59,412 nt of DNA from a virus, in the IMG/VR virus record IMGVR_UViG_3300042924_000395, positions 1 through 59,412 of that record; one strand, given 5' to 3'. The notes under the pieces were generated by a model. It searched no databases. It was given only the letters and a program-made list of their open reading frames with translations, and was not told the origin of the DNA. Numbering within the stretch: position 1 is the stretch's first letter; every line of letters begins with the position of its first letter. A program made the translations under genes and the position numbers. This document shows positions 1 through 59,412 of this stretch, piece after piece.

Positions 1-1
1 G

Positions 2-592
2 TTCACTGCGAACTTAATTCGTTCTGTATTTGGTGACTTATTCTACAGACGTGTGGATGTTAAAGACAGACGTGTTAAAATGTACACTAATGAAGCTGGC
101 TTTGACGTATTCCAACAAGCTTTAAAGACAGATGCTTTGAATTCTGGCTTAACTTTCATGGCTGATTCTGGTAACAGATACATGCAAGGAGAAGGACAAC
201 ACATCACTTACAACTTTGCATTCGATGCAATGGTAACTCGTGAGACTGGTCGTGTTGAATTAATCCACTTGAAAGAGTTAGACCTTCCTCAAACAAATTT
301 AGAATTTGGACAGAACAAGAAGTCAACTCCAGTATTTATGGTGTTTGATGTATCTCCAATGTCTGATGGTTCTATGATCAATAATATTCGTGAAGTACGT
401 ATGAAGGGTGCACCTTCTATGACTTGGGGTTATATCGATGGTACTCGTCACCACTTAGGCTTTGCTAAGTCTCAAGGTATGAGTTCTGCGAACAAGTTCC
501 CTGGATATGAGATTTGGATGAAGGATCGTTGTGATGTATTCATTGAAGATTTATCTAGAACAGTATTGATTGAAGAAATTCCTCAATTCTAA
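2..592 (+). CDS. Major capsid protein, C-terminal part (5' end outside window)
   Basis: The frame is open to the left edge of the window, so this is the last 196 residues of a longer protein, and the GTG at 53 is only an internal codon. The visible part is a compact mixed alpha/beta sequence without low complexity, ending in a beta-rich segment (GYEIWMKDRCDVFIED). This resembles the end of HK97-fold capsid proteins of crAss-like phages. Its position directly before the ring and structural genes, and the structured, terminator-like spacer behind it, fit a highly expressed capsid gene. Identity rests on context and overall resemblance, because the diagnostic N-terminal part is missing. Another virion protein of the head block is the alternative. 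Confidence 0.68.
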   Translation, partial: FTANLIRSVFGDLFYRRVDVKDRRVKMYTNEAGFDVFQQALKTDALNSGLTFMADSGNRYMQGEGQHITYNFAFDAMVTRETGRVELIHLKELDLPQTNLEFGQNKKSTPVFMVFDVSPMSDGSMINNIREVRMKGAPSMTWGYIDGTRHHLGFAKSQGMSSANKFPGYEIWMKDRCDVFIEDLSRTVLIEEIPQF

Positions 593-602
593 TAATGCCC
601 CT

Positions 603-693
603 CTAAGGATAGTATTCTTAGACTGACACCTCTGGTGTTTCGCATAAAAAAATCAGAAGACGTTCCCCCCACATCCCAGTGGGGGAGTCTTCT
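603..693 (+). ncRNA. Three consecutive hairpins behind the capsid gene
   Basis: The spacer holds three stem-loops in a row: 603-610 with 614-621 (8 bp, one G-U pair); 626-630 with 634-638 (5 bp, 3-base loop); and a long GC-rich one, 655-661 with 687-693 (7 bp) continued inward by 666-672 with 679-685 (7 bp) around loop ATCCCA. No T-run follows the last stem, so it is not a textbook intrinsic terminator. It may stabilise or process the 3' end of the capsid mRNA, or partly terminate. The pairing is read directly from the sequence; the role is inferred. Confidence 0.6.
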
Positions 694-698
694 AACAC

Positions 699-753
699 AG
701 ATGGACATGTACAAGTAAATTCTGTACAGTGTTCCCTTCGATGGGAACCATCT
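699..753 (+). ncRNA. Compact three-way-junction RNA in the leader of the next gene
   Basis: Fifty-five bases fold into a closed three-way junction. P1 is AGATG (699-703) with CATCT (749-753). P2 is TGTACA (708-713) with TGTACA (723-728), extended by AC/GT. P3 is GTTCCC (731-736) with GGGAAC (743-748) around a TTCGAT loop. All three helices are perfect apart from one bulged A in P2. It lies 29 bases before the ATG at 783. The T-arm-like loop suggests a tRNA, but there is no 7-bp acceptor stem or anticodon arm. It could be a regulatory leader or an RNase processing signal. Confidence 0.5.
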
Positions 754-782
754 GCAAATAAACCAAATAAAAACAACTACAT

Positions 783-1751
783 ATGGGCAAGATAGGAAAA
801 ATATCTACTATTAAAAAAGACTACAACAATTCTCAGTTACAAACAATGCAAGGTGGACTTGCATCAAGAGGCTACACAAGAATTCCTGGTACAGGAGTTT
901 TTAAATATCCTTATAAAGAATTGGATGGTCAGTACAGAACAGGCTTAGATCCAAAGGCTGCTTACATCAGAAGAATCTCTGATCCTCTTGAAAGAGAGAT
1001 GGAGATTGAAAGAGTAACAGAATTAAGAGACAAGCTAGAAGCAGCATTAGGTGGTGTTGACTTAGGTCCTCGTTCTCAGTTCTGGAACTATGGCTTATCA
1101 ACTTCTGTTGATGATTCCTTACACGTACAACCTGTTAAGCTTATGGATGGCGACAATTATTATGATTTGTCAATGCCATTGCAAGAGCTAGCATTCTCAT
1201 GGTTGAGAGTTCATCCAACAATTGCTTCTAGCTATCAAGCTTGGGAGCGTGGTGAATTCCCTGCAGACATTCAATATTATGTTGCAGATGATGAGATTGA
1301 AAACAAGGTGATGTTTAAAAAGAAACAACTTATTAATAAAGCTATTGTTAAGTTTGATTCTATGACTCCTGAGAAGAAGAAGAAAGTGGCTCGTCTACTT
1401 GGTCTTCCAGTATCTGATGATTCTAAAGAAGAAGCAGTTTACAATCAGGTGGATAACCTCCTAAAACAAACAGAATTCAAGAATGGCAAATATCAAGGTT
1501 TGAACCCTATAGAAGTGTTCAACAGATTTGCAGATATGAAAGAAAACTTGCTCCATATCAAAGACCTAGTAAAACAAGCTGTTGCTCATTCAATTTATAG
1601 AGTGAGACCTAATGGTAGAGTTTTTGAAGGTGAATTTGAAATAGCAGTTGATGAAGATGATTTAGTTAAATTCCTTGCAGATGAAGACAACCAAGATCAG
1701 TTATTGACTTTGGAAGGCAAATTAAAAGGAAAAAAAATAGCCTCATTATGA
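783..1751 (+). CDS. Conserved structural-block protein of unknown role, 322 aa
   Basis: I do not recognise a named domain. The protein is soluble, with no signal peptide or membrane segment. The N-terminal 60 residues are basic and glycine/tyrosine-rich (GGLASRGYTRIPG). The middle is helical and charged with a Lys-rich stretch (EKKKKVARLLGLPV), and the C-terminal 60 residues are acidic before a final basic tail (GKLKGKKIASL). It directly follows the capsid gene and overlaps the next gene by 4 bases (ATGA), so the two are translationally coupled. The position fits a minor head or head-tail protein of crAss-like phages. The start at 783 follows an A-rich leader (AATAAAAACAACTACAT), typical of Bacteroidetes-type initiation. 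Confidence 0.7.
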   Translation: MGKIGKISTIKKDYNNSQLQTMQGGLASRGYTRIPGTGVFKYPYKELDGQYRTGLDPKAAYIRRISDPLEREMEIERVTELRDKLEAALGGVDLGPRSQFWNYGLSTSVDDSLHVQPVKLMDGDNYYDLSMPLQELAFSWLRVHPTIASSYQAWERGEFPADIQYYVADDEIENKVMFKKKQLINKAIVKFDSMTPEKKKKVARLLGLPVSDDSKEEAVYNQVDNLLKQTEFKNGKYQGLNPIEVFNRFADMKENLLHIKDLVKQAVAHSIYRVRPNGRVFEGEFEIAVDEDDLVKFLADEDNQDQLLTLEGKLKGKKIASL

Positions 1752-2479
1752 TCCCAGTAGATAGTTTATTATATAAGATTGACCAGAAACTAAATAAACT
1801 ATCAACAAATGAGCATCAACAAATTAACCTAGAAGATAAGATTCTAGCACTTAACGAAGCTCAGATAAAGCTAATAAAGCAAAAGGTTGATGGTACTAGT
1901 ACAAACTCTGGTTATGGGTTGGATGCATTTAAAAAACGCTATGAAGACCTTCAAAGTTTAGTTATCACCTATAACAATCAACCTTTGCCTTTAGCATTAA
2001 AGAATGCACAGTTGAATCAGTATTTTGCAAGTCTTAATGTTTTGACTCCAAAATATATGTTCTATCTTGATAGTTATATATTAGCAGACAAAGGAAGATG
2101 TACAAATAGAAAGATATGGATAAATAGAGATTTGGCTAAACATGGTGACATTCAGTTTATACTAACTAATGACAACTACAAGCCTTCTTTCGAATATCAA
2201 GAAACATTTAACTTTCTATCCTCTGACGAGATATCTATATTTACAGATGGTACATTTACACCAAAAGATATTTACATATCATATATGAGATATCCAGTGT
2301 ACATTAACAAGACAGGATATATCATGTTAGATGGCTTGCCTTCTTTTGATCAAAACTGTGAACTTGAGACTTACTTAGAAGATGAGTTGTTGGATCTTAC
2401 AGTACAAAACTTGGCAATGTATACAGAAAACCAAAGTGCTGTTCAAAGCTCAATCTATAGAATACAAACAAACGAATAA
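1748..2479 (+). CDS. Probable head-tail ring/adaptor protein, 243 aa
   Basis: The N-terminal 60 residues form a helical, Lys/Gln-rich segment. The rest alternates beta strands and turns and ends in a helix (LEDELLDLTVQNLAMY). The pattern of a tyrosine-rich beta core (IYISYMRYPVYINKTGY) followed by an acidic C-terminal helix is what head-tail connector and ring proteins of crAss-like phages look like, and the gene sits in that block. It is coupled by a 4-base overlap to the preceding gene. No enzymatic motif is visible. The call is by context and general resemblance; it could also be a minor head protein. Confidence 0.5.
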   Translation: MIPVDSLLYKIDQKLNKLSTNEHQQINLEDKILALNEAQIKLIKQKVDGTSTNSGYGLDAFKKRYEDLQSLVITYNNQPLPLALKNAQLNQYFASLNVLTPKYMFYLDSYILADKGRCTNRKIWINRDLAKHGDIQFILTNDNYKPSFEYQETFNFLSSDEISIFTDGTFTPKDIYISYMRYPVYINKTGYIMLDGLPSFDQNCELETYLEDELLDLTVQNLAMYTENQSAVQSSIYRIQTNE

Positions 2480-2505
2480 TTTTTCACAATTAAATATAAA
2501 GCAAA

Positions 2506-3666
2506 ATGGCTGATTTTTCATTAACCACCCTCTTTGTAGTACCAGTAGGAAACACATTACCTAGCTCTGGATCTACACAGAATTTAACAGCTGGTCAAGT
2601 AGGTATTTTCCTAAATGACTATAGTGTTGCTACATCTAGTAACATCGCTGATGCCCCTTATTTCTATGTTGCTCAAGGTAGAACAAACACGTATTTACAA
2701 GGCTCTAAGCGTTCAGACAAAATTGCTGGATGTGTAACTGGTGCTGCTTGTAAGTCAAACGTAACTGAATGGTACAAGTCTAATGGTTGTGCAACTGCTG
2801 TAAATCAAGTTACTGATGTAACTGGTTTCACAGTTAAACCTGGTGAGATTGTAACATTAACTTTACGTGGTTTCTCTAGCTACTTAGAAACATTGTACTT
2901 CAATGGTTTCACTCGTTCTGTAACAGTTAATGCTCCATGTCTTGGATGTGGTGACGATCCTTGTACAGATGTAGATGTGCCTGCATTGATTGATGATCTT
3001 ATCTATCATTTAGAGTTAGATGCTCCAGGTAACAATCCTGATAACATCACTTTAAATCAATTTTACCAATTCCAAAGACTTGGTAACAATGCAAATGCGT
3101 TCTTACGTATCACTGGTAAACCATTGACTAAATATGGCCAGCCTTGTGACGTTGCTGCATTCCCTTGGGAGTATGACAGATTCTACTTCAGAACTTTCAT
3201 CTTCTCTGGTCCAGCTACAACTGCTGATTTCATTGTTGATGATCCTTGTAACAGAGTTGCTACTCCAGTGATTAGACAACGTTCTAACTATCCTGTTGGT
3301 ACTTCTGCTGAAGTTCAACAATTAGAGAAGAACTTCTATAGCTACCAAGCTGGTTACTTAAAGCATTTATACAGAATGGGTGGTTACAACGAGAACTTTG
3401 AGTCTTGGGTAACTGATGGTCAAATCTATGATTTGTACTATATCAAATTCAATGAGTATAATAAATCTGAGTACCAATGGGGTGACTATATCTATGAAGA
3501 TAGCACAGTGATTATTGCTGTTCCTAGCAATCAAACAACTGCTATCGAAGCTATATTAGAAGCTGCTTTAGGAACTGTTGCTGGAGATACATCTTGTATC
3601 ACTACAACTAGTACTACAACTACTGTATGGCCTAGTACTTCAACAACAACTACTTTGATCCCTTAA
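2506..3666 (+). CDS. Probable abundant virion protein (auxiliary capsid or head-surface), 386 aa
   Basis: A beta-rich protein beginning MADFSLTTLFVVPVG, with paired cysteines (CLGCGDDPC near residue 150) and aromatic-rich strands (EYDRFYFRTFIF). It ends in a Thr/Ser stalk (TTSTTTT, STSTTTT). The same kind of poly-Thr tail links modules in the adhesin genes further on, so the C-terminus is probably surface-exposed. A strong hairpin terminator lies directly behind the gene, as for abundantly made structural proteins. An auxiliary or decoration capsid protein is the best guess from position and exposed tail. A tail component is the alternative. No catalytic motif is seen. Confidence 0.45.
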   Translation: MADFSLTTLFVVPVGNTLPSSGSTQNLTAGQVGIFLNDYSVATSSNIADAPYFYVAQGRTNTYLQGSKRSDKIAGCVTGAACKSNVTEWYKSNGCATAVNQVTDVTGFTVKPGEIVTLTLRGFSSYLETLYFNGFTRSVTVNAPCLGCGDDPCTDVDVPALIDDLIYHLELDAPGNNPDNITLNQFYQFQRLGNNANAFLRITGKPLTKYGQPCDVAAFPWEYDRFYFRTFIFSGPATTADFIVDDPCNRVATPVIRQRSNYPVGTSAEVQQLEKNFYSYQAGYLKHLYRMGGYNENFESWVTDGQIYDLYYIKFNEYNKSEYQWGDYIYEDSTVIIAVPSNQTTAIEAILEAALGTVAGDTSCITTTSTTTTVWPSTSTTTTLIP

Positions 3667-3692
3667 GAACTAAGGTAAGATCATATTAACCT

Positions 3693-3735
3693 ATGCCAGA
3701 GGGTGAGAGGATATCTCAAATCCTCTGGCATTTTT
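3693..3735 (+). terminator. Intrinsic terminator after the 386-aa virion protein gene
   Basis: ATGCCAGAGG (3693-3702) pairs perfectly over 10 bp with CCTCTGGCAT (3722-3731), followed by TTTTATTAT. The 19-base loop contains a second small stem (GAGA/TCTC). No TAnnTTTG promoter is visible between here and the next start at 3748, so the following genes probably depend on read-through. Confidence 0.8.
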
Positions 3736-3747
3736 ATTATATAAATC

Positions 3748-4305
3748 ATGACATTAGATTTTTTAGTAATTAACACTTATGATACTAGCACATTAGCAAT
3801 AGCTGATACGTCTGTGTATAATACAAATCCACCAAGTGTTAGTTCTCCAACTATGCAAATAACTGTGCCTGGTTATACTGTTCCTGTAGCTATTCCTTTC
3901 AATGTTCAACAAATAAATACTTATAACTCAATTATATTGGGTTTAACTGCTTTTCCTGCTATTTCTCCATTACCTGATGGTGTATATTTTTTAAAATATT
4001 CAGTGGCTCCAGCAAATACTAATTATGTAGAAAAAAACATAATGCGTACAAATGCTATTCAGGAAAAGTTTGATAGTGCTTTTATGAAACTTGATATGAT
4101 GGAATGTGATTCAGCTATCAGAACCCAAGCTAAGGTGGTATTAAATAGTGTATATTATATGATTCAAGGATCTATAGCAGCAGCTAATAACTGTGCAATT
4201 GATACAGCTAACAGATTGTACAATCAAGCTAATAGACAACTTGACTATTTTATTGCTAACCAATGTGGTTGTACAGGAAACAACTATATAATTAATTTCT
4301 ACTAA
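3748..4305 (+). CDS. Hypothetical structural protein, beta N-terminus and helical C-terminus, 185 aa
   Basis: No named family recognised. Residues 1-95 are beta-rich and end in a short motif (PLPDGVYFLKYSV) like the edge of an Ig-like or fibronectin-like sandwich. Residues 100-175 are helical (EKFDSAFMKLDMMECDSAIR), and the tail holds a CGC cysteine pair. It starts 12 bases after the terminator T-run and is followed by a tiny zinc-ribbon-like gene one base after its stop. The stop TAA and the next ATG nearly touch (TAATATG), so re-initiation is likely. Probably a minor virion or fibre-assembly protein; this is inference from context. Confidence 0.6.
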   Translation: MTLDFLVINTYDTSTLAIADTSVYNTNPPSVSSPTMQITVPGYTVPVAIPFNVQQINTYNSIILGLTAFPAISPLPDGVYFLKYSVAPANTNYVEKNIMRTNAIQEKFDSAFMKLDMMECDSAIRTQAKVVLNSVYYMIQGSIAAANNCAIDTANRLYNQANRQLDYFIANQCGCTGNNYIINFY

Positions 4306-4306
4306 T

Positions 4307-4459
4307 ATGGCAAACTGTAGAGGATGTGGCATGAAAGTTGGATGTGGCTGTCAGTTGATTAATGGCCTATGTTCAGCTTGTCACAACAAAGCAAAAAATG
4401 CTCTAAAAAGATTAAAAGATGCTTACACCAAGATTGACAGATTGTGTAATAAATGGTAG
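4307..4459 (+). CDS. Small cysteine-rich zinc-ribbon-like protein, 50 aa
   Basis: A 50-codon frame starting MANCRGCGMK and ending RLCNKW. It has CxxC (residues 4-7), CxC (13-15) and CxxC (22-25) followed by a His, the layout of a small treble-clef or zinc-ribbon knuckle, and then a basic helix (residues 28-47). It starts one base after the previous stop and overlaps the start of the next gene by 41 bases in another frame. The dense cysteine pattern and tight packing argue that it is real despite its size. The function is unknown; a metal-binding adaptor in virion assembly or nucleic-acid contact is possible. Confidence 0.65.
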   Translation: MANCRGCGMKVGCGCQLINGLCSACHNKAKNALKRLKDAYTKIDRLCNKW

Positions 4460-4694
4460 TATCCCAGCAACTCTTACACAAATTGATGCAAGGTTGACAT
4501 ATTGGGCAAATATTGAATATAACAATATCTCCTTTTCTACCAATACTTACATCCCTGGGGATGTAATAGGAGATTTACTAAATTACAAACGTATATTAGA
4601 ATATAGATCTTGTAATCCAGATTATGCTATGGTGTGTGGTCTTCCCACTACCTCTCAAGTTATAAGCAGGGTTAAAATTCTAATTAATAAATAA
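4419..4694 (+). CDS. Small hypothetical protein, 91 aa
   Basis: A short soluble protein (MLTPRLTDCVINGSIPATLT) of mixed helix and loop with three cysteines. No recognised domain. The start overlaps the end of the 50-aa gene by 41 bases, and the stop lies 8 bases before the next ATG, so it belongs to the same translation-coupled string of small structural-block genes. A later start is possible, since the next in-frame Met is far inside; 4419 is the only ATG giving a full-length product. Confidence 0.55.
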   Translation: MLTPRLTDCVINGSIPATLTQIDARLTYWANIEYNNISFSTNTYIPGDVIGDLLNYKRILEYRSCNPDYAMVCGLPTTSQVISRVKILINK

Positions 4695-4702
4695 ATTATA
4701 AT

Positions 4703-5860
4703 ATGTCTTGCGAAAGTTGCTACAATGGTTGTGTTGATATAGTATCTGATAAGTGTGTCAGATATACAGGAGTTACGTATGCCTCAGTGGGCATTGATGC
4801 TGGTGATTCTTTATACCAAGTAGAGATTGCTTTGATAGAAAAAGTCATTTCTTTCTTGAATGGATCTGGTATAAACATTAGTATAAACCCTACTTTTTTA
4901 TGTAACTACATGCAGACATTTTTACCTGCAGGTAGTACTTTTACACTTCCTACAATAATTTCAGGAATTGTAAGAGCTATTTGTGATATTAACACTCGTG
5001 TTGTTAGTATTAATAATACACTAACTATATTAAATGCTGATTATACAATTGGCTGTCTTACAGGAGTTACAGCTTCTTCTGACACTCATGATATTGTTCA
5101 GGCTACTATAAATAAACTTTGTGCAGTTTCAACTGATCTTACTGCTCTTACTCTTAATGTAAATACAAACTATGTTAAGTTAGCAGATCTTGATGCTTTG
5201 ATTGCTGCATATATTGCAGGTACATCAGGTGGTGGTTCTACCCAACAGTATTTAAAAATGGTTCCATTTGTAGCCTATGAATATTATGGACCATTAACAA
5301 ACTTTGATGGATCAGGTATTGGCATCCCAGCAAATGGTTTCTTCAAAGTATATTTATGTAATGGTCTAAATGGCACCCCTGATAGAAGAGGACGTGCTGC
5401 TGTAGGAGCCATTCAAAATGTACCAGGTGCTCCATTAGATGCTGCAGTAAATCCTGCTAATGCTGGTAATCCAAACTATGCTTTGTATAACACAGCAGGA
5501 GCAAACACTGTAACTTTGATTACATCACAAATTCCTGTACATAGTCATAATGCTACTGTAGTGGCATCTGGATCAGTGCCAAACCACACTCACATAATAA
5601 TGGGAGGATCAGGTCCTGGTAATAGTCCTGCTCCAAATGCATTACAAGTTATGGCAAATGAAAAAGGAGATGGTGGTAATGCAAGTTATAAATTTTCAAT
5701 TGCTAGTTCTCAAGTACATAACTCTGGTATAAGTAGTGCAAGTGGAGCTGGTCCTGTAGCACTTAGTGTGGCTGTTTCAAACAGCGATACAGGTAGTGGA
5801 GGAGCTCATCCTAACATACAACCTGTAATAGCTGCATATTATATTATGTATATTCCTTAA
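4703..5860 (+). CDS. Fibre protein with anchor motif and tail-collar-like tip, 385 aa
   Basis: The N-terminus has a cysteine-rich start and a short anchor motif (CVRYTGVTYASVGI, then DSL and a helix) shared with the fibres at 5882 and 47688. Residues 40-180 are helical/beta spacer. Residues 200-385 resemble the phage tail-collar (short tail fibre) tip: a gateway segment (TPDRRGRAAVGA), His-x-His pairs (PVHSHN, PNHTHI) of the kind that bind metal inside such tips, and the closing GGAHPNIQPVIAAYYIMYIP. Length and layout fit a trimeric short fibre that binds a surface receptor. The partner site is presumably a virion vertex or tail ring through the anchor motif. No chaperone domain is present. 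Confidence 0.72.
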   Translation: MSCESCYNGCVDIVSDKCVRYTGVTYASVGIDAGDSLYQVEIALIEKVISFLNGSGINISINPTFLCNYMQTFLPAGSTFTLPTIISGIVRAICDINTRVVSINNTLTILNADYTIGCLTGVTASSDTHDIVQATINKLCAVSTDLTALTLNVNTNYVKLADLDALIAAYIAGTSGGGSTQQYLKMVPFVAYEYYGPLTNFDGSGIGIPANGFFKVYLCNGLNGTPDRRGRAAVGAIQNVPGAPLDAAVNPANAGNPNYALYNTAGANTVTLITSQIPVHSHNATVVASGSVPNHTHIIMGGSGPGNSPAPNALQVMANEKGDGGNASYKFSIASSQVHNSGISSASGAGPVALSVAVSNSDTGSGGAHPNIQPVIAAYYIMYIP

Positions 5861-5881
5861 TCTATTTAAACTAACTATAAA

Positions 5882-7780
5882 ATGTCTTGTTCTTCTTGCT
5901 ATCCTAATCCTAATCCTTGTTACACTGCATATTATCAACCTGGTCAAAACTGTGGTTGTTGTGGTGGTGTAGTGGGTGATTGTGGATGTGTTGGTACTGC
6001 TGGCACTGCTGGCACTGGTGGCTGGGGCTGCTGGTGTGGTGCTACAGGCTGTGCAGATGCTCCTTATAATAGTAATAATACTGTCTATGTTGGACCTAAT
6101 CTTCCTAACTCAGGTGTTAACACTTGTGACACTTTAACCACTGCATTAGAAAAAATTGACTATGTAGTAACAGGTGGTGGAGGTGGTGGAAAAAATGGAA
6201 CATCAGGAACTAGTGGAACTCCTAGTACAAGTGGTTCTTCTGGAACCTCTGGTTCTTCTGGCTCTAGTGGTGTAACTGGTGCTCAAGGTGCTGCTGGTGT
6301 AAATGGTACAGCAGGTTCTTCTGGTACATCAGCTTTGTCTGGTTCTTCTGGATCTTCTGGAAGTTCAGGAACTGCTGGTAAAAATGGTTCTAGTGGTGTT
6401 GATGGTAGTTCTGGAATCAGTGGTAGTAGTGGTACAAGTGGAAATTCAGGATCAAGTGGTAATAGTGGTACAAGTGGTACTGATGGCTCTAGTGGAACAG
6501 CAGGAACAGCAGGAACAGCAGGAGCTGACGGAGCTAATGGAAGCAGTGGCACAAGTGGTCAAAATGCAACCAGTGGTACAGCAGGACTATCAGGTGATAA
6601 ATATGCTACAACATCAGTTAGCTCATTTACACTAGGAAGTGGAGGTACAATTACTGTTGGTACAGGACTTTCTTATACCATAGCACAATCTGTATTAATT
6701 TCATTTAATGGATCAAACTATCAAACTTCTCCAGTTACATCTTATAACTCTGGAACAGGTGTTTTAGTTTTAGGTACACCAAGTGCTACTGTAGGTTCAG
6801 GAACTTATAGTTCTTGGACAGTTAACTTAGCAGGAGCTGCAGGTGGTAATGGTTCTAGTGGTACTTCTGGTTCTTCTGGAACAAATGGTACAGCTGGTAC
6901 TAGTGGTACGTCTGGTACAGCTGGTACTTCTGGTACTAATGGAACAACTGGCACTTCTGGAACAACAGGTACAAGTGGAACAAATGGAACTTCTGGTTCT
7001 AGTGGTACTAGTGGTACCAATGGAACAACTGGTACAAATGGATCATCAGGGTCTAGTGGATCTTCAGGTTCATCTGGCTCTTCTGGATCATCAGGTAGCT
7101 CTGGATCTTCTGGGGTTAGTGGTACTAGTGGATCTTCTGGTGTATCTAATAGTATTTCTGGTGCTACTAATCAAGTTCTTAAATATAGTAGTGCTACTTC
7201 TGCTGTAGGATGTTCTATATATGATGATGATAATTATACATCAATAGGTGGTCCTAATCCAGGATCAAGACTTAATGTATATCTAGGTAATGGTCAACCA
7301 GCAGGAAACTATGTTGCAGATTTTGCAGGCATAGAACCATACGTTACAGTTAGAGCATTAGGTGGTAGTAATACTGCTACATTACAATTACTTCCTACAT
7401 CAGGTTATACAGCATTTATTGGTAACTATAATGGTGGAGGTGTGATAATTAGAGCAATGAATGCTGATGTGGTTACAATTGATTCATCTGGTGTTACAGC
7501 TCCAGCATTTTTTGAAACTTCTGATATTAGGTATAAGGATGTATTAGAATGGAACCCAGAAATAAATGTGCTTGGAATAGATGTAATTAAATTTAAGCGT
7601 ACTGATATTGTAACTAATACAATTAACTATGGTTATTCAGCTCAACAAGTACAAGAAATTATTCCTGATGTTGTTAATGAGATAGATGAAAAGTTAAGTG
7701 TAAACTACATAGCTGTTCATACATTAAAGATAGCAGCATTAGAAAAACGTATTGCAGAACTTGAAGCTAAATTAAAATAA
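5882..7780 (+). CDS. Collagen-like Gly-Ser-Thr fibre with S74 intramolecular chaperone, 632 aa
   Basis: Residues 1-60 are cysteine- and glycine-rich. Next comes the anchor motif (TVYVGPNLPNSGVNT) and a first G-x-x repeat block (about residues 105-238, GSS/GTS/GTA triplets). A beta module follows ([14 protein letters not shown] to WTVNLAGAAGG), then a second repeat block (about 320-422) and a beta-rich head. The C-terminus is a Peptidase_S74 endosialidase-type chaperone: TSDIRYKD with the Ser547-Asp548 self-cleavage pair, GYSAQQVQEIIPDVV, and a terminal coiled coil (ALEKRIAELEAKLK). S74 domains trimerise fibres and cut themselves off. This is therefore a trimeric adhesive fibre whose mature form should end near residue 546. 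Confidence 0.85.
   Translation: MSCSSCYPNPNPCYTAYYQPGQNCGCCGGVVGDCGCVGTAGTAGTGGWGCWCGATGCADAPYNSNNTVYVGPNLPNSGVNTCDTLTTALEKIDYVVTGGGGGGKNGTSGTSGTPSTSGSSGTSGSSGSSGVTGAQGAAGVNGTAGSSGTSALSGSSGSSGSSGTAGKNGSSGVDGSSGISGSSGTSGNSGSSGNSGTSGTDGSSGTAGTAGTAGADGANGSSGTSGQNATSGTAGLSGDKYATTSVSSFTLGSGGTITVGTGLSYTIAQSVLISFNGSNYQTSPVTSYNSGTGVLVLGTPSATVGSGTYSSWTVNLAGAAGGNGSSGTSGSSGTNGTAGTSGTSGTAGTSGTNGTTGTSGTTGTSGTNGTSGSSGTSGTNGTTGTNGSSGSSGSSGSSGSSGSSGSSGSSGVSGTSGSSGVSNSISGATNQVLKYSSATSAVGCSIYDDDNYTSIGGPNPGSRLNVYLGNGQPAGNYVADFAGIEPYVTVRALGGSNTATLQLLPTSGYTAFIGNYNGGGVIIRAMNADVVTIDSSGVTAPAFFETSDIRYKDVLEWNPEINVLGIDVIKFKRTDIVTNTINYGYSAQQVQEIIPDVVNEIDEKLSVNYIAVHTLKIAALEKRIAELEAKLK
6196..6594 (+). repeat. Gly-x-x coding repeat block 1 of the 632-aa fibre
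   Basis: An imperfect 9-base periodic coding repeat (GGT/GGA followed by two Ser/Thr/Ala/Asn/Asp codons). The encoded triplets are mostly GSS, GTS, GTA and GTD. It gives long shadow frames on both strands that are not genes. Confidence 0.85.
6841..7146 (+). repeat. Gly-x-x coding repeat block 2 of the 632-aa fibre
   Basis: A second stretch of the same 9-base repeat with triplets GTS, GTN, GTT and a run of GSS near the end. It is separated from block 1 by the beta module. Confidence 0.85.
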
Positions 7781-7782
7781 TA

Positions 7783-8463
7783 ATGAGTTGGGCATCCTTA
7801 ACAAACAATCAGTGTATTTCTTGCAATAATTTACAAGATGGTGTAAACAATAATGTGTTTACATTAAAAAATGCTATCCCTGTTAGTAACAAACAAGTCA
7901 CTAGAAATGAAGCAGAATTTTATGTAAACATTCAAAATATAACAAATAGGTCTGCTAATGAACTTGTAATTAAAAGTGATGTAATATCTTCTGGTAGTAC
8001 AACAACTACATCAACTACTCAAGTTCCAACTCCTTGTGGAAATCCAACTTCTTATTCAGGAGGAGTTACATATCCAACACCATTCACAATTACAGTTGGT
8101 AGTGGTACAGGAAATACTACTCTGACATTTGATGCACAAAATGTTCCTGATAGATTTATAGTTCAATGGAATGGTAATTTTGTAATTGATACAGGATATA
8201 GAGGTAATTCTAATTATAACATTGGAGGAAGTCTTAGAAGTAACTTTAATTCTTCTTTAAGTGGTAAAGTAGATCCTATAACAGGATTAACTTATCCAAA
8301 CACTACTCAATGGCCAGGAGATGGTTATCCACTAGTAGTAAGTCCTGGTAATGGAACTTCTGTATTTTCTAAAAATGCTTCCTCACCAACTACAGCAAAT
8401 GTTTTTGTTTATGCTCCTCTTCCAGGAACTGCGTGGTCATTTACATTAGGTTGCCCAATATAA
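7783..8463 (+). CDS. Adhesin with MSWAS-type N-terminus and beta-sandwich head, 226 aa
   Basis: Residues 1-65 (MSWASLTNNQCISCNNLQDG onward to ELVIKSDVI) are clearly paralogous to the start of the next gene, so this is a shared docking domain. A short Thr linker (TTTTSTT) follows, then a beta-rich head with aromatic strands (DRFIVQWNGNFVIDTGYRG), which looks like a small carbohydrate-binding-type sandwich, ending in a cysteine (LGCPI). It starts 3 bases after the preceding fibre stop. No catalytic residues are evident. Probably a virion surface adhesin attached through its N-terminus. The receptor is unknown. Confidence 0.6.
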   Translation: MSWASLTNNQCISCNNLQDGVNNNVFTLKNAIPVSNKQVTRNEAEFYVNIQNITNRSANELVIKSDVISSGSTTTTSTTQVPTPCGNPTSYSGGVTYPTPFTITVGSGTGNTTLTFDAQNVPDRFIVQWNGNFVIDTGYRGNSNYNIGGSLRSNFNSSLSGKVDPITGLTYPNTTQWPGDGYPLVVSPGNGTSVFSKNASSPTTANVFVYAPLPGTAWSFTLGCPI

Positions 8464-8495
8464 TATTTTAAAACCAAATTAATATTAAATAAGTA

Positions 8496-10010
8496 ATGAG
8501 TTGGGCATCAATAGCAAATAATCAATGTGTTTCATTAAATAATTTACAGGATGCTGTGAACAATGGAGTATTTACATTAAAGAATATAATTCCTGTTCCT
8601 AACACTAAACAAGTAACTTCAGGTGAAGCAGAATTTTTTGTAAATATAATTCCTACAGGTAAGTCTGTTAATGAACTTGTTGTTAAGTCTAATTTAGTTT
8701 CACCTCCAACTACAACTACTACATCAAGTACAAGTACAACAAGTACAACCACAACATTTATTTCAGATCCTTGTAATTGTGTTGAAGTAAATATTACATC
8801 TGCTGGTGGTGAAGTAGCAACATTTAATTGTTTTGGAGTAAATGAAAACTATGTTTATGCAACAGCTGGTACTAGATATATTTGTGCAGCTGTTATTGGT
8901 GGCTTATTACAAGCTAACATCGTATCAGGTACAGGAACGTTAACACCTATTGGTAATTGTAAAACTGGACCTTGTGGATCAACAACAACAACAACAACAA
9001 CAACTATATTTAATCCAACTAACAACCTTAATTTTATTCAGACTATTGTAAGTAGAGATGATGTTACTAGCTCAAATGATGGAAAATATGTAGCTACAAT
9101 ATGCGTTACAAATAATAAATTATATATTTCTAATGACTATGGACTTACTTATACAACAGTTACTGTTGCTGGGACAAATACACTCTATAGAGTTGCTGTA
9201 AGTGGAACAGGTGAGTATATGTATTGTCTTTCACAAGCTCAAGGACAACCAGGTGTTATTTCAAGATCTACAGATTATGGTGTTAATTGGAATACTACAG
9301 GTACTGCAACAGGAGCATATTCTTCAATTACTACAAATAGAACAGGACAATATGTAATTGTTGGAGCAATAAATTTAGGTGAAGCAGAATCAGGGTTGGG
9401 TCAAATTTGGAGATCTTCAGATTATGGAGTATCTTTTGTAAGAGTAGATTTTTCTTTTGGTGGTCTTTATCCTCAAGCACCCTATGCTGTTACAGTAGAT
9501 AGTTCAGGTAATCGTCAATATGCTGCTACCATTAATCTTAGTATGGCAGCATTTGATGGAACTGTAGGAAGAACAACAACTGCTTTAGGTAATTTTACAC
9601 CCAAAGCTCAAGATGGTAATCAAACATATTATGGAGTGAGTACCTCTGCTGATGGATCAAAAGTGGTTGTTGCTAATCAAGGTGGATTTTACGGATATAG
9701 TCCTGGAAATGTTCAGTTGAAAAGAAGTATAGATTATGGTGACACGTATGCAAATTTTGGTGGAGTTTCTACTCAATGGCTTGGTGTAACTATAGATGGA
9801 AGTGGTACAAATATAATAGCTGTTCCAGGTACTTCAGGAGCAAGCACTTTATATAAATCAGTTTCATTTGGTACACTTTCTTCAGTAGCAAGTTCTAAAC
9901 TTTGGACTAGTGTATCAATTTCTTATAATGCAACTGTAGCAATTGCTGCAGAAACAACTGGACTTTGGAGATCTACAAATGGTGGATCTACTTGGACAAA
10001 ATTATCTTAA
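8496..10010 (+). CDS. Adhesin with Asp-box beta-propeller head, 504 aa
   Basis: The N-terminus (MSWASIANNQCVSLNNLQDA to about residue 68) duplicates that of the preceding gene. Thr-rich linkers flank a small cysteine-containing module (CNCVEVNITSAGGEV, about residues 92-155). Residues 170-504 form a six-bladed-type beta-propeller, with BNR/Asp-box repeats visible as SNDYGLTY, STDYGVNW, SSDYGVSF, SIDYGDTY and STNGGSTW at roughly regular spacing. Sialidases share this fold, but I see no FRIP motif or catalytic arginine triad. A glycan-binding, non-enzymatic receptor-binding head is the better reading. Confidence 0.72.
   Translation: MSWASIANNQCVSLNNLQDAVNNGVFTLKNIIPVPNTKQVTSGEAEFFVNIIPTGKSVNELVVKSNLVSPPTTTTTSSTSTTSTTTTFISDPCNCVEVNITSAGGEVATFNCFGVNENYVYATAGTRYICAAVIGGLLQANIVSGTGTLTPIGNCKTGPCGSTTTTTTTTIFNPTNNLNFIQTIVSRDDVTSSNDGKYVATICVTNNKLYISNDYGLTYTTVTVAGTNTLYRVAVSGTGEYMYCLSQAQGQPGVISRSTDYGVNWNTTGTATGAYSSITTNRTGQYVIVGAINLGEAESGLGQIWRSSDYGVSFVRVDFSFGGLYPQAPYAVTVDSSGNRQYAATINLSMAAFDGTVGRTTTALGNFTPKAQDGNQTYYGVSTSADGSKVVVANQGGFYGYSPGNVQLKRSIDYGDTYANFGGVSTQWLGVTIDGSGTNIIAVPGTSGASTLYKSVSFGTLSSVASSKLWTSVSISYNATVAIAAETTGLWRSTNGGSTWTKLS
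8981..9006 (+). repeat. CAA trinucleotide run coding a poly-Thr linker
   Basis: An uninterrupted run of about eight ACA/CAA units encodes the TTTTTTTT linker of the propeller adhesin. Because the unit is three bases, length changes by slippage would lengthen or shorten the stalk without breaking the frame. Confidence 0.75.
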
Positions 10011-10032
10011 TTAAACCAAACAAATCAATAAT

Positions 10033-10662
10033 ATGACAGTCTTAGTAACATTAACATTAGCAGGGACAGACGTAGGTCCCTTTAACCTTTATTCAAATGT
10101 AGATGGATATACCACAGCAATAGCAAGTGGTGTATCTAGAGCTGCATTAGTAGCAGGATACAATCTTTTAAATGTGCCTGATAATGCTTCTGTTATCAGA
10201 GTACAATCTACAGGCACTTGTACAAATTATCTTGATATACTTTTAAGTGGTGCAACAACCACTACAACTAGTAGCACTTCTACTTCTACAACAACCTCTA
10301 CAACCACAGCATTTGTTGAATGTATAACTGGTGATAGAAATGCACTCGCTACATGTTCTGGAGGTGAATCTGCTCCATTCACAGTGACTGCAGGAAATAC
10401 AGCTCTTATCACTCCTGGTGGATATTACTACTCTGGAACTGGTACAAGAACATATGCATGTTACATTATGGATGCTGCAAATACCACAGTTTTATATACG
10501 TTCACTTATACTCAGACAAGCATGAGTCCAGGAACTTGGGCATCAACATTACCTTCTAACATCTTATCTGCAGGTAGCTATCGCTTAAGAACAGATACAG
10601 TGAACTGTTTCACTAGCTCTGGTACATTTAGTTTAGTTGCAACTTGCAACACACCTGATTAA
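10033..10662 (+). CDS. Adhesin with GPF-type N-terminal module and Cys-rich head, 209 aa
   Basis: Residues 1-73 (LTLAGTDVGPFNLYSNVDGY to CTNYLDILLSG) form a beta module also found at 19789 and 20234: a strand, the GPF(N/D) corner, a GYxxxxVPD turn and a closing STGxC segment. A Ser/Thr linker (TTTTTSSTSTSTTTSTTT) leads to a C-terminal beta domain with four or more cysteines. The gene ends just before a strong terminator. It appears to be the last gene of the accessory adhesin block. Role inferred: small surface adhesin or decoration protein docking through the GPF module. Confidence 0.6.
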   Translation: MTVLVTLTLAGTDVGPFNLYSNVDGYTTAIASGVSRAALVAGYNLLNVPDNASVIRVQSTGTCTNYLDILLSGATTTTTSSTSTSTTTSTTTAFVECITGDRNALATCSGGESAPFTVTAGNTALITPGGYYYSGTGTRTYACYIMDAANTTVLYTFTYTQTSMSPGTWASTLPSNILSAGSYRLRTDTVNCFTSSGTFSLVATCNTPD

Positions 10663-10693
10663 AAACCCCTGTTTGTTGGTTTACAGATGGTCT

Positions 10694-10723
10694 CCCCTAG
10701 GGTTTCTACCCTGGGGGTTTTTT
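10694..10723 (+). terminator. Strong intrinsic terminator closing the adhesin block
   Basis: CCCCTAGGG (10694-10702) pairs over 9 bp (one U-G pair) with CCCTGGGGG (10709-10717) around loop TTTCTA, followed directly by TTTTTTG. This is the cleanest terminator in the window. Confidence 0.9.
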
Positions 10724-10777
10724 GTTTAAACTCTAACTAAAAAAGTTATTCTATATAATTAAATTAGTTAACAAAAT

Positions 10778-10809
10778 TTTGAAAATGTCAAAAATAATTC
10801 CTACCTTTA
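10778..10809 (+). promoter_or_regulatory. Bacteroidetes-type promoter for the tail/nozzle operon
   Basis: TTTG (10778-10781), a 20-base spacer, and TACCTTTA (10802-10809) match the Bacteroidetes -33/-7 elements (TTTG, TAnnTTTG) except for the final base. The expected start near 10814 leaves an A-rich leader of about 23 bases before the ATG at 10838. It lies between a strong terminator and the phosphoesterase gene. Confidence 0.65.
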
Positions 10810-10837
10810 CAGTAATTTTAACTAAACTAAACTACAT

Positions 10838-12088
10838 ATGCCTGAAAATCAATCCTTGCTGCAACAGCTAGAAGAGATTCTACACTGGAAAAAAAGTAAA
10901 AAGTTCTATGCTGATAAGCTTGGAATTACAGAGTTTGAGGTGGATGAGCTATTAAAAGAATTAAGAAATCAAGAGAAGAGTGAAGAAGATGCTGAGATAG
11001 GGAACTATATTGCTGATCTAGAAAACAGGGTTATTAAGTTTACAGAAGATCTAGCTAAGGGTACAGGAGAGGTTGTAGCCAACTTTAGCGAAGAGGTTAA
11101 GAGTTTAGACGAACTCATTGAGAAATGTAAGATAGATACAGAGAAGTGGGAGATAACCAAATATGTTCAAAACTTCTGGGGAAATGGAAACAATCCTCAT
11201 TGGCAAGTCAAAGCATGGTTAGGGAAGAAGTCTACAGAACAAGTTTTTCAAGATGTGTTTGTAGACTTTTTAGCTTCATATAAGCCTGTGTCTCAAGAAG
11301 TTATGAGTCCTAAGGTTGACTTTAACAAACCAAATGGTATGTTAGTTATCAACAAACAAGACTCTCACTTAAACAAATGGGACATAGATGGTAATAATAA
11401 TGTAGCAGATAGACTAGCTAACATTATGTACAAGGTGGAACTGATAGCTAATCAAGCTCAGTTATCCAACAACTTGCAGAACATAACTTACATAATAGGA
11501 TCTGATGAGTTTAACAGTGAGTATACAAATGCCACTACAAAAGGAACTCCTCAACAGAACACGCATACATATCATACATCTTTTGAATACATCTGTGGAC
11601 ATGAGGTGTTAATGATTACAATGTTATTACAATATGCTCAGAATGTAAATGTAATCTATGTGGCAGGTAATCATGATGAGTTTGTAGGTTGGCATTTAGT
11701 TAACTGGTTACAAACCTACTTCAGAAATACAGAGAGATTAGCATTTGATTTATCTCCTAAGTATAGAAAGTATGTAAGCTATGGTGATTCAGCATTGATG
11801 TTTAACCATGGAGATGCTATCAAACCAGCTAAGCTTGCAGCTTTATTCCCAATAGAGTTTAGAGAACATTGGTCTAGTCATAGCAAGTTTTACATTTTTA
11901 CAGGAGACAAACACCATGAGGTGAGTCATGATTTCAATGGTATAAAGTTTTATCAAATTCCAGCATTTTCAAATGCTAAAAGTCTTTGGGACGACAAGAT
12001 GGGTCACACAATGTCCAAGGCAGAAGTAACAGGATTTTTAATAGATGACTGTGATGGGATGACAAATATATTCAAACAGTATTTATAA
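10838..12088 (+). CDS. Calcineurin-like metallophosphoesterase with helix-turn-helix N-terminus, 416 aa
   Basis: Residues 1-45 look like a small helix-turn-helix (YADKLGITEFEVDELLKEL), followed by a helical linker. From residue 165 the dimetal phosphoesterase motifs appear in order: DSH (D175, H177), GSDEF (D223), GNHDE (N278-H279-D280), NHGD (H324) and GDKHHE (H359-H360). The set is complete, so the enzyme should be an active Mn/Fe-type nuclease or phosphatase. The family includes SbcD/Mre11 nucleases and protein phosphatases; the substrate cannot be read from sequence. The gene overlaps the next by one base (TAATG) and sits among tail genes. DNA processing during packaging or a late regulatory role are both possible. 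Confidence 0.85.
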   Translation: MPENQSLLQQLEEILHWKKSKKFYADKLGITEFEVDELLKELRNQEKSEEDAEIGNYIADLENRVIKFTEDLAKGTGEVVANFSEEVKSLDELIEKCKIDTEKWEITKYVQNFWGNGNNPHWQVKAWLGKKSTEQVFQDVFVDFLASYKPVSQEVMSPKVDFNKPNGMLVINKQDSHLNKWDIDGNNNVADRLANIMYKVELIANQAQLSNNLQNITYIIGSDEFNSEYTNATTKGTPQQNTHTYHTSFEYICGHEVLMITMLLQYAQNVNVIYVAGNHDEFVGWHLVNWLQTYFRNTERLAFDLSPKYRKYVSYGDSALMFNHGDAIKPAKLAALFPIEFREHWSSHSKFYIFTGDKHHEVSHDFNGIKFYQIPAFSNAKSLWDDKMGHTMSKAEVTGFLIDDCDGMTNIFKQYL

Positions 12089-12825
12089 TGGCAACATTAA
12101 GACAAATGGTTTCAGATGTACGTTCAGTACATAAATTGCTCACTACAGATAATCTAATTACTGATAGAGTGGTTGCGTCTGAAATCAAGAACAACACATT
12201 TTTACTAATCAAACGTGAGACTAATCTCAGAAAGCTTTGGGCTACTGATACTGTATTTCAAACACTTCCTTGTTTGGAAATGCTAGAGGTGCCTATTTCT
12301 GATTGCTGTGAATATGTGGACCCTTGTCAAGTTGCAAGAAGCAAATACAAACTTCCTCGCATCAGTGAGGGAAACTATCAATACTTAATCCAAGGTGTTT
12401 ATTCTATAAACGCTATGGGAGGTAAAGGAAAAAGATTCAAAGAGATTACAATCAATAGATACTTAAATCTATTAAAACTTCCTATCATAAAAGCTGAACA
12501 ATACTATTGGATAGCTAATGGTGGGTATCTATATGTTAACAATCCTAACTTAAAATCAGTTAGAATATCTGCATTCTTTGAAGAAGATATTCCAAACAGT
12601 ATTTTATATCCTGATGATTGTGCTTGTGGAAACATTCCTTCTGTAACAAATGAAGAGTATTGTATAAATCCATTAGACAAAGAGTTTGGATGCCCAGGCT
12701 ACTTAATAACACAAGTGTTACAACTTACTTCTCAAAAACTATTATCGACATACTTTAGCATTAAAACAGACCAAACATTTGATGGCATTGATGGACAAGC
12801 TCCCAATGCAAAACCAACAAGCTAA
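12088..12825 (+). CDS. Probable tail ring/adaptor protein, 245 aa
   Basis: The helical N-terminus (MATLRQMVSDVRSVHKLLTT) is followed by a beta-rich core. It has cysteine-containing loops (CCEYVDPC, CACG) and an edge (YYWIANGGYLYVNNPNLKSV) like that of head-tail ring proteins. It is coupled to the neighbours by one-base overlaps on both sides and lies two genes before another ring-like gene and the nozzle, which is the crAss-like order. No catalytic motif is seen. The call is from context and resemblance. Confidence 0.55.
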   Translation: MATLRQMVSDVRSVHKLLTTDNLITDRVVASEIKNNTFLLIKRETNLRKLWATDTVFQTLPCLEMLEVPISDCCEYVDPCQVARSKYKLPRISEGNYQYLIQGVYSINAMGGKGKRFKEITINRYLNLLKLPIIKAEQYYWIANGGYLYVNNPNLKSVRISAFFEEDIPNSILYPDDCACGNIPSVTNEEYCINPLDKEFGCPGYLITQVLQLTSQKLLSTYFSIKTDQTFDGIDGQAPNAKPTS

Positions 12826-13301
12826 TGCGTACTAAGATAGACTGGAGAAGCTCTAGTAAAGAAAACTACAGTAACTTTTGTAAGAAACATCCCACCATAA
12901 AAATTACATTTGATGAGTGGCGAAACATTATATATTTATATAATGACAATTTTAAAAACTACATTCTAGAAACAGGAGAGAAAGCAAGACTTCCTTTTGG
13001 CTTTGGTGAGTTCTCTATCAATAAAAAGAAGAGAAAGAAAACAAAGACAGTTGATGGAAAAGAAGTGGTTAACCTACCAGTAGACTGGCAGAAGACAAAA
13101 CAAAAGGGAAAAATCATCTACAACTTCAACTTTCATACAGAGGGATTCTTTTTTGGTTGGATGTGGTTTAAAGAGTCCACTAGGATTCGTAATATAAATC
13201 TTTGGTATTTCAAACCTTCTCGTACCACTTCTAGATTGCTGTCACATTACATAAAAACAGATGATAAATACCAACACATTTATTGTGAATGGAAAAAATA
13301 A
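12825..13301 (+). CDS. Conserved crAss-block hypothetical protein, 158 aa
   Basis: A basic, aromatic-rich soluble protein. The recognisable pattern is an N-terminal TFDEWRNIIYLYN helix, YILETGEKARLPFGFGEFSI, a Lys-rich turn, a DWQKTKQKGKIIYNFNFHT segment and a C-terminal WYFKPSRTTSRLLSHYIK. The high charge and conserved-looking tryptophans suggest a well-folded assembly or nucleic-acid-contact protein. I recall sequences of this type in the virion block of crAss-like phages but know no function. It overlaps the preceding gene by one base and precedes the next by 6 bases. Confidence 0.6.
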   Translation: MRTKIDWRSSSKENYSNFCKKHPTIKITFDEWRNIIYLYNDNFKNYILETGEKARLPFGFGEFSINKKKRKKTKTVDGKEVVNLPVDWQKTKQKGKIIYNFNFHTEGFFFGWMWFKESTRIRNINLWYFKPSRTTSRLLSHYIKTDDKYQHIYCEWKK

Positions 13302-13307
13302 AAGAAC

Positions 13308-14279
13308 ATGGCATACTATTACAGATACAATTTTGTCTCACCTGAACCAATTTATTCAGTTGTTAAGGAAGAGTTAAAATCCTACTTTGACACAGGAGCA
13401 GTGGATGATTTGCTTTTCCCTACTTACTTAGACAAATGTCTACAGAAGTTAGGTAGGTCAAGTTATGTCATTGCTGAACAGACGCTAGATATTTCTGGTT
13501 ATGAGGCTAGACTTCCTGATAACTTCTTTGCTGTTAGAGAGGCTTGGATGTGTACAGAGATACCATCTAACTACCCATATCAAACAGCTAACTCGTTCTA
13601 TTCTCAAGCTGCTTCTCAAACAACAATACAAGTCTCTCCTATTATTAGTGGTGGAGTTCCTTGTGTAGAACCTAACTGTACAACAGGATGTCCTACGTGT
13701 ATGCCTGATATCATCCAAGCAGTATATAAAACCAATCAACAGATTGCTAGATCAATAAAAAGAGAATACTTATTAAAACCAGGTAATATATCTTGTCAAA
13801 GTAAGTGTGATGTAAGTTATACAGATGCTTGGGAATTCTATACACCTGCTCCTCCTATACATGAGTTCACTCCAGGATCAGCAGGATATGATAGCTTTGA
13901 CATTAGAGATAATAAGTTTGTCACTAACTTTGGTTGTGGTATAGTTCATATGATATTCTATGCTACAGACTATGATGCTATTGGTAATCAGTTAATTCCT
14001 GATAACTATCGTATTAGAGAGTTTGTAGAAGCGTTTATTAAATACAAGGTGTTTGAGACATTGGCTAATCAAATCAATGATGAAACTTTTAATCAAATAC
14101 AACAGAAGCTAGCATATTACAAACAGCTACATGATGAAGCATTCATTATGGCTTACACTGAAATTAAGAAGCAAGACGCATGGACTAAACAAAGAAGAGT
14201 AAGAAATGACTTACAACGCTTTGGACAATATGAATTACCAAATAGAAGCTCAAGATATGGCAGAGGATGGAATAGATAA
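13308..14279 (+). CDS. Probable head-tail ring protein adjacent to the nozzle, 323 aa
   Basis: The N-terminal helices (PIYSVVKEELKSYFDTGAVD) and the segment ISGYEARLPDNFFAVREAW match the general layout of P22 gp4/T7 gp11-type tail adaptors. The C-terminal third is a long helical bundle (IREFVEAFIKYKVFETL, QQKLAYYKQLHDEAF) ending in a basic, Arg-rich tail. An inserted loop around residues 120-140 carries four cysteines (CVEPNC, CPTC), possibly a metal knuckle. Its place directly before the nozzle gene is that of the ring contacting the nozzle in crAss-like tails. The 3' end overlaps the next frame by up to 74 bases. Confidence 0.6.
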   Translation: MAYYYRYNFVSPEPIYSVVKEELKSYFDTGAVDDLLFPTYLDKCLQKLGRSSYVIAEQTLDISGYEARLPDNFFAVREAWMCTEIPSNYPYQTANSFYSQAASQTTIQVSPIISGGVPCVEPNCTTGCPTCMPDIIQAVYKTNQQIARSIKREYLLKPGNISCQSKCDVSYTDAWEFYTPAPPIHEFTPGSAGYDSFDIRDNKFVTNFGCGIVHMIFYATDYDAIGNQLIPDNYRIREFVEAFIKYKVFETLANQINDETFNQIQQKLAYYKQLHDEAFIMAYTEIKKQDAWTKQRRVRNDLQRFGQYELPNRSSRYGRGWNR

Positions 14280-17200
14280 TCAAGGAACATCTAACGTAAG
14301 ACAAGAATTTAATCTTGGCAGAGTTGGATTAGACATGGACTCTTCTGTAAATCAAATACAGAAGGGTAAGCTTTCTTATGCTCTAAACGCAGCATTAGAA
14401 AACTTTGACGCTAATTCTGTAAGCTATCAGAATGAGCCAAGTAATGAAGCTTGCTTAGAGTTTCCTGAAGGCTTTCAGCTTATTGGAACTCATTTCATAC
14501 AAGAGAAAAACAAACACATATTCTTCTTAGCGAATCCTCAAACAGGAGGAAGTGAGATAGGATATATGGATAACAATGATTGTGTATATCGCACACTTTG
14601 TACTCCTATTCCTGATACAGACTTAACAGTTTGTGCTAACTCAGAATGTTTAAACTTTGATATAAACTATCCAATACACAAGGCTGTACATAAGATTACA
14701 AACTGTACCACTGAGGTTTATTGGACTGATGGATTAAATCCAAGAAGATATATTAACATTGAGCAAGTTCCATATGTTTTTTCATATGAAGGAGGTAATA
14801 CTTGTGATCCAACTATTCTAGTAGTAGATGGACAAGGAGTTCTTGATTGTAATAAGTTAGATGTACAACCTAACTTTCAAATTCCTAATATAGAAGTTGC
14901 TGAAATTGTTGTAGGAGGAGATTTGAGAGCTGGTACTTATCAATTTGCTATTCAATATGGTAATGCTTCAGGAGATGCTTATACATCCTACTTCTCTATA
15001 ACTAATCCTACATCTATTGCTAATACAGAAATAACAACTCCTGATTTTCAATATTCTGTAGGTGAATCTATTGTATTAAATATTACTAACTTAGATGTTA
15101 CAGGATACTTCCAATACTTTAACTTAGCTGTTATAAAGACCATTAATAATGGTACCACTGTAGAATTAGTGGGAACATATAACATTGAAGAAAAGTCTAC
15201 AAGTATAACTTATACAGGACAGAACACAACTCAGATTCCTTTGAGTCTTGCAGATGTTCTTGAAAAGTTTCCTTATTATGAGATTGCTCAAGATGTAACA
15301 AACGTACAAGATGTTATTGTTTGGGACAACTTAACTTCTATTGATAGAATCAACTATCAAAGCGTTGCTAATCAAGTACAACTTCAATGGGAGACATATA
15401 AACTGCCAGCTGGTAACACCTATGCTGATGGTTTTTATACTTCCAACTTAAGAGGATATTTAAGAGATGAGGTTTATGCATTTGAAATTGTATTCTTATT
15501 AACCAATGGTAAGCAAACAGATGGTTTTCATATTCCTGGTAGATCACCAATTTCTAATGATTTAACTCCTATTTATGAAACTGGTCCTAATGCAACTCCT
15601 GACTTCATAGGTACTGCTACTAATGTTGAACCTGTTACACTTTATAAATATAGTCCTAATTGGAAAATATATAATACAGCCAGTGTATCTACAACGTATC
15701 CTGTTCCTACAGACAATACTAGGAAGATAGGAGAGGCATACCCTTATCAATCTGGAGACTTTGCATATTGGGAGTCTACTGAGGAGTATCCATGTAACGT
15801 AGATGTATGGGGAGACTTAGCTGGTAAACCAATTAGACACCATAAATTTCCTGATGTTCTTGTAAGTCCTTACTTTGAGAGTCCAAGCATTGTATATAAT
15901 GGAGGTCAGATAGAACCTGTAATGCAAGTTGCCAATGCTATCTATCCAATAGGTGTGAAGATAGATGTACAACAAGTGGCATTTGCTATTCAAAGCTCTA
16001 GTTTAACAAATGAAGAGAAGGCATCTATTGCTGGATTTAAAATAGTAAGAGGTAATAGAAGTACAAACAAATCTATTATTGCTAAAGGTATTCTTAGAAA
16101 TGTAGGTAAATACACTAGAGAAGATCCTGCTGATCCTAATGCTACATACTACTACTATCCTAACTATCCATACAATGACTTAAGTGAAGATCCATTCTTA
16201 CTTGAGAGAAACAATGCTTACAACTCTCAATGTGATACGTTCTCTGTATCAGTGACAACTCCTGGTATCTTACAATACACAAACTGTTTTACAGGAGAAG
16301 TAGATACACAAGCTTTTACTAGCAGTACCACTGAAATATGTTCTATCACACTTCCTGTTGTAAATAGTGGTTCTGCAACATTTACAAATACTACAACTAC
16401 TACTTATACAATTACAAATAATTCAGCTGTTAGTTCTGTTACATTTAATTATACAGATCCAGTTACAGGAGCATTACAAAGTATAACAGTAGGTAGTGTT
16501 GTAGGTGGTAACAACGTTAAAACATTTAACTCTACCACTTTCCCTGTAAGAACATCAGGACTAAGTAATTATAAAATAGTAGCTAGCAACACAAGTGAAA
16601 ACTTAAATTGTTATCCTAATAAATTAGATGGATTTAATAATCCTGAGTCTGCTTACAGACAAGTATTTAATTCTCCAGAGACTTCTTTTGGACAACCTAC
16701 ACTAGGTAATGTTCTTAAGTTAGAGAGTGTATTATTTGGTGGAGGAAGAGCTCATTTTGTTGAAGTGCAGAAACATGCTATGTATAAGCTTATCACTGAA
16801 CAAACACAAGTTGATGCTTTAACCTCTAGTAAGAGAATAGCTGATCTTGGGGGATTTAGTCCTACAGCATTCTTTACAGCATATCAAACTTACTTACAGA
16901 TTTATATCAATGGTATTAGTAGACAAAACTTTGCATATTCATTTAACTCTATATCTAGTTATGATTATAGTGCAGATATTTCTAATAATCAAGGAATTAA
17001 ACAAAGACAACTTGATCTAGCTCAATACGTATTTCCAGGTGTACAGAACGTAGGTGATAATTATGATCTTAATAACTGGAACAGAGAGTCTTCAGTTTAT
17101 GTTAAAACTATTGATGTTAGAAATGGAATACCTGTATCACCTTTGCCATATCCTAATGACACCCCTTCTCTTGTTGTAGCAGGTGTAAGTCAAATTAGTG

Positions 17201-19767
17201 ACACTTCAAGATTTACAATTTCAGAAGCAGAAAACTGTGCTAGTCCTGAAGCTCAGAGAGATATCAAAGTAGTATCTTACTATGGTTCTATAAAGGCTAT
17301 TAATAATGCTCAATGGGGACAGATATATTCATATCAAACTATTGACACAGGATTCCAAAGAATATTCAGTGCAATATCTGCTAATGATCCTGAAGTAATA
17401 TTTGGTGGTGATACATATATTGGTAAGTTTGGATTTAAAACAAAACTTCCATTCTTTATTGATAATAGAGTGAATGCTCCTGATGATTCTGATATATATT
17501 ATGATGAGATAGGTAATGTAGCTTACCCACAATATTGGTATTCAGCAAGATCTATCTTGTCTGATTTTACTGTAGGCTCTACTGTAATGAAGAATATAAT
17601 CTCTACCAAAGCACATTATCTTGATTGTCCTAATGATGATATTGCTGACAGTGGTACAACAACTTCTACAACTACACCTGCTCCAGGAACAGTAATAGCT
17701 GGTTCTTTGAATTATGTGTATGATGGTAAGATGTACTTGTTTGCTTATGGTATTCCTTACTATTATGTAGAGAGTTCTATTAATGTAGACTTACGTCAGG
17801 CATTCAATAACTTAGAAGGTGACTTCTATCCACATGTAAGTTCAGGTATCCCTGATACTTGGTTCCAAGAAAGTAGAGTTCCTATTGCTCTTGATAATAC
17901 ATATTATTACAATACAACCTTCTCTAAGCAGAATGTAGAGAACTTCTTCTCTCACTTGCCTGCAGATTGGATACAGCAATTATGTTATAAAAACTTTCCA
18001 TTCAGAGCAATATACTCTGATAGACAAGAAAGTTATTCTGACAATAGAATAAATAGCTGGTTGATATATCGTCCAGTGAGCTTCTTTGATTTCCCTCAAA
18101 ACTATGGTAATCTTATATCTTTAGATGGTATTCAGAACAGAGCTACACTAGCTAGATTTGAGAACAAGACATTGTTATATGGTAACATGTTAACATTGAA
18201 TACAAGTAATCCTCAAGCAGCTTATTTAGGTAATCCTTCATTATTCAGCAGTGTTGAACCACCTCCTATAGATTACGCTGAAACAGATCTTGGATATGTT
18301 GGTTGTCAAAATAAGATGTTGCTTAAGATACCTCAAGGGCAGATAACTATTGATGCTAAGAGATGTCAAGTATTTTTAATTCAAGGAACACAAGCAACTG
18401 ATATTTCAGGATTTGGTTCTGGTCTTAATAGATTCTTTACAAATCATTTAGCATTTGAAATACTAAGATACTTCCCAACAGTTAACACAGATAATCATTT
18501 CAAGAATATTGGTATTCATGGTGTGTATGATAGTGTATTTGAAAGAGTAATAATTACTAAGTTAGACTATGTTCCACAACCAGGTAAAGAGGTATTTTAT
18601 GATGAGGTGGTTAAACAGTTTTATGTTGACCAACCAGTAGCTGGTGATCTTGTAGTTAAGAAATATATCGAGGTGACAGATCTTGAATACTTCTGTAACA
18701 AATCATGGACTGTTTCATTTAACTTCAATACAAAGAGTTGGGTGAGTTTTCATACATATCTTCCTAACTTCTATATAGGAGAAAACAGCTTCTTCTATTC
18801 TGGATTAAATGAAGGTTGTGATGTCACAGCAGTGGCAGTTGTACCAATACCTTCTCCAACCACAACTACAACAACAACAAGAATTATATACTGTAACCTA
18901 ACTGGTACAGCTGTAGTGGTAGGATATCCTTGTCTTTTAGGAGGAACAGCTTCACAACAAACCACTACCACTACAACAACATCTACATCTACTTCTACTA
19001 GTACCACTACTACTACCACAACTGCTGTGCCTTTTGACTGTATATTAATTCCAGGATCTTTTACAACAGAACCTGATTGTAGATTAACAGCAGGAGAATT
19101 TATACGTGTATCTGTTACTACAACAAGTACAACAACTCCTACTCCTACAACTAGCACTACCACTACACCACAACCATCTCTTTATAGATATAGTTCAGCA
19201 GGTCCTGATGATGCTTGTGGTACTGCTTTAACAATGACAAATGTAATATTGACTGATCCACCATTCTGTTCTGCAACTGCAATTCAATGTGATGAGTTTG
19301 TACTATCACCAGCTGGTGTACCAGTATGGGTTCGCACTGGTAATAGCTATAGAGCTGCAACAATCAATGATCCTAATACATCTGGAATTGCTACATTCGA
19401 TGTAGGAACATGTATTGTATGTACAACTACAACTAGTACTTCTTCTACTACTACTACCACTACAACTGCAGCACCTGTTGCAAGAACTGTAACTAACCTT
19501 GGTGCAAGTGCTTCTGATATATTAGGAGAGATTTATATAGATTCCTCAGTTACTCTTAGTGGTAATGTAAATGTAGATACTATAATAGAAGTAGTTGTGT
19601 CCACTAGTACATATGGTGATATCACTGTATATGTTACAATACTCAATGGTAACAATGCAGGAGTTGGTTCAACTTCTGTTGGAATGGGAAGTCTTCCATC
19701 AGTATCAGGTCAATGTATTGCATCTTCTGATAATGTATATGTAACTTTCATTGGGTATGAATGTTAA
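14206..19767 (+). CDS. Giant tail nozzle (muzzle) protein, N-terminal portion with adhesin-like extensions, up to 1853 aa
   Basis: The first about 1540 residues are a large beta-rich tail protein with features of the crAss-like/P22 gp10-type nozzle: FNLGRVGLDMDSSVNQIQKG near the start, TEVYWTDGLNPRRYINIEQ near residue 170, and many NPxxA/aromatic strands. A poly-Thr insert sits near residue 1150. After WVSFHTYLPNFYIGENSF, near residue 1525, the sequence changes to four poly-Thr linkers (7-15 residues each) alternating with small cysteine-containing modules. It ends in a beta module with a terminal cysteine. The missing nozzle C-terminus appears to be encoded at 20234. The ATG at 14206 follows an A-rich stretch; ATGs at 14230 and 14257 would reduce the overlap with the preceding gene. 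Confidence 0.72.
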   Translation: MTYNALDNMNYQIEAQDMAEDGIDNQGTSNVRQEFNLGRVGLDMDSSVNQIQKGKLSYALNAALENFDANSVSYQNEPSNEACLEFPEGFQLIGTHFIQEKNKHIFFLANPQTGGSEIGYMDNNDCVYRTLCTPIPDTDLTVCANSECLNFDINYPIHKAVHKITNCTTEVYWTDGLNPRRYINIEQVPYVFSYEGGNTCDPTILVVDGQGVLDCNKLDVQPNFQIPNIEVAEIVVGGDLRAGTYQFAIQYGNASGDAYTSYFSITNPTSIANTEITTPDFQYSVGESIVLNITNLDVTGYFQYFNLAVIKTINNGTTVELVGTYNIEEKSTSITYTGQNTTQIPLSLADVLEKFPYYEIAQDVTNVQDVIVWDNLTSIDRINYQSVANQVQLQWETYKLPAGNTYADGFYTSNLRGYLRDEVYAFEIVFLLTNGKQTDGFHIPGRSPISNDLTPIYETGPNATPDFIGTATNVEPVTLYKYSPNWKIYNTASVSTTYPVPTDNTRKIGEAYPYQSGDFAYWESTEEYPCNVDVWGDLAGKPIRHHKFPDVLVSPYFESPSIVYNGGQIEPVMQVANAIYPIGVKIDVQQVAFAIQSSSLTNEEKASIAGFKIVRGNRSTNKSIIAKGILRNVGKYTREDPADPNATYYYYPNYPYNDLSEDPFLLERNNAYNSQCDTFSVSVTTPGILQYTNCFTGEVDTQAFTSSTTEICSITLPVVNSGSATFTNTTTTTYTITNNSAVSSVTFNYTDPVTGALQSITVGSVVGGNNVKTFNSTTFPVRTSGLSNYKIVASNTSENLNCYPNKLDGFNNPESAYRQVFNSPETSFGQPTLGNVLKLESVLFGGGRAHFVEVQKHAMYKLITEQTQVDALTSSKRIADLGGFSPTAFFTAYQTYLQIYINGISRQNFAYSFNSISSYDYSADISNNQGIKQRQLDLAQYVFPGVQNVGDNYDLNNWNRESSVYVKTIDVRNGIPVSPLPYPNDTPSLVVAGVSQISDTSRFTISEAENCASPEAQRDIKVVSYYGSIKAINNAQWGQIYSYQTIDTGFQRIFSAISANDPEVIFGGDTYIGKFGFKTKLPFFIDNRVNAPDDSDIYYDEIGNVAYPQYWYSARSILSDFTVGSTVMKNIISTKAHYLDCPNDDIADSGTTTSTTTPAPGTVIAGSLNYVYDGKMYLFAYGIPYYYVESSINVDLRQAFNNLEGDFYPHVSSGIPDTWFQESRVPIALDNTYYYNTTFSKQNVENFFSHLPADWIQQLCYKNFPFRAIYSDRQESYSDNRINSWLIYRPVSFFDFPQNYGNLISLDGIQNRATLARFENKTLLYGNMLTLNTSNPQAAYLGNPSLFSSVEPPPIDYAETDLGYVGCQNKMLLKIPQGQITIDAKRCQVFLIQGTQATDISGFGSGLNRFFTNHLAFEILRYFPTVNTDNHFKNIGIHGVYDSVFERVIITKLDYVPQPGKEVFYDEVVKQFYVDQPVAGDLVVKKYIEVTDLEYFCNKSWTVSFNFNTKSWVSFHTYLPNFYIGENSFFYSGLNEGCDVTAVAVVPIPSPTTTTTTTRIIYCNLTGTAVVVGYPCLLGGTASQQTTTTTTTSTSTSTSTTTTTTTAVPFDCILIPGSFTTEPDCRLTAGEFIRVSVTTTSTTTPTPTTSTTTTPQPSLYRYSSAGPDDACGTALTMTNVILTDPPFCSATAIQCDEFVLSPAGVPVWVRTGNSYRAATINDPNTSGIATFDVGTCIVCTTTTSTSSTTTTTTTAAPVARTVTNLGASASDILGEIYIDSSVTLSGNVNVDTIIEVVVSTSTYGDITVYVTILNGNNAGVGSTSVGMGSLPSVSGQCIASSDNVYVTFIGYEC
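18850..19480 (+). repeat. ACN-rich poly-Thr linker repeats in the nozzle extension
   Basis: Four stretches of ACA/ACT/ACC codons (about 18855-18885, 18958-19025, 19115-19172 and 19420-19470) encode Thr/Ser linkers between small cysteine-containing modules. The same linker type occurs in the genes at 2506, 7783, 8496, 10033 and 47688. Confidence 0.8.
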
Positions 19768-19788
19768 AATAATATAAAATAAAATAAT

Positions 19789-20223
19789 ATGCCATTTTCA
19801 GCAACAATAAGTTTAAATTTTGCAGGAGCAAACACTGGTCCTTTTGATCTTTTTTCAGATGCAGACACTTATGCTGTAGCATTTGCATTAGCAGTTCCTA
19901 AAGCGTCTTTGCTTGCAGGATATTTATCAAGTGCTGTTCCTGATTTTACAACAATCTGTAGAGTTAAATCTACAGGAGCGTGTGTTAATTATGTAGACAT
20001 GCCTCTTGATGATCCTTACATATTTGTATATACAAGATGTGATACAGGAGATGAGTATTATAAGATAGGATTAATAACAACAGGAAATGTACAAGATACT
20101 AATACACCTACAGCAAACTGTTATCAATATGTTGCTCAAGGATTACTATCAGCCATGACTATTGCCTATCCAAGTTTAACAATTAACAATACTTTATCTG
20201 CTTCAAGTTGTCCTTGCGTTTAA
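19789..20223 (+). CDS. Small adhesin cassette with GPF-type module, 144 aa
   Basis: Residues 1-76 repeat the GPF module of 10033: LNFAGANTGPFDLFSDADTY, a GYLSSAVPD turn and STGACVNYVDM. The remainder is a small domain with four cysteines (YTRCDTGDEYYKIGLI to SSCPCV). It is inserted between the two parts of the nozzle protein, in the same orientation, with AT-rich 10-21 base spacers. It looks like a free-standing copy of the cassette that also begins the next gene. Function unknown; a surface-exposed tail decoration is likely. Confidence 0.55.
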   Translation: MPFSATISLNFAGANTGPFDLFSDADTYAVAFALAVPKASLLAGYLSSAVPDFTTICRVKSTGACVNYVDMPLDDPYIFVYTRCDTGDEYYKIGLITTGNVQDTNTPTANCYQYVAQGLLSAMTIAYPSLTINNTLSASSCPCV

Positions 20224-20233
20224 AATAATATAA

Positions 20234-21100
20234 ATGGCTAAAACAGTAATAATAAGATTAACTTGCTCAGGTGGCAGAACAGGACCCTTTGATATCTCTG
20301 ATAACTTAGGGACAGTCTTGGGCATTGACATTACTAAACAAGACCTTATTGATGGATATACTGTTAGTGTTGCTGACTCTGTTACTACAATAATTATAAG
20401 ATCTAAAGGTAAGTGTTCTACTAGCATTAATGTTACAATTGGTACAGCTACAAAAGAACAGCTTGCTGCTTTAGACTACACTGTATGTAACACAGGATCT
20501 ATATGGAAGCATTTAGATGATACAATACATTATAACAAATACTATGGTAATGTAGAACCATACATAATTGAATATCCATTTGCTTATCAAACCTATGATG
20601 AGATACTTCAGAATGTTAAAGATTATAGTAAGGTGTATAACTATATACCATCTGTAGATGGAGTGGTTAATGAAACTGCTAAGATAGAGGTTGATAATCA
20701 ATGGTTTAACAAAGCTGTTCTATATAATGGACAACAGTCTACAGGTATATTAGAACTTGTACCAAAGCCAATCAACAACCTAAAACAATACTTAGCTTAC
20801 CCAATATATAATGACTTTAGCAAGACTATCACTTATACTAAGTCAGATAACTTCTATCAATATAATACATTCTGGGGATTAGTTAAGAATAAATCATTAC
20901 CTTTGTTTAGAACAAGTTGTGAGTCTTTATCAGTAGATAAGGTTGTAAATCAAGTGAATATGGATTATGGAAAACGTTCATTTAAGAAAGAACCATTGAG
21001 AGCCAAAGACTTAAAGGTAAGACACATCCTTGACAATAGCTCTGAAGCACATATAGTTTCTCAATTCATTATTGCACCTGCTCAAATCTCTTATAAGTAA
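20234..21100 (+). CDS. GPF-module fused to what appears to be the nozzle C-terminus, 288 aa
   Basis: Residues 1-75 are a GPF module (LTCSGGRTGPFDISDNLGTV to SKGKCSTSINVTIG). From about residue 80 the sequence is a different, non-repetitive domain (TVCNTGSIWKHLDDTIHYNK, EVDNQWFNKAVLYNGQQSTG, TKSDNFYQYNTFWGLVK) ending RAKDLKVRHILDNSSEAHIV. This second part has the character of the C-terminal domain of crAss-like nozzle proteins and lacks any start of its own, which suggests the nozzle was split and capped with an adhesin module. It overlaps the next gene by one base (TAATG). Confidence in the split-nozzle reading is moderate. Confidence 0.6.
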   Translation: MAKTVIIRLTCSGGRTGPFDISDNLGTVLGIDITKQDLIDGYTVSVADSVTTIIIRSKGKCSTSINVTIGTATKEQLAALDYTVCNTGSIWKHLDDTIHYNKYYGNVEPYIIEYPFAYQTYDEILQNVKDYSKVYNYIPSVDGVVNETAKIEVDNQWFNKAVLYNGQQSTGILELVPKPINNLKQYLAYPIYNDFSKTITYTKSDNFYQYNTFWGLVKNKSLPLFRTSCESLSVDKVVNQVNMDYGKRSFKKEPLRAKDLKVRHILDNSSEAHIVSQFIIAPAQISYK

Positions 21101-24100
21101 TGGCTAACTGGTTAGACAAATATGAACAAGGAGGCTTAGTCTTAAAGAAAAAGACCAAGGATAACTATGGCAAGAAAGCTAATCCTAATGATGTCCAAGT
21201 ATCTGTAGGTCCTGACTTTGTAGGACTTGGATATAACATTAAGGGTAGGGACTATTCTCCTGCATGGGGTGGGCGATTTCAGAATGGTGGATTCTTACAA
21301 CCTAATAGTTCTAAATTGCCAGAAGGATATGTAATACCATATAACACTCCTAGCACTGAATTAGCTATGTCTATAGGTGGAGAAAAAGGAGAACCAGCTT
21401 ATTTAATTCCTTCATTTAAAGGTGGTAAGAAATTAAAAGATCCTATTGCTGAATATAAGAAGACAGGTGAACATCTTGGTGGTCCATTTAAAACATGGCA
21501 AGAAGCTGAGAAGTTTGGTGAGATGAGACATGAATATGTAGAGAAAGGACAATCACTTCCTTCTCCATTGAAGTGGTGGGATGATATGCAAATGGGGGGA
21601 TCTATGCCAGGTTCTGTAGGCTTCACGTACGCACGTGTAGCTGGCTCAGCTCCTGCTAATGGTAAGTATACTAAGAAGACAAAAGCTAGTGCTCAGAATG
21701 GTCAAGAGATGAAATTCTACCAAGAAGGACTAGACTTCAAACCTAAGAGTATAAGTCAAGATGGAAAAACTATTCCTAATGAGAAAGAGGAAATAAAACC
21801 AATTACAACTTCTCAAAAAAACATAGGACAAGCTGCAGCATGGAAAGTAATAGAAGCTATTAAAGCTAACACTCCATATCAATTATCAGAAAGTGCTGTA
21901 AAGTCTGGAATAGATCCATCATTAACATGTATAGGTGGTGTATGTAATGTCTATAAAGATTTAGGTGTTGACTTCTCTGGTGTAGGAAATGAAAAACAAG
22001 GTGTAAGAGAATCAAGAACAAAAGGTAAAGTAGTAGAATATAATCCAACATTTGATAAAAACTATAAAGCTGCTGGATTTGAAAAAGTAAAAGGAAGACC
22101 TATTGAATTTAATGAGTTAACTGATATAATACAAAAAGGAAACTTAAATCCAGGAGATTTTATACAATACTATAATAAAAAAGGTATTCCAGATCATACT
22201 AATATTGTATTAGGTTCAAACCCTGATGGCAGTGTTGAGGTTTATAATTCATATAAACATGGACAGGTAACAAGAGGAGAAAGTAAAGAACCTTATGTAT
22301 ATACATTAAATCCTGAAGCACAAGACTATAAAGGTAAAAAAATTAATGTATTTAGAGTAGGTGATCAAAAGGCAACAGAAATAAGAGATGCAAGTGCAAA
22401 TGATCCAAGTGGTATAACAAACACTTGGTTTAATTACAATATGGAGAAGGCGATTCAAAGAAGAATGAAAATACTAGAAAAGGATTACCAAGAACTTGCA
22501 AAACAAAGTGGTGAACCTGCTAAAAAACTAACTCCATCACAATTAAGAAAAGCTGCAATAGAAGAAGAAAGACGTATTTATGAATCAGATCCTATGTTTA
22601 AAAGAAACCTAGAGATAATAAATACAGTTGACTTTTCTGAATCTCCACAAGAAGCAATGTATAGAACATTGAATAAAAAGAAAAATGGTGGATGGTTAGA
22701 TAACTACAGTGAACCAATAAGAGATGACAGAGGACAGTGGGCTCATCCAGGTAAGATAACAGAGATAGGATCTAACAATATTACAATGCAAGGGGTAGAC
22801 TATCCTGTTCTTGGCATATCTGATACAGGTGATACACAGATGATGTATCCTGATCAAGATTATAAGTTTGATGGTGAAAAGGTTACAGAGTATCCAATGG
22901 CTCAAGATGGTGAGAACATTACCAAAAAACTGAAGAAAGAAGCTGAGGAGAAATTAGAAAGGATGAAGAAACCTAAGGCTACTCTATCTCAATATACACC
23001 TAAGAAAGGGGAACAAGCTAAGTTTGATAAACAGAAGTTACAAAGAATAGCTGAAGACAATGCTCCATTAAATAGAATGGCTGCTAGTAAGGGAGCTAAG
23101 AATATGCAAGATGCTATAGAAGCAGCATTGATAATGGAAGGTGGATTGGCAGCAAGTAAGCTTGTTGGTAAAGGTGCCAAAGCAGCTGCTAAATATGCTA
23201 CAGAACAAACAGCCTTAAAGAATGTTTATAAGTTAAATCCATATGCATTTAAACCTACAGAGGGAATGATGTATAGAGGTATTGGTAAAGAAGGAATGGA
23301 AGATGCATTACAAAGTGGTCTGTTTAGAGCTAAACAAAATGTAACTCCTACTAGTATAGGTAACTTTAATACTACTAGACAATTTAGTAAAGCTTACTAT
23401 ACTCCTAGATTTGATATAGCAGATCAGTATGGACAAGGGTATATTGCTGAGGTACCAAGAGGAGCTTCTGACTGGGGTAAGAGATATGGTAAAAAAGAAT
23501 GGAGTCAAATAGCTCAAAGAGATATACCTATAACTGAAGGTAAAGTTTTACAGAAAGATTGGTTAAAAAGATATAAAGAAGTTCCTAAACCAACTGCTTC
23601 AGAACAAGTTGTAAGAGGTCCAATTCCTGCTCCTTACAAAGGAACAACTTTACCTTATGATAACATTGGATATAAGGAACCAGCAACAGGAGAACTAGCT
23701 CCATACATGACACCAGAGTTTGAAGCAATTCCATATAGTGAATTACCTAAAACTGTATATCATGGTGGTCCTAGTGTTATTTCAGACGCAGGTGCTATTA
23801 GAATAACTAGAGAAGGATTGCCTATTCAAAGTGCAACTTCTCCAACTTCAAGAGGATTCTATGCAACTCCTAATACTTGGATGCATATGGAAGGTTCTCC
23901 AAATCCTCTTAGAGATGTAGAAGGATTTTATCCAAAACTTGCTAGTGAGAATGCTGAAAACTATGCAATGGGAAGAGGGGATGCATACATACATGGAGGT
24001 GAGTTTGTTGAAAATCCTAGAATAGTTGACTGGAAAACATTTAGTCAAATGGAACCAGTTAAGAATCTTAATCCTGACTTTAGAAGACTAAGTCCTGAGG

Positions 24101-24267
24101 CTGCTAAAATAGCAGAAGATCTTGGTATATATGGTCTTAGAGATAATAGTGAATATAACATTCTTAATCCACAAAAGGTTTTTAAATCATTTAAACCTGC
24201 ATATAAAAATCTGGGTAAAGGTTGGGAAAAATATAACAAAGGTGGCTGGTTAAACAAATATAAATAA
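21100..24267 (+). CDS. Virion cargo protein with NlpC/P60-like peptidase and two ADP-ribosyltransferase-like domains, 1055 aa
   Basis: GG-type short motifs (KYEQGGLV, FQNGGFL, KKNGGWL, KYNKGGWL) punctuate the protein. Residues 255-420 resemble a papain-like NlpC/P60 or CHAP enzyme: TCIGGVCNVYKDLGVDF with C277 in the nucleophile position, PGDFIQYYN, and DHTNIVLG with H366. Residues 635-710 include a hydrophobic helix (AIEAALIMEGGLAASKLVG). Residues 723-825 resemble an R-S-E type ART: MYRGIG (R726), FSKAYYTPRFDIADQYG (S763) and a candidate E813. Residues 884-1030 resemble an H-Y-E type ART: VYHGG (H888), GFYATPN (Y921). It sits in the cargo/ejection block, so a virion protein delivered into the cell is likely. 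The ART calls need structural confirmation. Confidence 0.6.
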   Translation: MANWLDKYEQGGLVLKKKTKDNYGKKANPNDVQVSVGPDFVGLGYNIKGRDYSPAWGGRFQNGGFLQPNSSKLPEGYVIPYNTPSTELAMSIGGEKGEPAYLIPSFKGGKKLKDPIAEYKKTGEHLGGPFKTWQEAEKFGEMRHEYVEKGQSLPSPLKWWDDMQMGGSMPGSVGFTYARVAGSAPANGKYTKKTKASAQNGQEMKFYQEGLDFKPKSISQDGKTIPNEKEEIKPITTSQKNIGQAAAWKVIEAIKANTPYQLSESAVKSGIDPSLTCIGGVCNVYKDLGVDFSGVGNEKQGVRESRTKGKVVEYNPTFDKNYKAAGFEKVKGRPIEFNELTDIIQKGNLNPGDFIQYYNKKGIPDHTNIVLGSNPDGSVEVYNSYKHGQVTRGESKEPYVYTLNPEAQDYKGKKINVFRVGDQKATEIRDASANDPSGITNTWFNYNMEKAIQRRMKILEKDYQELAKQSGEPAKKLTPSQLRKAAIEEERRIYESDPMFKRNLEIINTVDFSESPQEAMYRTLNKKKNGGWLDNYSEPIRDDRGQWAHPGKITEIGSNNITMQGVDYPVLGISDTGDTQMMYPDQDYKFDGEKVTEYPMAQDGENITKKLKKEAEEKLERMKKPKATLSQYTPKKGEQAKFDKQKLQRIAEDNAPLNRMAASKGAKNMQDAIEAALIMEGGLAASKLVGKGAKAAAKYATEQTALKNVYKLNPYAFKPTEGMMYRGIGKEGMEDALQSGLFRAKQNVTPTSIGNFNTTRQFSKAYYTPRFDIADQYGQGYIAEVPRGASDWGKRYGKKEWSQIAQRDIPITEGKVLQKDWLKRYKEVPKPTASEQVVRGPIPAPYKGTTLPYDNIGYKEPATGELAPYMTPEFEAIPYSELPKTVYHGGPSVISDAGAIRITREGLPIQSATSPTSRGFYATPNTWMHMEGSPNPLRDVEGFYPKLASENAENYAMGRGDAYIHGGEFVENPRIVDWKTFSQMEPVKNLNPDFRRLSPEAAKIAEDLGIYGLRDNSEYNILNPQKVFKSFKPAYKNLGKGWEKYNKGGWLNKYK

Positions 24268-24287
24268 ATCATACAATAGAGTATAAT

Positions 24288-27164
24288 ATGAAAGACCAAA
24301 TATTAAAGATTGCTAAAGTAAAGTCTGAGAAGGAATTCTACAAGAAGTATCCTACAGAAGAAGCATTCATGAAAGTTCATGGTAAAGAGTTAAAGAAAGC
24401 TGCTATGGGTAAGTCTATGGTGAACAAACAGTTACACCAACTTACAGACTTTGGCAATCCTCCTAAGTTTCAAGGTGGTGGTAGTGCTAATGGAAATGTG
24501 CTAAATCTTATGGGTTGGGGAAATGCTCAACCTGCTGTACAACCTGCTACTTATAATAGCTGGACAGGACTTGTTGGTGGATCACAGAATGCTGCTGGAC
24601 AAGAAGTAGTTACAAAAGCAGCTACAGATGCTGCATTTGGTGAAGGTGGTCTTCCTGAAGGTGCTGGTGGAGGTGGTATGGCAGCAGGAGTAGCAACAGC
24701 AGCTATTGGTGCATTGCCAGGAATCATAGGAGGTATCGAAGCAATTGGTTCACAAAGAAAAGCAATAAATAAAGCATATCAAGCTAGAGAGTTATCAGAA
24801 CTAGCTTTACAAGCTGGCTCTACAAGAGAGAAAGTTAAACGTAAATATGTAAGACCAGAAGATAATATTGTACAGCCTGGACAGTTAGGTAATCCTTATG
24901 GATCAGGTACAAACTTCTTAGCTGAGAATGGTAGAATGATTGGTGGCAATCCTACAGAGATTCAGAACATGTACAATCCTGGTGATATGTACACTGACCT
25001 TGGATTTGAACCAATGGGAGAAACATTGAAACAATTTAAAAAAGGTGGCAATCTTCCTGAAGCAGCATTTGGAGATTACTTCCAAAGTTCTGGTCAAGCA
25101 CAGATTGGTAGTGCTGCAGGTACAGCCATTGGTAGTATTGTAGGTGGACCATTAGGTGGTGCAATTGGTGGACTTATTGGTACAGTGGGTGGTAACCTAT
25201 TAGGTGGTGCTAAAAATGCTAGAGAACTAGAAGCAGAGAAAAAGAAAGCTGAGATGAACACTCAACAAGCTGCGTTCCAACAAGCTCAACAAAATCAGTT
25301 TGGTGCATATATGGAGCAAGGTGGTAAGGTGGATGTAGGTGATGAATATAAGTGGGTTAGTCATACATGGCAACCACAAACAATTGCTAAGTTTGGTGAG
25401 TATAATGTTAAAGACTTGTTAAAGCCTCCTCATGATGCAGATATGCTAAGAAGTGGTGGTCATTTAAAAGATGAGTATTATACACCTCCTAGTGCAGAAG
25501 CATTGTTTACTGGCAGACCTGAGCGAAAGCCTTTAACTATGCAACATGGTGGACAGATGGCTATGGGGGGTGACTTAGAAATAATTGAAGGTGGTAAGGC
25601 AGAAACAATCTCTTATAATCCTTTCCTACCAGATGGTGGTGAGACAGTTATGTTTAAAGGAAGATCTCATGACAATGGTGGCATTCCTATTAACTTTGGT
25701 GAGAATGGTGTAGAAGTTGAGGGTGGTGAACCAGCTGTTAAACTAAAAGATGGTGGTAAAGACAACAATATGGTTGTATTTGGTAACATGAAGATTGATA
25801 AAAACATAGCAGACCTTATGGGAGATCCAAAAGCAAAAGGTAGAAAGTTCAAACATTATGTAGCTGATATAGCTAAGAATGATGCAAAACAATTGAAAAT
25901 AAGTGAGAAGGCTAATGAAAAAATTATCAATGCTGATAATAATAGTACAGCTGGTCATTTACAGTTAATAACAAATGAACTTATAAAACAAGGAGCTGAA
26001 GAGTATCAAAAGATAAATGCTAAAAAGATTCAGGAAGCAGGTATTGTACAAAATGCTATTCTTGATACAGCTAGTCAATTAGGAGTTAAGAGTGACAAAC
26101 TTGCTGAAGGTAAGCTTGAAAAAGAATATGACAAACGTATGATGGCTAAAGATGGTAAGAAATTAAAGAAGGCTCAAAATGGAGAGTATGAATATTTTGA
26201 TCCTAAAAATAATTATTTAGAAGAAGAAATTAACACTTCACAAAATACTGGTGGTGTAATGTCTGGATATGATCAAAATATGAATTACTTTGATCAGTCA
26301 GGAAATCTAGTAGATCAATCTGGAGATCTTCCTAAAGCAGTTGGAGTAGCTGGAGTTGAAGGTGGAGGATTTGGACAAGCATTAAAGTCATTAGGAAGTA
26401 CTTTAGGTAAAGGGCTTGAGAAGTATGGTCCTAGTATCCTATCTAACATAGCTCCATTCTTAAGACCTAGTAATGCTAATGAAGAATTATCTCCAGATCA
26501 ATTATATCCTGAATACTTTGCATTGGCTACCAATCAGTTAGAACCTGTACAGGCTCAAACATTCCAGCCAATGTTAGATACTCCTATGGATATCTCTTTT
26601 AATGATCAGATTAATGCTATTGATGCTCAATCTAGAGCAGCCATTAGAGCAGCAGGTTCAAACCCAGCTGCCCAAGCAATGATTATGGCTCAGGCATTAG
26701 AAGCTAAAAACCAAGTGTTTGGAAATCGAGACAGAATCAATACTACAAACAAGATGCAGATATTTGATAAGAATAGAGCAATGTTAAATGATGCTCAGCT
26801 TAAAAACTTACAAATTCTTGATAATCAATACGTTAGACAAGCTCAGGCTAGATCTAATACTAAAGAACAAGCACTTAGTGCGTTAAGTTCTATAGCTGCT
26901 AAGACAGCACAACAAAGAGCTGCTAATAGACAATTGGCTGTTATGGAGAACATGTACAACTTTAGATTCACTCCAAGTGGTAGAGCAATTAATATGAATG
27001 CTCCTGCTCAGTTTAATATTCCTGGAGCAGGAGGGTCTCAAAAATCTACAGATGCAAAAGGAAATGATCTTCTTCCTATCTATAATAAGAAAGGAGACAT
27101 TACAGGATATAAAGTCAAAGAAGCTAGACATGGTTCACTTGTAAAAGCTCTAAAAAATCTCTAA
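24288..27164 (+). CDS. Virion cargo/ejection protein with glycine-zipper membrane segments, 958 aa
   Basis: Two glycine-rich hydrophobic stretches (about residues 129-155, GVATAAIGALPGIIGG; and 274-308, IGSIVGGPLGGAIGGLIG) are glycine-zipper-like and could insert in a membrane during DNA ejection. The middle carries many GG short motifs (QFKKGGNL, MEQGGKV, RSGGHL, MQHGGQM) and a beta region (IPINFGENGVEVEGGEPAVK). The C-terminal 250 residues are helical and Gln/Ala-rich (AAIRAAGSNPAAQAMIMAQA), like inner-core ejection proteins. Position between two other cargo-type proteins supports the call. It ends 76 bases before the next start, the longest spacer since 10838. Confidence 0.65.
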   Translation: MKDQILKIAKVKSEKEFYKKYPTEEAFMKVHGKELKKAAMGKSMVNKQLHQLTDFGNPPKFQGGGSANGNVLNLMGWGNAQPAVQPATYNSWTGLVGGSQNAAGQEVVTKAATDAAFGEGGLPEGAGGGGMAAGVATAAIGALPGIIGGIEAIGSQRKAINKAYQARELSELALQAGSTREKVKRKYVRPEDNIVQPGQLGNPYGSGTNFLAENGRMIGGNPTEIQNMYNPGDMYTDLGFEPMGETLKQFKKGGNLPEAAFGDYFQSSGQAQIGSAAGTAIGSIVGGPLGGAIGGLIGTVGGNLLGGAKNARELEAEKKKAEMNTQQAAFQQAQQNQFGAYMEQGGKVDVGDEYKWVSHTWQPQTIAKFGEYNVKDLLKPPHDADMLRSGGHLKDEYYTPPSAEALFTGRPERKPLTMQHGGQMAMGGDLEIIEGGKAETISYNPFLPDGGETVMFKGRSHDNGGIPINFGENGVEVEGGEPAVKLKDGGKDNNMVVFGNMKIDKNIADLMGDPKAKGRKFKHYVADIAKNDAKQLKISEKANEKIINADNNSTAGHLQLITNELIKQGAEEYQKINAKKIQEAGIVQNAILDTASQLGVKSDKLAEGKLEKEYDKRMMAKDGKKLKKAQNGEYEYFDPKNNYLEEEINTSQNTGGVMSGYDQNMNYFDQSGNLVDQSGDLPKAVGVAGVEGGGFGQALKSLGSTLGKGLEKYGPSILSNIAPFLRPSNANEELSPDQLYPEYFALATNQLEPVQAQTFQPMLDTPMDISFNDQINAIDAQSRAAIRAAGSNPAAQAMIMAQALEAKNQVFGNRDRINTTNKMQIFDKNRAMLNDAQLKNLQILDNQYVRQAQARSNTKEQALSALSSIAAKTAQQRAANRQLAVMENMYNFRFTPSGRAINMNAPAQFNIPGAGGSQKSTDAKGNDLLPIYNKKGDITGYKVKEARHGSLVKALKNL

Positions 27165-27192
27165 CTAATTAAGTTATAGTGAATTACTAAAA

Positions 27193-27236
27193 TTTGTTAT
27201 AGCTCTTGGTAATTCTAATATTTTAAATTAATTTTG
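27193..27236 (+). promoter_or_regulatory. Promoter(s) directly before the third cargo gene, possibly leaderless
   Basis: A perfect -7 element TAATTTTG (27229-27236) ends only 4 bases before the ATG at 27241, with a weak TTG at 27206-27208 as -33. Transcription would then start at or next to the ATG. A second arrangement, TTTG (27193-27196), 19 bases, TAATATTT (27216-27223), would give a leader of about 10 bases. No terminator precedes it. Confidence 0.5.
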
Positions 27237-27240
27237 TATT

Positions 27241-29835
27241 ATGGCATCGTTTACTGATAAATCCTTACAATTCAACCCTTACATCCAAGAGCTCCCTGTG
27301 GAGGCCATGGTGCAAGTGGGCATGCAAAAGCAAGCCCAGTATGATCAAGGTGTGCAAAAAATTCAGAATGAAATTGATCGAGTTGGTGGTATAGAATTAT
27401 ACAGACCCCAAGACAAACAGGTATTACAATCTAAACTCAATGAGTTAGGTAGTAGATTAAAGACTGTGGCAGCAGGAGACTTTTCTAATCAACAACTAGT
27501 TAACTCAGTTGCTGGTATGACAGGTCAAATTATTAAAGATGAAAACATCATAAACGCTGTATCATCTACGCAACAATATAAAAAAGCTGTTAAGGAAAGA
27601 GAAGAATATCTAAAAGATGGCAAGACTTCTCCATCAAATGACTGGTTGTTTCAACAAAAAACTAACAAGTGGATGAATGGAGATGTAAAAGAAACATTTA
27701 GTGGAGGGTATGATCCATACACAAACTGGAGAAAAAATGCATTAGATATTATAAAGGATCTCACTGGAGATTCAACTATTACAGAAGAAGATTTTACAAC
27801 AGTTGTTGGTGAAGATGGGAAACCTCAAGTGGTCTTAGCAGATGCTACTACAAGAACAAAACTTGCAGGTGTGTCTCCTGACCAAATCAAACAAGCACTA
27901 TCTGTAGGTTTAACACCTGCTGATTGGAGACAGTTAGAGATAGATGGTGTATATACATATAGTAATGTTACTGATCCTAATTTATTTAAAGAGAATGTTA
28001 ATAGTGAATACTTAGATAAGTCTGAATACTTCACTAAACAAAAACAAGCTCTTGAGAATTCTTTAAGTTCTACAAATTCAAATGTTCAGAAACAAATGAT
28101 TCAAGATAAGATAAATGGTCTTGATTCTACAATTAACAAACTTAATAAAGAAAGAGATAGTATATTAGGTCTTGTTGATAGAGGAGATTTGGAAAGAGCT
28201 AAGGCAAACTTATTTACTCTTAACTCTATTAACAACTTTGCTAAACCTTTCTCTCATACAGAAGTTGAGATCACAAAAGAAGATAGTCCTGCAGCTCAAA
28301 TGCAAATGCAAAGGGAAACAAAAAATCAAGCTTGGAAGATACATAAAGATAATATGTATTGGAAGTCAAGAGAAGTCAAAGCTGCAGAAGAGGCTAATAA
28401 AATAGCAAAGAAAACAGCAGAAGGATATGGTGCTTTTGCAGCTCCTGTAGATCAGGATACTCTTCCTAAATTAACTGTTGGTGAACTTACAAGAACAACA
28501 GATATAGAGTTAGGTAAAATTAAAGATAGAGATGAAGCTTTTTTAAAGTCTCAAGGTAAAACTAAAGAATGGTTTGAACAACAAAGAGCTGCGTGGGAAA
28601 CAAGACCTACAGGGGTTAGTCCTGTTGTAGCTAACTATTTTAATACTACAGAAAAAGAAAGAAGACAAGCTGAAGCTAATCAAGAATTAATATTAGATGT
28701 TAGAAGAAAGGCAGAAGCTGAACATGGTACAATAGATAAGCTTATTCCTAAAAATGCTCCTACTGTTACTTATAAAAAAGGTAATGAAGTATATCAATAT
28801 ACAGCTAAAGACTTTGTAGACTTTAATACAGTAGCATATAAATATAGAGGTACTGGTGGTGGTACAGCTCCAGGTGGAGGATCTGTTGTTGGTATGGCAG
28901 GAACTCCTGTAGCTTCAGCAGATGCTAAAGCTAGACAAGAGTTAAGTCCTAAGATGTATAACTTGTATAAGATTTGGAGTAAGATGCCAGCCAAGAGATA
29001 TGATTCTGACAAGGTTATATTAGCTCAACTAGACAATTATGCAAAGACTGTAAATAAGCCTTATAAAGAAACCTTACAAAAGATTGATAAGACTATGGAA
29101 GATACTTTTAAAAATAGGATTTCTGTAAGTCAAGCTGCTGGATATAACATCCCTTCAATAACTCCTGCTCAAAAAGGAAGTTTAAAAAGCTTTTTAATTG
29201 CTGCTGCTGCTGCTGCTGAGAAGAGTGGTGGTAAACTTGCAGGCTCTCCTGATTTTAATGTTGAGACTGCTAGAGAAATTGCAGGATCAGAAAATCCAAA
29301 CTTTTCAATAGATGTTGCTGAAGGCACTGAATTCCAAGAACCTTATTATAAAGTTACAGCTGTTGGTCCAGGAGGAAAAGCAACTAGTTTTAGATTAACT
29401 CCAGAACAAAAAATAGGAGGCTTTGGTACTCAATTTGATGATGTAGCATCACAACAACTAAGACCATATTTAGATCAAATAAATAAAACAGGAGGAATGA
29501 CCACTGCCAAAGATGGTAGTGCCAGGACAACTGTTAGCAATGCTTTCTTAGGTAATCTTGATTTTGAAAATGTAAGAACCTATGGTGTGAAAGCAAATAT
29601 CATACAACTTAGTCCAGGCAATTATACACTAGGTATCAAAGCATATGATCCTATAAGAAGAAGTTGGACTACTGATGAGATGTACTATCCAAGTGTAGGA
29701 AGTATGACTAAGGAAGGACTTAACATGGCTATAAAAAATATGAATGATAGTGAGATATTTAGATTGATAAATGAAAGACCAGCAACAGCTGGTGACTTAC
29801 AAAAAATACAAAAAGCTTCTCAAAAACCTTTATAA
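27241..29835 (+). CDS. Virion cargo protein, helical, 864 aa
   Basis: The N-terminal 100 residues have the pattern I associate with crAss-like inner-core cargo proteins: FNPYIQELPVEAMVQVGMQK, then QYDQGVQKIQNEIDRVGG and GDFSNQQLVNSVAGM. The middle (residues 250-420) is predicted coiled coil, rich in Lys, Glu and Gln. There is a Gly-rich flexible turn (GGGTAPGGGSVVGM, near 540) and an Ala run (AAAAAA, near 655). The C-terminal 200 residues are a mixed alpha/beta domain. No catalytic motif is seen. It is coupled to the RNA polymerase gene by a one-base overlap (TAATG), consistent with co-packaging in the virion. Confidence 0.65.
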   Translation: MASFTDKSLQFNPYIQELPVEAMVQVGMQKQAQYDQGVQKIQNEIDRVGGIELYRPQDKQVLQSKLNELGSRLKTVAAGDFSNQQLVNSVAGMTGQIIKDENIINAVSSTQQYKKAVKEREEYLKDGKTSPSNDWLFQQKTNKWMNGDVKETFSGGYDPYTNWRKNALDIIKDLTGDSTITEEDFTTVVGEDGKPQVVLADATTRTKLAGVSPDQIKQALSVGLTPADWRQLEIDGVYTYSNVTDPNLFKENVNSEYLDKSEYFTKQKQALENSLSSTNSNVQKQMIQDKINGLDSTINKLNKERDSILGLVDRGDLERAKANLFTLNSINNFAKPFSHTEVEITKEDSPAAQMQMQRETKNQAWKIHKDNMYWKSREVKAAEEANKIAKKTAEGYGAFAAPVDQDTLPKLTVGELTRTTDIELGKIKDRDEAFLKSQGKTKEWFEQQRAAWETRPTGVSPVVANYFNTTEKERRQAEANQELILDVRRKAEAEHGTIDKLIPKNAPTVTYKKGNEVYQYTAKDFVDFNTVAYKYRGTGGGTAPGGGSVVGMAGTPVASADAKARQELSPKMYNLYKIWSKMPAKRYDSDKVILAQLDNYAKTVNKPYKETLQKIDKTMEDTFKNRISVSQAAGYNIPSITPAQKGSLKSFLIAAAAAAEKSGGKLAGSPDFNVETAREIAGSENPNFSIDVAEGTEFQEPYYKVTAVGPGGKATSFRLTPEQKIGGFGTQFDDVASQQLRPYLDQINKTGGMTTAKDGSARTTVSNAFLGNLDFENVRTYGVKANIIQLSPGNYTLGIKAYDPIRRSWTTDEMYYPSVGSMTKEGLNMAIKNMNDSEIFRLINERPATAGDLQKIQKASQKPL

Positions 29836-32800
29836 TGGCAGATACTCCTTTAATAGACAGGGCATTATTAGATTCATCATTGAATGATTATACACCTACT
29901 GAACTTCCTGAAAGACCTGCAAGTGTTCCTTATCAAAGCTTGCGAAGTCAATACGAAGGAACTGGTATTCCTATGATGGATGGAGAACCTACTCCTACTG
30001 CATTAAGTGCTCTTGAGAATGCTGTATTAACTGCAGGTAGAAATGATGGTAAGAAGATGGCAGGTGGCATTGATAGAACTTTAACAGAGGTAAGTAGTGA
30101 TAGATATAAGAGCTTCATGCCTGGTGATTATAATAATGAAGATGCTTATGCTCAAAGTCAAAGTTGGGCTAGTAAAATGGTTAATGGTGTAGGTAAAGGT
30201 TTAGTTCTTACAGGAACTACTTTCTTACAATCTACTGTAGGACTAGTAAATGGTCTAGCTAACTTTGCAAACTCTGGAAGATTTGCAGATATTTATGATA
30301 ATGACATGAATAGGTTTTTAGATGAGGAAGTTGTAAAGGCTTCTGAAAACATAATGCCTAACTATTATAAAGCAGGAGAAAGAGAACAAGATTGGTATTC
30401 TCCAAGTAAGTTATTTAGTGCTAACTTTATTTGGGATGGAGTTGTTAAAAACTTAGGCTTTGCTGCAGGTGCTGCATTGTCAGGAGGAGCATATGCTGCT
30501 GCTCTAAAATCAATCCCTCTTACAGCTAGACTGTTCTCAGTGGGTAAGGGTGCTCAAGCTTTAGCTGCTTCAGAAGAAGCATTGCTTGCTGCAGATAAAG
30601 CAGCTTCTACTTATGGTAAACTTAAAGGACTTTCTGATAAGTTTTTATCATCTTATAGCTCATTAGGTCAAGGAGGTAGAATTACTGTTGCAGCTTTAGG
30701 TACAGTGGGTGAGGCTGGCTTTGAAGCATACCATACGCTTAATGATTTTAGAAATAAAAAGATTGAAGAATATAAAGAAGCAAATGGTGGTCAAGCTCCT
30801 ATGGGAGAAGATCTGTTAAAGATTAATCAACTTTCTGAAGAAGTGGGTAATTCTTCTTACTTTGCAAACGTTGGTTTATTAACTGCTACTAACTATATTC
30901 AGTTTCCTAAAATACTAGGAGCTACATACAAAGGGGAGAAAGGGATTGTTAATTCTCTTACAAAAGAAATTGGTGAAATTACAACAGACGCTACTGGTAA
31001 ATATATAGCAGCTCCTAATAGATTTGGAAAAATCTTATCTACATTAAATAAGGTGAGACCATATACCTTCTCTGCTTCAGAAGCATTTGAGGAAGGTGCA
31101 CAATACGCAATTGGCAAATCTACAGAAAACTATTACAATAAGAAATATAACAACGAACCAACTAATTGGTTAGATGGTGTTGCTGCAGGAATTAGTGAAA
31201 CATTAACTACTAATGAGGGTATGGAGAACATACTTATTGGTGGATTGTCTGGAGCATTAATGTTAGGTCCTGGTAAGTTTGGTGAAGCAAAAGAAAAGTC
31301 AAAGAATACACAAGCTGCTATTACAGAATTTAATAATGCTATCTTGTCTGACTTCTCTAAAGAAGTTAAAGGATCTGTTAATAGAGGTACAACTATACAA
31401 GAGGAAAGAGAAACAGCAATAAGAAGAGGTGATATTCTAGAGAGCAAAGACTTAGAGCGTGATTACATAATCAACTATCTAACTCCTCGTATTAAGTATG
31501 GTAGATTTGATCTTGTTCAAAGCGACATTGCTCAGTATAAAACTCTAGCAATGACTGATGAGGGATTTGCACAGTTACAATCAGAAGGTAAGGCATTAGA
31601 TACAGATACTAAAGAAGCATATCTACAAAGATTAGCTAACTTAGAAGTTACTGCTCAGAACATTAAATCATTATATCAATCATTAGATGTACGTTATGGT
31701 GGGTTAGTAAATGCTGATGGTAAGCCTGTCTATTCACCAAAGGTGATGGATCAGATGATATATGCTGCAACTAAGGTGGCAGACTATGATGAAAGACTTC
31801 CTCAATTAATGACAGTGTTAGATGCTGTAGGTATTGATACTACTACTGTTGTTAATGACTTAACTAATGGAGACAGTGATTCTTACATAGCAGCTGTTGA
31901 AAAAATTAAGGCATCAAAGTCTATTAATGAAGATGAATTAATGCAGACATTAGAAGATGTTGCAGAGCTTGCTTTGCGTAGAGACAACTTCTTGTTTGAA
32001 TATAATGATATAAAGAACAATCCTAGTAAGTATGACACTGCAGAAACTATGGATAAAGATGCTCCAAAGAAAGAAACTGTAAAAGTTAAGACTAAGGATG
32101 GTGAAGAAGATATTGAAGTAGATACAGAATACTACTTAGGTAGAACTGTTAAGTATGACAAAGATGGTAATGAGGTTTATGGATTTCCAAGATTAACTAT
32201 CCTTGGAGAAAATGAAGATGGTACTATTAAGATTAAGGATTCTAATGGTGTTGTAAGAGACATCTCTAAAGAAGAATTAGCTGGCTATAAATTAGGCAAA
32301 GTGTCAGACACTTTAAATAATAAAAAAGCCAAATACTATATGGAACATAGTAACACTGTGTTTCAATTTAACTTTGGTAAAGGTAAGAAAGTTAAAGGTA
32401 GATTAGAATACTCCCCTAAAGATGGAGTATTAAACTTTGTGTACAGAGACACTAAAGGAAAGATTAAATCTATTGAGGTTACAGGTAGTCAATTTGTAGC
32501 TCAAGAAGGATATGATGTTCCTATGATTATGGCTGTTGGTGAACTTACACCAATTCAAAAACAAGCATTAGATGAATTTGTTAGTTTAAAAGAATCAAAA
32601 TTTTCTGCTAAAAGAGAAGCTAGATTAAAAATACTAAATGACATGTTTGATGAAACATCATCAAAGCTAATGTCTACACAAAAGTTATTAGAACAAAAAT
32701 ACAATGAACTTGAGAAGATAACAGGCGATCTTACTAATGTTGAAACCAAGCTTAAGGCTGGTGAGATGACTAAGAAGAATGCGTTCAAAAAAACCACAGC

Positions 32801-35800
32801 CAACGCACTTAGAGCTGCAAGTAAATTATCTAAACTAAGAGATAAGTTAATTGATGAGATTAGAGAATTAGAATCTCAACAAGAAGAACTTGAGTTTACA
32901 CAAGCTTACATTGCTGACATGGTTCAGAATATAGGTGAGCTTCCTGCAGAAAGTGAAGACTTTATCAATGAATTAAAAGAACAAAAGTCTCTTGTTGAAG
33001 ATTTAATATTAGATACTGGTAAAAATATTAATGCTTTGTCTAAGCTCTTAACTAATGTTGAGAAAGCTTTAGATACTGCTGTAGATTTGGCATTAGATCT
33101 GATTAAGAAGTTTGAAGCTAAATATCCAAACTTACCTTACACTCCATTAGCTTTACAAGAATATTTGAATGCTAATCCAGAAGTTAGAAGAAATAACCCT
33201 GAATTAATGTCAGACTTAATTGAGTTTGAAAGAGATCTTGCCAATATTGATGAGTTAGATGTAACTCCTAATGAACGCAGTGTTGCTGAATTAAGAGAAG
33301 AGTTACAAGGTTTACAAGATCAGTTAAAGGAATATGAGCAAGACTTAAAAGCTAGAGAAGCAATTTTAACTAGATTTCAAGATGTTGCTAAAGCTTATAA
33401 GTTACAGAAAGAACAAGAGAAAAAGTTAAAGAGTGATGGTAAACTTATTAATGCAGTTATTGGTACATTAAGTAAGGAACAATTAGACAATACTCCATAT
33501 AGTGTTAAGTACGAACCTACTTCTAAGAAAGGTCCAAAGATATTAGTTACATCTACTGTTGCTAGTAAGAATATATTAGGCTATGCACGTGCAAATTACT
33601 TTGGTAATAAGTTCAACTCATTCCCTAATAAGAATAATATATTTGGTGTCTTAGTTACTTCTGCAAATGAAGACAACATTATACCAGGACTTACTTCATA
33701 TTTACAGAACAACAATACAGACATAGATCCAACAAAAACTATTGCATTAGTAATGGTTGAGGATCAAGGCAATGGTAACTTTGTATTGGTAGGTCAAGAT
33801 GGGCAACCTCTTGCAGAAGGCCAAGATAAGTTAGAGAATGCTGTATTCCAAGTAATGCCTGACGAGAGTTTACAATGGGGTCCTGACTTTGGTAATGAAA
33901 CAATGTTCAGAAGCAACACACCTGAGCAAACTAGAAAAGAGTTAAAAGATCAATACATTGCTTTCAGAAATGAAACATTAAAAGATCCTGCTGTTAGATT
34001 ACAATCAATCACTCCTTCTTTTGGAAGACCTACTAGAGTTAGTATTACATTACCTGATGGTAAGAAGGTTACTGATCCAAGTGCTGCTGTGTCTGTAAAG
34101 GCTGCTGGATTAATTGAAGACAAAGACTTAGTTGAAAAGCAGTTAATTGAAGTGCCTACTGTTGCAAAAGATATTAGTAAAGGAAGCACAGAGTTTACAG
34201 ATGTGCTTGGTAGAATATTCTTAGTATTAGATAATGCTTATGTTAAGTTAAAGAACAGACTGTTCAATACTAAAGAAGCTGAAACTATCTATGAGGTTCT
34301 TAATCAATTATCTAACAATGTGTTTGATGATGGTGGTGTAGAAGCTAGAAGTGAATATTTAATTGACTGGTTAAGAAGTGTTACATTCTGGGGCAAACCT
34401 AAAGAAGGCAAAGACCCTGGTTATAATAGTATATGGTTTGAGAGAGCAGATGGTGAATTAAGATTGTTCTTCTCTGGTAAAGGAGAGAGTCTTTCTTTTA
34501 CACCACAAGCAATGGAAACTCAGAAAGATGCAATTGTCACTCTTCTACAAAACATGTACAATAATGTTAATGCTAGAAAGGTACAAAACACAGATGAATA
34601 TAATTTAACATATGAAGAAATCATAGGTATTGGTGAGAATGGTATTCCACAAACAAAAGAATGGCAAAACTATCAAACATATTTGTTATCAGATGAGGGA
34701 AGAACAGCTGATGAGATTCCTTTGTTTACTGATATTACTGCGTTAGAATCTCCTGAAGATACTAATAGAGAGGGTGTATACTTTACACTTAGCGATGCTG
34801 CTGACAACTTTACTATTACAGAGATAGTTAGAACTGTGCCTAAGACTGTTGTTCCTGGTGGCATTAAGCCTACAGCTGCAACACCTGTTTCTGCAGAAGA
34901 AGAAACATTTACTGTAGGAGAAACACAAGAAGCTCCAATAGAAACTAAGACTGGTTCAAAGTTTGTATTAGATGGTAAGACTAAGAATATATTTATTACT
35001 CCAAAGGGAACTAGAATAGCTTTCACAGCTAATCGTAATTTATTGGCTAAAGGAGATATTGATAATGGTATTAAGATATTAAAAGGAGAAGACTTAGCTA
35101 AAGCTGAGGAAGCTTTAATTGCTGCAAATGTTAAGAAGGAAGATATGGGAAGAGCTTTAAAAGCTCCTATTGCTAACTTCTTAAATGTACCTGTACAGAA
35201 GGCAACTGCTGTAGAAGAAGATGAAGAAGCTTTTGCAATACCTGATGAAACAGATGCAGATGATGTAGTAATAGAGATTGAAGAAAAGGCACCAGCACAA
35301 ATTACAACAAAGGGCCCTAGTGTAAGAAGTGGTGCTATAAAAGAAGCATTATTAGAAGATGAAGATGGAGACTTACGTGAGATATTAGAGAATGAAATAA
35401 AGACATTCAAATCTGAAAACTGGAAGAAGTTAGAACAATGGTTAAGAGCTAATCTACCTAACGTTCCTGTATATAGAGTGAAGAATGTTATCAAAGCTAC
35501 AGGGGGAAGAAAGGCTTGGGGTATGTATAAGAATGGTGCTATCTATGTATACACTAATGCAGAGGCTGGGACAACATATCATGAAGTGTTTCATGCTATC
35601 TGGAATATGTTCTCTGACCCTAAGGAACGCAAGGCTATTGTAAATGAATTCAAGAATAGAAAGGGCAGCTTTGTAGATAGAGTTACAGGACAAGAAGTTA
35701 AATACTCAGAAGCAACTCCTGGTCAAATCAAGGAACAACTAGCAGAAGAGTTTAGAGAATATGTATTAGATAAGAAAGTTCCACCTAAGCCTGCTGATGG

Positions 35801-38800
35801 TAGACCTTACATCATTAAGTTATTTACTGATTTAGCAAACTTTATTAAGGAATATTTCTTAGGTCCTCAAGCTGCAAGAAACACAGAAGAGTTATTTAAG
35901 AGAATAGGAGAAGGTTATTATAAGAACGCATCTCCATATCAGTCTAAGTTAGCATTAGCTAAACCTGGTATTATTGATGTTGAAGATGCTATAGGCGACC
36001 CAACTAGTGAGTATAGTTTAATTGCTAATGGTCTTACAGGAGAACAAGTACATGATACTATTCAACAAATGACCTATTCTACTCTTACAAATCTTATTGC
36101 TACTAATCAAAGCCTATTTGATATCCCTGCTAAGAACAGAGCTGTAATATATAAAGAAGCTAAAGATAATCTTAAGTATACAGTTGTAGATAAGATTAAG
36201 AACATTGCTGCTAAACTAATGAAAGAAGGTATTGCTACAAAAGAAGATGTAGCTCCTGAGGTAGCAAAAGCTGAGCAGTTGTTTGCAATCATAGATAAAA
36301 ACTGGGATGAGATAACTCAAATCTTTGAAGAACAATTATTATCTTATTCTATTGAATTTGATGAGAATGACAGTACTCAAACAACAAATGAGAACAATAC
36401 AGGTAGAGGAGACTATCAAGAGTCAGAGAAAATAGACAAGTTTAAGAAGGCTAACGCTGCTATTAAATTATTGTTAGCTACCATTCCATACAGAAATGCA
36501 AGAGGTAAAAGAACACTTTCTTCAATCAATGGTGTTAGATTAATACCAATGAGCAAGGTGTATATAGACCTTAAGAATGCTTTATACAACTCAGATACAG
36601 TAGATGATATGATGGAAAAACTACGTGAGTTTGTAGAGTCTCAAAAACCTGAATATGGTGTAATATACCAAAGACTTACAGGACAACCTTCTTCTGAGAA
36701 GTTGAATCCTTATGCTAATATAAAAACTGATGCAGATCTTCAACTGGTTACTTCTTTCTACAATGTAATGAAGGGACAAGCTCCTGACGTGGTTACAGTG
36801 TACACAGCTCCTGATGGAACTGTAGTGACAACTGATATGTCTGTAGGCACAGCATCTAAGCAAATTGCTATTGATATGGAAAACAGTATCATTAGCTCTA
36901 TACAAAAGAACTTAGGAAAGTACTATAGATATGATGCTCCTAACAAAATGTACGTAGCTATTAAGAAGAACATTGAGAATCAACAGTTAGGATCATTAGA
37001 AAGAAGTGTATTATTTATGAAGTCTTTAGGAGTGGATGTTCCTATTAGAATGATTAGAAGACTTGGCTTTGAATCTGACTTTAACAAAGCTGTTGCTGGT
37101 ATAAAGAAGAACTTATTAGAAGCTGAGCAGATTAAGTTTATTTCTAGTAAGACAATTAACACTGCAGGTAGAGTTAAGGAGATTGCTGACATGCTTGCTA
37201 AGATTCAAAATCCTGACTTTGAAAGTACATATTTTAACCTTGAAGGTGATAGAGTACAGTCTTTCATAGGTGGTAATGCTATTAGTAGCTTACGTGATTT
37301 CTTAACTAAGATAAGCAATAAGAAACAATTAGTTGGCTCTAGATATGAATACTTACTTACAGATAACTTTGCTAACATTGGTTCTGTATTCATGGACAAG
37401 ATATTTGATAAAGATTCAGGAAACAAATTACCTAAGGGTGATGAGATATTAAGCACAGCGTATGCAGGTGGTATGATTGATGAGGGTCTTGGCAAAAGAA
37501 AAGACCCAGCTAGTCTTACACCTAGTGAGCGTTTGAAGGAAGAGTTAAACCTTAACCTAGCAGGATACTATATGAACCTTGTTCCAGGAGATGCCTCTTT
37601 GGACTGGGCAAACTATGTAGGTAATACAGTTACATTAAATAGTTTAAAGAAAGACAATAGCTCAATACATAAAGTATTTAAAGGATACTTCTTGTCAGAG
37701 TTAGCTGTTTCTAGAGAAGGTCGTAAGATTGTACAAGATGAGAACGAGACTAGAAAGTCTACAGACCTGCGTTTCTTCAAGAATATATTAGGACCATCAT
37801 TACATGAAGATATTGTATCATATGATCCAAGCAAAGAGAAATCTCTTGAGGATGTTTACACACACTTTGAATCAAGAATAAACACTGCTATAGACGCATT
37901 TGTTAAGAAGGATATTGAGAGAAGAAAAGCTGTGTATTCTAATTACAATATTCTTTCTGAAGATGAGAATGGTTTTAACTTTAATGGAGTGGAATTTGAA
38001 AAGAAAAGATCTTTAAGTGAGAATGATGTTGATGTGAATATCAAGTACTTATCTGTTAACTATATGATTAATAACATAGAGTTACATAAACTTGTATACT
38101 CAGATCCATATTTCTACAAAGATGAATTGAAGCGTATTAAGAGTTTTTTATCTCCACGTCAGGCTATCATATATGGTTCAGCAGGTTTAAATGCTGTAAT
38201 GAATAATGTATATAATGATGACTATACAGATATTGATGATCTTGGATACACTGACTTCACAGCTGACTATTTCAAAACCATCACATTAGAGGATGTCAAA
38301 GGTGTAGCAGATGTAGAAGGATTTGCTAAAGAGTATTCATCATTCACTGAAACAGATGGTGGTGGTATGATTAGTATGCAAGCATATCGCAACTTTAGAA
38401 TACGTGCTTCAAATTGGAACCCTAATGAGGAAAGACAATACAGATATGATGTTGCTTTTGAGAAAAGAGACAAGGGTCAGGACCTTTCTCCTAATGAATC
38501 AAATTTATTAGAAGCAGGCAATCCTCAAGTAAAGAGTGCATACACTCCATTGAAACCAGTTGTAGCTGGGGCTAAGATGAGTAAACAATCTTACAATGAT
38601 GTTGTATTAGATAAGTTTGCCCTTTATCCATTGAGTTACAGAGTGTTACATGAGATTAATAAAGATTCAAATGCTATCAAGTTATACAACAAGATGCAGA
38701 AAGATAAGATTGACTACGCTGTATTTGACAGTGGTAGAAAGGTGGGGGCTGATGTATTAGTTAAATTATATGATAGCAAGGGTAACTTTAATGATGCTCC

Positions 38801-41800
38801 TATTGCAGATGCAGATAAGATTAATATACCATTTAGTATTATAAGTGTACAGTCTGAGGTGCCTTCTAAGGATGAGGCTTTTGTAACAAGAGGTTCTCAG
38901 ATTACCAAATTGGTAACATTAGACTTCTTACAAGCTGGTGTACCTTTTGACTTCATGTCTGATGAGAAAGATTTTAACAAGCGTTTAGAAGCTTGGGAAA
39001 ACTTAGAAGATGAAACAGCTATGGCTAATGCATCTCCATTCTTCAAAGAGATATTGGAGAACCAAGACTTACTAGAGGAAATGACTGATATTGGTTATAA
39101 AAACCTTCTTGATAGATTAGGTATTAAACAAACCAAAGCAGGATTTGAGATTGTAGATCCTGAGAAGATTGCTCAAACATTACGTTCTGAGTTATTCAAA
39201 AGAGAAGTGAATCGCAATATAGTGGCTGCACTTGTGGGCTTTGAGAAAGGTCAAGTTTTAATTGAAGCTAGCCCTATGTACAGTCAAGTGAGAAACATTC
39301 TTTATTCTATAGTGGATAAGAACATTGTACGTCCAAAGATTAATGGTGGATTAAAAGTACAGATTCCTTCTACAGGATTTGAATCAGTAAGACCTGTAGG
39401 AAAGAATGGATTGTTTGAGTCAGATGTATTAAAGTTTTATGAGAAAGGTGGAGAGCGTGTAGCTGAGGTGATGGTAGGAAGATGGTTTGATAGTGATATG
39501 TCTGATGAGGACTTATTAAAATATTTAAACACTACAGATGAAGGTCAAGCTTTATTAAAGGGTGTAGCGTTTCGTATACCTACACAGAAGCAAAACTCTG
39601 TGGATGTAATTAAGATAGCTAAGTTTCTTCCTAAGGAGTTTGGTGACTCTGTTGTTGTACCAGCTGCGTTAGTTCAGAAGGTTGGATCTGACTTTGATAT
39701 AGATAAGTTATCTATGTATTTCAAGAACATCTACAAAGGAAAAGATGGTAAGCCTAAGTTGATTCCATACTTTGGAATGGGCAAGGATGCTATCAAGAAG
39801 TTTGAAGAAATGTTTGACAAAGGAGAGTTCTTAACTAAAGAACAATTACAAGAGCTTGACAGATACATAGCAGAAGAACAAATCATGTTGGAAGACTTGA
39901 TTGAAGAGAAGTCTAATGCAAGTAAGTTAATTACAGCAATAGTTGGAAACTTAAATGGTCTTATTAATGAAGAGGAATTAACACAGGAATTTACTAGAGG
40001 TATCAAAGCTAAAGATCAAATAATCAATCTATTATACAAGAAGTCTATTGAGAACCAATACATTCAGTCTTTAGAAAACATTATTGGAAGTGAGGCTAAC
40101 TACACTAGATTAGTTACACCAAACAATGCTAAAGTGTTAAAAGATATGTCAATTGATATTACAGACAAGTTAGGTCTTGGTTCATTTGATTATTCTTCCA
40201 CTGACAATATGTTGAATCAAATATTCATGTCTAGACTTAGACAGGCATTTGTACGTGGTAAATATGCAATTGGTCTTGCTGCTGTAGCTCAAACTAATCA
40301 TGCTCAGAACCAACGTTCTAATATGTATGTTGATAAATCAATGATGTATAAATTAAGCAAGTCTGATCAGAAGTGGTTAGGAGATGCTAATGTTAACTTT
40401 AGCAAATATAATACAGTGAGGGTTGGTGGTAGAACAGTGCCTAGTCTTTCTGGTATTAAAGATGCTAACAATAAATATGACATATCTGATATCATTGGTC
40501 AGTTTATTGATGGATATGTGGATATTGCTAAGGGTCCTTGGATTATGGAATTAGGTGCAAGTCCTAATGTAGCTCCTACATGGTTGTTCTTAGTTAAGAT
40601 TGGAGTTCCAATTAAAGAAGTTGCCTACTTTATGAACCAACCAATCATTCGTGATTATGTACGTGAGTTAGAAAACAGTGGATACACTTGGTTATTTAAT
40701 GACTCAACTGTAGCTGCTATTAAAGACTCTGAGAAATATAAGGTGGACCCAAGTAAGGTACAAGGATTGAATAGTATTCCTAACGTTGCTGCTCTTGAGA
40801 AGAACATAGGTAAGAAGTCTTTTGATGTTGCTGGAAAAGCTGAACAACAATTCATATTAAATGAGTTCTTGAAGTATGGCATGATGGCTAATCAATTGTT
40901 TAAAGTGGTACAAGGATCTAACTTTGATACAACAGCGTTCAATGACCCAATGTTAATCTTTAAGAAAGAAGAGCAGTTATCTCAAGCTAGAGAAACTATT
41001 ATATCTTCTGTAGATAACTTATTAAATAAATCTTTCATAGGTAGAGTTAGAATAGGATTACGTGATAGTAGAAATGCTATTGGTCAGACAGCTTTGACTT
41101 CTGATACAAGAAGGGTAAGAGGTGTGCTTCAAAGCGTACTAAGACCTTACGTTAACTTGAACGATAGACAGTTTGTTAAGGTGGCTAGAAAAGCTGTTAA
41201 TGATCTTTTTGACTGGGCTGTGCAAATCAATCCTACATTTAAGATCAATATGGAGAGAGACCTATTATCTAAAGATGGTACAGCAAAACAGATTACAGAT
41301 TATTTTAATGATATTAAAAATGATCCTGAGCACGTTTTACATAACAATGTTATTGTAAACTCTTTGGCTCCTAAGTTTGCAGGAACAGAAGAAGAGCGTC
41401 CTAATAATCTTTACATGCCAGGTAAGGATAACAAAGTATATGATCAAAACAAAGTTATATATGGCTTTGAAGAGTTGAGAAACTATATGGAGTCTACAGG
41501 TGATCTTCCTTTGTATAAGAAGTTGGTAAAGCTTTCTATATTACAATCTGGTTTATCTACATCTGCTATATCTTTCACTTCTCTTATTCCTTATGATGAC
41601 TTTGTAGAAGAATACAATGATATTTTGTCCAAGTTAGAAACTTTACCTAACTTAGCTGACTTTGCTACATTGAATGTTTTTGAAAGAAACAACTGGAATG
41701 ATGATGAAATTGTTCCTCACAAGAAAGCACAATGGAAAACAGAGAAGCAAAAAGATGGTAAGTTAAAGACTAGATATGATAATAATGCATTAACTATCTT

Positions 41801-42272
41801 AAACACTGGTGCAAATATTGCAATGAGAGATAAGAAGATACCTCAAGTTATTAAGATATCAACATTGTCTAGAGAGAGCACTAAGGATATCATTGTATAT
41901 AGTTGGGAAGAAATACCTGCAGGAAAGACAAGAGCAGAGATGGTCAAAGCATCAGATTTCTCTTTTATTAAGAAAGGGTTATTTAAGAAAGTGATAGATG
42001 ATGGTATTGATCCTTTAATTACATATAACAGATCAGGATATACATTCATTGTCTACAAAGCCATCAATGCTTGGGGTGATAGTTTTAGAGCTAATGAGTT
42101 CTATGACTTTGCTAACAAGTCTAAGATTGATAATGGGTTCATAGAGGTAGATGAGGTTAGTGATGATACTATTAAATCAGTATTCATAGGTGGTCAAAAG
42201 ACTCCTCCTGTTGAAGCTTCAGAAATAGATGACGTATTAAATAAGAAAGATAAAGGCTGTAAAAAACAATAA
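29835..42272 (+). CDS. Giant virion RNA polymerase polyprotein of crAss-like type, 4145 aa
   Basis: The catalytic loop VGSDFDIDKLSMYF places D3286, D3288 and D3290 in the metal-binding DFDID motif of crAss-like single-chain virion RNA polymerases, preceded by RIPTQKQNSVDVIKIAKFLP. This enzyme type is packaged, ejected and transcribes early genes. Other visible parts: a Gly/Ala-rich, partly hydrophobic N-terminus (residues 95-500); long coiled coils at about 905-1200; and a zincin-like motif TTYHEVFHAIW (H1916-E1917, H1920) with a downstream Glu helix (EQLAEEFREYV). At 4145 residues it is far longer than a polymerase core needs, suggesting fusion of several cargo functions and possibly proteolytic maturation. 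The frame is unbroken. Confidence 0.85.
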   Translation: MADTPLIDRALLDSSLNDYTPTELPERPASVPYQSLRSQYEGTGIPMMDGEPTPTALSALENAVLTAGRNDGKKMAGGIDRTLTEVSSDRYKSFMPGDYNNEDAYAQSQSWASKMVNGVGKGLVLTGTTFLQSTVGLVNGLANFANSGRFADIYDNDMNRFLDEEVVKASENIMPNYYKAGEREQDWYSPSKLFSANFIWDGVVKNLGFAAGAALSGGAYAAALKSIPLTARLFSVGKGAQALAASEEALLAADKAASTYGKLKGLSDKFLSSYSSLGQGGRITVAALGTVGEAGFEAYHTLNDFRNKKIEEYKEANGGQAPMGEDLLKINQLSEEVGNSSYFANVGLLTATNYIQFPKILGATYKGEKGIVNSLTKEIGEITTDATGKYIAAPNRFGKILSTLNKVRPYTFSASEAFEEGAQYAIGKSTENYYNKKYNNEPTNWLDGVAAGISETLTTNEGMENILIGGLSGALMLGPGKFGEAKEKSKNTQAAITEFNNAILSDFSKEVKGSVNRGTTIQEERETAIRRGDILESKDLERDYIINYLTPRIKYGRFDLVQSDIAQYKTLAMTDEGFAQLQSEGKALDTDTKEAYLQRLANLEVTAQNIKSLYQSLDVRYGGLVNADGKPVYSPKVMDQMIYAATKVADYDERLPQLMTVLDAVGIDTTTVVNDLTNGDSDSYIAAVEKIKASKSINEDELMQTLEDVAELALRRDNFLFEYNDIKNNPSKYDTAETMDKDAPKKETVKVKTKDGEEDIEVDTEYYLGRTVKYDKDGNEVYGFPRLTILGENEDGTIKIKDSNGVVRDISKEELAGYKLGKVSDTLNNKKAKYYMEHSNTVFQFNFGKGKKVKGRLEYSPKDGVLNFVYRDTKGKIKSIEVTGSQFVAQEGYDVPMIMAVGELTPIQKQALDEFVSLKESKFSAKREARLKILNDMFDETSSKLMSTQKLLEQKYNELEKITGDLTNVETKLKAGEMTKKNAFKKTTANALRAASKLSKLRDKLIDEIRELESQQEELEFTQAYIADMVQNIGELPAESEDFINELKEQKSLVEDLILDTGKNINALSKLLTNVEKALDTAVDLALDLIKKFEAKYPNLPYTPLALQEYLNANPEVRRNNPELMSDLIEFERDLANIDELDVTPNERSVAELREELQGLQDQLKEYEQDLKAREAILTRFQDVAKAYKLQKEQEKKLKSDGKLINAVIGTLSKEQLDNTPYSVKYEPTSKKGPKILVTSTVASKNILGYARANYFGNKFNSFPNKNNIFGVLVTSANEDNIIPGLTSYLQNNNTDIDPTKTIALVMVEDQGNGNFVLVGQDGQPLAEGQDKLENAVFQVMPDESLQWGPDFGNETMFRSNTPEQTRKELKDQYIAFRNETLKDPAVRLQSITPSFGRPTRVSITLPDGKKVTDPSAAVSVKAAGLIEDKDLVEKQLIEVPTVAKDISKGSTEFTDVLGRIFLVLDNAYVKLKNRLFNTKEAETIYEVLNQLSNNVFDDGGVEARSEYLIDWLRSVTFWGKPKEGKDPGYNSIWFERADGELRLFFSGKGESLSFTPQAMETQKDAIVTLLQNMYNNVNARKVQNTDEYNLTYEEIIGIGENGIPQTKEWQNYQTYLLSDEGRTADEIPLFTDITALESPEDTNREGVYFTLSDAADNFTITEIVRTVPKTVVPGGIKPTAATPVSAEEETFTVGETQEAPIETKTGSKFVLDGKTKNIFITPKGTRIAFTANRNLLAKGDIDNGIKILKGEDLAKAEEALIAANVKKEDMGRALKAPIANFLNVPVQKATAVEEDEEAFAIPDETDADDVVIEIEEKAPAQITTKGPSVRSGAIKEALLEDEDGDLREILENEIKTFKSENWKKLEQWLRANLPNVPVYRVKNVIKATGGRKAWGMYKNGAIYVYTNAEAGTTYHEVFHAIWNMFSDPKERKAIVNEFKNRKGSFVDRVTGQEVKYSEATPGQIKEQLAEEFREYVLDKKVPPKPADGRPYIIKLFTDLANFIKEYFLGPQAARNTEELFKRIGEGYYKNASPYQSKLALAKPGIIDVEDAIGDPTSEYSLIANGLTGEQVHDTIQQMTYSTLTNLIATNQSLFDIPAKNRAVIYKEAKDNLKYTVVDKIKNIAAKLMKEGIATKEDVAPEVAKAEQLFAIIDKNWDEITQIFEEQLLSYSIEFDENDSTQTTNENNTGRGDYQESEKIDKFKKANAAIKLLLATIPYRNARGKRTLSSINGVRLIPMSKVYIDLKNALYNSDTVDDMMEKLREFVESQKPEYGVIYQRLTGQPSSEKLNPYANIKTDADLQLVTSFYNVMKGQAPDVVTVYTAPDGTVVTTDMSVGTASKQIAIDMENSIISSIQKNLGKYYRYDAPNKMYVAIKKNIENQQLGSLERSVLFMKSLGVDVPIRMIRRLGFESDFNKAVAGIKKNLLEAEQIKFISSKTINTAGRVKEIADMLAKIQNPDFESTYFNLEGDRVQSFIGGNAISSLRDFLTKISNKKQLVGSRYEYLLTDNFANIGSVFMDKIFDKDSGNKLPKGDEILSTAYAGGMIDEGLGKRKDPASLTPSERLKEELNLNLAGYYMNLVPGDASLDWANYVGNTVTLNSLKKDNSSIHKVFKGYFLSELAVSREGRKIVQDENETRKSTDLRFFKNILGPSLHEDIVSYDPSKEKSLEDVYTHFESRINTAIDAFVKKDIERRKAVYSNYNILSEDENGFNFNGVEFEKKRSLSENDVDVNIKYLSVNYMINNIELHKLVYSDPYFYKDELKRIKSFLSPRQAIIYGSAGLNAVMNNVYNDDYTDIDDLGYTDFTADYFKTITLEDVKGVADVEGFAKEYSSFTETDGGGMISMQAYRNFRIRASNWNPNEERQYRYDVAFEKRDKGQDLSPNESNLLEAGNPQVKSAYTPLKPVVAGAKMSKQSYNDVVLDKFALYPLSYRVLHEINKDSNAIKLYNKMQKDKIDYAVFDSGRKVGADVLVKLYDSKGNFNDAPIADADKINIPFSIISVQSEVPSKDEAFVTRGSQITKLVTLDFLQAGVPFDFMSDEKDFNKRLEAWENLEDETAMANASPFFKEILENQDLLEEMTDIGYKNLLDRLGIKQTKAGFEIVDPEKIAQTLRSELFKREVNRNIVAALVGFEKGQVLIEASPMYSQVRNILYSIVDKNIVRPKINGGLKVQIPSTGFESVRPVGKNGLFESDVLKFYEKGGERVAEVMVGRWFDSDMSDEDLLKYLNTTDEGQALLKGVAFRIPTQKQNSVDVIKIAKFLPKEFGDSVVVPAALVQKVGSDFDIDKLSMYFKNIYKGKDGKPKLIPYFGMGKDAIKKFEEMFDKGEFLTKEQLQELDRYIAEEQIMLEDLIEEKSNASKLITAIVGNLNGLINEEELTQEFTRGIKAKDQIINLLYKKSIENQYIQSLENIIGSEANYTRLVTPNNAKVLKDMSIDITDKLGLGSFDYSSTDNMLNQIFMSRLRQAFVRGKYAIGLAAVAQTNHAQNQRSNMYVDKSMMYKLSKSDQKWLGDANVNFSKYNTVRVGGRTVPSLSGIKDANNKYDISDIIGQFIDGYVDIAKGPWIMELGASPNVAPTWLFLVKIGVPIKEVAYFMNQPIIRDYVRELENSGYTWLFNDSTVAAIKDSEKYKVDPSKVQGLNSIPNVAALEKNIGKKSFDVAGKAEQQFILNEFLKYGMMANQLFKVVQGSNFDTTAFNDPMLIFKKEEQLSQARETIISSVDNLLNKSFIGRVRIGLRDSRNAIGQTALTSDTRRVRGVLQSVLRPYVNLNDRQFVKVARKAVNDLFDWAVQINPTFKINMERDLLSKDGTAKQITDYFNDIKNDPEHVLHNNVIVNSLAPKFAGTEEERPNNLYMPGKDNKVYDQNKVIYGFEELRNYMESTGDLPLYKKLVKLSILQSGLSTSAISFTSLIPYDDFVEEYNDILSKLETLPNLADFATLNVFERNNWNDDEIVPHKKAQWKTEKQKDGKLKTRYDNNALTILNTGANIAMRDKKIPQVIKISTLSRESTKDIIVYSWEEIPAGKTRAEMVKASDFSFIKKGLFKKVIDDGIDPLITYNRSGYTFIVYKAINAWGDSFRANEFYDFANKSKIDNGFIEVDEVSDDTIKSVFIGGQKTPPVEASEIDDVLNKKDKGCKKQ

Positions 42273-42283
42273 AATCAATCCAA

Positions 42284-45200
42284 ATGGCTGAATGTCAAGT
42301 ATTTAGAAATGATGATGGTGTAATTGAAAGAGTAGAAGCTCCTAATGGGCAGCCTTCTACTCTATATAAAACTCTGCAAGATCTTGTAAAAGACAAGGAG
42401 CAAGCCTTACGTCTATGGGCACAGGTGTACACTGGTTCATTTAAGAACTGGTTTGGTGATTGGGAAAGAAAGCAAGGTTCTAAAGTAGTTGATGAAAATG
42501 GTGAACCATTAATAGTAAATGGTGATAAATTTCAATCAGATATAGTAACACCTGGACCTAATCAATTTAAGTCTGTACTTAATGAAGGATCATTTGCCAT
42601 TGACAAGGGTGGATATGATAATACACAGGTAAGAACAGAAGCTATTCCTAGTGGAGAGGGAGTGGTAGCACGTAAGACAGCAAGAAGACAAGAACTTGAA
42701 TCACTTGGTGCATTTAATGTACAGTTTGTTGAAGGAGGGATTAAGTATAGCTTTGATCCTACTAATGTTTATTTCCAAGATAAGAACATGGCAAGTTCTA
42801 TTGCTTCTCCACAGACTGTGGCTAAGATAAAAGAAGTGCTTGCTAAAATGGGTGTTAGCATAGAAGACTTATATGAATATGCAAAAAACACAGACATTGA
42901 TGTAAAAGGTAAGACAGCATTAGCTGACCTTACTAGAGGTGTCATAGCCATAGCTAATCAACAAGAAGGACAAGCATTAACAGAGGAGATGGTACACATA
43001 GCTACAGCTATGATAGAACAAACCAACCCTGGATTAATTACTCAAATGATTTCTAAGATAGATAGATTTAAAATCTACAAGGAAACATATGATGCATACA
43101 AAGACACTTATACACTTCCTAATAGCAAACCTGACATTCGTAAGATAAAGAAGGAGGCTGTAGATAAGTTAATAACTGAACTGATTGTTAACCAAATGGA
43201 GAACACAGATCAGTTCCCTGAGTTAAGAGAAGAAATTAATCAATCTTTTGTAAGAAACCTATGGAATGCTATTCTTGATTTCATTAATGGAATGTATAGA
43301 AAAGCAAACATTGATATATTTACAGAGGTAGCTTCTCAGATAGGATCAGGAGATATCAGTGGTGATATAGCTGACATCAAACAAGGAGGTATATTCTTCC
43401 AATTGTCTGATGCTCAGAAAAAAATTACAGATAGCTTAGATCAAACTAAGAATACTATAACTAAGGTTTATGAAGATCAAGAAAAGGTAGATCCTATTCT
43501 ATTAGATTCAGAAGAAGCAAGTAACTTTTATCAAGCTCAGAAACCTGATGGTACAACTGAAAGAGTACTCAAGAGAGTTACTGACAGAGTAAAGGCTTGG
43601 TATAAAAAGAAGTTTCCTGGTAAGGTGTTTACTAAACAAGAGAAAGAGTTCAATGAACTAAAAAGAAAGTTTGGTGTTAAAGGACACCAAGATCTTGAGG
43701 ATATCCATCATAGATACTATAATGAAGATGGTACAAGAAGAGTAAAACCTGTAGATGCTCCAAGCACATTTAACTTAGAGACTAAACAGATGTATCAACT
43801 TCTTGAAAACTATTATGTAAAATTAATTGATAGTTTCCCAGAGGGTACAATCATTAGAGCTGAGGTTATTATATACAATCCTAAAGATAAAGAAGCTGGT
43901 ACAATTGACTTCTTAGCAATTGAGCCAGATGGTAAAACGCATATACTAGACTGGAAGTTCTTGCAGTTTGCAGAAGGTTCAGAAGATGTAGCGTTCTTTA
44001 AACAAGGGGCATATGATATACAGTTAGGAACTTACAAAGACATCTTACGTAACTATTATGGAGTTAAGAGCTTTGGTATGACTAGAGCTATTCCTATAAT
44101 GATGAAGATGGAAACACAGAACAAACCAGATGGTACATCTGAGAATGTTATAAAAGGTATAGCAGTGGGTTCTGTAAATGCAAAAGAGATTACAGACTTA
44201 AGATTACTTCCTGTATCTGAAAAGACAGAGTCTACTGGTTATGAAAAACTTGATAAGTATTTGGCAAAGTTAAATACTCTATACGAGCGTATTTCTGGTC
44301 AGAAAGCTGAAGAGGAAGAGCGTCAATTTAAGTATGCTCGTATGAGAGAACTTAAGAGAGCCATTCGTCTTGCACAAGGAACAGGAAACATTGCTGAATT
44401 AATCAATGTAATTCTAACAACTAGAGCTAAGGGAGAGCAAATCATCAATACATATGACACTATATTCAAAGATAGAGATGCTTCTTCTGAAGACTCTACT
44501 AATAAAGAACTGTCTGAGTTTGCAGGAGAGTTAAGAAATTATATAGAGACTGCTGAAATCTTTGATAGAGTTGATGCTGAGATTGGTGATCTTATATATA
44601 GTCCTGAGATGGAAATAGACGCTAAGACTGATGAAGATAAAAAGTTACTTACTGAGTTAAGAGAATTAAGAGCTAACCTTGAAAAGGAAGCTAAGAACAT
44701 CTACAAGTCTAAGCAAGAGCTTATTGACATTGCTTTTAAGTTTGCAGATAAACATATAGGTCAAAGAAACTTAACAACAGGATTAACCAAACCTGAGGTT
44801 GTTACAAAAGGATTGGCTGCTAACTTTAGAGGTGTAGAAGACCTTGGACAAAGATCTTTGAACGTACTTGCTAAATTAAATAGACAAGCTAGAAGCAATG
44901 CTAATGCTGATTCCTTAGAAGAGATTAAAGAGCTAATGGAGATCAGAGAGAGGTTTGTTAAAAGAGGTGGTGATATCAGACAAACTATCAAAAAGGTATA
45001 TCAAAAGGATGAGAAGGGACAATGGATAAACAGACTGATCTACAAATATGATGAAAAGTTTCGTAGTGAGGTTGATGCCAGAGCTGCAGCAGGAGGAGAT
45101 ATAACTTGGCTTAAAAATAACATTGATATAGAAGCATATAAGAAAGAAGCTGATGCTGTGTTAGAAAAGAATCTTAAGCGTATCAATGATGACTTCCCTG

Positions 45201-47518
45201 GTAACAGTCCAGAGATTGTAGAGAAAAGAGAGAAAGCAATTATTCAAGAGAGTCGTAAGTATGACATAACTAGAAAGGACTTTAATGGTTGGAACAACTA
45301 CATCATTAAAAACCATCCTTTAAGTAAGTGGGAATCAGCTGAGTATAAGGACATTAAGAATGATCCAGATCTATTTGCATTGTATAACTTCATTAGTAAG
45401 ACTAATAAAAAAGCTAAAGATGAAGGGTTTATTCAAAACTCTATATCTTCTTTCTTCTTACCATTTGTTAGAAAAACAATGGCAGAGAGTCTTGTTTGGG
45501 ATGGTAAGTTATCTGTAATGGAAAACTTCTATCAAAGCTTAAAGATTAATCCTGATGATGTAGGATATGGTAAGTTTGATGAGATTACAGGTAAGATGGA
45601 AAACTCTATACCTAAGTATTATACATATGACTTTACAAATACAGATGGTGTAAATGATTATTCTGAGGTGAGTGAAGACTTATTTAAGAACATGATTTTG
45701 TACATCCAACAGATTAATAAATACAAATATCTAACAGAGGTAGAAGAACAAGTTAAGTTCTTAAGTACAATTGAAGAATTTAAGAACGCTCACCTTGCTG
45801 TGGATAGAGTGAGTAATATTGTATTGGATGATGATGGTGAACCTAAGGTGATGACAGGTAACGCTGAAAACATGAAGACCTTAGATGAGTTTACAAGAGC
45901 TGTCTTCTATGAACAAAAGTATGTACTATCTGATACTGACACTCCTTTGTACTTTGGCAAGGTGGTAAATGGTATGAAAGGTGTAGTTAACTCTATAGCT
46001 GGAAGAGAAGTGTTTAAACCAAATGAAGAAGTGTCAGCAACATCTATGATTAAAACCATGGATGCTATGAATAGAGGATTCCAAATAAAGACTCTTGGTC
46101 TTGAGTTTTTATCAGGTGCTGTCAATGCATTTGGTACAAACATTCAGATGGCTGCACAAGCAGGAGAATACTTCAAAGCTAGAGAGTTTGCTAAGAATGA
46201 AGCAAAGCTTTTATTACAAAATGTAGGTGATAAAGAAAAGTTTGTTCAACTACTTAATACATTCTTACCTCTTTCAGAAGACCCTTCTTATGAGCTATTT
46301 AAGAAAGCAGGTTTAACTACATTAACTCAGAACAATCTAGGAGACATGTTAATGATCTTTATGAAGTATCCTGAACAACATGCAGAAAAGGCAACCTTCT
46401 TTACATTATTAGAAAACACAATGGTGGTAGATGGTAAGATTGTGAGTATTCCTAAATATGTAAAAAACAAATATAAAGATCGTAACTCTAGTCAAGCTAG
46501 ATATAGAGAAACTAAACCTTTGATAGAGAAGGAGATAGAGGAGTTAAAGAAAGACAAATCTATTGCTGTTACATCAAAGATGGAAGATGGCAAGTTAGTC
46601 ATCCCTGGTTTGGATCTAAGCAACAAGAAAGAGTTACAAAGACTGGGGTTATTAAGTAGACGTCTATCTGAAGCAGCAACTGGTAATACTAGCAAGGAAA
46701 ACATGAACAGAATGGGTATGTCTATTTGGACAGCTAGTATGATGGTATTTAAAAGATGGATTCCTAAACTTGCTGATACACGTTTCTCTGAATTTAGAAA
46801 GGTATCAAATGACTTCTCTGTAGAGTTTGGAGAAGAAGGTATAGAAGGAGAAAGTTATGATATTGGTAGGCTTCGTCTGCTAGGTTCTGTATTAGGAAGA
46901 TCTATAATGGAACGTAGTAATTATATTAAGGACATTCTTGCTATGAATGATGCTGGTATTGCAGAGCTTGATAGAATGTTCTTTGAATACGCTCAGGAGT
47001 TCAAAAAAAGAACTGGTGAAGAAATGACTATGTCTAAGGATGACTTTATAGATATGGTTAGAAACAACTTACGTAACCAGCTTAAGGAATTAACTATCTT
47101 GTTATCTTTGTTTGGAGCAATGCTTGCTCTTGGTGTAATGGCCCCAGATGATGATGAAGGAGATAGAGCTTCTAGAAACTTCCATAGATATAGTCAAAAG
47201 GTAGTTGATAGATTTGTAGGTGAGCTTTCATTCTTCTACAATCCTGCTGAGGTACAAAAGCTAGCTAGTGGTAGCATCTTCCCAGCAATTGGTCTATTAG
47301 ATGATGTAACTAAGTTTACAAGACACTTCTTTATAGAAACAACAGGCATGGACTTTGATCCAAGCACAACAGATGAAGAAGCTAGAAAGAAAGCAAGACC
47401 TATCAAGTACTTAATGAAAGCAGCTCCTGTAACTAAATCTTTCTTAACTTATGGAGCTATATTTAGCCCTGAGTTTGCTACAGAGTTTGACATAACCATA
47501 CAGAAACAAAATAGATAG
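42284..47518 (+). CDS. Giant cargo protein with PD-(D/E)XK nuclease core and degenerate ART and zincin segments, 1744 aa
   Basis: Residues 40-90 (FKNWFGDWE, then SKVVDENGEPLIVNGD) match the start of phage polyvalent-protein ART/PBECR-like domains, but the usual YHG is replaced by NGD, so it looks inactive. Residues 215-350 hold ALTEEMVHIATAMIEQ, an EExxH version of the HEXXH helix in the polymerase gene, followed by a similar helical tail. Residues 490-620 are a RecB/Cas4-like PD-(D/E)XK nuclease: AEV (E527), GTIDFLAI (D542), ILDWKF (D556, K558) and QLGTYKDIL. Long coiled coils follow. A hydrophobic helix near residue 1610 (LTILLSLFGAMLALGVMA) could span a membrane. It starts 11 bases after the polymerase stop. 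Probably ejected with it. Confidence 0.7.
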   Translation: MAECQVFRNDDGVIERVEAPNGQPSTLYKTLQDLVKDKEQALRLWAQVYTGSFKNWFGDWERKQGSKVVDENGEPLIVNGDKFQSDIVTPGPNQFKSVLNEGSFAIDKGGYDNTQVRTEAIPSGEGVVARKTARRQELESLGAFNVQFVEGGIKYSFDPTNVYFQDKNMASSIASPQTVAKIKEVLAKMGVSIEDLYEYAKNTDIDVKGKTALADLTRGVIAIANQQEGQALTEEMVHIATAMIEQTNPGLITQMISKIDRFKIYKETYDAYKDTYTLPNSKPDIRKIKKEAVDKLITELIVNQMENTDQFPELREEINQSFVRNLWNAILDFINGMYRKANIDIFTEVASQIGSGDISGDIADIKQGGIFFQLSDAQKKITDSLDQTKNTITKVYEDQEKVDPILLDSEEASNFYQAQKPDGTTERVLKRVTDRVKAWYKKKFPGKVFTKQEKEFNELKRKFGVKGHQDLEDIHHRYYNEDGTRRVKPVDAPSTFNLETKQMYQLLENYYVKLIDSFPEGTIIRAEVIIYNPKDKEAGTIDFLAIEPDGKTHILDWKFLQFAEGSEDVAFFKQGAYDIQLGTYKDILRNYYGVKSFGMTRAIPIMMKMETQNKPDGTSENVIKGIAVGSVNAKEITDLRLLPVSEKTESTGYEKLDKYLAKLNTLYERISGQKAEEEERQFKYARMRELKRAIRLAQGTGNIAELINVILTTRAKGEQIINTYDTIFKDRDASSEDSTNKELSEFAGELRNYIETAEIFDRVDAEIGDLIYSPEMEIDAKTDEDKKLLTELRELRANLEKEAKNIYKSKQELIDIAFKFADKHIGQRNLTTGLTKPEVVTKGLAANFRGVEDLGQRSLNVLAKLNRQARSNANADSLEEIKELMEIRERFVKRGGDIRQTIKKVYQKDEKGQWINRLIYKYDEKFRSEVDARAAAGGDITWLKNNIDIEAYKKEADAVLEKNLKRINDDFPGNSPEIVEKREKAIIQESRKYDITRKDFNGWNNYIIKNHPLSKWESAEYKDIKNDPDLFALYNFISKTNKKAKDEGFIQNSISSFFLPFVRKTMAESLVWDGKLSVMENFYQSLKINPDDVGYGKFDEITGKMENSIPKYYTYDFTNTDGVNDYSEVSEDLFKNMILYIQQINKYKYLTEVEEQVKFLSTIEEFKNAHLAVDRVSNIVLDDDGEPKVMTGNAENMKTLDEFTRAVFYEQKYVLSDTDTPLYFGKVVNGMKGVVNSIAGREVFKPNEEVSATSMIKTMDAMNRGFQIKTLGLEFLSGAVNAFGTNIQMAAQAGEYFKAREFAKNEAKLLLQNVGDKEKFVQLLNTFLPLSEDPSYELFKKAGLTTLTQNNLGDMLMIFMKYPEQHAEKATFFTLLENTMVVDGKIVSIPKYVKNKYKDRNSSQARYRETKPLIEKEIEELKKDKSIAVTSKMEDGKLVIPGLDLSNKKELQRLGLLSRRLSEAATGNTSKENMNRMGMSIWTASMMVFKRWIPKLADTRFSEFRKVSNDFSVEFGEEGIEGESYDIGRLRLLGSVLGRSIMERSNYIKDILAMNDAGIAELDRMFFEYAQEFKKRTGEEMTMSKDDFIDMVRNNLRNQLKELTILLSLFGAMLALGVMAPDDDEGDRASRNFHRYSQKVVDRFVGELSFFYNPAEVQKLASGSIFPAIGLLDDVTKFTRHFFIETTGMDFDPSTTDEEARKKARPIKYLMKAAPVTKSFLTYGAIFSPEFATEFDITIQKQNR

Positions 47519-47534
47519 TTATTGCTATATTATG

Positions 47535-47551
47535 TAGGAATAATTTTCCTA
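47535..47551 (+). other. Small hairpin after the 1744-aa gene
   Basis: TAGGAA (47535-47540) pairs with TTCCTA (47546-47551) around TAATT. There is no T-run, so terminator activity is uncertain. It may mark the 3' end of the cargo transcript. Confidence 0.35.
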
Positions 47552-47555
47552 ACTC

Positions 47556-47585
47556 ATTGAAAATAAATTAAATTCACTACTTTTG
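47556..47585 (+). promoter_or_regulatory. Bacteroidetes-type promoter for the long-fibre operon
   Basis: ATTG (47556-47559), an 18-base spacer, and a perfect -7 element TACTTTTG (47578-47585). The predicted start is about 47589-47592, at the first base of a 9-bp hairpin. Confidence 0.65.
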
Positions 47586-47590
47586 CTAAT

Positions 47591-47623
47591 ATAGGTGCAT
47601 TCTTTCTACAAAAGTGCACCTAT
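47591..47623 (+). ncRNA. 5'-terminal hairpin of the fibre mRNA
   Basis: ATAGGTGCA (47591-47599) pairs perfectly with TGCACCTAT (47615-47623) around a 15-base loop. Placed right at the predicted transcription start, it would cap the mRNA 5' end, a known way to slow 5'-end-dependent RNA decay. The leader continues AT-rich to the ATG at 47688. Confidence 0.55.
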
Positions 47624-47687
47624 TTGCATATCATTGATGTACATATAAAATATATTTATAATGTCATCTTTTTAATCTAAGACACAC

Positions 47688-49748
47688 ATGGCTAACATTA
47701 CTTGTAATGCACAACAGTGCCCAATTATACTAGATAGCACCTGCGTTTTCTACGAAGGTCCTAACTTGGTATTTAGTGGTATTAATACTAATGACAATTT
47801 ACAAACTGTAATACAGAAGATTAATGCTGCATTTGCTACAAATGGCTATGGTACGTCAGGTACTTCTGGAGCTAGTGGCACATCTGGCAGTTCTGGTAGC
47901 AGTGGTAAATCTGGTACAAGTGGTACGTCTGCATCTTCTGGTTCCTCTGGATCAAGTGGTACGTCTGGTAAATCTGGAACATCAGGTACTTCTGGTAGTT
48001 CAGGCTCATCAGGTACTTCAGGTTCTTCTGGATCGAGTGGTACATCAGGTTCATCTGGAACATCTGGTTCATCAGCTACATCTGGTTCATCAGGCACTGG
48101 AGGAACTAGTGGATCTAGTGGCACATCAGGTAGCTCTGGTCTTGCTGGTGATAGATATGCTACCTTCTCAACTACACCTTTTACTTTAGGTAATGCAGGT
48201 ACAATAACAGTAGGAACTGGCTTAGCATACACAGTGGGTCAATCTGTGCTCATAGCAAATAATCAATTTAATTATCAACATAGCGTAGTTATTTCATATA
48301 TTTCTGGAACAGGAGCTTTACAATTTGCAGCACCTGATGTATTAGTAGGATCTGGAACATATTCTATCTGGTCTGTTAACCTTGTAGGTGCAGCAGGTGG
48401 TGATGGTTCTAGTGGAACATCAGGCTCTTCTGGTACCTCTGCTACAAGTGGGTCTTCTGGCTCAAGTGGTAGTTCAGGTACAAGTGCTACTAGTGGATCT
48501 AGTGGAACTAATGGAAGCTCAGGAACATCTGCATCTTCAGGTACTTCTGGCTCATCAGGTACTGATGGTAGTTCTGGAACTGCTGGTACTTCTGGTACCT
48601 CTGGCACAGCTGGTTCTAATGGAACATCAGGAACAAATGGTACTGATGGTAGCAATGGTACATCTGGTACCTCTGGAACAAATGGTTCATCTGGAACTGA
48701 TGGTTCATCAGGTACTAATGGATCTTCTGGAACAAGTGGAACGTCTGCATCAAGTGGAACGAGTGGAACAAGTGGTACAAGTGGAACTAATGGAACATCT
48801 GGATCGTCTGGTAAAGATGGTAGTACAGGTGCAGCTATTGCTAACTGGTATGGAGAGTTCTCTAGTACACAAACACAACCATTGCTTGGAGTGAATACTC
48901 CTACAATATGGACGTTTGACACTACAAGTTTATCTTATGGTATTTCTGTAGTGGCTAGCTCAAGAGTAACAGTTTCACATCCTGGTCAATATGAATTCAT
49001 CTTCTCAGCACAGGTTAGTAAAACAACATCTCCAATTGCTGAGGTACAGATATGGCCTAGAATCAATGGCTTTGATGTAGCTAATTCAAATTCATTTATA
49101 GAAATACAGCAAACAGAGGTGGAATACATTCCTACTATTGCTTATATATTTAATCTACAAGCTAATGATTATGTACAGTTTGTCTTTGCATCTGCTGATT
49201 CAACAGTTCAACTTGTTGCTAAACCTGCACAAGTTTCTCCTTATGCATCTCCAGCTGCTCCTTCAATAATATTAACTGCTAAGCAAGTGGGTGTTGCTGT
49301 TTCAGGTACATCTGGTACAAGTGGAACAACTGGCACATCTGGTACTTCTGCATCAAGTGGAACTTCTGGATCTTCTGGAACAAGTGCTAGCTCAGGTACA
49401 TCAGGTACAGATGGTAGCTCAGGCACTGCAGGTACTAGTGGTAGCACAGGTACATCAGGTACTGCAGGTACGTCAGGATCATCTGGAACTTCAGCTAGCT
49501 CTGGTAGTGATGGATCATCTGGCACTAGTGGCACTGATGGAAGTTCTGGTACGAGTGGAACGAGTGGAACTAGTGGAACTGATGGGTCTTCTGGAACAGC
49601 AGGAACAACAGGTACAGCAGGAACAACAGGAACTAGTGGTACTGTAGGTACATCTGGAACATCAACAACAAGTCTTGGTACAAGTGGAGATTCAATCACT
49701 ATACCTCCTTCAGAAGGAACTACAACTACAACAACCACTGCACCTTAA
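47688..49748 (+). CDS. Long Gly-Ser-Thr fibre, proximal half with C1q-like domain, 686 aa
   Basis: The N-terminal anchor motif (CVFYEGPNLVFSGINTND, then a helix) is shared with 4703 and 5882. Three G-x-x repeat blocks (about residues 53-153, 236-382 and 539-667) are separated by a beta module (TVGTGLAYTVGQSVLI to WSVNLVGAAGGDG) and a jelly-roll C1q/TNF-like domain (about 383-538; HPGQYEFIFSAQVSKT, QIWPRINGFDV, ANDYVQFVFA). It ends in a poly-Thr tail (TTTTTTTAP) with no head or chaperone domain. The next gene begins with a headless beta module and carries the head, so the two may form one composite fibre. Nearly every repeat triplet offers Ser or Thr for glycosylation. Confidence 0.82.
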   Translation: MANITCNAQQCPIILDSTCVFYEGPNLVFSGINTNDNLQTVIQKINAAFATNGYGTSGTSGASGTSGSSGSSGKSGTSGTSASSGSSGSSGTSGKSGTSGTSGSSGSSGTSGSSGSSGTSGSSGTSGSSATSGSSGTGGTSGSSGTSGSSGLAGDRYATFSTTPFTLGNAGTITVGTGLAYTVGQSVLIANNQFNYQHSVVISYISGTGALQFAAPDVLVGSGTYSIWSVNLVGAAGGDGSSGTSGSSGTSATSGSSGSSGSSGTSATSGSSGTNGSSGTSASSGTSGSSGTDGSSGTAGTSGTSGTAGSNGTSGTNGTDGSNGTSGTSGTNGSSGTDGSSGTNGSSGTSGTSASSGTSGTSGTSGTNGTSGSSGKDGSTGAAIANWYGEFSSTQTQPLLGVNTPTIWTFDTTSLSYGISVVASSRVTVSHPGQYEFIFSAQVSKTTSPIAEVQIWPRINGFDVANSNSFIEIQQTEVEYIPTIAYIFNLQANDYVQFVFASADSTVQLVAKPAQVSPYASPAAPSIILTAKQVGVAVSGTSGTSGTTGTSGTSASSGTSGSSGTSASSGTSGTDGSSGTAGTSGSTGTSGTAGTSGSSGTSASSGSDGSSGTSGTDGSSGTSGTSGTSGTDGSSGTAGTTGTAGTTGTSGTVGTSGTSTTSLGTSGDSITIPPSEGTTTTTTTAP
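47845..48150 (+). repeat. Gly-x-x coding repeat block, 686-aa fibre, first
   Basis: 9-base periodic repeat coding mainly GTS and GSS triplets. Similar blocks lie at about 48394-48834 and 49303-49689 in the same gene. Confidence 0.85.
48394..48834 (+). repeat. Gly-x-x coding repeat block, 686-aa fibre, second
   Basis: The same repeat type with frequent GTN and GTD triplets, lying between the beta module and the C1q-like domain. Confidence 0.85.
49303..49689 (+). repeat. Gly-x-x coding repeat block, 686-aa fibre, third
   Basis: The same repeat type, distal to the C1q-like domain and ending in the poly-Thr tail of the protein. Confidence 0.85.
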
Positions 49749-49772
49749 TAATAAATAAATAAAGAAATAAAA

Positions 49773-52607
49773 ATGCCTTATAGTAACATTACAATAACCA
49801 TTCAGACAGGTCTTACGTTTATTCCTGGACAATATGTCCAAGTGATACATGATGAGAACAACTATATGTTTGGTCAAGTTGTATCATATAATTCAGGAAC
49901 AGGACAATTCATATTTGAACCAGTTAGTTATTTAGGAGCTGGTACATTTACTAGTTGGACTGTTGTAACTTCAGCTGCTCCTGGTGAGGATGGAACAAGT
50001 GGTACGTCTGGAACTGCTGGATCTAGTGGTTCAACAGGAACCTCAGGTTCTAGTGGAACTGATGGTAGTTCAGGAACAAGTGGAAGTGCAGGTACTAGTG
50101 GCACTGATGGCTCTAGTGGTACATCAGCATCTTCAGGAACAAGTGGATCTTCAGGAACTGATGGTTCATCTGGAACATCTGCTACGTCTGGATCTACTGG
50201 TACAAGTGGATCGAGTGGATCAAGTGGTTCATCTGGTAGCTCAGGTACTTCTGCTTCTAGTGGATCTTCTGGCACATCTGGAACAGATGGATCTAGTGGT
50301 ACATCAGGAACAGATGGCTCAAGTGGAACTGCAGGAACTACTGGTACATCAGGTACGAGTGGTAGTGATGGTTCTTCTGGTACAAGTGCAACAAGTGGCT
50401 CATCTGGTACGTCAGCTTCTAGTGGTTCCTCTGGAACTTCTGGTTCAAGTGGTAGTGCAGGTACTGCAGGTCTTTCTGGAGACTTATATAAAACAACATC
50501 AACTACATCATTAGCAATAGGAACAGGTACAAAGAATCTTACTGTTGGTACAGGTTTATCTTACACAGTGGGACAGGTTGTAGTTCTTGCTTATGATCTA
50601 AGCAATAGCATGGGTGGTGATATTATATCTTATAATTCTGGATCAGGTGCAATGTCTGTAAACGTAACTGCTACTACTGGTAGTGGTACTTATGCAGCAT
50701 GGGATGTAAACTTAGGTGGTGCTGCTGGAGGTGATGGATCTTCAGGTACTAGTGGTGCAGATGGTATTGATGGTAATCTTGCTATATGGAGATTCTCTAC
50801 AAACACAGATACAAGCACAGACCCAGGTAGTGGATATTTTAGATTAAACTCTGCAACATGGGGAGCAAGCGTAACAGCAATTGCTATTGACAATCAATCA
50901 TACTCTCCAAGCGTAAACTTTGGTACATACCTAGATACATTACAGAACAACTCTATTATAAAACTTGTATATGTTAGTGATAAGAATACATTCAAGATTT
51001 TAAGAATAGATGCTCTTCTTCCTAATCAAACAGGATTTGAAGAATTCACTGTAACACAATTAGGATCAGGTGGTACAGATCCTAATGATAATGATCAATT
51101 CTATTTTGAATTTAATGGTATAAGTGGATCTTCTGGTACTTCAGGTACGAGTGGAACATCTGGCACTACAGGTACTAATGGTTCGTCTGGTACTGATGGT
51201 TCTTCAGGAACGTCAGGATCAAGTGGAACTTCAGCATCTAGTGGTACGTCAGCTTCCTCTGGTACATCAGGTACATCAGGCACTGATGGGTCTAGTGGAA
51301 CATCTGCTTCTAGTGGATCAAGTGGTACTGATGGATCGTCTGGTACTTCTGGTACTGATGGCTCATCTGGTACAAGTGGATCGTCTGGCACTGATGGATC
51401 AAGTGGTACTAGTGGTACTTCTGCTTCTTCTGGAACTAGTGGTTCAAGTGGAACAGATGGCTCTAGTGGAACAAGTGGAACAACAGGAACAAGTGGAACA
51501 TCAGGTTCTTCAGGTACTAATGGAAGTTCTGGTACATCAGCTTCAAGTGGTTCTTCTGGTACAGATGGTAGTTCTGGAAAGAATGGATCATCTGGAACTA
51601 GTGCATCTAGTGGTACAAGTGGTACGAGTGGATCAAGTGGAAGTTCAGGAAGTAGTGGAAGCTCTGGAACTTCAGGATCTTCTGGTTCTTCTGGTTCTTC
51701 AGGCTCTTCTGGAAAGGCTGGTTCATCAGGTACATCTGGAGCCAATGGAGCTACAGGTCCTCAAGGTCCAACAGGTGGACCTGGCCCAACTGGACCACAA
51801 GGAGCAACTGGACCACAAGGTGCAACAGGTGGACCAGGCCCTACTGGTCCTCAAGGTGCACAAGGACCACAAGGTGCAACAGGACCACAAGGACCTCAAG
51901 GTCCAGGTGGGCCTCCAGGACCAACAGGACCAACAGGACCACAAGGACCTACAGGTGTTGTTGGTGGATTGAGTCAAGGTGTACAAACATATGGTTCTGT
52001 TGTAACAACAACAGCTAATAATGGATGGGCTGGTTATCAAACAACAACAGCTGGTGTATATCATCAATTGATGTCAGCTGGTGGTGATTATGGATTGTAT
52101 TCTAATAGTTATAGCTGGGGACATTATTATAGTGCTGGTAACAATGGTTGGGGTATTCGTGGAAGCACCACTGTAAACTGGGCTGCTTGTACTACGAATG
52201 GTACAATGTATTATACATCAGAGTCTTATGCTACATATAATATGTTTGCTGTATCCTTTGTACCTACTTCTGATGTTAGACTTAAAGAAAACTTTGCTCC
52301 ATTAGAAAACTCTCTTGATAAACTTAAAGGCTTACAAGGTGTATCTTATAACAGAATTGAAGATATTACTAAGAGAAGAGAGATTGGTTTTGTAGCACAA
52401 GAGGTTGAGAAAACATTGCCAGAGTTTGTACATTATCATGAAGATACAGATGTATATGGTATTGCTTATGATAAGATGACAGCTTTACTTACAGAAGGTT
52501 TGAAAGAAGAAGATCAGAAAGTAGATGCTATAGAGGCAAGAGTCTTAACTTTAGAAGCCAAGATTGCAACATTAGAAACACGTTTAGGTAACTTAGAAAA
52601 TATATAA
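49773..52607 (+). CDS. Long collagen-like fibre, distal half with S74 chaperone, 944 aa
   Basis: It begins directly with a beta module ([20 protein letters not shown] to [13 protein letters not shown]) and lacks the anchor motif. Repeat blocks of GTS/GSS/GTD triplets (about residues 70-235 and 450-655) flank a second beta module and a fibre domain ([19 protein letters not shown]). A genuine collagen-like stretch of 22 GPQ/GPT/GAT-type triplets (about 656-728) leads to a Trp/Tyr-rich head and a Peptidase_S74 chaperone: TSDVRLKE with S833-D834 as the self-cleavage pair, [17 protein letters not shown] and a C-terminal coiled coil. This is the receptor-proximal, trimerising end of the fibre. It starts 24 A-rich bases after the proximal-half gene. 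Confidence 0.85.
49981..50475 (+). repeat. Gly-x-x coding repeat block, 944-aa fibre, first
   Basis: 9-base periodic coding repeat, triplets GTS, GSS, GTD and GSA. Confidence 0.85.
51118..51735 (+). repeat. Gly-x-x coding repeat block, 944-aa fibre, second
   Basis: The longest Ser/Thr-type G-x-x block in the window, directly followed by the proline-containing collagen-like block. Confidence 0.85.
51736..51960 (+). repeat. Proline-containing collagen-like repeat (GPQ/GPT/GAT)
   Basis: Codons encode a run of G-P-Q, G-P-T, G-A-T and G-G-P triplets, a classical bacterial collagen-like pattern. Proline is mostly in the second triplet position and only three times in the third. Confidence 0.85.
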
Positions 52608-52609
52608 TT

Positions 52610-53005
52610 ATGTCAAAAGAATATAGATGGGGGATACAGGATTTAAAGATAGCTAAGTCTGCTGATGGATTAACAAATGTAATAAAGAAAGTTTATTACA
52701 GAAGAAGTCTTAAGCAAATTGTAAATGATATACAACATGATGTTCATTACTTTGGTGAGTTTAAATTAGCTCCTGCAAATCCTACAAGCTTTACAGAATA
52801 TCAAAATCTCACTCAGGAACAAATATTTACATGGTTAGATGCTATTCTTCCTGTAGATTTTATAAACTCTAGGTTGGATGATTACATGGCTAAGAAGCTT
52901 GAGAAAGATGAACTTGAAGCATTCCAACTTCCTAATCGACTAGTCACTGAAGAAGTAGATCCTACAAAACTTCCAAACTCACCAGGAGGTCAGATAGGAG
53001 AATAA
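52610..53005 (+). CDS. Small fibre-cluster protein, DUF7936-like, 131 aa
   Basis: The pattern RWGIQDLKIAKSADGLTNVI, a beta segment (YFGEFKLAPANPTSFTEYQN), LTQEQIFTWLDAIL and a C-terminal acidic, Pro-rich tail resembles a small family seen next to tail-fibre genes in many marine phages, which I believe is DUF7936. It starts 2 bases after the fibre stop, so it is co-translated with it. The function is unknown; a fibre-assembly helper or small virion component is plausible. Confidence 0.55.
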   Translation: MSKEYRWGIQDLKIAKSADGLTNVIKKVYYRRSLKQIVNDIQHDVHYFGEFKLAPANPTSFTEYQNLTQEQIFTWLDAILPVDFINSRLDDYMAKKLEKDELEAFQLPNRLVTEEVDPTKLPNSPGGQIGE

Positions 53006-53012
53006 AACAATT

Positions 53013-53044
53013 TTTGGAAAGGGTGCAAGGATTAACTATCTTTG
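53013..53044 (+). promoter_or_regulatory. Bacteroidetes-type promoter for the oxygenase gene
   Basis: TTTG (53013-53016), a 20-base spacer, and a perfect TATCTTTG (53037-53044). The predicted start near 53050 gives a leader of about 13 bases to the ATG at 53063. The -7 element lies inside a 14-bp hairpin. Confidence 0.7.
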
Positions 53045-53051
53045 TACCCTT
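53019..53051 (+). terminator. Hairpin closing the fibre operon, overlapping the next promoter
   Basis: AAGGGTGCAAGGAT (53019-53032) pairs over 14 bp (two G-U pairs) with ATCTTTGTACCCTT (53038-53051) around TAACT. The following AATTATTTAAT is only weakly T-rich, so termination may be partial. Confidence 0.55.
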
Positions 53052-53062
53052 AATTATTTAAT

Positions 53063-53665
53063 ATGAAAAACAAAACATTAGTCTTTCCTCAAAAAGAAAT
53101 AGATGTTCAAAACTATTATTGGTTTAAACATGGATTTGATGATAATGCATTGAATCAAATTTATCAAGATGTTGCCACTCTTCCTTTTATGGATGCTGGG
53201 ACAGGAGATGATAATATTCAGGATAAGAAGGTAAGATCATCAAAGATAAAATGGATTCCCCAAGAAGATAAGTGGGAGTGGGTATATGCAAGATTAATGG
53301 GAATGATTGTCGAAGCAAATAAATCTTTATGGAACTTTGATTTACATAGTGTATTAGATAATATTCAATATACAGAATATCATGCTGAGGATGGTGGACA
53401 TTATGATTGGCATCAAGATCTTGGACCAGGTTGGTTATCAAGAAGAAAGATAAGCATCACTGTACAATTATCTGATCCTAGTGAATATGAAGGAGGTGAA
53501 TTAGAATATTGGAAAGGTGGTCCACCTGAAAATGCAGATAAAGCACCTAAAGGAAAAGGAGTTGTATTTATATTTCCTTCATACATGATGCACAGAGTGA
53601 CACCAGTTACAAAGGGAGTGAGAAGATCATTGGTATTGTGGATAGGAGGAATTCCTTTTAAATAG
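53063..53665 (+). CDS. 2-oxoglutarate/Fe(II) oxygenase, prolyl-hydroxylase-like, 200 aa
   Basis: The double-stranded beta-helix motifs are complete: HYDWHQD (H117, D119) for iron, the distal His in SYMMHRVTPV (H177), and GVRRSLVLW with R187 for 2-oxoglutarate. The EYEGGELEYW strand and FIFPSYMMHRV are typical of PKHD/prolyl-4-hydroxylase-type enzymes common in phages. The length of 200 residues is normal. It is the last plus-strand gene, placed directly behind the collagen-like fibres but under its own promoter, and its stop overlaps the stop of the opposing heptosyltransferase gene by 8 bases. A fibre protein is a plausible substrate, but host proteins or other targets cannot be excluded. 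Confidence 0.82.
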   Translation: MKNKTLVFPQKEIDVQNYYWFKHGFDDNALNQIYQDVATLPFMDAGTGDDNIQDKKVRSSKIKWIPQEDKWEWVYARLMGMIVEANKSLWNFDLHSVLDNIQYTEYHAEDGGHYDWHQDLGPGWLSRRKISITVQLSDPSEYEGGELEYWKGGPPENADKAPKGKGVVFIFPSYMMHRVTPVTKGVRRSLVLWIGGIPFK

Positions 53666-54749
53666 GAAGTTTAGACATAACATCATTTACTGAAATACTC
53701 TTATGACATTCAAAATGTCTAGGAGTATTTTCATTTTCAGGACACCACATCCAGTCTCCTTTGTTAAACTTGAACATAGGATTGTTCCAACATCCATTAC
53801 ATACATCCTTATTAGTTATGCGTATACAGTTGTTTTGAAACTCATGGTCTTCTGTTGTGAAGTTAGATATCATAACTCCTTGCTTACCTAATCCCCAATT
53901 GAGCCAACTGATTCCACTAGATAATCCTATGTATGTATCTGCATACCACAGATAGTTCATTACATTCTCAAGAGATGTATCTTCTAACTTCTCTGCTCCA
54001 TAGTCATCTGCTTCCTGAGATAGTTCAAACACTCTATATCCTTTAATCTTTAGTGTTTGTATTAGTTCTGGCCAGTAATACCAGTGCTTACACTGAGCTG
54101 TAGATCTAGTGGAGATACAAATATATTCATTAACTGCAGGTCTTTCTTTAGGAGTGAATGCAATCCTAGGCTGTAACTCTTCATGCTCTAAGCACAAGAT
54201 ATTACTAGCTGCCTGTTGTAATGGTATAGTGGCAGGATGTACAGGTTCTTTTGATTCATCCCAATACCAGCCAATCTCCATCATTGCAATTATATTAGGA
54301 ACAGACTGTCCTCTTCCTACAAACTCTAATTCAGGATATACATCTTTGAATAGTTCATTCCTGAACGTGGATACAATAACATGACAATCATACACTTCTT
54401 TAAACTTTAAACAATAGGGCATCCAGGCAATGCTATCTCCTAATGATTTACTTTCAAAAGATATAAACACTCTCTTTCCTTTCACCTCATCTAATATGTT
54501 GATTTGCTTAACTGTACGTCCTTGGTATTTGACAAAGATGGCTATGTCAGATAGATACTTTCTATTAAGTCTAGCCCATGCTCCTGGCTTTAGTTTTGTT
54601 TCATAGATAGTTATGTGTTGATCTGTAAACATACCATCCACCTTACCTTTTCTATCTACAAACTGTATATCATACTCTCTATCTTTTCCTTCGTCTCCTG
54701 TTAGTTCAAAGTATAAACCATTAACATGGTGTAAGTTATATGTTATCAT
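53658..54749 (-). CDS. Autotransporter-type protein O-heptosyltransferase (TibC/BAHT family), 363 aa
   Basis: The layout matches the bacterial autotransporter heptosyltransferases. An N-terminal beta domain is followed by SKSLGDSIAWMPYCLKF with D105 at the catalytic-base position, CISTRSTAQCKHWYYWPELI and LSSGISWLNWGLGKQGVMIS. The C-terminus has the diagnostic four-cysteine metal finger VCNGCWNNP...DWMWCP...FECHKSI (C317, C320, C336, C348). Known members transfer ADP-heptose to Ser residues of repetitive adhesins in the cytoplasm. Here the gene faces Ser/Thr-Gly-rich fibre genes, so the phage fibres are obvious candidate acceptors. It overlaps the upstream oxygenase-like gene by 4 bases. The family call is strong; donor sugar and target are inferred. 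Confidence 0.85.
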   Translation of the reverse strand: MITYNLHHVNGLYFELTGDEGKDREYDIQFVDRKGKVDGMFTDQHITIYETKLKPGAWARLNRKYLSDIAIFVKYQGRTVKQINILDEVKGKRVFISFESKSLGDSIAWMPYCLKFKEVYDCHVIVSTFRNELFKDVYPELEFVGRGQSVPNIIAMMEIGWYWDESKEPVHPATIPLQQAASNILCLEHEELQPRIAFTPKERPAVNEYICISTRSTAQCKHWYYWPELIQTLKIKGYRVFELSQEADDYGAEKLEDTSLENVMNYLWYADTYIGLSSGISWLNWGLGKQGVMISNFTTEDHEFQNNCIRITNKDVCNGCWNNPMFKFNKGDWMWCPENENTPRHFECHKSISVNDVMSKLPI

Positions 54750-55324
54750 TTCTCTGTATTAAAAAAGAATGTTTGAAATAGTCTACCATCTTGTAGATCT
54801 TTGCCAAAGTAATCCAAAGATACATGGAATAAGTCACCTCTATATAAAATAAGTCTGTTATATACATTACCTATTCTATCTACCATCTCCCACTTTGTAT
54901 AATCCATACCTTCAACATGTGGTGCTGCAGTTTTTGTTTCTTCTTCTGTATGTTCAGTATATATCCAATTCTTAAGACCTGTTTCTTTGTGTCTAAAGAT
55001 ACCTGTGCCTGAAGACAAAGGAGCATCAGGAGTAAGATAGCACACACCTGCCCAATTTGTAGTGCCATCACTGTGAATCCATGATCTATCTTGTGCTGTT
55101 GTGTATTGGAAAGCACCTGAATTATCATCTCCCCACCAAACTACATCACCTGCAAAGGGTCTAATATTATCTTGTATTATTTGTTTAATACTATCATTTA
55201 GAAAAGACTTAGTTCTTCTACCAGGATAGTTACCAGACTCACCAAATTCTTGACTCATAGCAAACGCTCTCACCTCATCTGGGTTATTGTAAAAGTCTGA
55301 TATGGATAACATTTCTACTCTCAT
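54746..55324 (-). CDS. DUF6445-like 2OG-oxygenase-fold protein, 192 aa
   Basis: Recognisable pattern: SISDFYNNPDEVRAFAM, NYPGRRTKSF, SWIHSDGTTNWAGVCYLTPD, SGTGIFRHKETG, IGNVYNRLILYRGDLFHVS and GRLFQTFFFN. H84, D86, H167 and R181 occupy the positions of an Fe(II)/2-oxoglutarate site. Members occur in marine phages and bacteria next to glycosyltransferases. The substrate is unknown. It lies between the heptosyltransferase and the GT4 gene with 4-base overlaps on both sides, so it belongs to the same modification pathway. Confidence 0.7.
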   Translation of the reverse strand: MRVEMLSISDFYNNPDEVRAFAMSQEFGESGNYPGRRTKSFLNDSIKQIIQDNIRPFAGDVVWWGDDNSGAFQYTTAQDRSWIHSDGTTNWAGVCYLTPDAPLSSGTGIFRHKETGLKNWIYTEHTEEETKTAAPHVEGMDYTKWEMVDRIGNVYNRLILYRGDLFHVSLDYFGKDLQDGRLFQTFFFNTEK

Positions 55325-56343
55325 AAGTTGTTGTATGCGTTTATATATAATTGTCTTGTTCTGTCTGATGTATATCCTTCATTAATCTTCAGTATGTTAT
55401 AATAATACTTAGCCAAGATTTTAGCTACATTGTCCCAGCTATATTCTTCACGTCTATCTAATATAGCCTGTCTACGTTCTTCATAGTTGTGTATTACATT
55501 TACAATACCATCTACCACAGACTCTGTTGTAATTTTATTAATCACATGCATACCAGGGATAGGTTTACTACCTCTATAAGTTCCCACAATAGGAACTCCA
55601 CATGCTGTAGCTTCCATCAATGTTAGATTAGGATGTCCTGCTTCTAGCATAGATGGATGTACAAAGATTGTACTAGATCTGTATAACTCTCTAGTCTCAT
55701 CATCTGTAGGGTTTGTTAACTTTAAAGTTAACTTTGGATAATCCAATAGCTCAGAATGTATCTCAAAGAACTTGTTGTTATCAGGATGCCCAGCTATTGT
55801 AATAGGTAGGTTTAATAACTTAGCTGCTTCTATACCAAATCTAAATCCTTTTCTATCATATCCAGAATCACCTGCTAATCCATTGTTAGCTAACATTAAT
55901 AAAGAGTGTGGTCTTGGTGCATAGTCAGGAGTAAAGAATTCTGTATTAGCCCCATGTGGTAGATAGAATAATTTATCTGTAGCATCAAAGTAATCTATAA
56001 GATATTCAGCATGCGTAAAAGATATAATGCTATGCTTCATAGCCTCTAGGTTTTGCTTAAACACCCAGCTATCTTTACCATACCATTCTGTGTGGTGATC
56101 ATGTAGAGAGTATACATAAGGTATACCTTTATCTCTACAATATAAAGCTTGATTAGCTAAATGAGCATGAACAATTGTGTTAGGCCATTTCTCTAAGTCA
56201 TTCATATATTTAACATCTACAACATGTCCTTGTTTCTCAAGGGCAACCTTATATTCCCATGTAAGCCTTTCAACAGCTCCCCATCCATTTGGTGGTATGG
56301 TGATTAGTCCTGTTGCTACATGTACTGATTTTATTGGTTCCAT
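55321..56343 (-). CDS. GT4-type glycosyltransferase, 340 aa
   Basis: A GT-B enzyme. The N-terminal Rossmann half has an early glycine-rich acceptor loop (PPNGWGAVERLTWEYKVAL) and HAHLAN. The C-terminal half starts after FYLPHGANTEFFTPD, and the donor site reads STIFVHPSMLEAGHPNLTLM followed by EATACGVPIVG. Length and layout are those of family 4 retaining transferases. No membrane segment is present, so it should act in the cytoplasm on a nucleotide sugar. It overlaps the upstream GT2 gene by 13 bases. The acceptor is unknown; extension of the protein-bound sugar is a natural hypothesis. Confidence 0.85.
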   Translation of the reverse strand: MEPIKSVHVATGLITIPPNGWGAVERLTWEYKVALEKQGHVVDVKYMNDLEKWPNTIVHAHLANQALYCRDKGIPYVYSLHDHHTEWYGKDSWVFKQNLEAMKHSIISFTHAEYLIDYFDATDKLFYLPHGANTEFFTPDYAPRPHSLLMLANNGLAGDSGYDRKGFRFGIEAAKLLNLPITIAGHPDNNKFFEIHSELLDYPKLTLKLTNPTDDETRELYRSSTIFVHPSMLEAGHPNLTLMEATACGVPIVGTYRGSKPIPGMHVINKITTESVVDGIVNVIHNYEERRQAILDRREEYSWDNVAKILAKYYYNILKINEGYTSDRTRQLYINAYNNL

Positions 56344-57005
56344 TTGGTTCTAAATTTAATTTCATCAATTCTAAACTTCCTTTCTTTCTCTTCACTCATA
56401 CCTCCCACATTTAATGTTTCCATATGACAGACAATAGAATGTCTTACAAGAGCATGTTTAATACCAGCCTGCTTTAGTCTTTCTGCATAGTCGTTGTCTT
56501 GATAGTACATATCAAACAACTCATCAAATGGTAAGATCTTATCTAGTGCAGACTTCTTAATCACTGTACACCAACCTTGTAATGCTTCTGTCACAGCATA
56601 AGATTCATGATACTTACTATCAGTTCCTACAAAATGATTAGGGAACCATCTAGCATATAACAATGGGTCTTTAGGAGAGAATGCTTCTATGTCTTCTCTG
56701 TAGTCATGTACCTTCATCATCTCTGAGAACCACCATCTTTCATAAGCTACATCATCATTAGATATAACCACCCAATCACCTTGGCAATATGTAAATGCTA
56801 TGTTTAAAAACTTGTTGTAGTTAAAAGAATTCTCAGGATGTATATAGTTATGAATACGTGCATACCTATTTGGATCTTGTGTACCTGAGTCTACTAATTG
56901 CACACGAAACCTAAAGTCAATCTCACTATCATGCAATGTATCTATTGTACGTTGTGTCAGAGCCACATTAGTGCTATCTGTTAATATGATTACATCTATT
57001 GTCAT
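56331..57005 (-). CDS. GT2-type (GT-A) glycosyltransferase, 224 aa
   Basis: Begins TIDVIILTDSTN with the GT-A donor-binding strand. WVVISNDDVAY carries the metal-binding acidic motif, EALQGWCTVIKKSALDKI is the acceptor loop, and FDMYYQDNDYAERLKQAG is the conserved base motif of family 2. It is short but complete for the catalytic domain and has no membrane anchor. It overlaps its neighbours by 4 and 13 bases within the minus-strand cluster. The sugar and acceptor are not predictable. Confidence 0.85.
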   Translation of the reverse strand: MTIDVIILTDSTNVALTQRTIDTLHDSEIDFRFRVQLVDSGTQDPNRYARIHNYIHPENSFNYNKFLNIAFTYCQGDWVVISNDDVAYERWWFSEMMKVHDYREDIEAFSPKDPLLYARWFPNHFVGTDSKYHESYAVTEALQGWCTVIKKSALDKILPFDELFDMYYQDNDYAERLKQAGIKHALVRHSIVCHMETLNVGGMSEEKERKFRIDEIKFRTKWNQ

Positions 57006-59412
57006 TTCTTTCTGAATGATTTATGTGTATTGTCTATTAAAGAAAATCCATCTGCTTGGGTAGTAAGTCTTTTCTTAACCATTCCCATTTGAGGCCCTGC
57101 AAAGATACTATTAAAATACATATCAGCAGCATCCCATTTGTGTGTTCTTAAGTTGTTCTTTAAAAACTTAGCTGCCTCTTTTGGAAACATAATAGATTGT
57201 AAACCAATGATATGATTGGTTACATACATTTCATTATTGATATCTTTAACAATAGGTGATTGTGGCCAGCCATGTTCTAGTGTATCAGCATCTCCAAAAG
57301 ACATATAGTTTATGTTGTTTGGTACCAATAAGTGTGCACATTCCTCAACTTTTCGTACGAAAAAGTGTATGTCTGTCTCAATGATACAATCTCCTTCACA
57401 CACCATTAAGAAGTCACAATCATGAAACTCTGTTAAGATGGCATTCTTAAATGCTTCGTAGCATCCATAATGTGCTGGGGTAAGTGCAGTGCCATACTGT
57501 TGAATTTGTTGCTCATTGAAGAGTTCCATTGAAACACAATCTGGTCTGAGACAGTTATGCTTGGGTGGTAATGACTTATAGGGCTCGTTAAACTGTATGA
57601 CATATTCCCAGCCATGGTCTTTGACTCTTTCAAGGGATGCTCTACTTTGTTGTTCTCTTTCATCATTTAATGTGGTTTGTATATGAACTAATTTAATCTT
57701 AGGTCTTTCGTTCTTCCATTCAAACTTTCCTGTGTGTTGGTACTTATGTAAGTTATCTTTGGTCAGCTTAAACTCTTCCAACTTATATTGAACATCTCCA
57801 TCATAAAAATCCATTTTAATATCTATAGGATCTCCTTTGAATTCAAACTGATAAACAAGTTCATGGTTCTTAGCTGGTATTATTCTTTTCCACATGTAAT
57901 CTTCAATAGATACATAGATGTTTCTATAGTCTCTGTTATATGTAAAGAAGTAGAACACATAATTGTTTGGTTTTCCAACAACAGGGATGATAGAATAATA
58001 CTCACTATTTGATGCTACACCTAATCCACTGTGAACTAACAAGGTATCCTTATCATTAGTAACTAACTGTATATCATTTGGGTTGAAGCTAAAGATAACC
58101 TTTGACAAATAGTCTTCTAGATAGTTCTCACATCTTCTTCTCTTACACACTTCGTTCCATTCTTCTGGTGTACGCACATCATCAAACTCTTTCAAGAAGA
58201 AGTCTGTGTCAAACATAATACCATTGGTCTGAATTCCCTTACCCTGTGGAGTGGGTAGGGTAGCAGCATATAACTTTTTATCTGTTCTGAATGCATCATT
58301 TACTGCAGGGATATCTCTAGGATCTAATACAACATCATATGTAGTATAGAAGAACCTCTTAAACCCAAGCTCTTTAGCAACCTTAGCTGCATTAAATATA
58401 TTAGTTAAGACAGTCAATGACTGGTTACTATTCTTCAATCCATTGATGTTGATCTCAGCAAAGTAGTCTGGTCTGTCATTGTAAAACCTGGTGTAATAAC
58501 TGTGATGAGTCAAAGGATTATGCACATCGTATATATAACAATCCACCATGTTTTGAATGTCTATATCTACAGGATAGTGAGACACTAGTATAATCTTTCT
58601 ACCCAATGGTTTAAGACTATTGATAGTATCCTTAGTCCATTGAATCCTATCCTTAATGTTTGGATAGGTGCCTAAGATGATACACTCTTCTTCCATTACA
58701 TCTAAGTTTAATTTTTTGATAATATTGGTAGCATCACTACCAAGATCTCCAGTTAAATAAACCATGTTCTCTTCATTGTTATATTTGTTACAGTATACAT
58801 CTAGATTATACATCACTTTGATCAAGTCATCATATTCCATGGCTTCTTTAATAGCAATAGGATTTAACTCCTTGTTACCTCTATCTCCCTTTGATGGAAA
58901 GAAGAATACATCACATGCTTTTAAGAAGTCACTTACATCATCACGCTCTCCCCAGACAACACAGTTGTTTGGTTTATTAGCCATCAGTGGCTTCCAATAA
59001 TTCTCAAAGTTACCTGCTTGGTTACCTAGGAAGTGAAACTTCACCTTATAGTTCTTAAGTCTTTCTGCTAGTTGAAATGCATAAGCTTGATTCTTTCTAG
59101 GTGTAAATAGTCCTACAGTTACAAAGTGTTTGTATTCAGGATCTAAGCCATAGTCTTTTTGTCTTTCTACTTTATTTCTAACCTTCTTATCAATAGGATA
59201 TTCAATTACTTCTGTAGGTACATCTAAGTCTATGTATTGGAATGAGTTGTAAGAGCTAACAAATATAAACTTGTCAGGCATCCATCTCTTGTGCTTAGGA
59301 TTGAATGAGCTGTCATGCGTAGTCTCTGATATCTTCCAAGTTCTATTATCTGAATAGATGAATGCAGAAAGCTTGTCGTCCATGAACATCTCAGGAAACT
59401 CTTCCATCACTA
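57002..59412 (-). CDS. Multidomain glycosyltransferase, N-terminus outside window, at least 802 aa
   Basis: Three transferase-like parts are visible. Residues 1-190 are the donor half of a GT-B/GT4 enzyme (KHFVTVGLFTPRKNQAYAFQ, then ELNPIAIKEAMEYDD). Residues 235-480 look like a GT-A fold (IILGTYPNIKDRIQWTKDTI, FFYTTYDVVLDPRD). Residues 605-790 look like a second GT-A resembling GT25 (LTPAHYGCYEAFKNAI, then FLMVCEGDCIIETD). A small beta insert lies at 490-600. The frame is open to the right edge, so the listed start is artificial and the protein is longer. It heads the minus-strand cluster, overlapping the GT2 gene by 4 bases. It could add several sugars in sequence. Confidence 0.72.
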   Translation of the reverse strand, partial: VMEEFPEMFMDDKLSAFIYSDNRTWKISETTHDSSFNPKHKRWMPDKFIFVSSYNSFQYIDLDVPTEVIEYPIDKKVRNKVERQKDYGLDPEYKHFVTVGLFTPRKNQAYAFQLAERLKNYKVKFHFLGNQAGNFENYWKPLMANKPNNCVVWGERDDVSDFLKACDVFFFPSKGDRGNKELNPIAIKEAMEYDDLIKVMYNLDVYCNKYNNEENMVYLTGDLGSDATNIIKKLNLDVMEEECIILGTYPNIKDRIQWTKDTINSLKPLGRKIILVSHYPVDIDIQNMVDCYIYDVHNPLTHHSYYTRFYNDRPDYFAEININGLKNSNQSLTVLTNIFNAAKVAKELGFKRFFYTTYDVVLDPRDIPAVNDAFRTDKKLYAATLPTPQGKGIQTNGIMFDTDFFLKEFDDVRTPEEWNEVCKRRRCENYLEDYLSKVIFSFNPNDIQLVTNDKDTLLVHSGLGVASNSEYYSIIPVVGKPNNYVFYFFTYNRDYRNIYVSIEDYMWKRIIPAKNHELVYQFEFKGDPIDIKMDFYDGDVQYKLEEFKLTKDNLHKYQHTGKFEWKNERPKIKLVHIQTTLNDEREQQSRASLERVKDHGWEYVIQFNEPYKSLPPKHNCLRPDCVSMELFNEQQIQQYGTALTPAHYGCYEAFKNAILTEFHDCDFLMVCEGDCIIETDIHFFVRKVEECAHLLVPNNINYMSFGDADTLEHGWPQSPIVKDINNEMYVTNHIIGLQSIMFPKEAAKFLKNNLRTHKWDAADMYFNSIFAGPQMGMVKKRLTTQADGFSLIDNTHKSFRKK

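What the first reader, a model, noticed from the sequence alone, without database searches (positions are those of the whole stretch)
47688..54749. Phage-encoded autotransporter-type O-heptosyltransferase facing Ser/Thr-Gly-rich fibre genes
The 363-aa minus-strand protein carries the TibC/BAHT hallmarks, including SLGDSIAW and the four-cysteine finger CxxC-x15-C-x11-C. These enzymes decorate Ser residues of long repetitive adhesins. Directly opposite lie fibres in which almost every G-x-x triplet offers Ser or Thr. The suggested system is a virus that glycosylates its own fibres with a bacterial-adhesin type enzyme, with GT2, GT4 and multidomain transferases extending the sugars and two oxygenases adding hydroxyl groups. 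Family identity is seen in the sequence; the acceptor is inferred.
Basis: partly seen in the sequence, partly recalled or inferred. Interest (0 to 1): 0.87.

Follow-up and report, generated by a model that had tools for sequence, protein, structure and literature searches.

The report
Phage TibC-like fibre-linked glycosyltransferase
An uncultured bacterial virus carries an enzyme related to those that coat bacterial adhesins with sugar, next to genes for its own serine- and threonine-rich fibres, and many other viruses share this pairing, so these viruses probably sugar-coat their own fibres, though nobody has shown it chemically.

Summary
The 363-aa protein exceeds NCBI's TibC/Aah cut-off (231.6 vs 200 bits), its model matches TibC (Z 36.5; next match 19.2), and the catalytic Asp and four finger cysteines are conserved in relatives. 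It recurs in phages where this phage's capsid family was not found, including Microcystis phage Mel-JY01 and a 735-kb phage.

Three corrections. (1) It is not a canonical BAHT: the beta-hairpin thumb that builds the TibC dodecamer is deleted, and the Arg that reads the adenine of ADP-heptose is Val. Arg is kept in 4 of 102 viral domains examined but in 60 of 60 bacterial ones. (2) The donor sugar is therefore open; some enzyme-bearing phages do carry heptose-type genes. (3) The oxygenases are not core partners.

Best reading: a virus-specific sister group of BAHTs that starts O-glycans on Ser (perhaps Thr) of the phage's own fibre shafts, extended by neighbouring glycosyltransferases. Acceptor and sugar are inferred. 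New variant of a known kind.

The parts
53658..54749 (-). 363-aa TibC-like O-glycosyltransferase: N-terminal beta domain, GT-B core, four-Cys finger, no thumb
   Evidence: TIGR04414 231.6 bits; phmmer to 4rap; model pLDDT 92.3, Z 36.5 to TibC
54435..54437 (-). codon of D105 = TibC catalytic Asp-110
   Evidence: alignment; invariant in 38 of 38 rows of A2 and in 96 of 96 viral domains
54000..54005 (-). place where the TibC beta-hairpin thumb is missing (between residues 249 and 250)
   Evidence: 11 alignment columns empty here, filled in all 15 bacterial rows; alignment-free spacing 38-40 in 77 of 81 viral vs 49 residues in 54 of 54 bacterial
53961..53963 (-). codon of V263, at the place of TibC Arg-286 (adenine contact)
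   Evidence: 23 of 23 viral rows V/T/A, 15 of 15 bacterial rows R
53706..53801 (-). four-cysteine finger C317, C320, C336, C348
54746..55324 (-). 192-aa DUF6445 protein (phrog_1644); possible 2OG-Fe(II) oxygenase by its HxD...H look (recalled motif)
   Evidence: PF20043 52.5 bits; phrog_1644 117 bits
55321..56343 (-). 340-aa GT4 glycosyltransferase; a GT4 domain is fused to the TibC-like domain in some relatives
   Evidence: PF00534 39 bits; fused ORFs
56331..57005 (-). 224-aa GT2 glycosyltransferase
   Evidence: PF00535 24.5 bits, cut-off 23.3
57002..59410 (-). large GT4-containing protein, cut by the window end; 887 aa in L002
   Evidence: PF00534; homologue at 45 of 48 enzyme loci
53063..53665 (+). 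200-aa 2OG-Fe(II) oxygenase
   Evidence: PF13640 57.6 bits
52610..53005 (+). 131-aa DUF7936 protein
   Evidence: PF25590 45.4 bits
49773..52607 (+). 944-aa Ser/Thr-Gly collagen-like fibre with C-terminal Peptidase_S74 chaperone; proposed acceptor
   Evidence: PF01391, PF13884; 119 of 144 triplets with Ser/Thr
47688..49748 (+). 686-aa Ser/Thr-Gly collagen-like fibre; proposed acceptor
   Evidence: PF01391; 106 of 112 triplets with Ser/Thr
5882..7780 (+). 632-aa third Ser/Thr-Gly collagen-like fibre
   Evidence: 67 of 83 triplets with Ser/Thr; PHROG tail-fibre hits

Best explanation
The gene encodes a virus-specific, thumb-less sister of the TibC/AAH adhesin glycosyltransferases. During infection it transfers a sugar from a nucleotide donor to Ser (perhaps Thr) hydroxyls in the G-S/T-S/T shafts of the phage's own fibres, with Asp-105 as catalytic base. 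The GT4, GT2 and large GT4 enzymes of the same overlapping gene row extend the chain, and in relatives sulfotransferases may cap it. Lacking the thumb, it should work as a dimer or other small oligomer rather than a 12-mer ring, which would suit a long fibre substrate instead of an autotransporter beta-helix. Shown here: kinship, catalytic and finger residues, thumb and Arg loss, gene overlaps, recurrent linkage to such fibres. Inferred: the acceptor, the sugar, oligomeric state, extension and virion effect.
For: Family score over cut-off; TibC best PDB match by sequence and fold (first model TM 0.81; second model Z 36.5 over 344 residues). Catalytic D, phosphate-binding K and sugar-binding W in 96 of 96 viral domains. 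Ser/Thr-Gly ORFs at 37 of 48 dereplicated loci, 26 of 28 with at least 9 kb downstream; 0 of 80 random loci by the same measure. Among 13 capsid relatives of at least 100 kb, 11 with the enzyme all have Ser/Thr-Gly tracts and 2 without it have none (one-sided Fisher 0.013). Recurs in Microcystis phage Mel-JY01 and a 735-kb phage. Autotransporter barrel in 0 of 27 enzyme-bearing records. Heptose-type genes sit beside the enzyme in two relatives.
Against: No chemistry. 23 of 34 fibre-bearing records of at least 40 kb lack a hit over the cut-off, partly because they are fragments; of the eight of at least 100 kb, four have it. Nine of 22 enzyme-less capsid relatives, all under 65 kb, carry such tracts. 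Two well-flanked loci (L042, L066) have the enzyme and no such fibre nearby, and the 636-kb phage has none within 20 kb. TibC needs its thumb and Arg-286 for activity, so the viral enzyme must differ in assembly and donor contact. The large GT4 tracks the enzyme rather than the fibre, as a host-surface pathway also would. Relatives are not independent samples.
Confidence: 0.66

Rival explanations
1. The cluster remodels the host cell surface (LPS, capsule or a host surface protein), for example to exclude other phages; its place beside fibres reflects a variable host-interaction region.
For: GTs in the tail-fibre region of pelagimyophages were interpreted this way, with rfaE among the sugar genes (PMC7029224, passages). 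A second GT9-like gene resembling LPS heptosyltransferases II, III and I sits in the cluster (about 45 bits, below cut-off). Hld-kinase-like genes occur in 32 of 50,697 phage records, mostly cyanophages, while only 4 records hold the TibC-like enzyme.
Against: The studied relatives modify protein Ser, and this enzyme is far closer to TibC than to LPS heptosyltransferases (Z 36.5 vs 17.8). The pairing with one fibre type recurs in records where this capsid family was not found (many are fragments), and two relatives of over 100 kb without such fibres lack enzyme and large GT4 alike.
Confidence: 0.2
2. The enzyme is a true BAHT using ADP-heptose exactly as TibC does.
For: Score above the TIGR04414 cut-off; D, T, K, W and Cys residues kept; heptose-type genes in some enzyme-bearing phages.
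Against: Thumb and Arg-286 absent; in TibC F265D and V266D fail and the Arg-286 Ala mutant is abolished or largely diminished. Arg is kept in only 4 of 102 viral domains examined, and all four genomes with it carry an Hld-kinase hit.
Confidence: 0.1
3. Fibre and enzyme travel together only as host-range cargo, with the enzyme acting on something else such as another virion protein or DNA.
For: Fibres without the enzyme are common; the large GT4 and the enzyme are tightly linked (10 of 11 vs 1 of 23, some matches partial).
Against: No sign of a DNA acceptor: the nearest families with known acceptors act on protein or LPS.
Confidence: 0.1

Closest known systems
BAHT family (TibC, AAH; eLife 2014, PMC4358343: sections 9 and 11 read, other passages seen)
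   Same: Fold, N-terminal beta domain, catalytic Asp, phosphate-binding Thr and Lys, sugar-binding Trp, four-Cys finger with identical spacing, partner gene rich in Ser
   Different: No beta-hairpin thumb, adenine-contact Arg replaced by Val; no autotransporter found; partner is a collagen-like phage fibre; beside or fused to GT4 enzymes
Mycobacteriophage virion glycosylation (Freeman 2023; paper not held; known here through passages of PMC12619734)
   Same: Sugars on the phage's own virion proteins
   Different: There glycans were seen at C-termini of capsid and tail-tube subunits; here another enzyme family and fibre shafts, with no chemical proof yet
Glycosyltransferases in the host-recognition region of pelagimyophages (PMC7029224, passages)
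   Same: GT genes and rfaE in aquatic phages, many of the GTs amid tail fibre genes
   Different: GT8 is the most represented family and is read there as host O-chain modification; no TibC-like enzyme is mentioned in the passages seen
Glycosylated collagen-like proteins (bacterial BclA, mimivirus collagens; recalled, no call)
   Same: G-x-x shafts bearing sugars
   Different: Different enzymes; these shafts have few Pro and Lys (20 and 7 of 678 x/y positions)

Membership tests
BAHT (TIGR04414 / TibC-AAH) | Score above NCBI's curated cut-off | tested here: met
   231.6 vs 200 bits
BAHT (TIGR04414 / TibC-AAH) | N-terminal beta-barrel plus GT-B catalytic core | tested here: met
   Model aligns over residues 1-363 with TibC, Z 36.5, rmsd 3.0, 344 aligned; predicted, not solved
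BAHT (TIGR04414 / TibC-AAH) | Catalytic base Asp-110 | tested here: met
   D105; invariant
BAHT (TIGR04414 / TibC-AAH) | Iron finger: four Cys with fixed spacing | tested here: met
   C317/320/336/348, same spacing as TibC 339/342/358/370; iron itself not testable
BAHT (TIGR04414 / TibC-AAH) | Beta-hairpin thumb with two hydrophobic tip residues | tested here: not met
   Segment deleted in the window. Full 11-residue insertion in 0 of 96 viral (0-4 residues left in 86, 6-10 in 10) and 60 of 60 bacterial domains; one further viral copy, L506, has it
BAHT (TIGR04414 / TibC-AAH) | Arg-286 contacting adenine of ADP-heptose | tested here: not met
   V263 in the window; R in 3 of 96 viral and 60 of 60 bacterial domains, and in 1 of 6 further viral domains
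BAHT (TIGR04414 / TibC-AAH) | Thr-226, Lys-230, Trp-305 | tested here: met
   T217, K221, W282
BAHT (TIGR04414 / TibC-AAH) | Dodecameric ring | not testable with these tools
   Thumb loss argues against it
BAHT (TIGR04414 / TibC-AAH) | Partner autotransporter gene | tested here: not met
   PF03797 in 0 of 27 enzyme-bearing records, among them the longer record with the identical enzyme, G002
BAHT (TIGR04414 / TibC-AAH) | Transfers heptose from ADP-heptose to Ser | not testable with these tools
   Biochemistry needed
Phage self-glycosylation systems | Virion protein carries a glycan that depends on the phage gene | not testable with these tools
   Virion mass spectrometry needed

The most novel reading that the evidence does not exclude
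Large phages have evolved their own branch of adhesin glycosyltransferases: it lost the ring-building thumb and the adenine-reading Arg, so it is no longer a 12-mer ADP-heptose enzyme, and it became a coater of collagen-like G-S/T fibres, making mucin-like (in some lineages perhaps sulfated) viral stalks. Lineages that kept the Arg use ADP-heptose and bring their own heptose kinase.
Probability: 0.35. Interest if true: 0.86.

Novelty: new variant of a known kind. Interest (0 to 1): 0.72.

Why it matters
If true, virus-made O-glycan coats on fibres occur in many large environmental phages, in lineages far from the mycobacteriophages where virion glycosylation is known. That bears on adsorption, fibre stiffness and escape from degradation. 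It gives a function to the proline-poor Ser/Thr-Gly fibres, which are otherwise just called collagen-like. It also offers a natural set of thumb-less TibC relatives for asking how donor choice and oligomeric state evolve in this enzyme fold, and a named phage with a known host (Mel-JY01) to test it on.

Tried and rejected
Chance for the fibre repeats: rejected (0 in 100 shuffles). Recent capture of a bacterial adhesin enzyme by this one phage: not favoured; 41 viral and 23 bacterial enzymes fall on opposite sides of one branch (100/100; midpoint root for drawing only, long branches present, bacterial rows picked by me from the 79 best loci of one scan). A viral copy read later (L506) has a bacterial-type thumb and Arg and was not in that tree.

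Full use of ADP-heptose: weakened by the Arg loss. GmhA over its cut-off in 1 of 27 records; rfaE domain II in 3 of 27 and rfaE domain I in 7 of 50, none over cut-off. All four records with an Arg-bearing enzyme (G038, G065, G068, W02) have the kinase hit, against 3 of the other 44 enzyme-bearing records: my own arithmetic gives about 0.0002, ignoring kinship and multiple looks. One search printed 0.002 for the three known before L506 was read, and one search repeated that older table.

Script slip: one search reported 'no BAHT' for most loci because my search expression was too strict; one search replaced it with a profile.

Lineage naming: the 4145-aa and 1744-aa ORFs match no Pfam or PHROG family and the 4145-aa one no PDB sequence, so I do not name the phage group. 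The capsid fragment (phrog_11589) finds one weak record among named phages.

Literature: no paper tying a TibC-like enzyme to a phage function surfaced in the listings (open-licence PMC only; passages of three further papers seen). Phage proteins annotated Aah/TibC do exist in databases (A0A6J5SVC1).
Full report
OBSERVATION. The window is a viral record of 59,412 bases. ORF 53658-54749 (-) gives 363 aa with SLGDSIAW and C-x2-C-x15-C-x11-C. NCBIfam's best model is TIGR04414, autotransporter O-heptosyltransferase (231.6 bits, cut-off 200); PHROGs has no match at E 0.1. TibC is the only PDB relative by sequence at E up to 10. The model from 38 sequences has mean pLDDT 92.3 and aligns with TibC at Z 36.5, rmsd 3.0, 344 residues; the next match, a GT9 protein, has Z 19.2. 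Opposite lie two collagen-like fibres, one ending in a Peptidase_S74 chaperone; a third is at 5882-7780. Of 339 G-x-x triplets, 292 carry Ser or Thr; the x and y positions hold 318 Ser, 186 Thr, 20 Pro and 7 Lys of 678.

SURROUNDINGS. The enzyme is the last of five overlapping minus-strand genes: large GT4, GT2, GT4, DUF6445, enzyme. A 101,652-base record (L002) has an identical enzyme and gives the whole 887-aa large GT4 plus a third oxygenase and a GT9-like gene upstream. Around 48 dereplicated enzyme loci homologues of the large GT4 are found at 45, of the GT4 at 37, of the GT9-like gene at 32, of the GT2 at 13, sulfotransferase at 14, APS-kinase-like at 16, the three oxygenases at 9, 13 and 9 (flanks are often cut). 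A GT4 domain is fused to the enzyme in some relatives, and FkbM and GT-DXD domains join it in one examined.

LINKAGE TO FIBRES. Two scans of IMG/VR gave 20 and then 124 viral relatives, of which the best 80 were kept. All 80 have the finger and an LGD or IGD motif by text pattern. At 95% identity these make 48 loci: 37 have an ORF with at least ten G-x-x triplets, 60% or more with Ser/Thr; of 28 with at least 9 kb downstream, 26 do. By the same measure 0 of 80 loci found by an arbitrary 15-mer do (80 listed of 97; 700 kb in all), and 0 of 50 of their records hold four G-[S/T]-[S/T]-like codon triplets in a row. The enzyme loci sit in tail regions and the random loci need not, and the random loci are shorter (8.8 kb on average), so part of the contrast may be location and length. 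The exceptions L042 and L066 are neighbours in the tree; L066 has one ORF with 32% Ser/Thr but no G-x-x run.

WITHIN ONE CAPSID CLADE. The window's capsid fragment found at least 598 relatives; the best 80 were kept, and I searched 35 of their records, the longer ones. 13 of 35 have the enzyme. Of the 13 records of at least 100 kb, 11 have it; all 11 have three-triplet tracts and the two without it have none (with six triplets 10 of 11 and 0 of 2). Those two also lack the large GT4. Of the 22 records without the enzyme, nine, all under 65 kb, do carry six-triplet tracts: incomplete records or real exceptions.

FIBRE FIRST. The enzyme is over cut-off in 11 of 34, against 0 of 16 random records (one-sided Fisher 0.008). 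Of the eight fibre records of at least 100 kb, four have it. So such fibres are commoner than the enzyme. In those 34 records the large GT4 follows the enzyme (10 of 11 with, 1 of 23 without; some matches partial).

OTHER LINEAGES. The capsid family phrog_11589 is found in only 9 of 50 enzyme-bearing records (many are fragments). Among 50,697 named phage records, 4 hold the enzyme, none of which matched the capsid fragment: two 735-kb records of equal length, one of 636 kb, and Microcystis phage Mel-JY01. In Mel-JY01 a 1016-aa open frame with 187 of 202 triplets bearing Ser/Thr lies 1.7 kb away; in the 735-kb phage a 695-aa frame (37 of 44) lies just beyond the GT4; in the 636-kb phage none is within 20 kb.

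WHAT SETS IT APART FROM TIBC. The defining paper (PMC4358343, sections 9 and 11 read) says the beta-hairpin thumb, with Phe-265 and Val-266 at its tip, is highly conserved and needed: tip mutants are dimers and fail to modify TibA. Arg-286 touches adenine N1 and underlies ADP specificity; activity of its Ala mutant is abolished or largely diminished. By the alignment these thumb residues fall in a gap of the window protein and Arg-286 falls on Val-263; the larger alignment agrees. In 96 viral domains (with near-copies) Arg is kept in 3 and the full 11-residue insertion in none (0-4 residues in 86, 6-10 in 10); in 60 bacterial domains both are kept in all. An alignment-free spacing agrees: 38-40 residues in 77 of 81 measurable viral domains, 49 in 54 of 54 bacterial; 21 domains could not be measured. 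Six more viral domains: five lack Arg and thumb, one (second copy in a 436-kb phage, L506) has both (its catalytic Asp column was not aligned). Asp, Lys and Trp of the active site are in 96 of 96, all four Cys in 95 of 96. So by rule it is not filed as a BAHT; it is a sister group that probably works like one on another partner.

DONOR. In G016 and G024, relatives of this phage, the enzyme gene converges with a cassette whose G016 members best match ADP-heptose 6-epimerase (TIGR02197, 167 bits), heptose-7-phosphate kinase (TIGR02198, 130 bits) and heptose-1-phosphate adenylyltransferase (TIGR02199, 93 bits), plus a weak HAD-type match; all are below curated cut-offs; for G024 I have gene order, motifs and the kinase hit. 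The 636-kb phage has GmhA over cut-off. The kinase model hits 7 of 50 records, 48 of them enzyme-bearing. All four genomes with an Arg-bearing enzyme are among the seven. The longer record with the identical enzyme (G002, 101.6 kb) shows none of the three models tested, so, as far as that record goes, this phage would need a host donor. Similar kinases occur in Synechococcus and Prochlorococcus phages without the enzyme by tblastn.

MECHANISM. Most likely the enzyme places the first sugar on Ser (TibC modified Ser and not Thr, passage) in the fibre shafts, and the neighbouring enzymes lengthen it. Shafts with so little Pro may depend on sugars for stiffness (inference from collagen knowledge, recalled). 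The rival of host-surface change is in print for other aquatic phages (PMC7029224, passages) and is not excluded.

NOVELTY. Virion glycosylation is known in mycobacteriophages (as told in PMC12619734). Phage proteins named Aah/TibC sit in databases. The fibre linkage, the thumb and Arg losses and the nearby heptose cassettes did not surface in my ten paper searches (open-licence PMC only). Hence: new variant of a known kind.

Noticed in passing
L003:11288-12911 and 14-16 of 48 enzyme loci: Sulfotransferase (PF13469) with APS-kinase-like and cytidylyltransferase-like genes beside the enzyme: phages may sulfate a glycan.
   Followed up: partly
L484:12785-15057 and L497:4818-7087: Compact heptose-type cassette (epimerase, kinase, adenylyltransferase, HAD) next to the TibC-like gene in two related phages.
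   Followed up: partly
L393:2-3052 (PP395634): The Mel-JY01 record annotates a minus-strand CDS (739-2298) across a 1016-aa plus-strand Ser/Thr-Gly fibre frame; the fibre frame looks the likelier gene.
   Followed up: no
window 29835-42272 and 42284-47518: 4145-aa and 1744-aa ORFs without Pfam or PHROG match; the first holds GSDFDIDKL, recalling phage RNA polymerase DxDxD motifs (recalled).
   Followed up: partly
window 2-592: The capsid fragment is 98-100% identical in the best 80 of at least 598 contigs, while the enzyme in the top 80 enzyme loci ranges from 46 to 100% (different sets, both capped).
   Followed up: no
L506 (G065:159700-161900) and L391: A 436-kb phage carries two TibC-like enzymes, one with bacterial-type thumb and Arg, one without.
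   Followed up: partly
P-SSM2 and other cyanophages: Heptose-kinase-like genes in 32 phage records, mostly cyanophages, without the TibC-like enzyme by tblastn.
   Followed up: no
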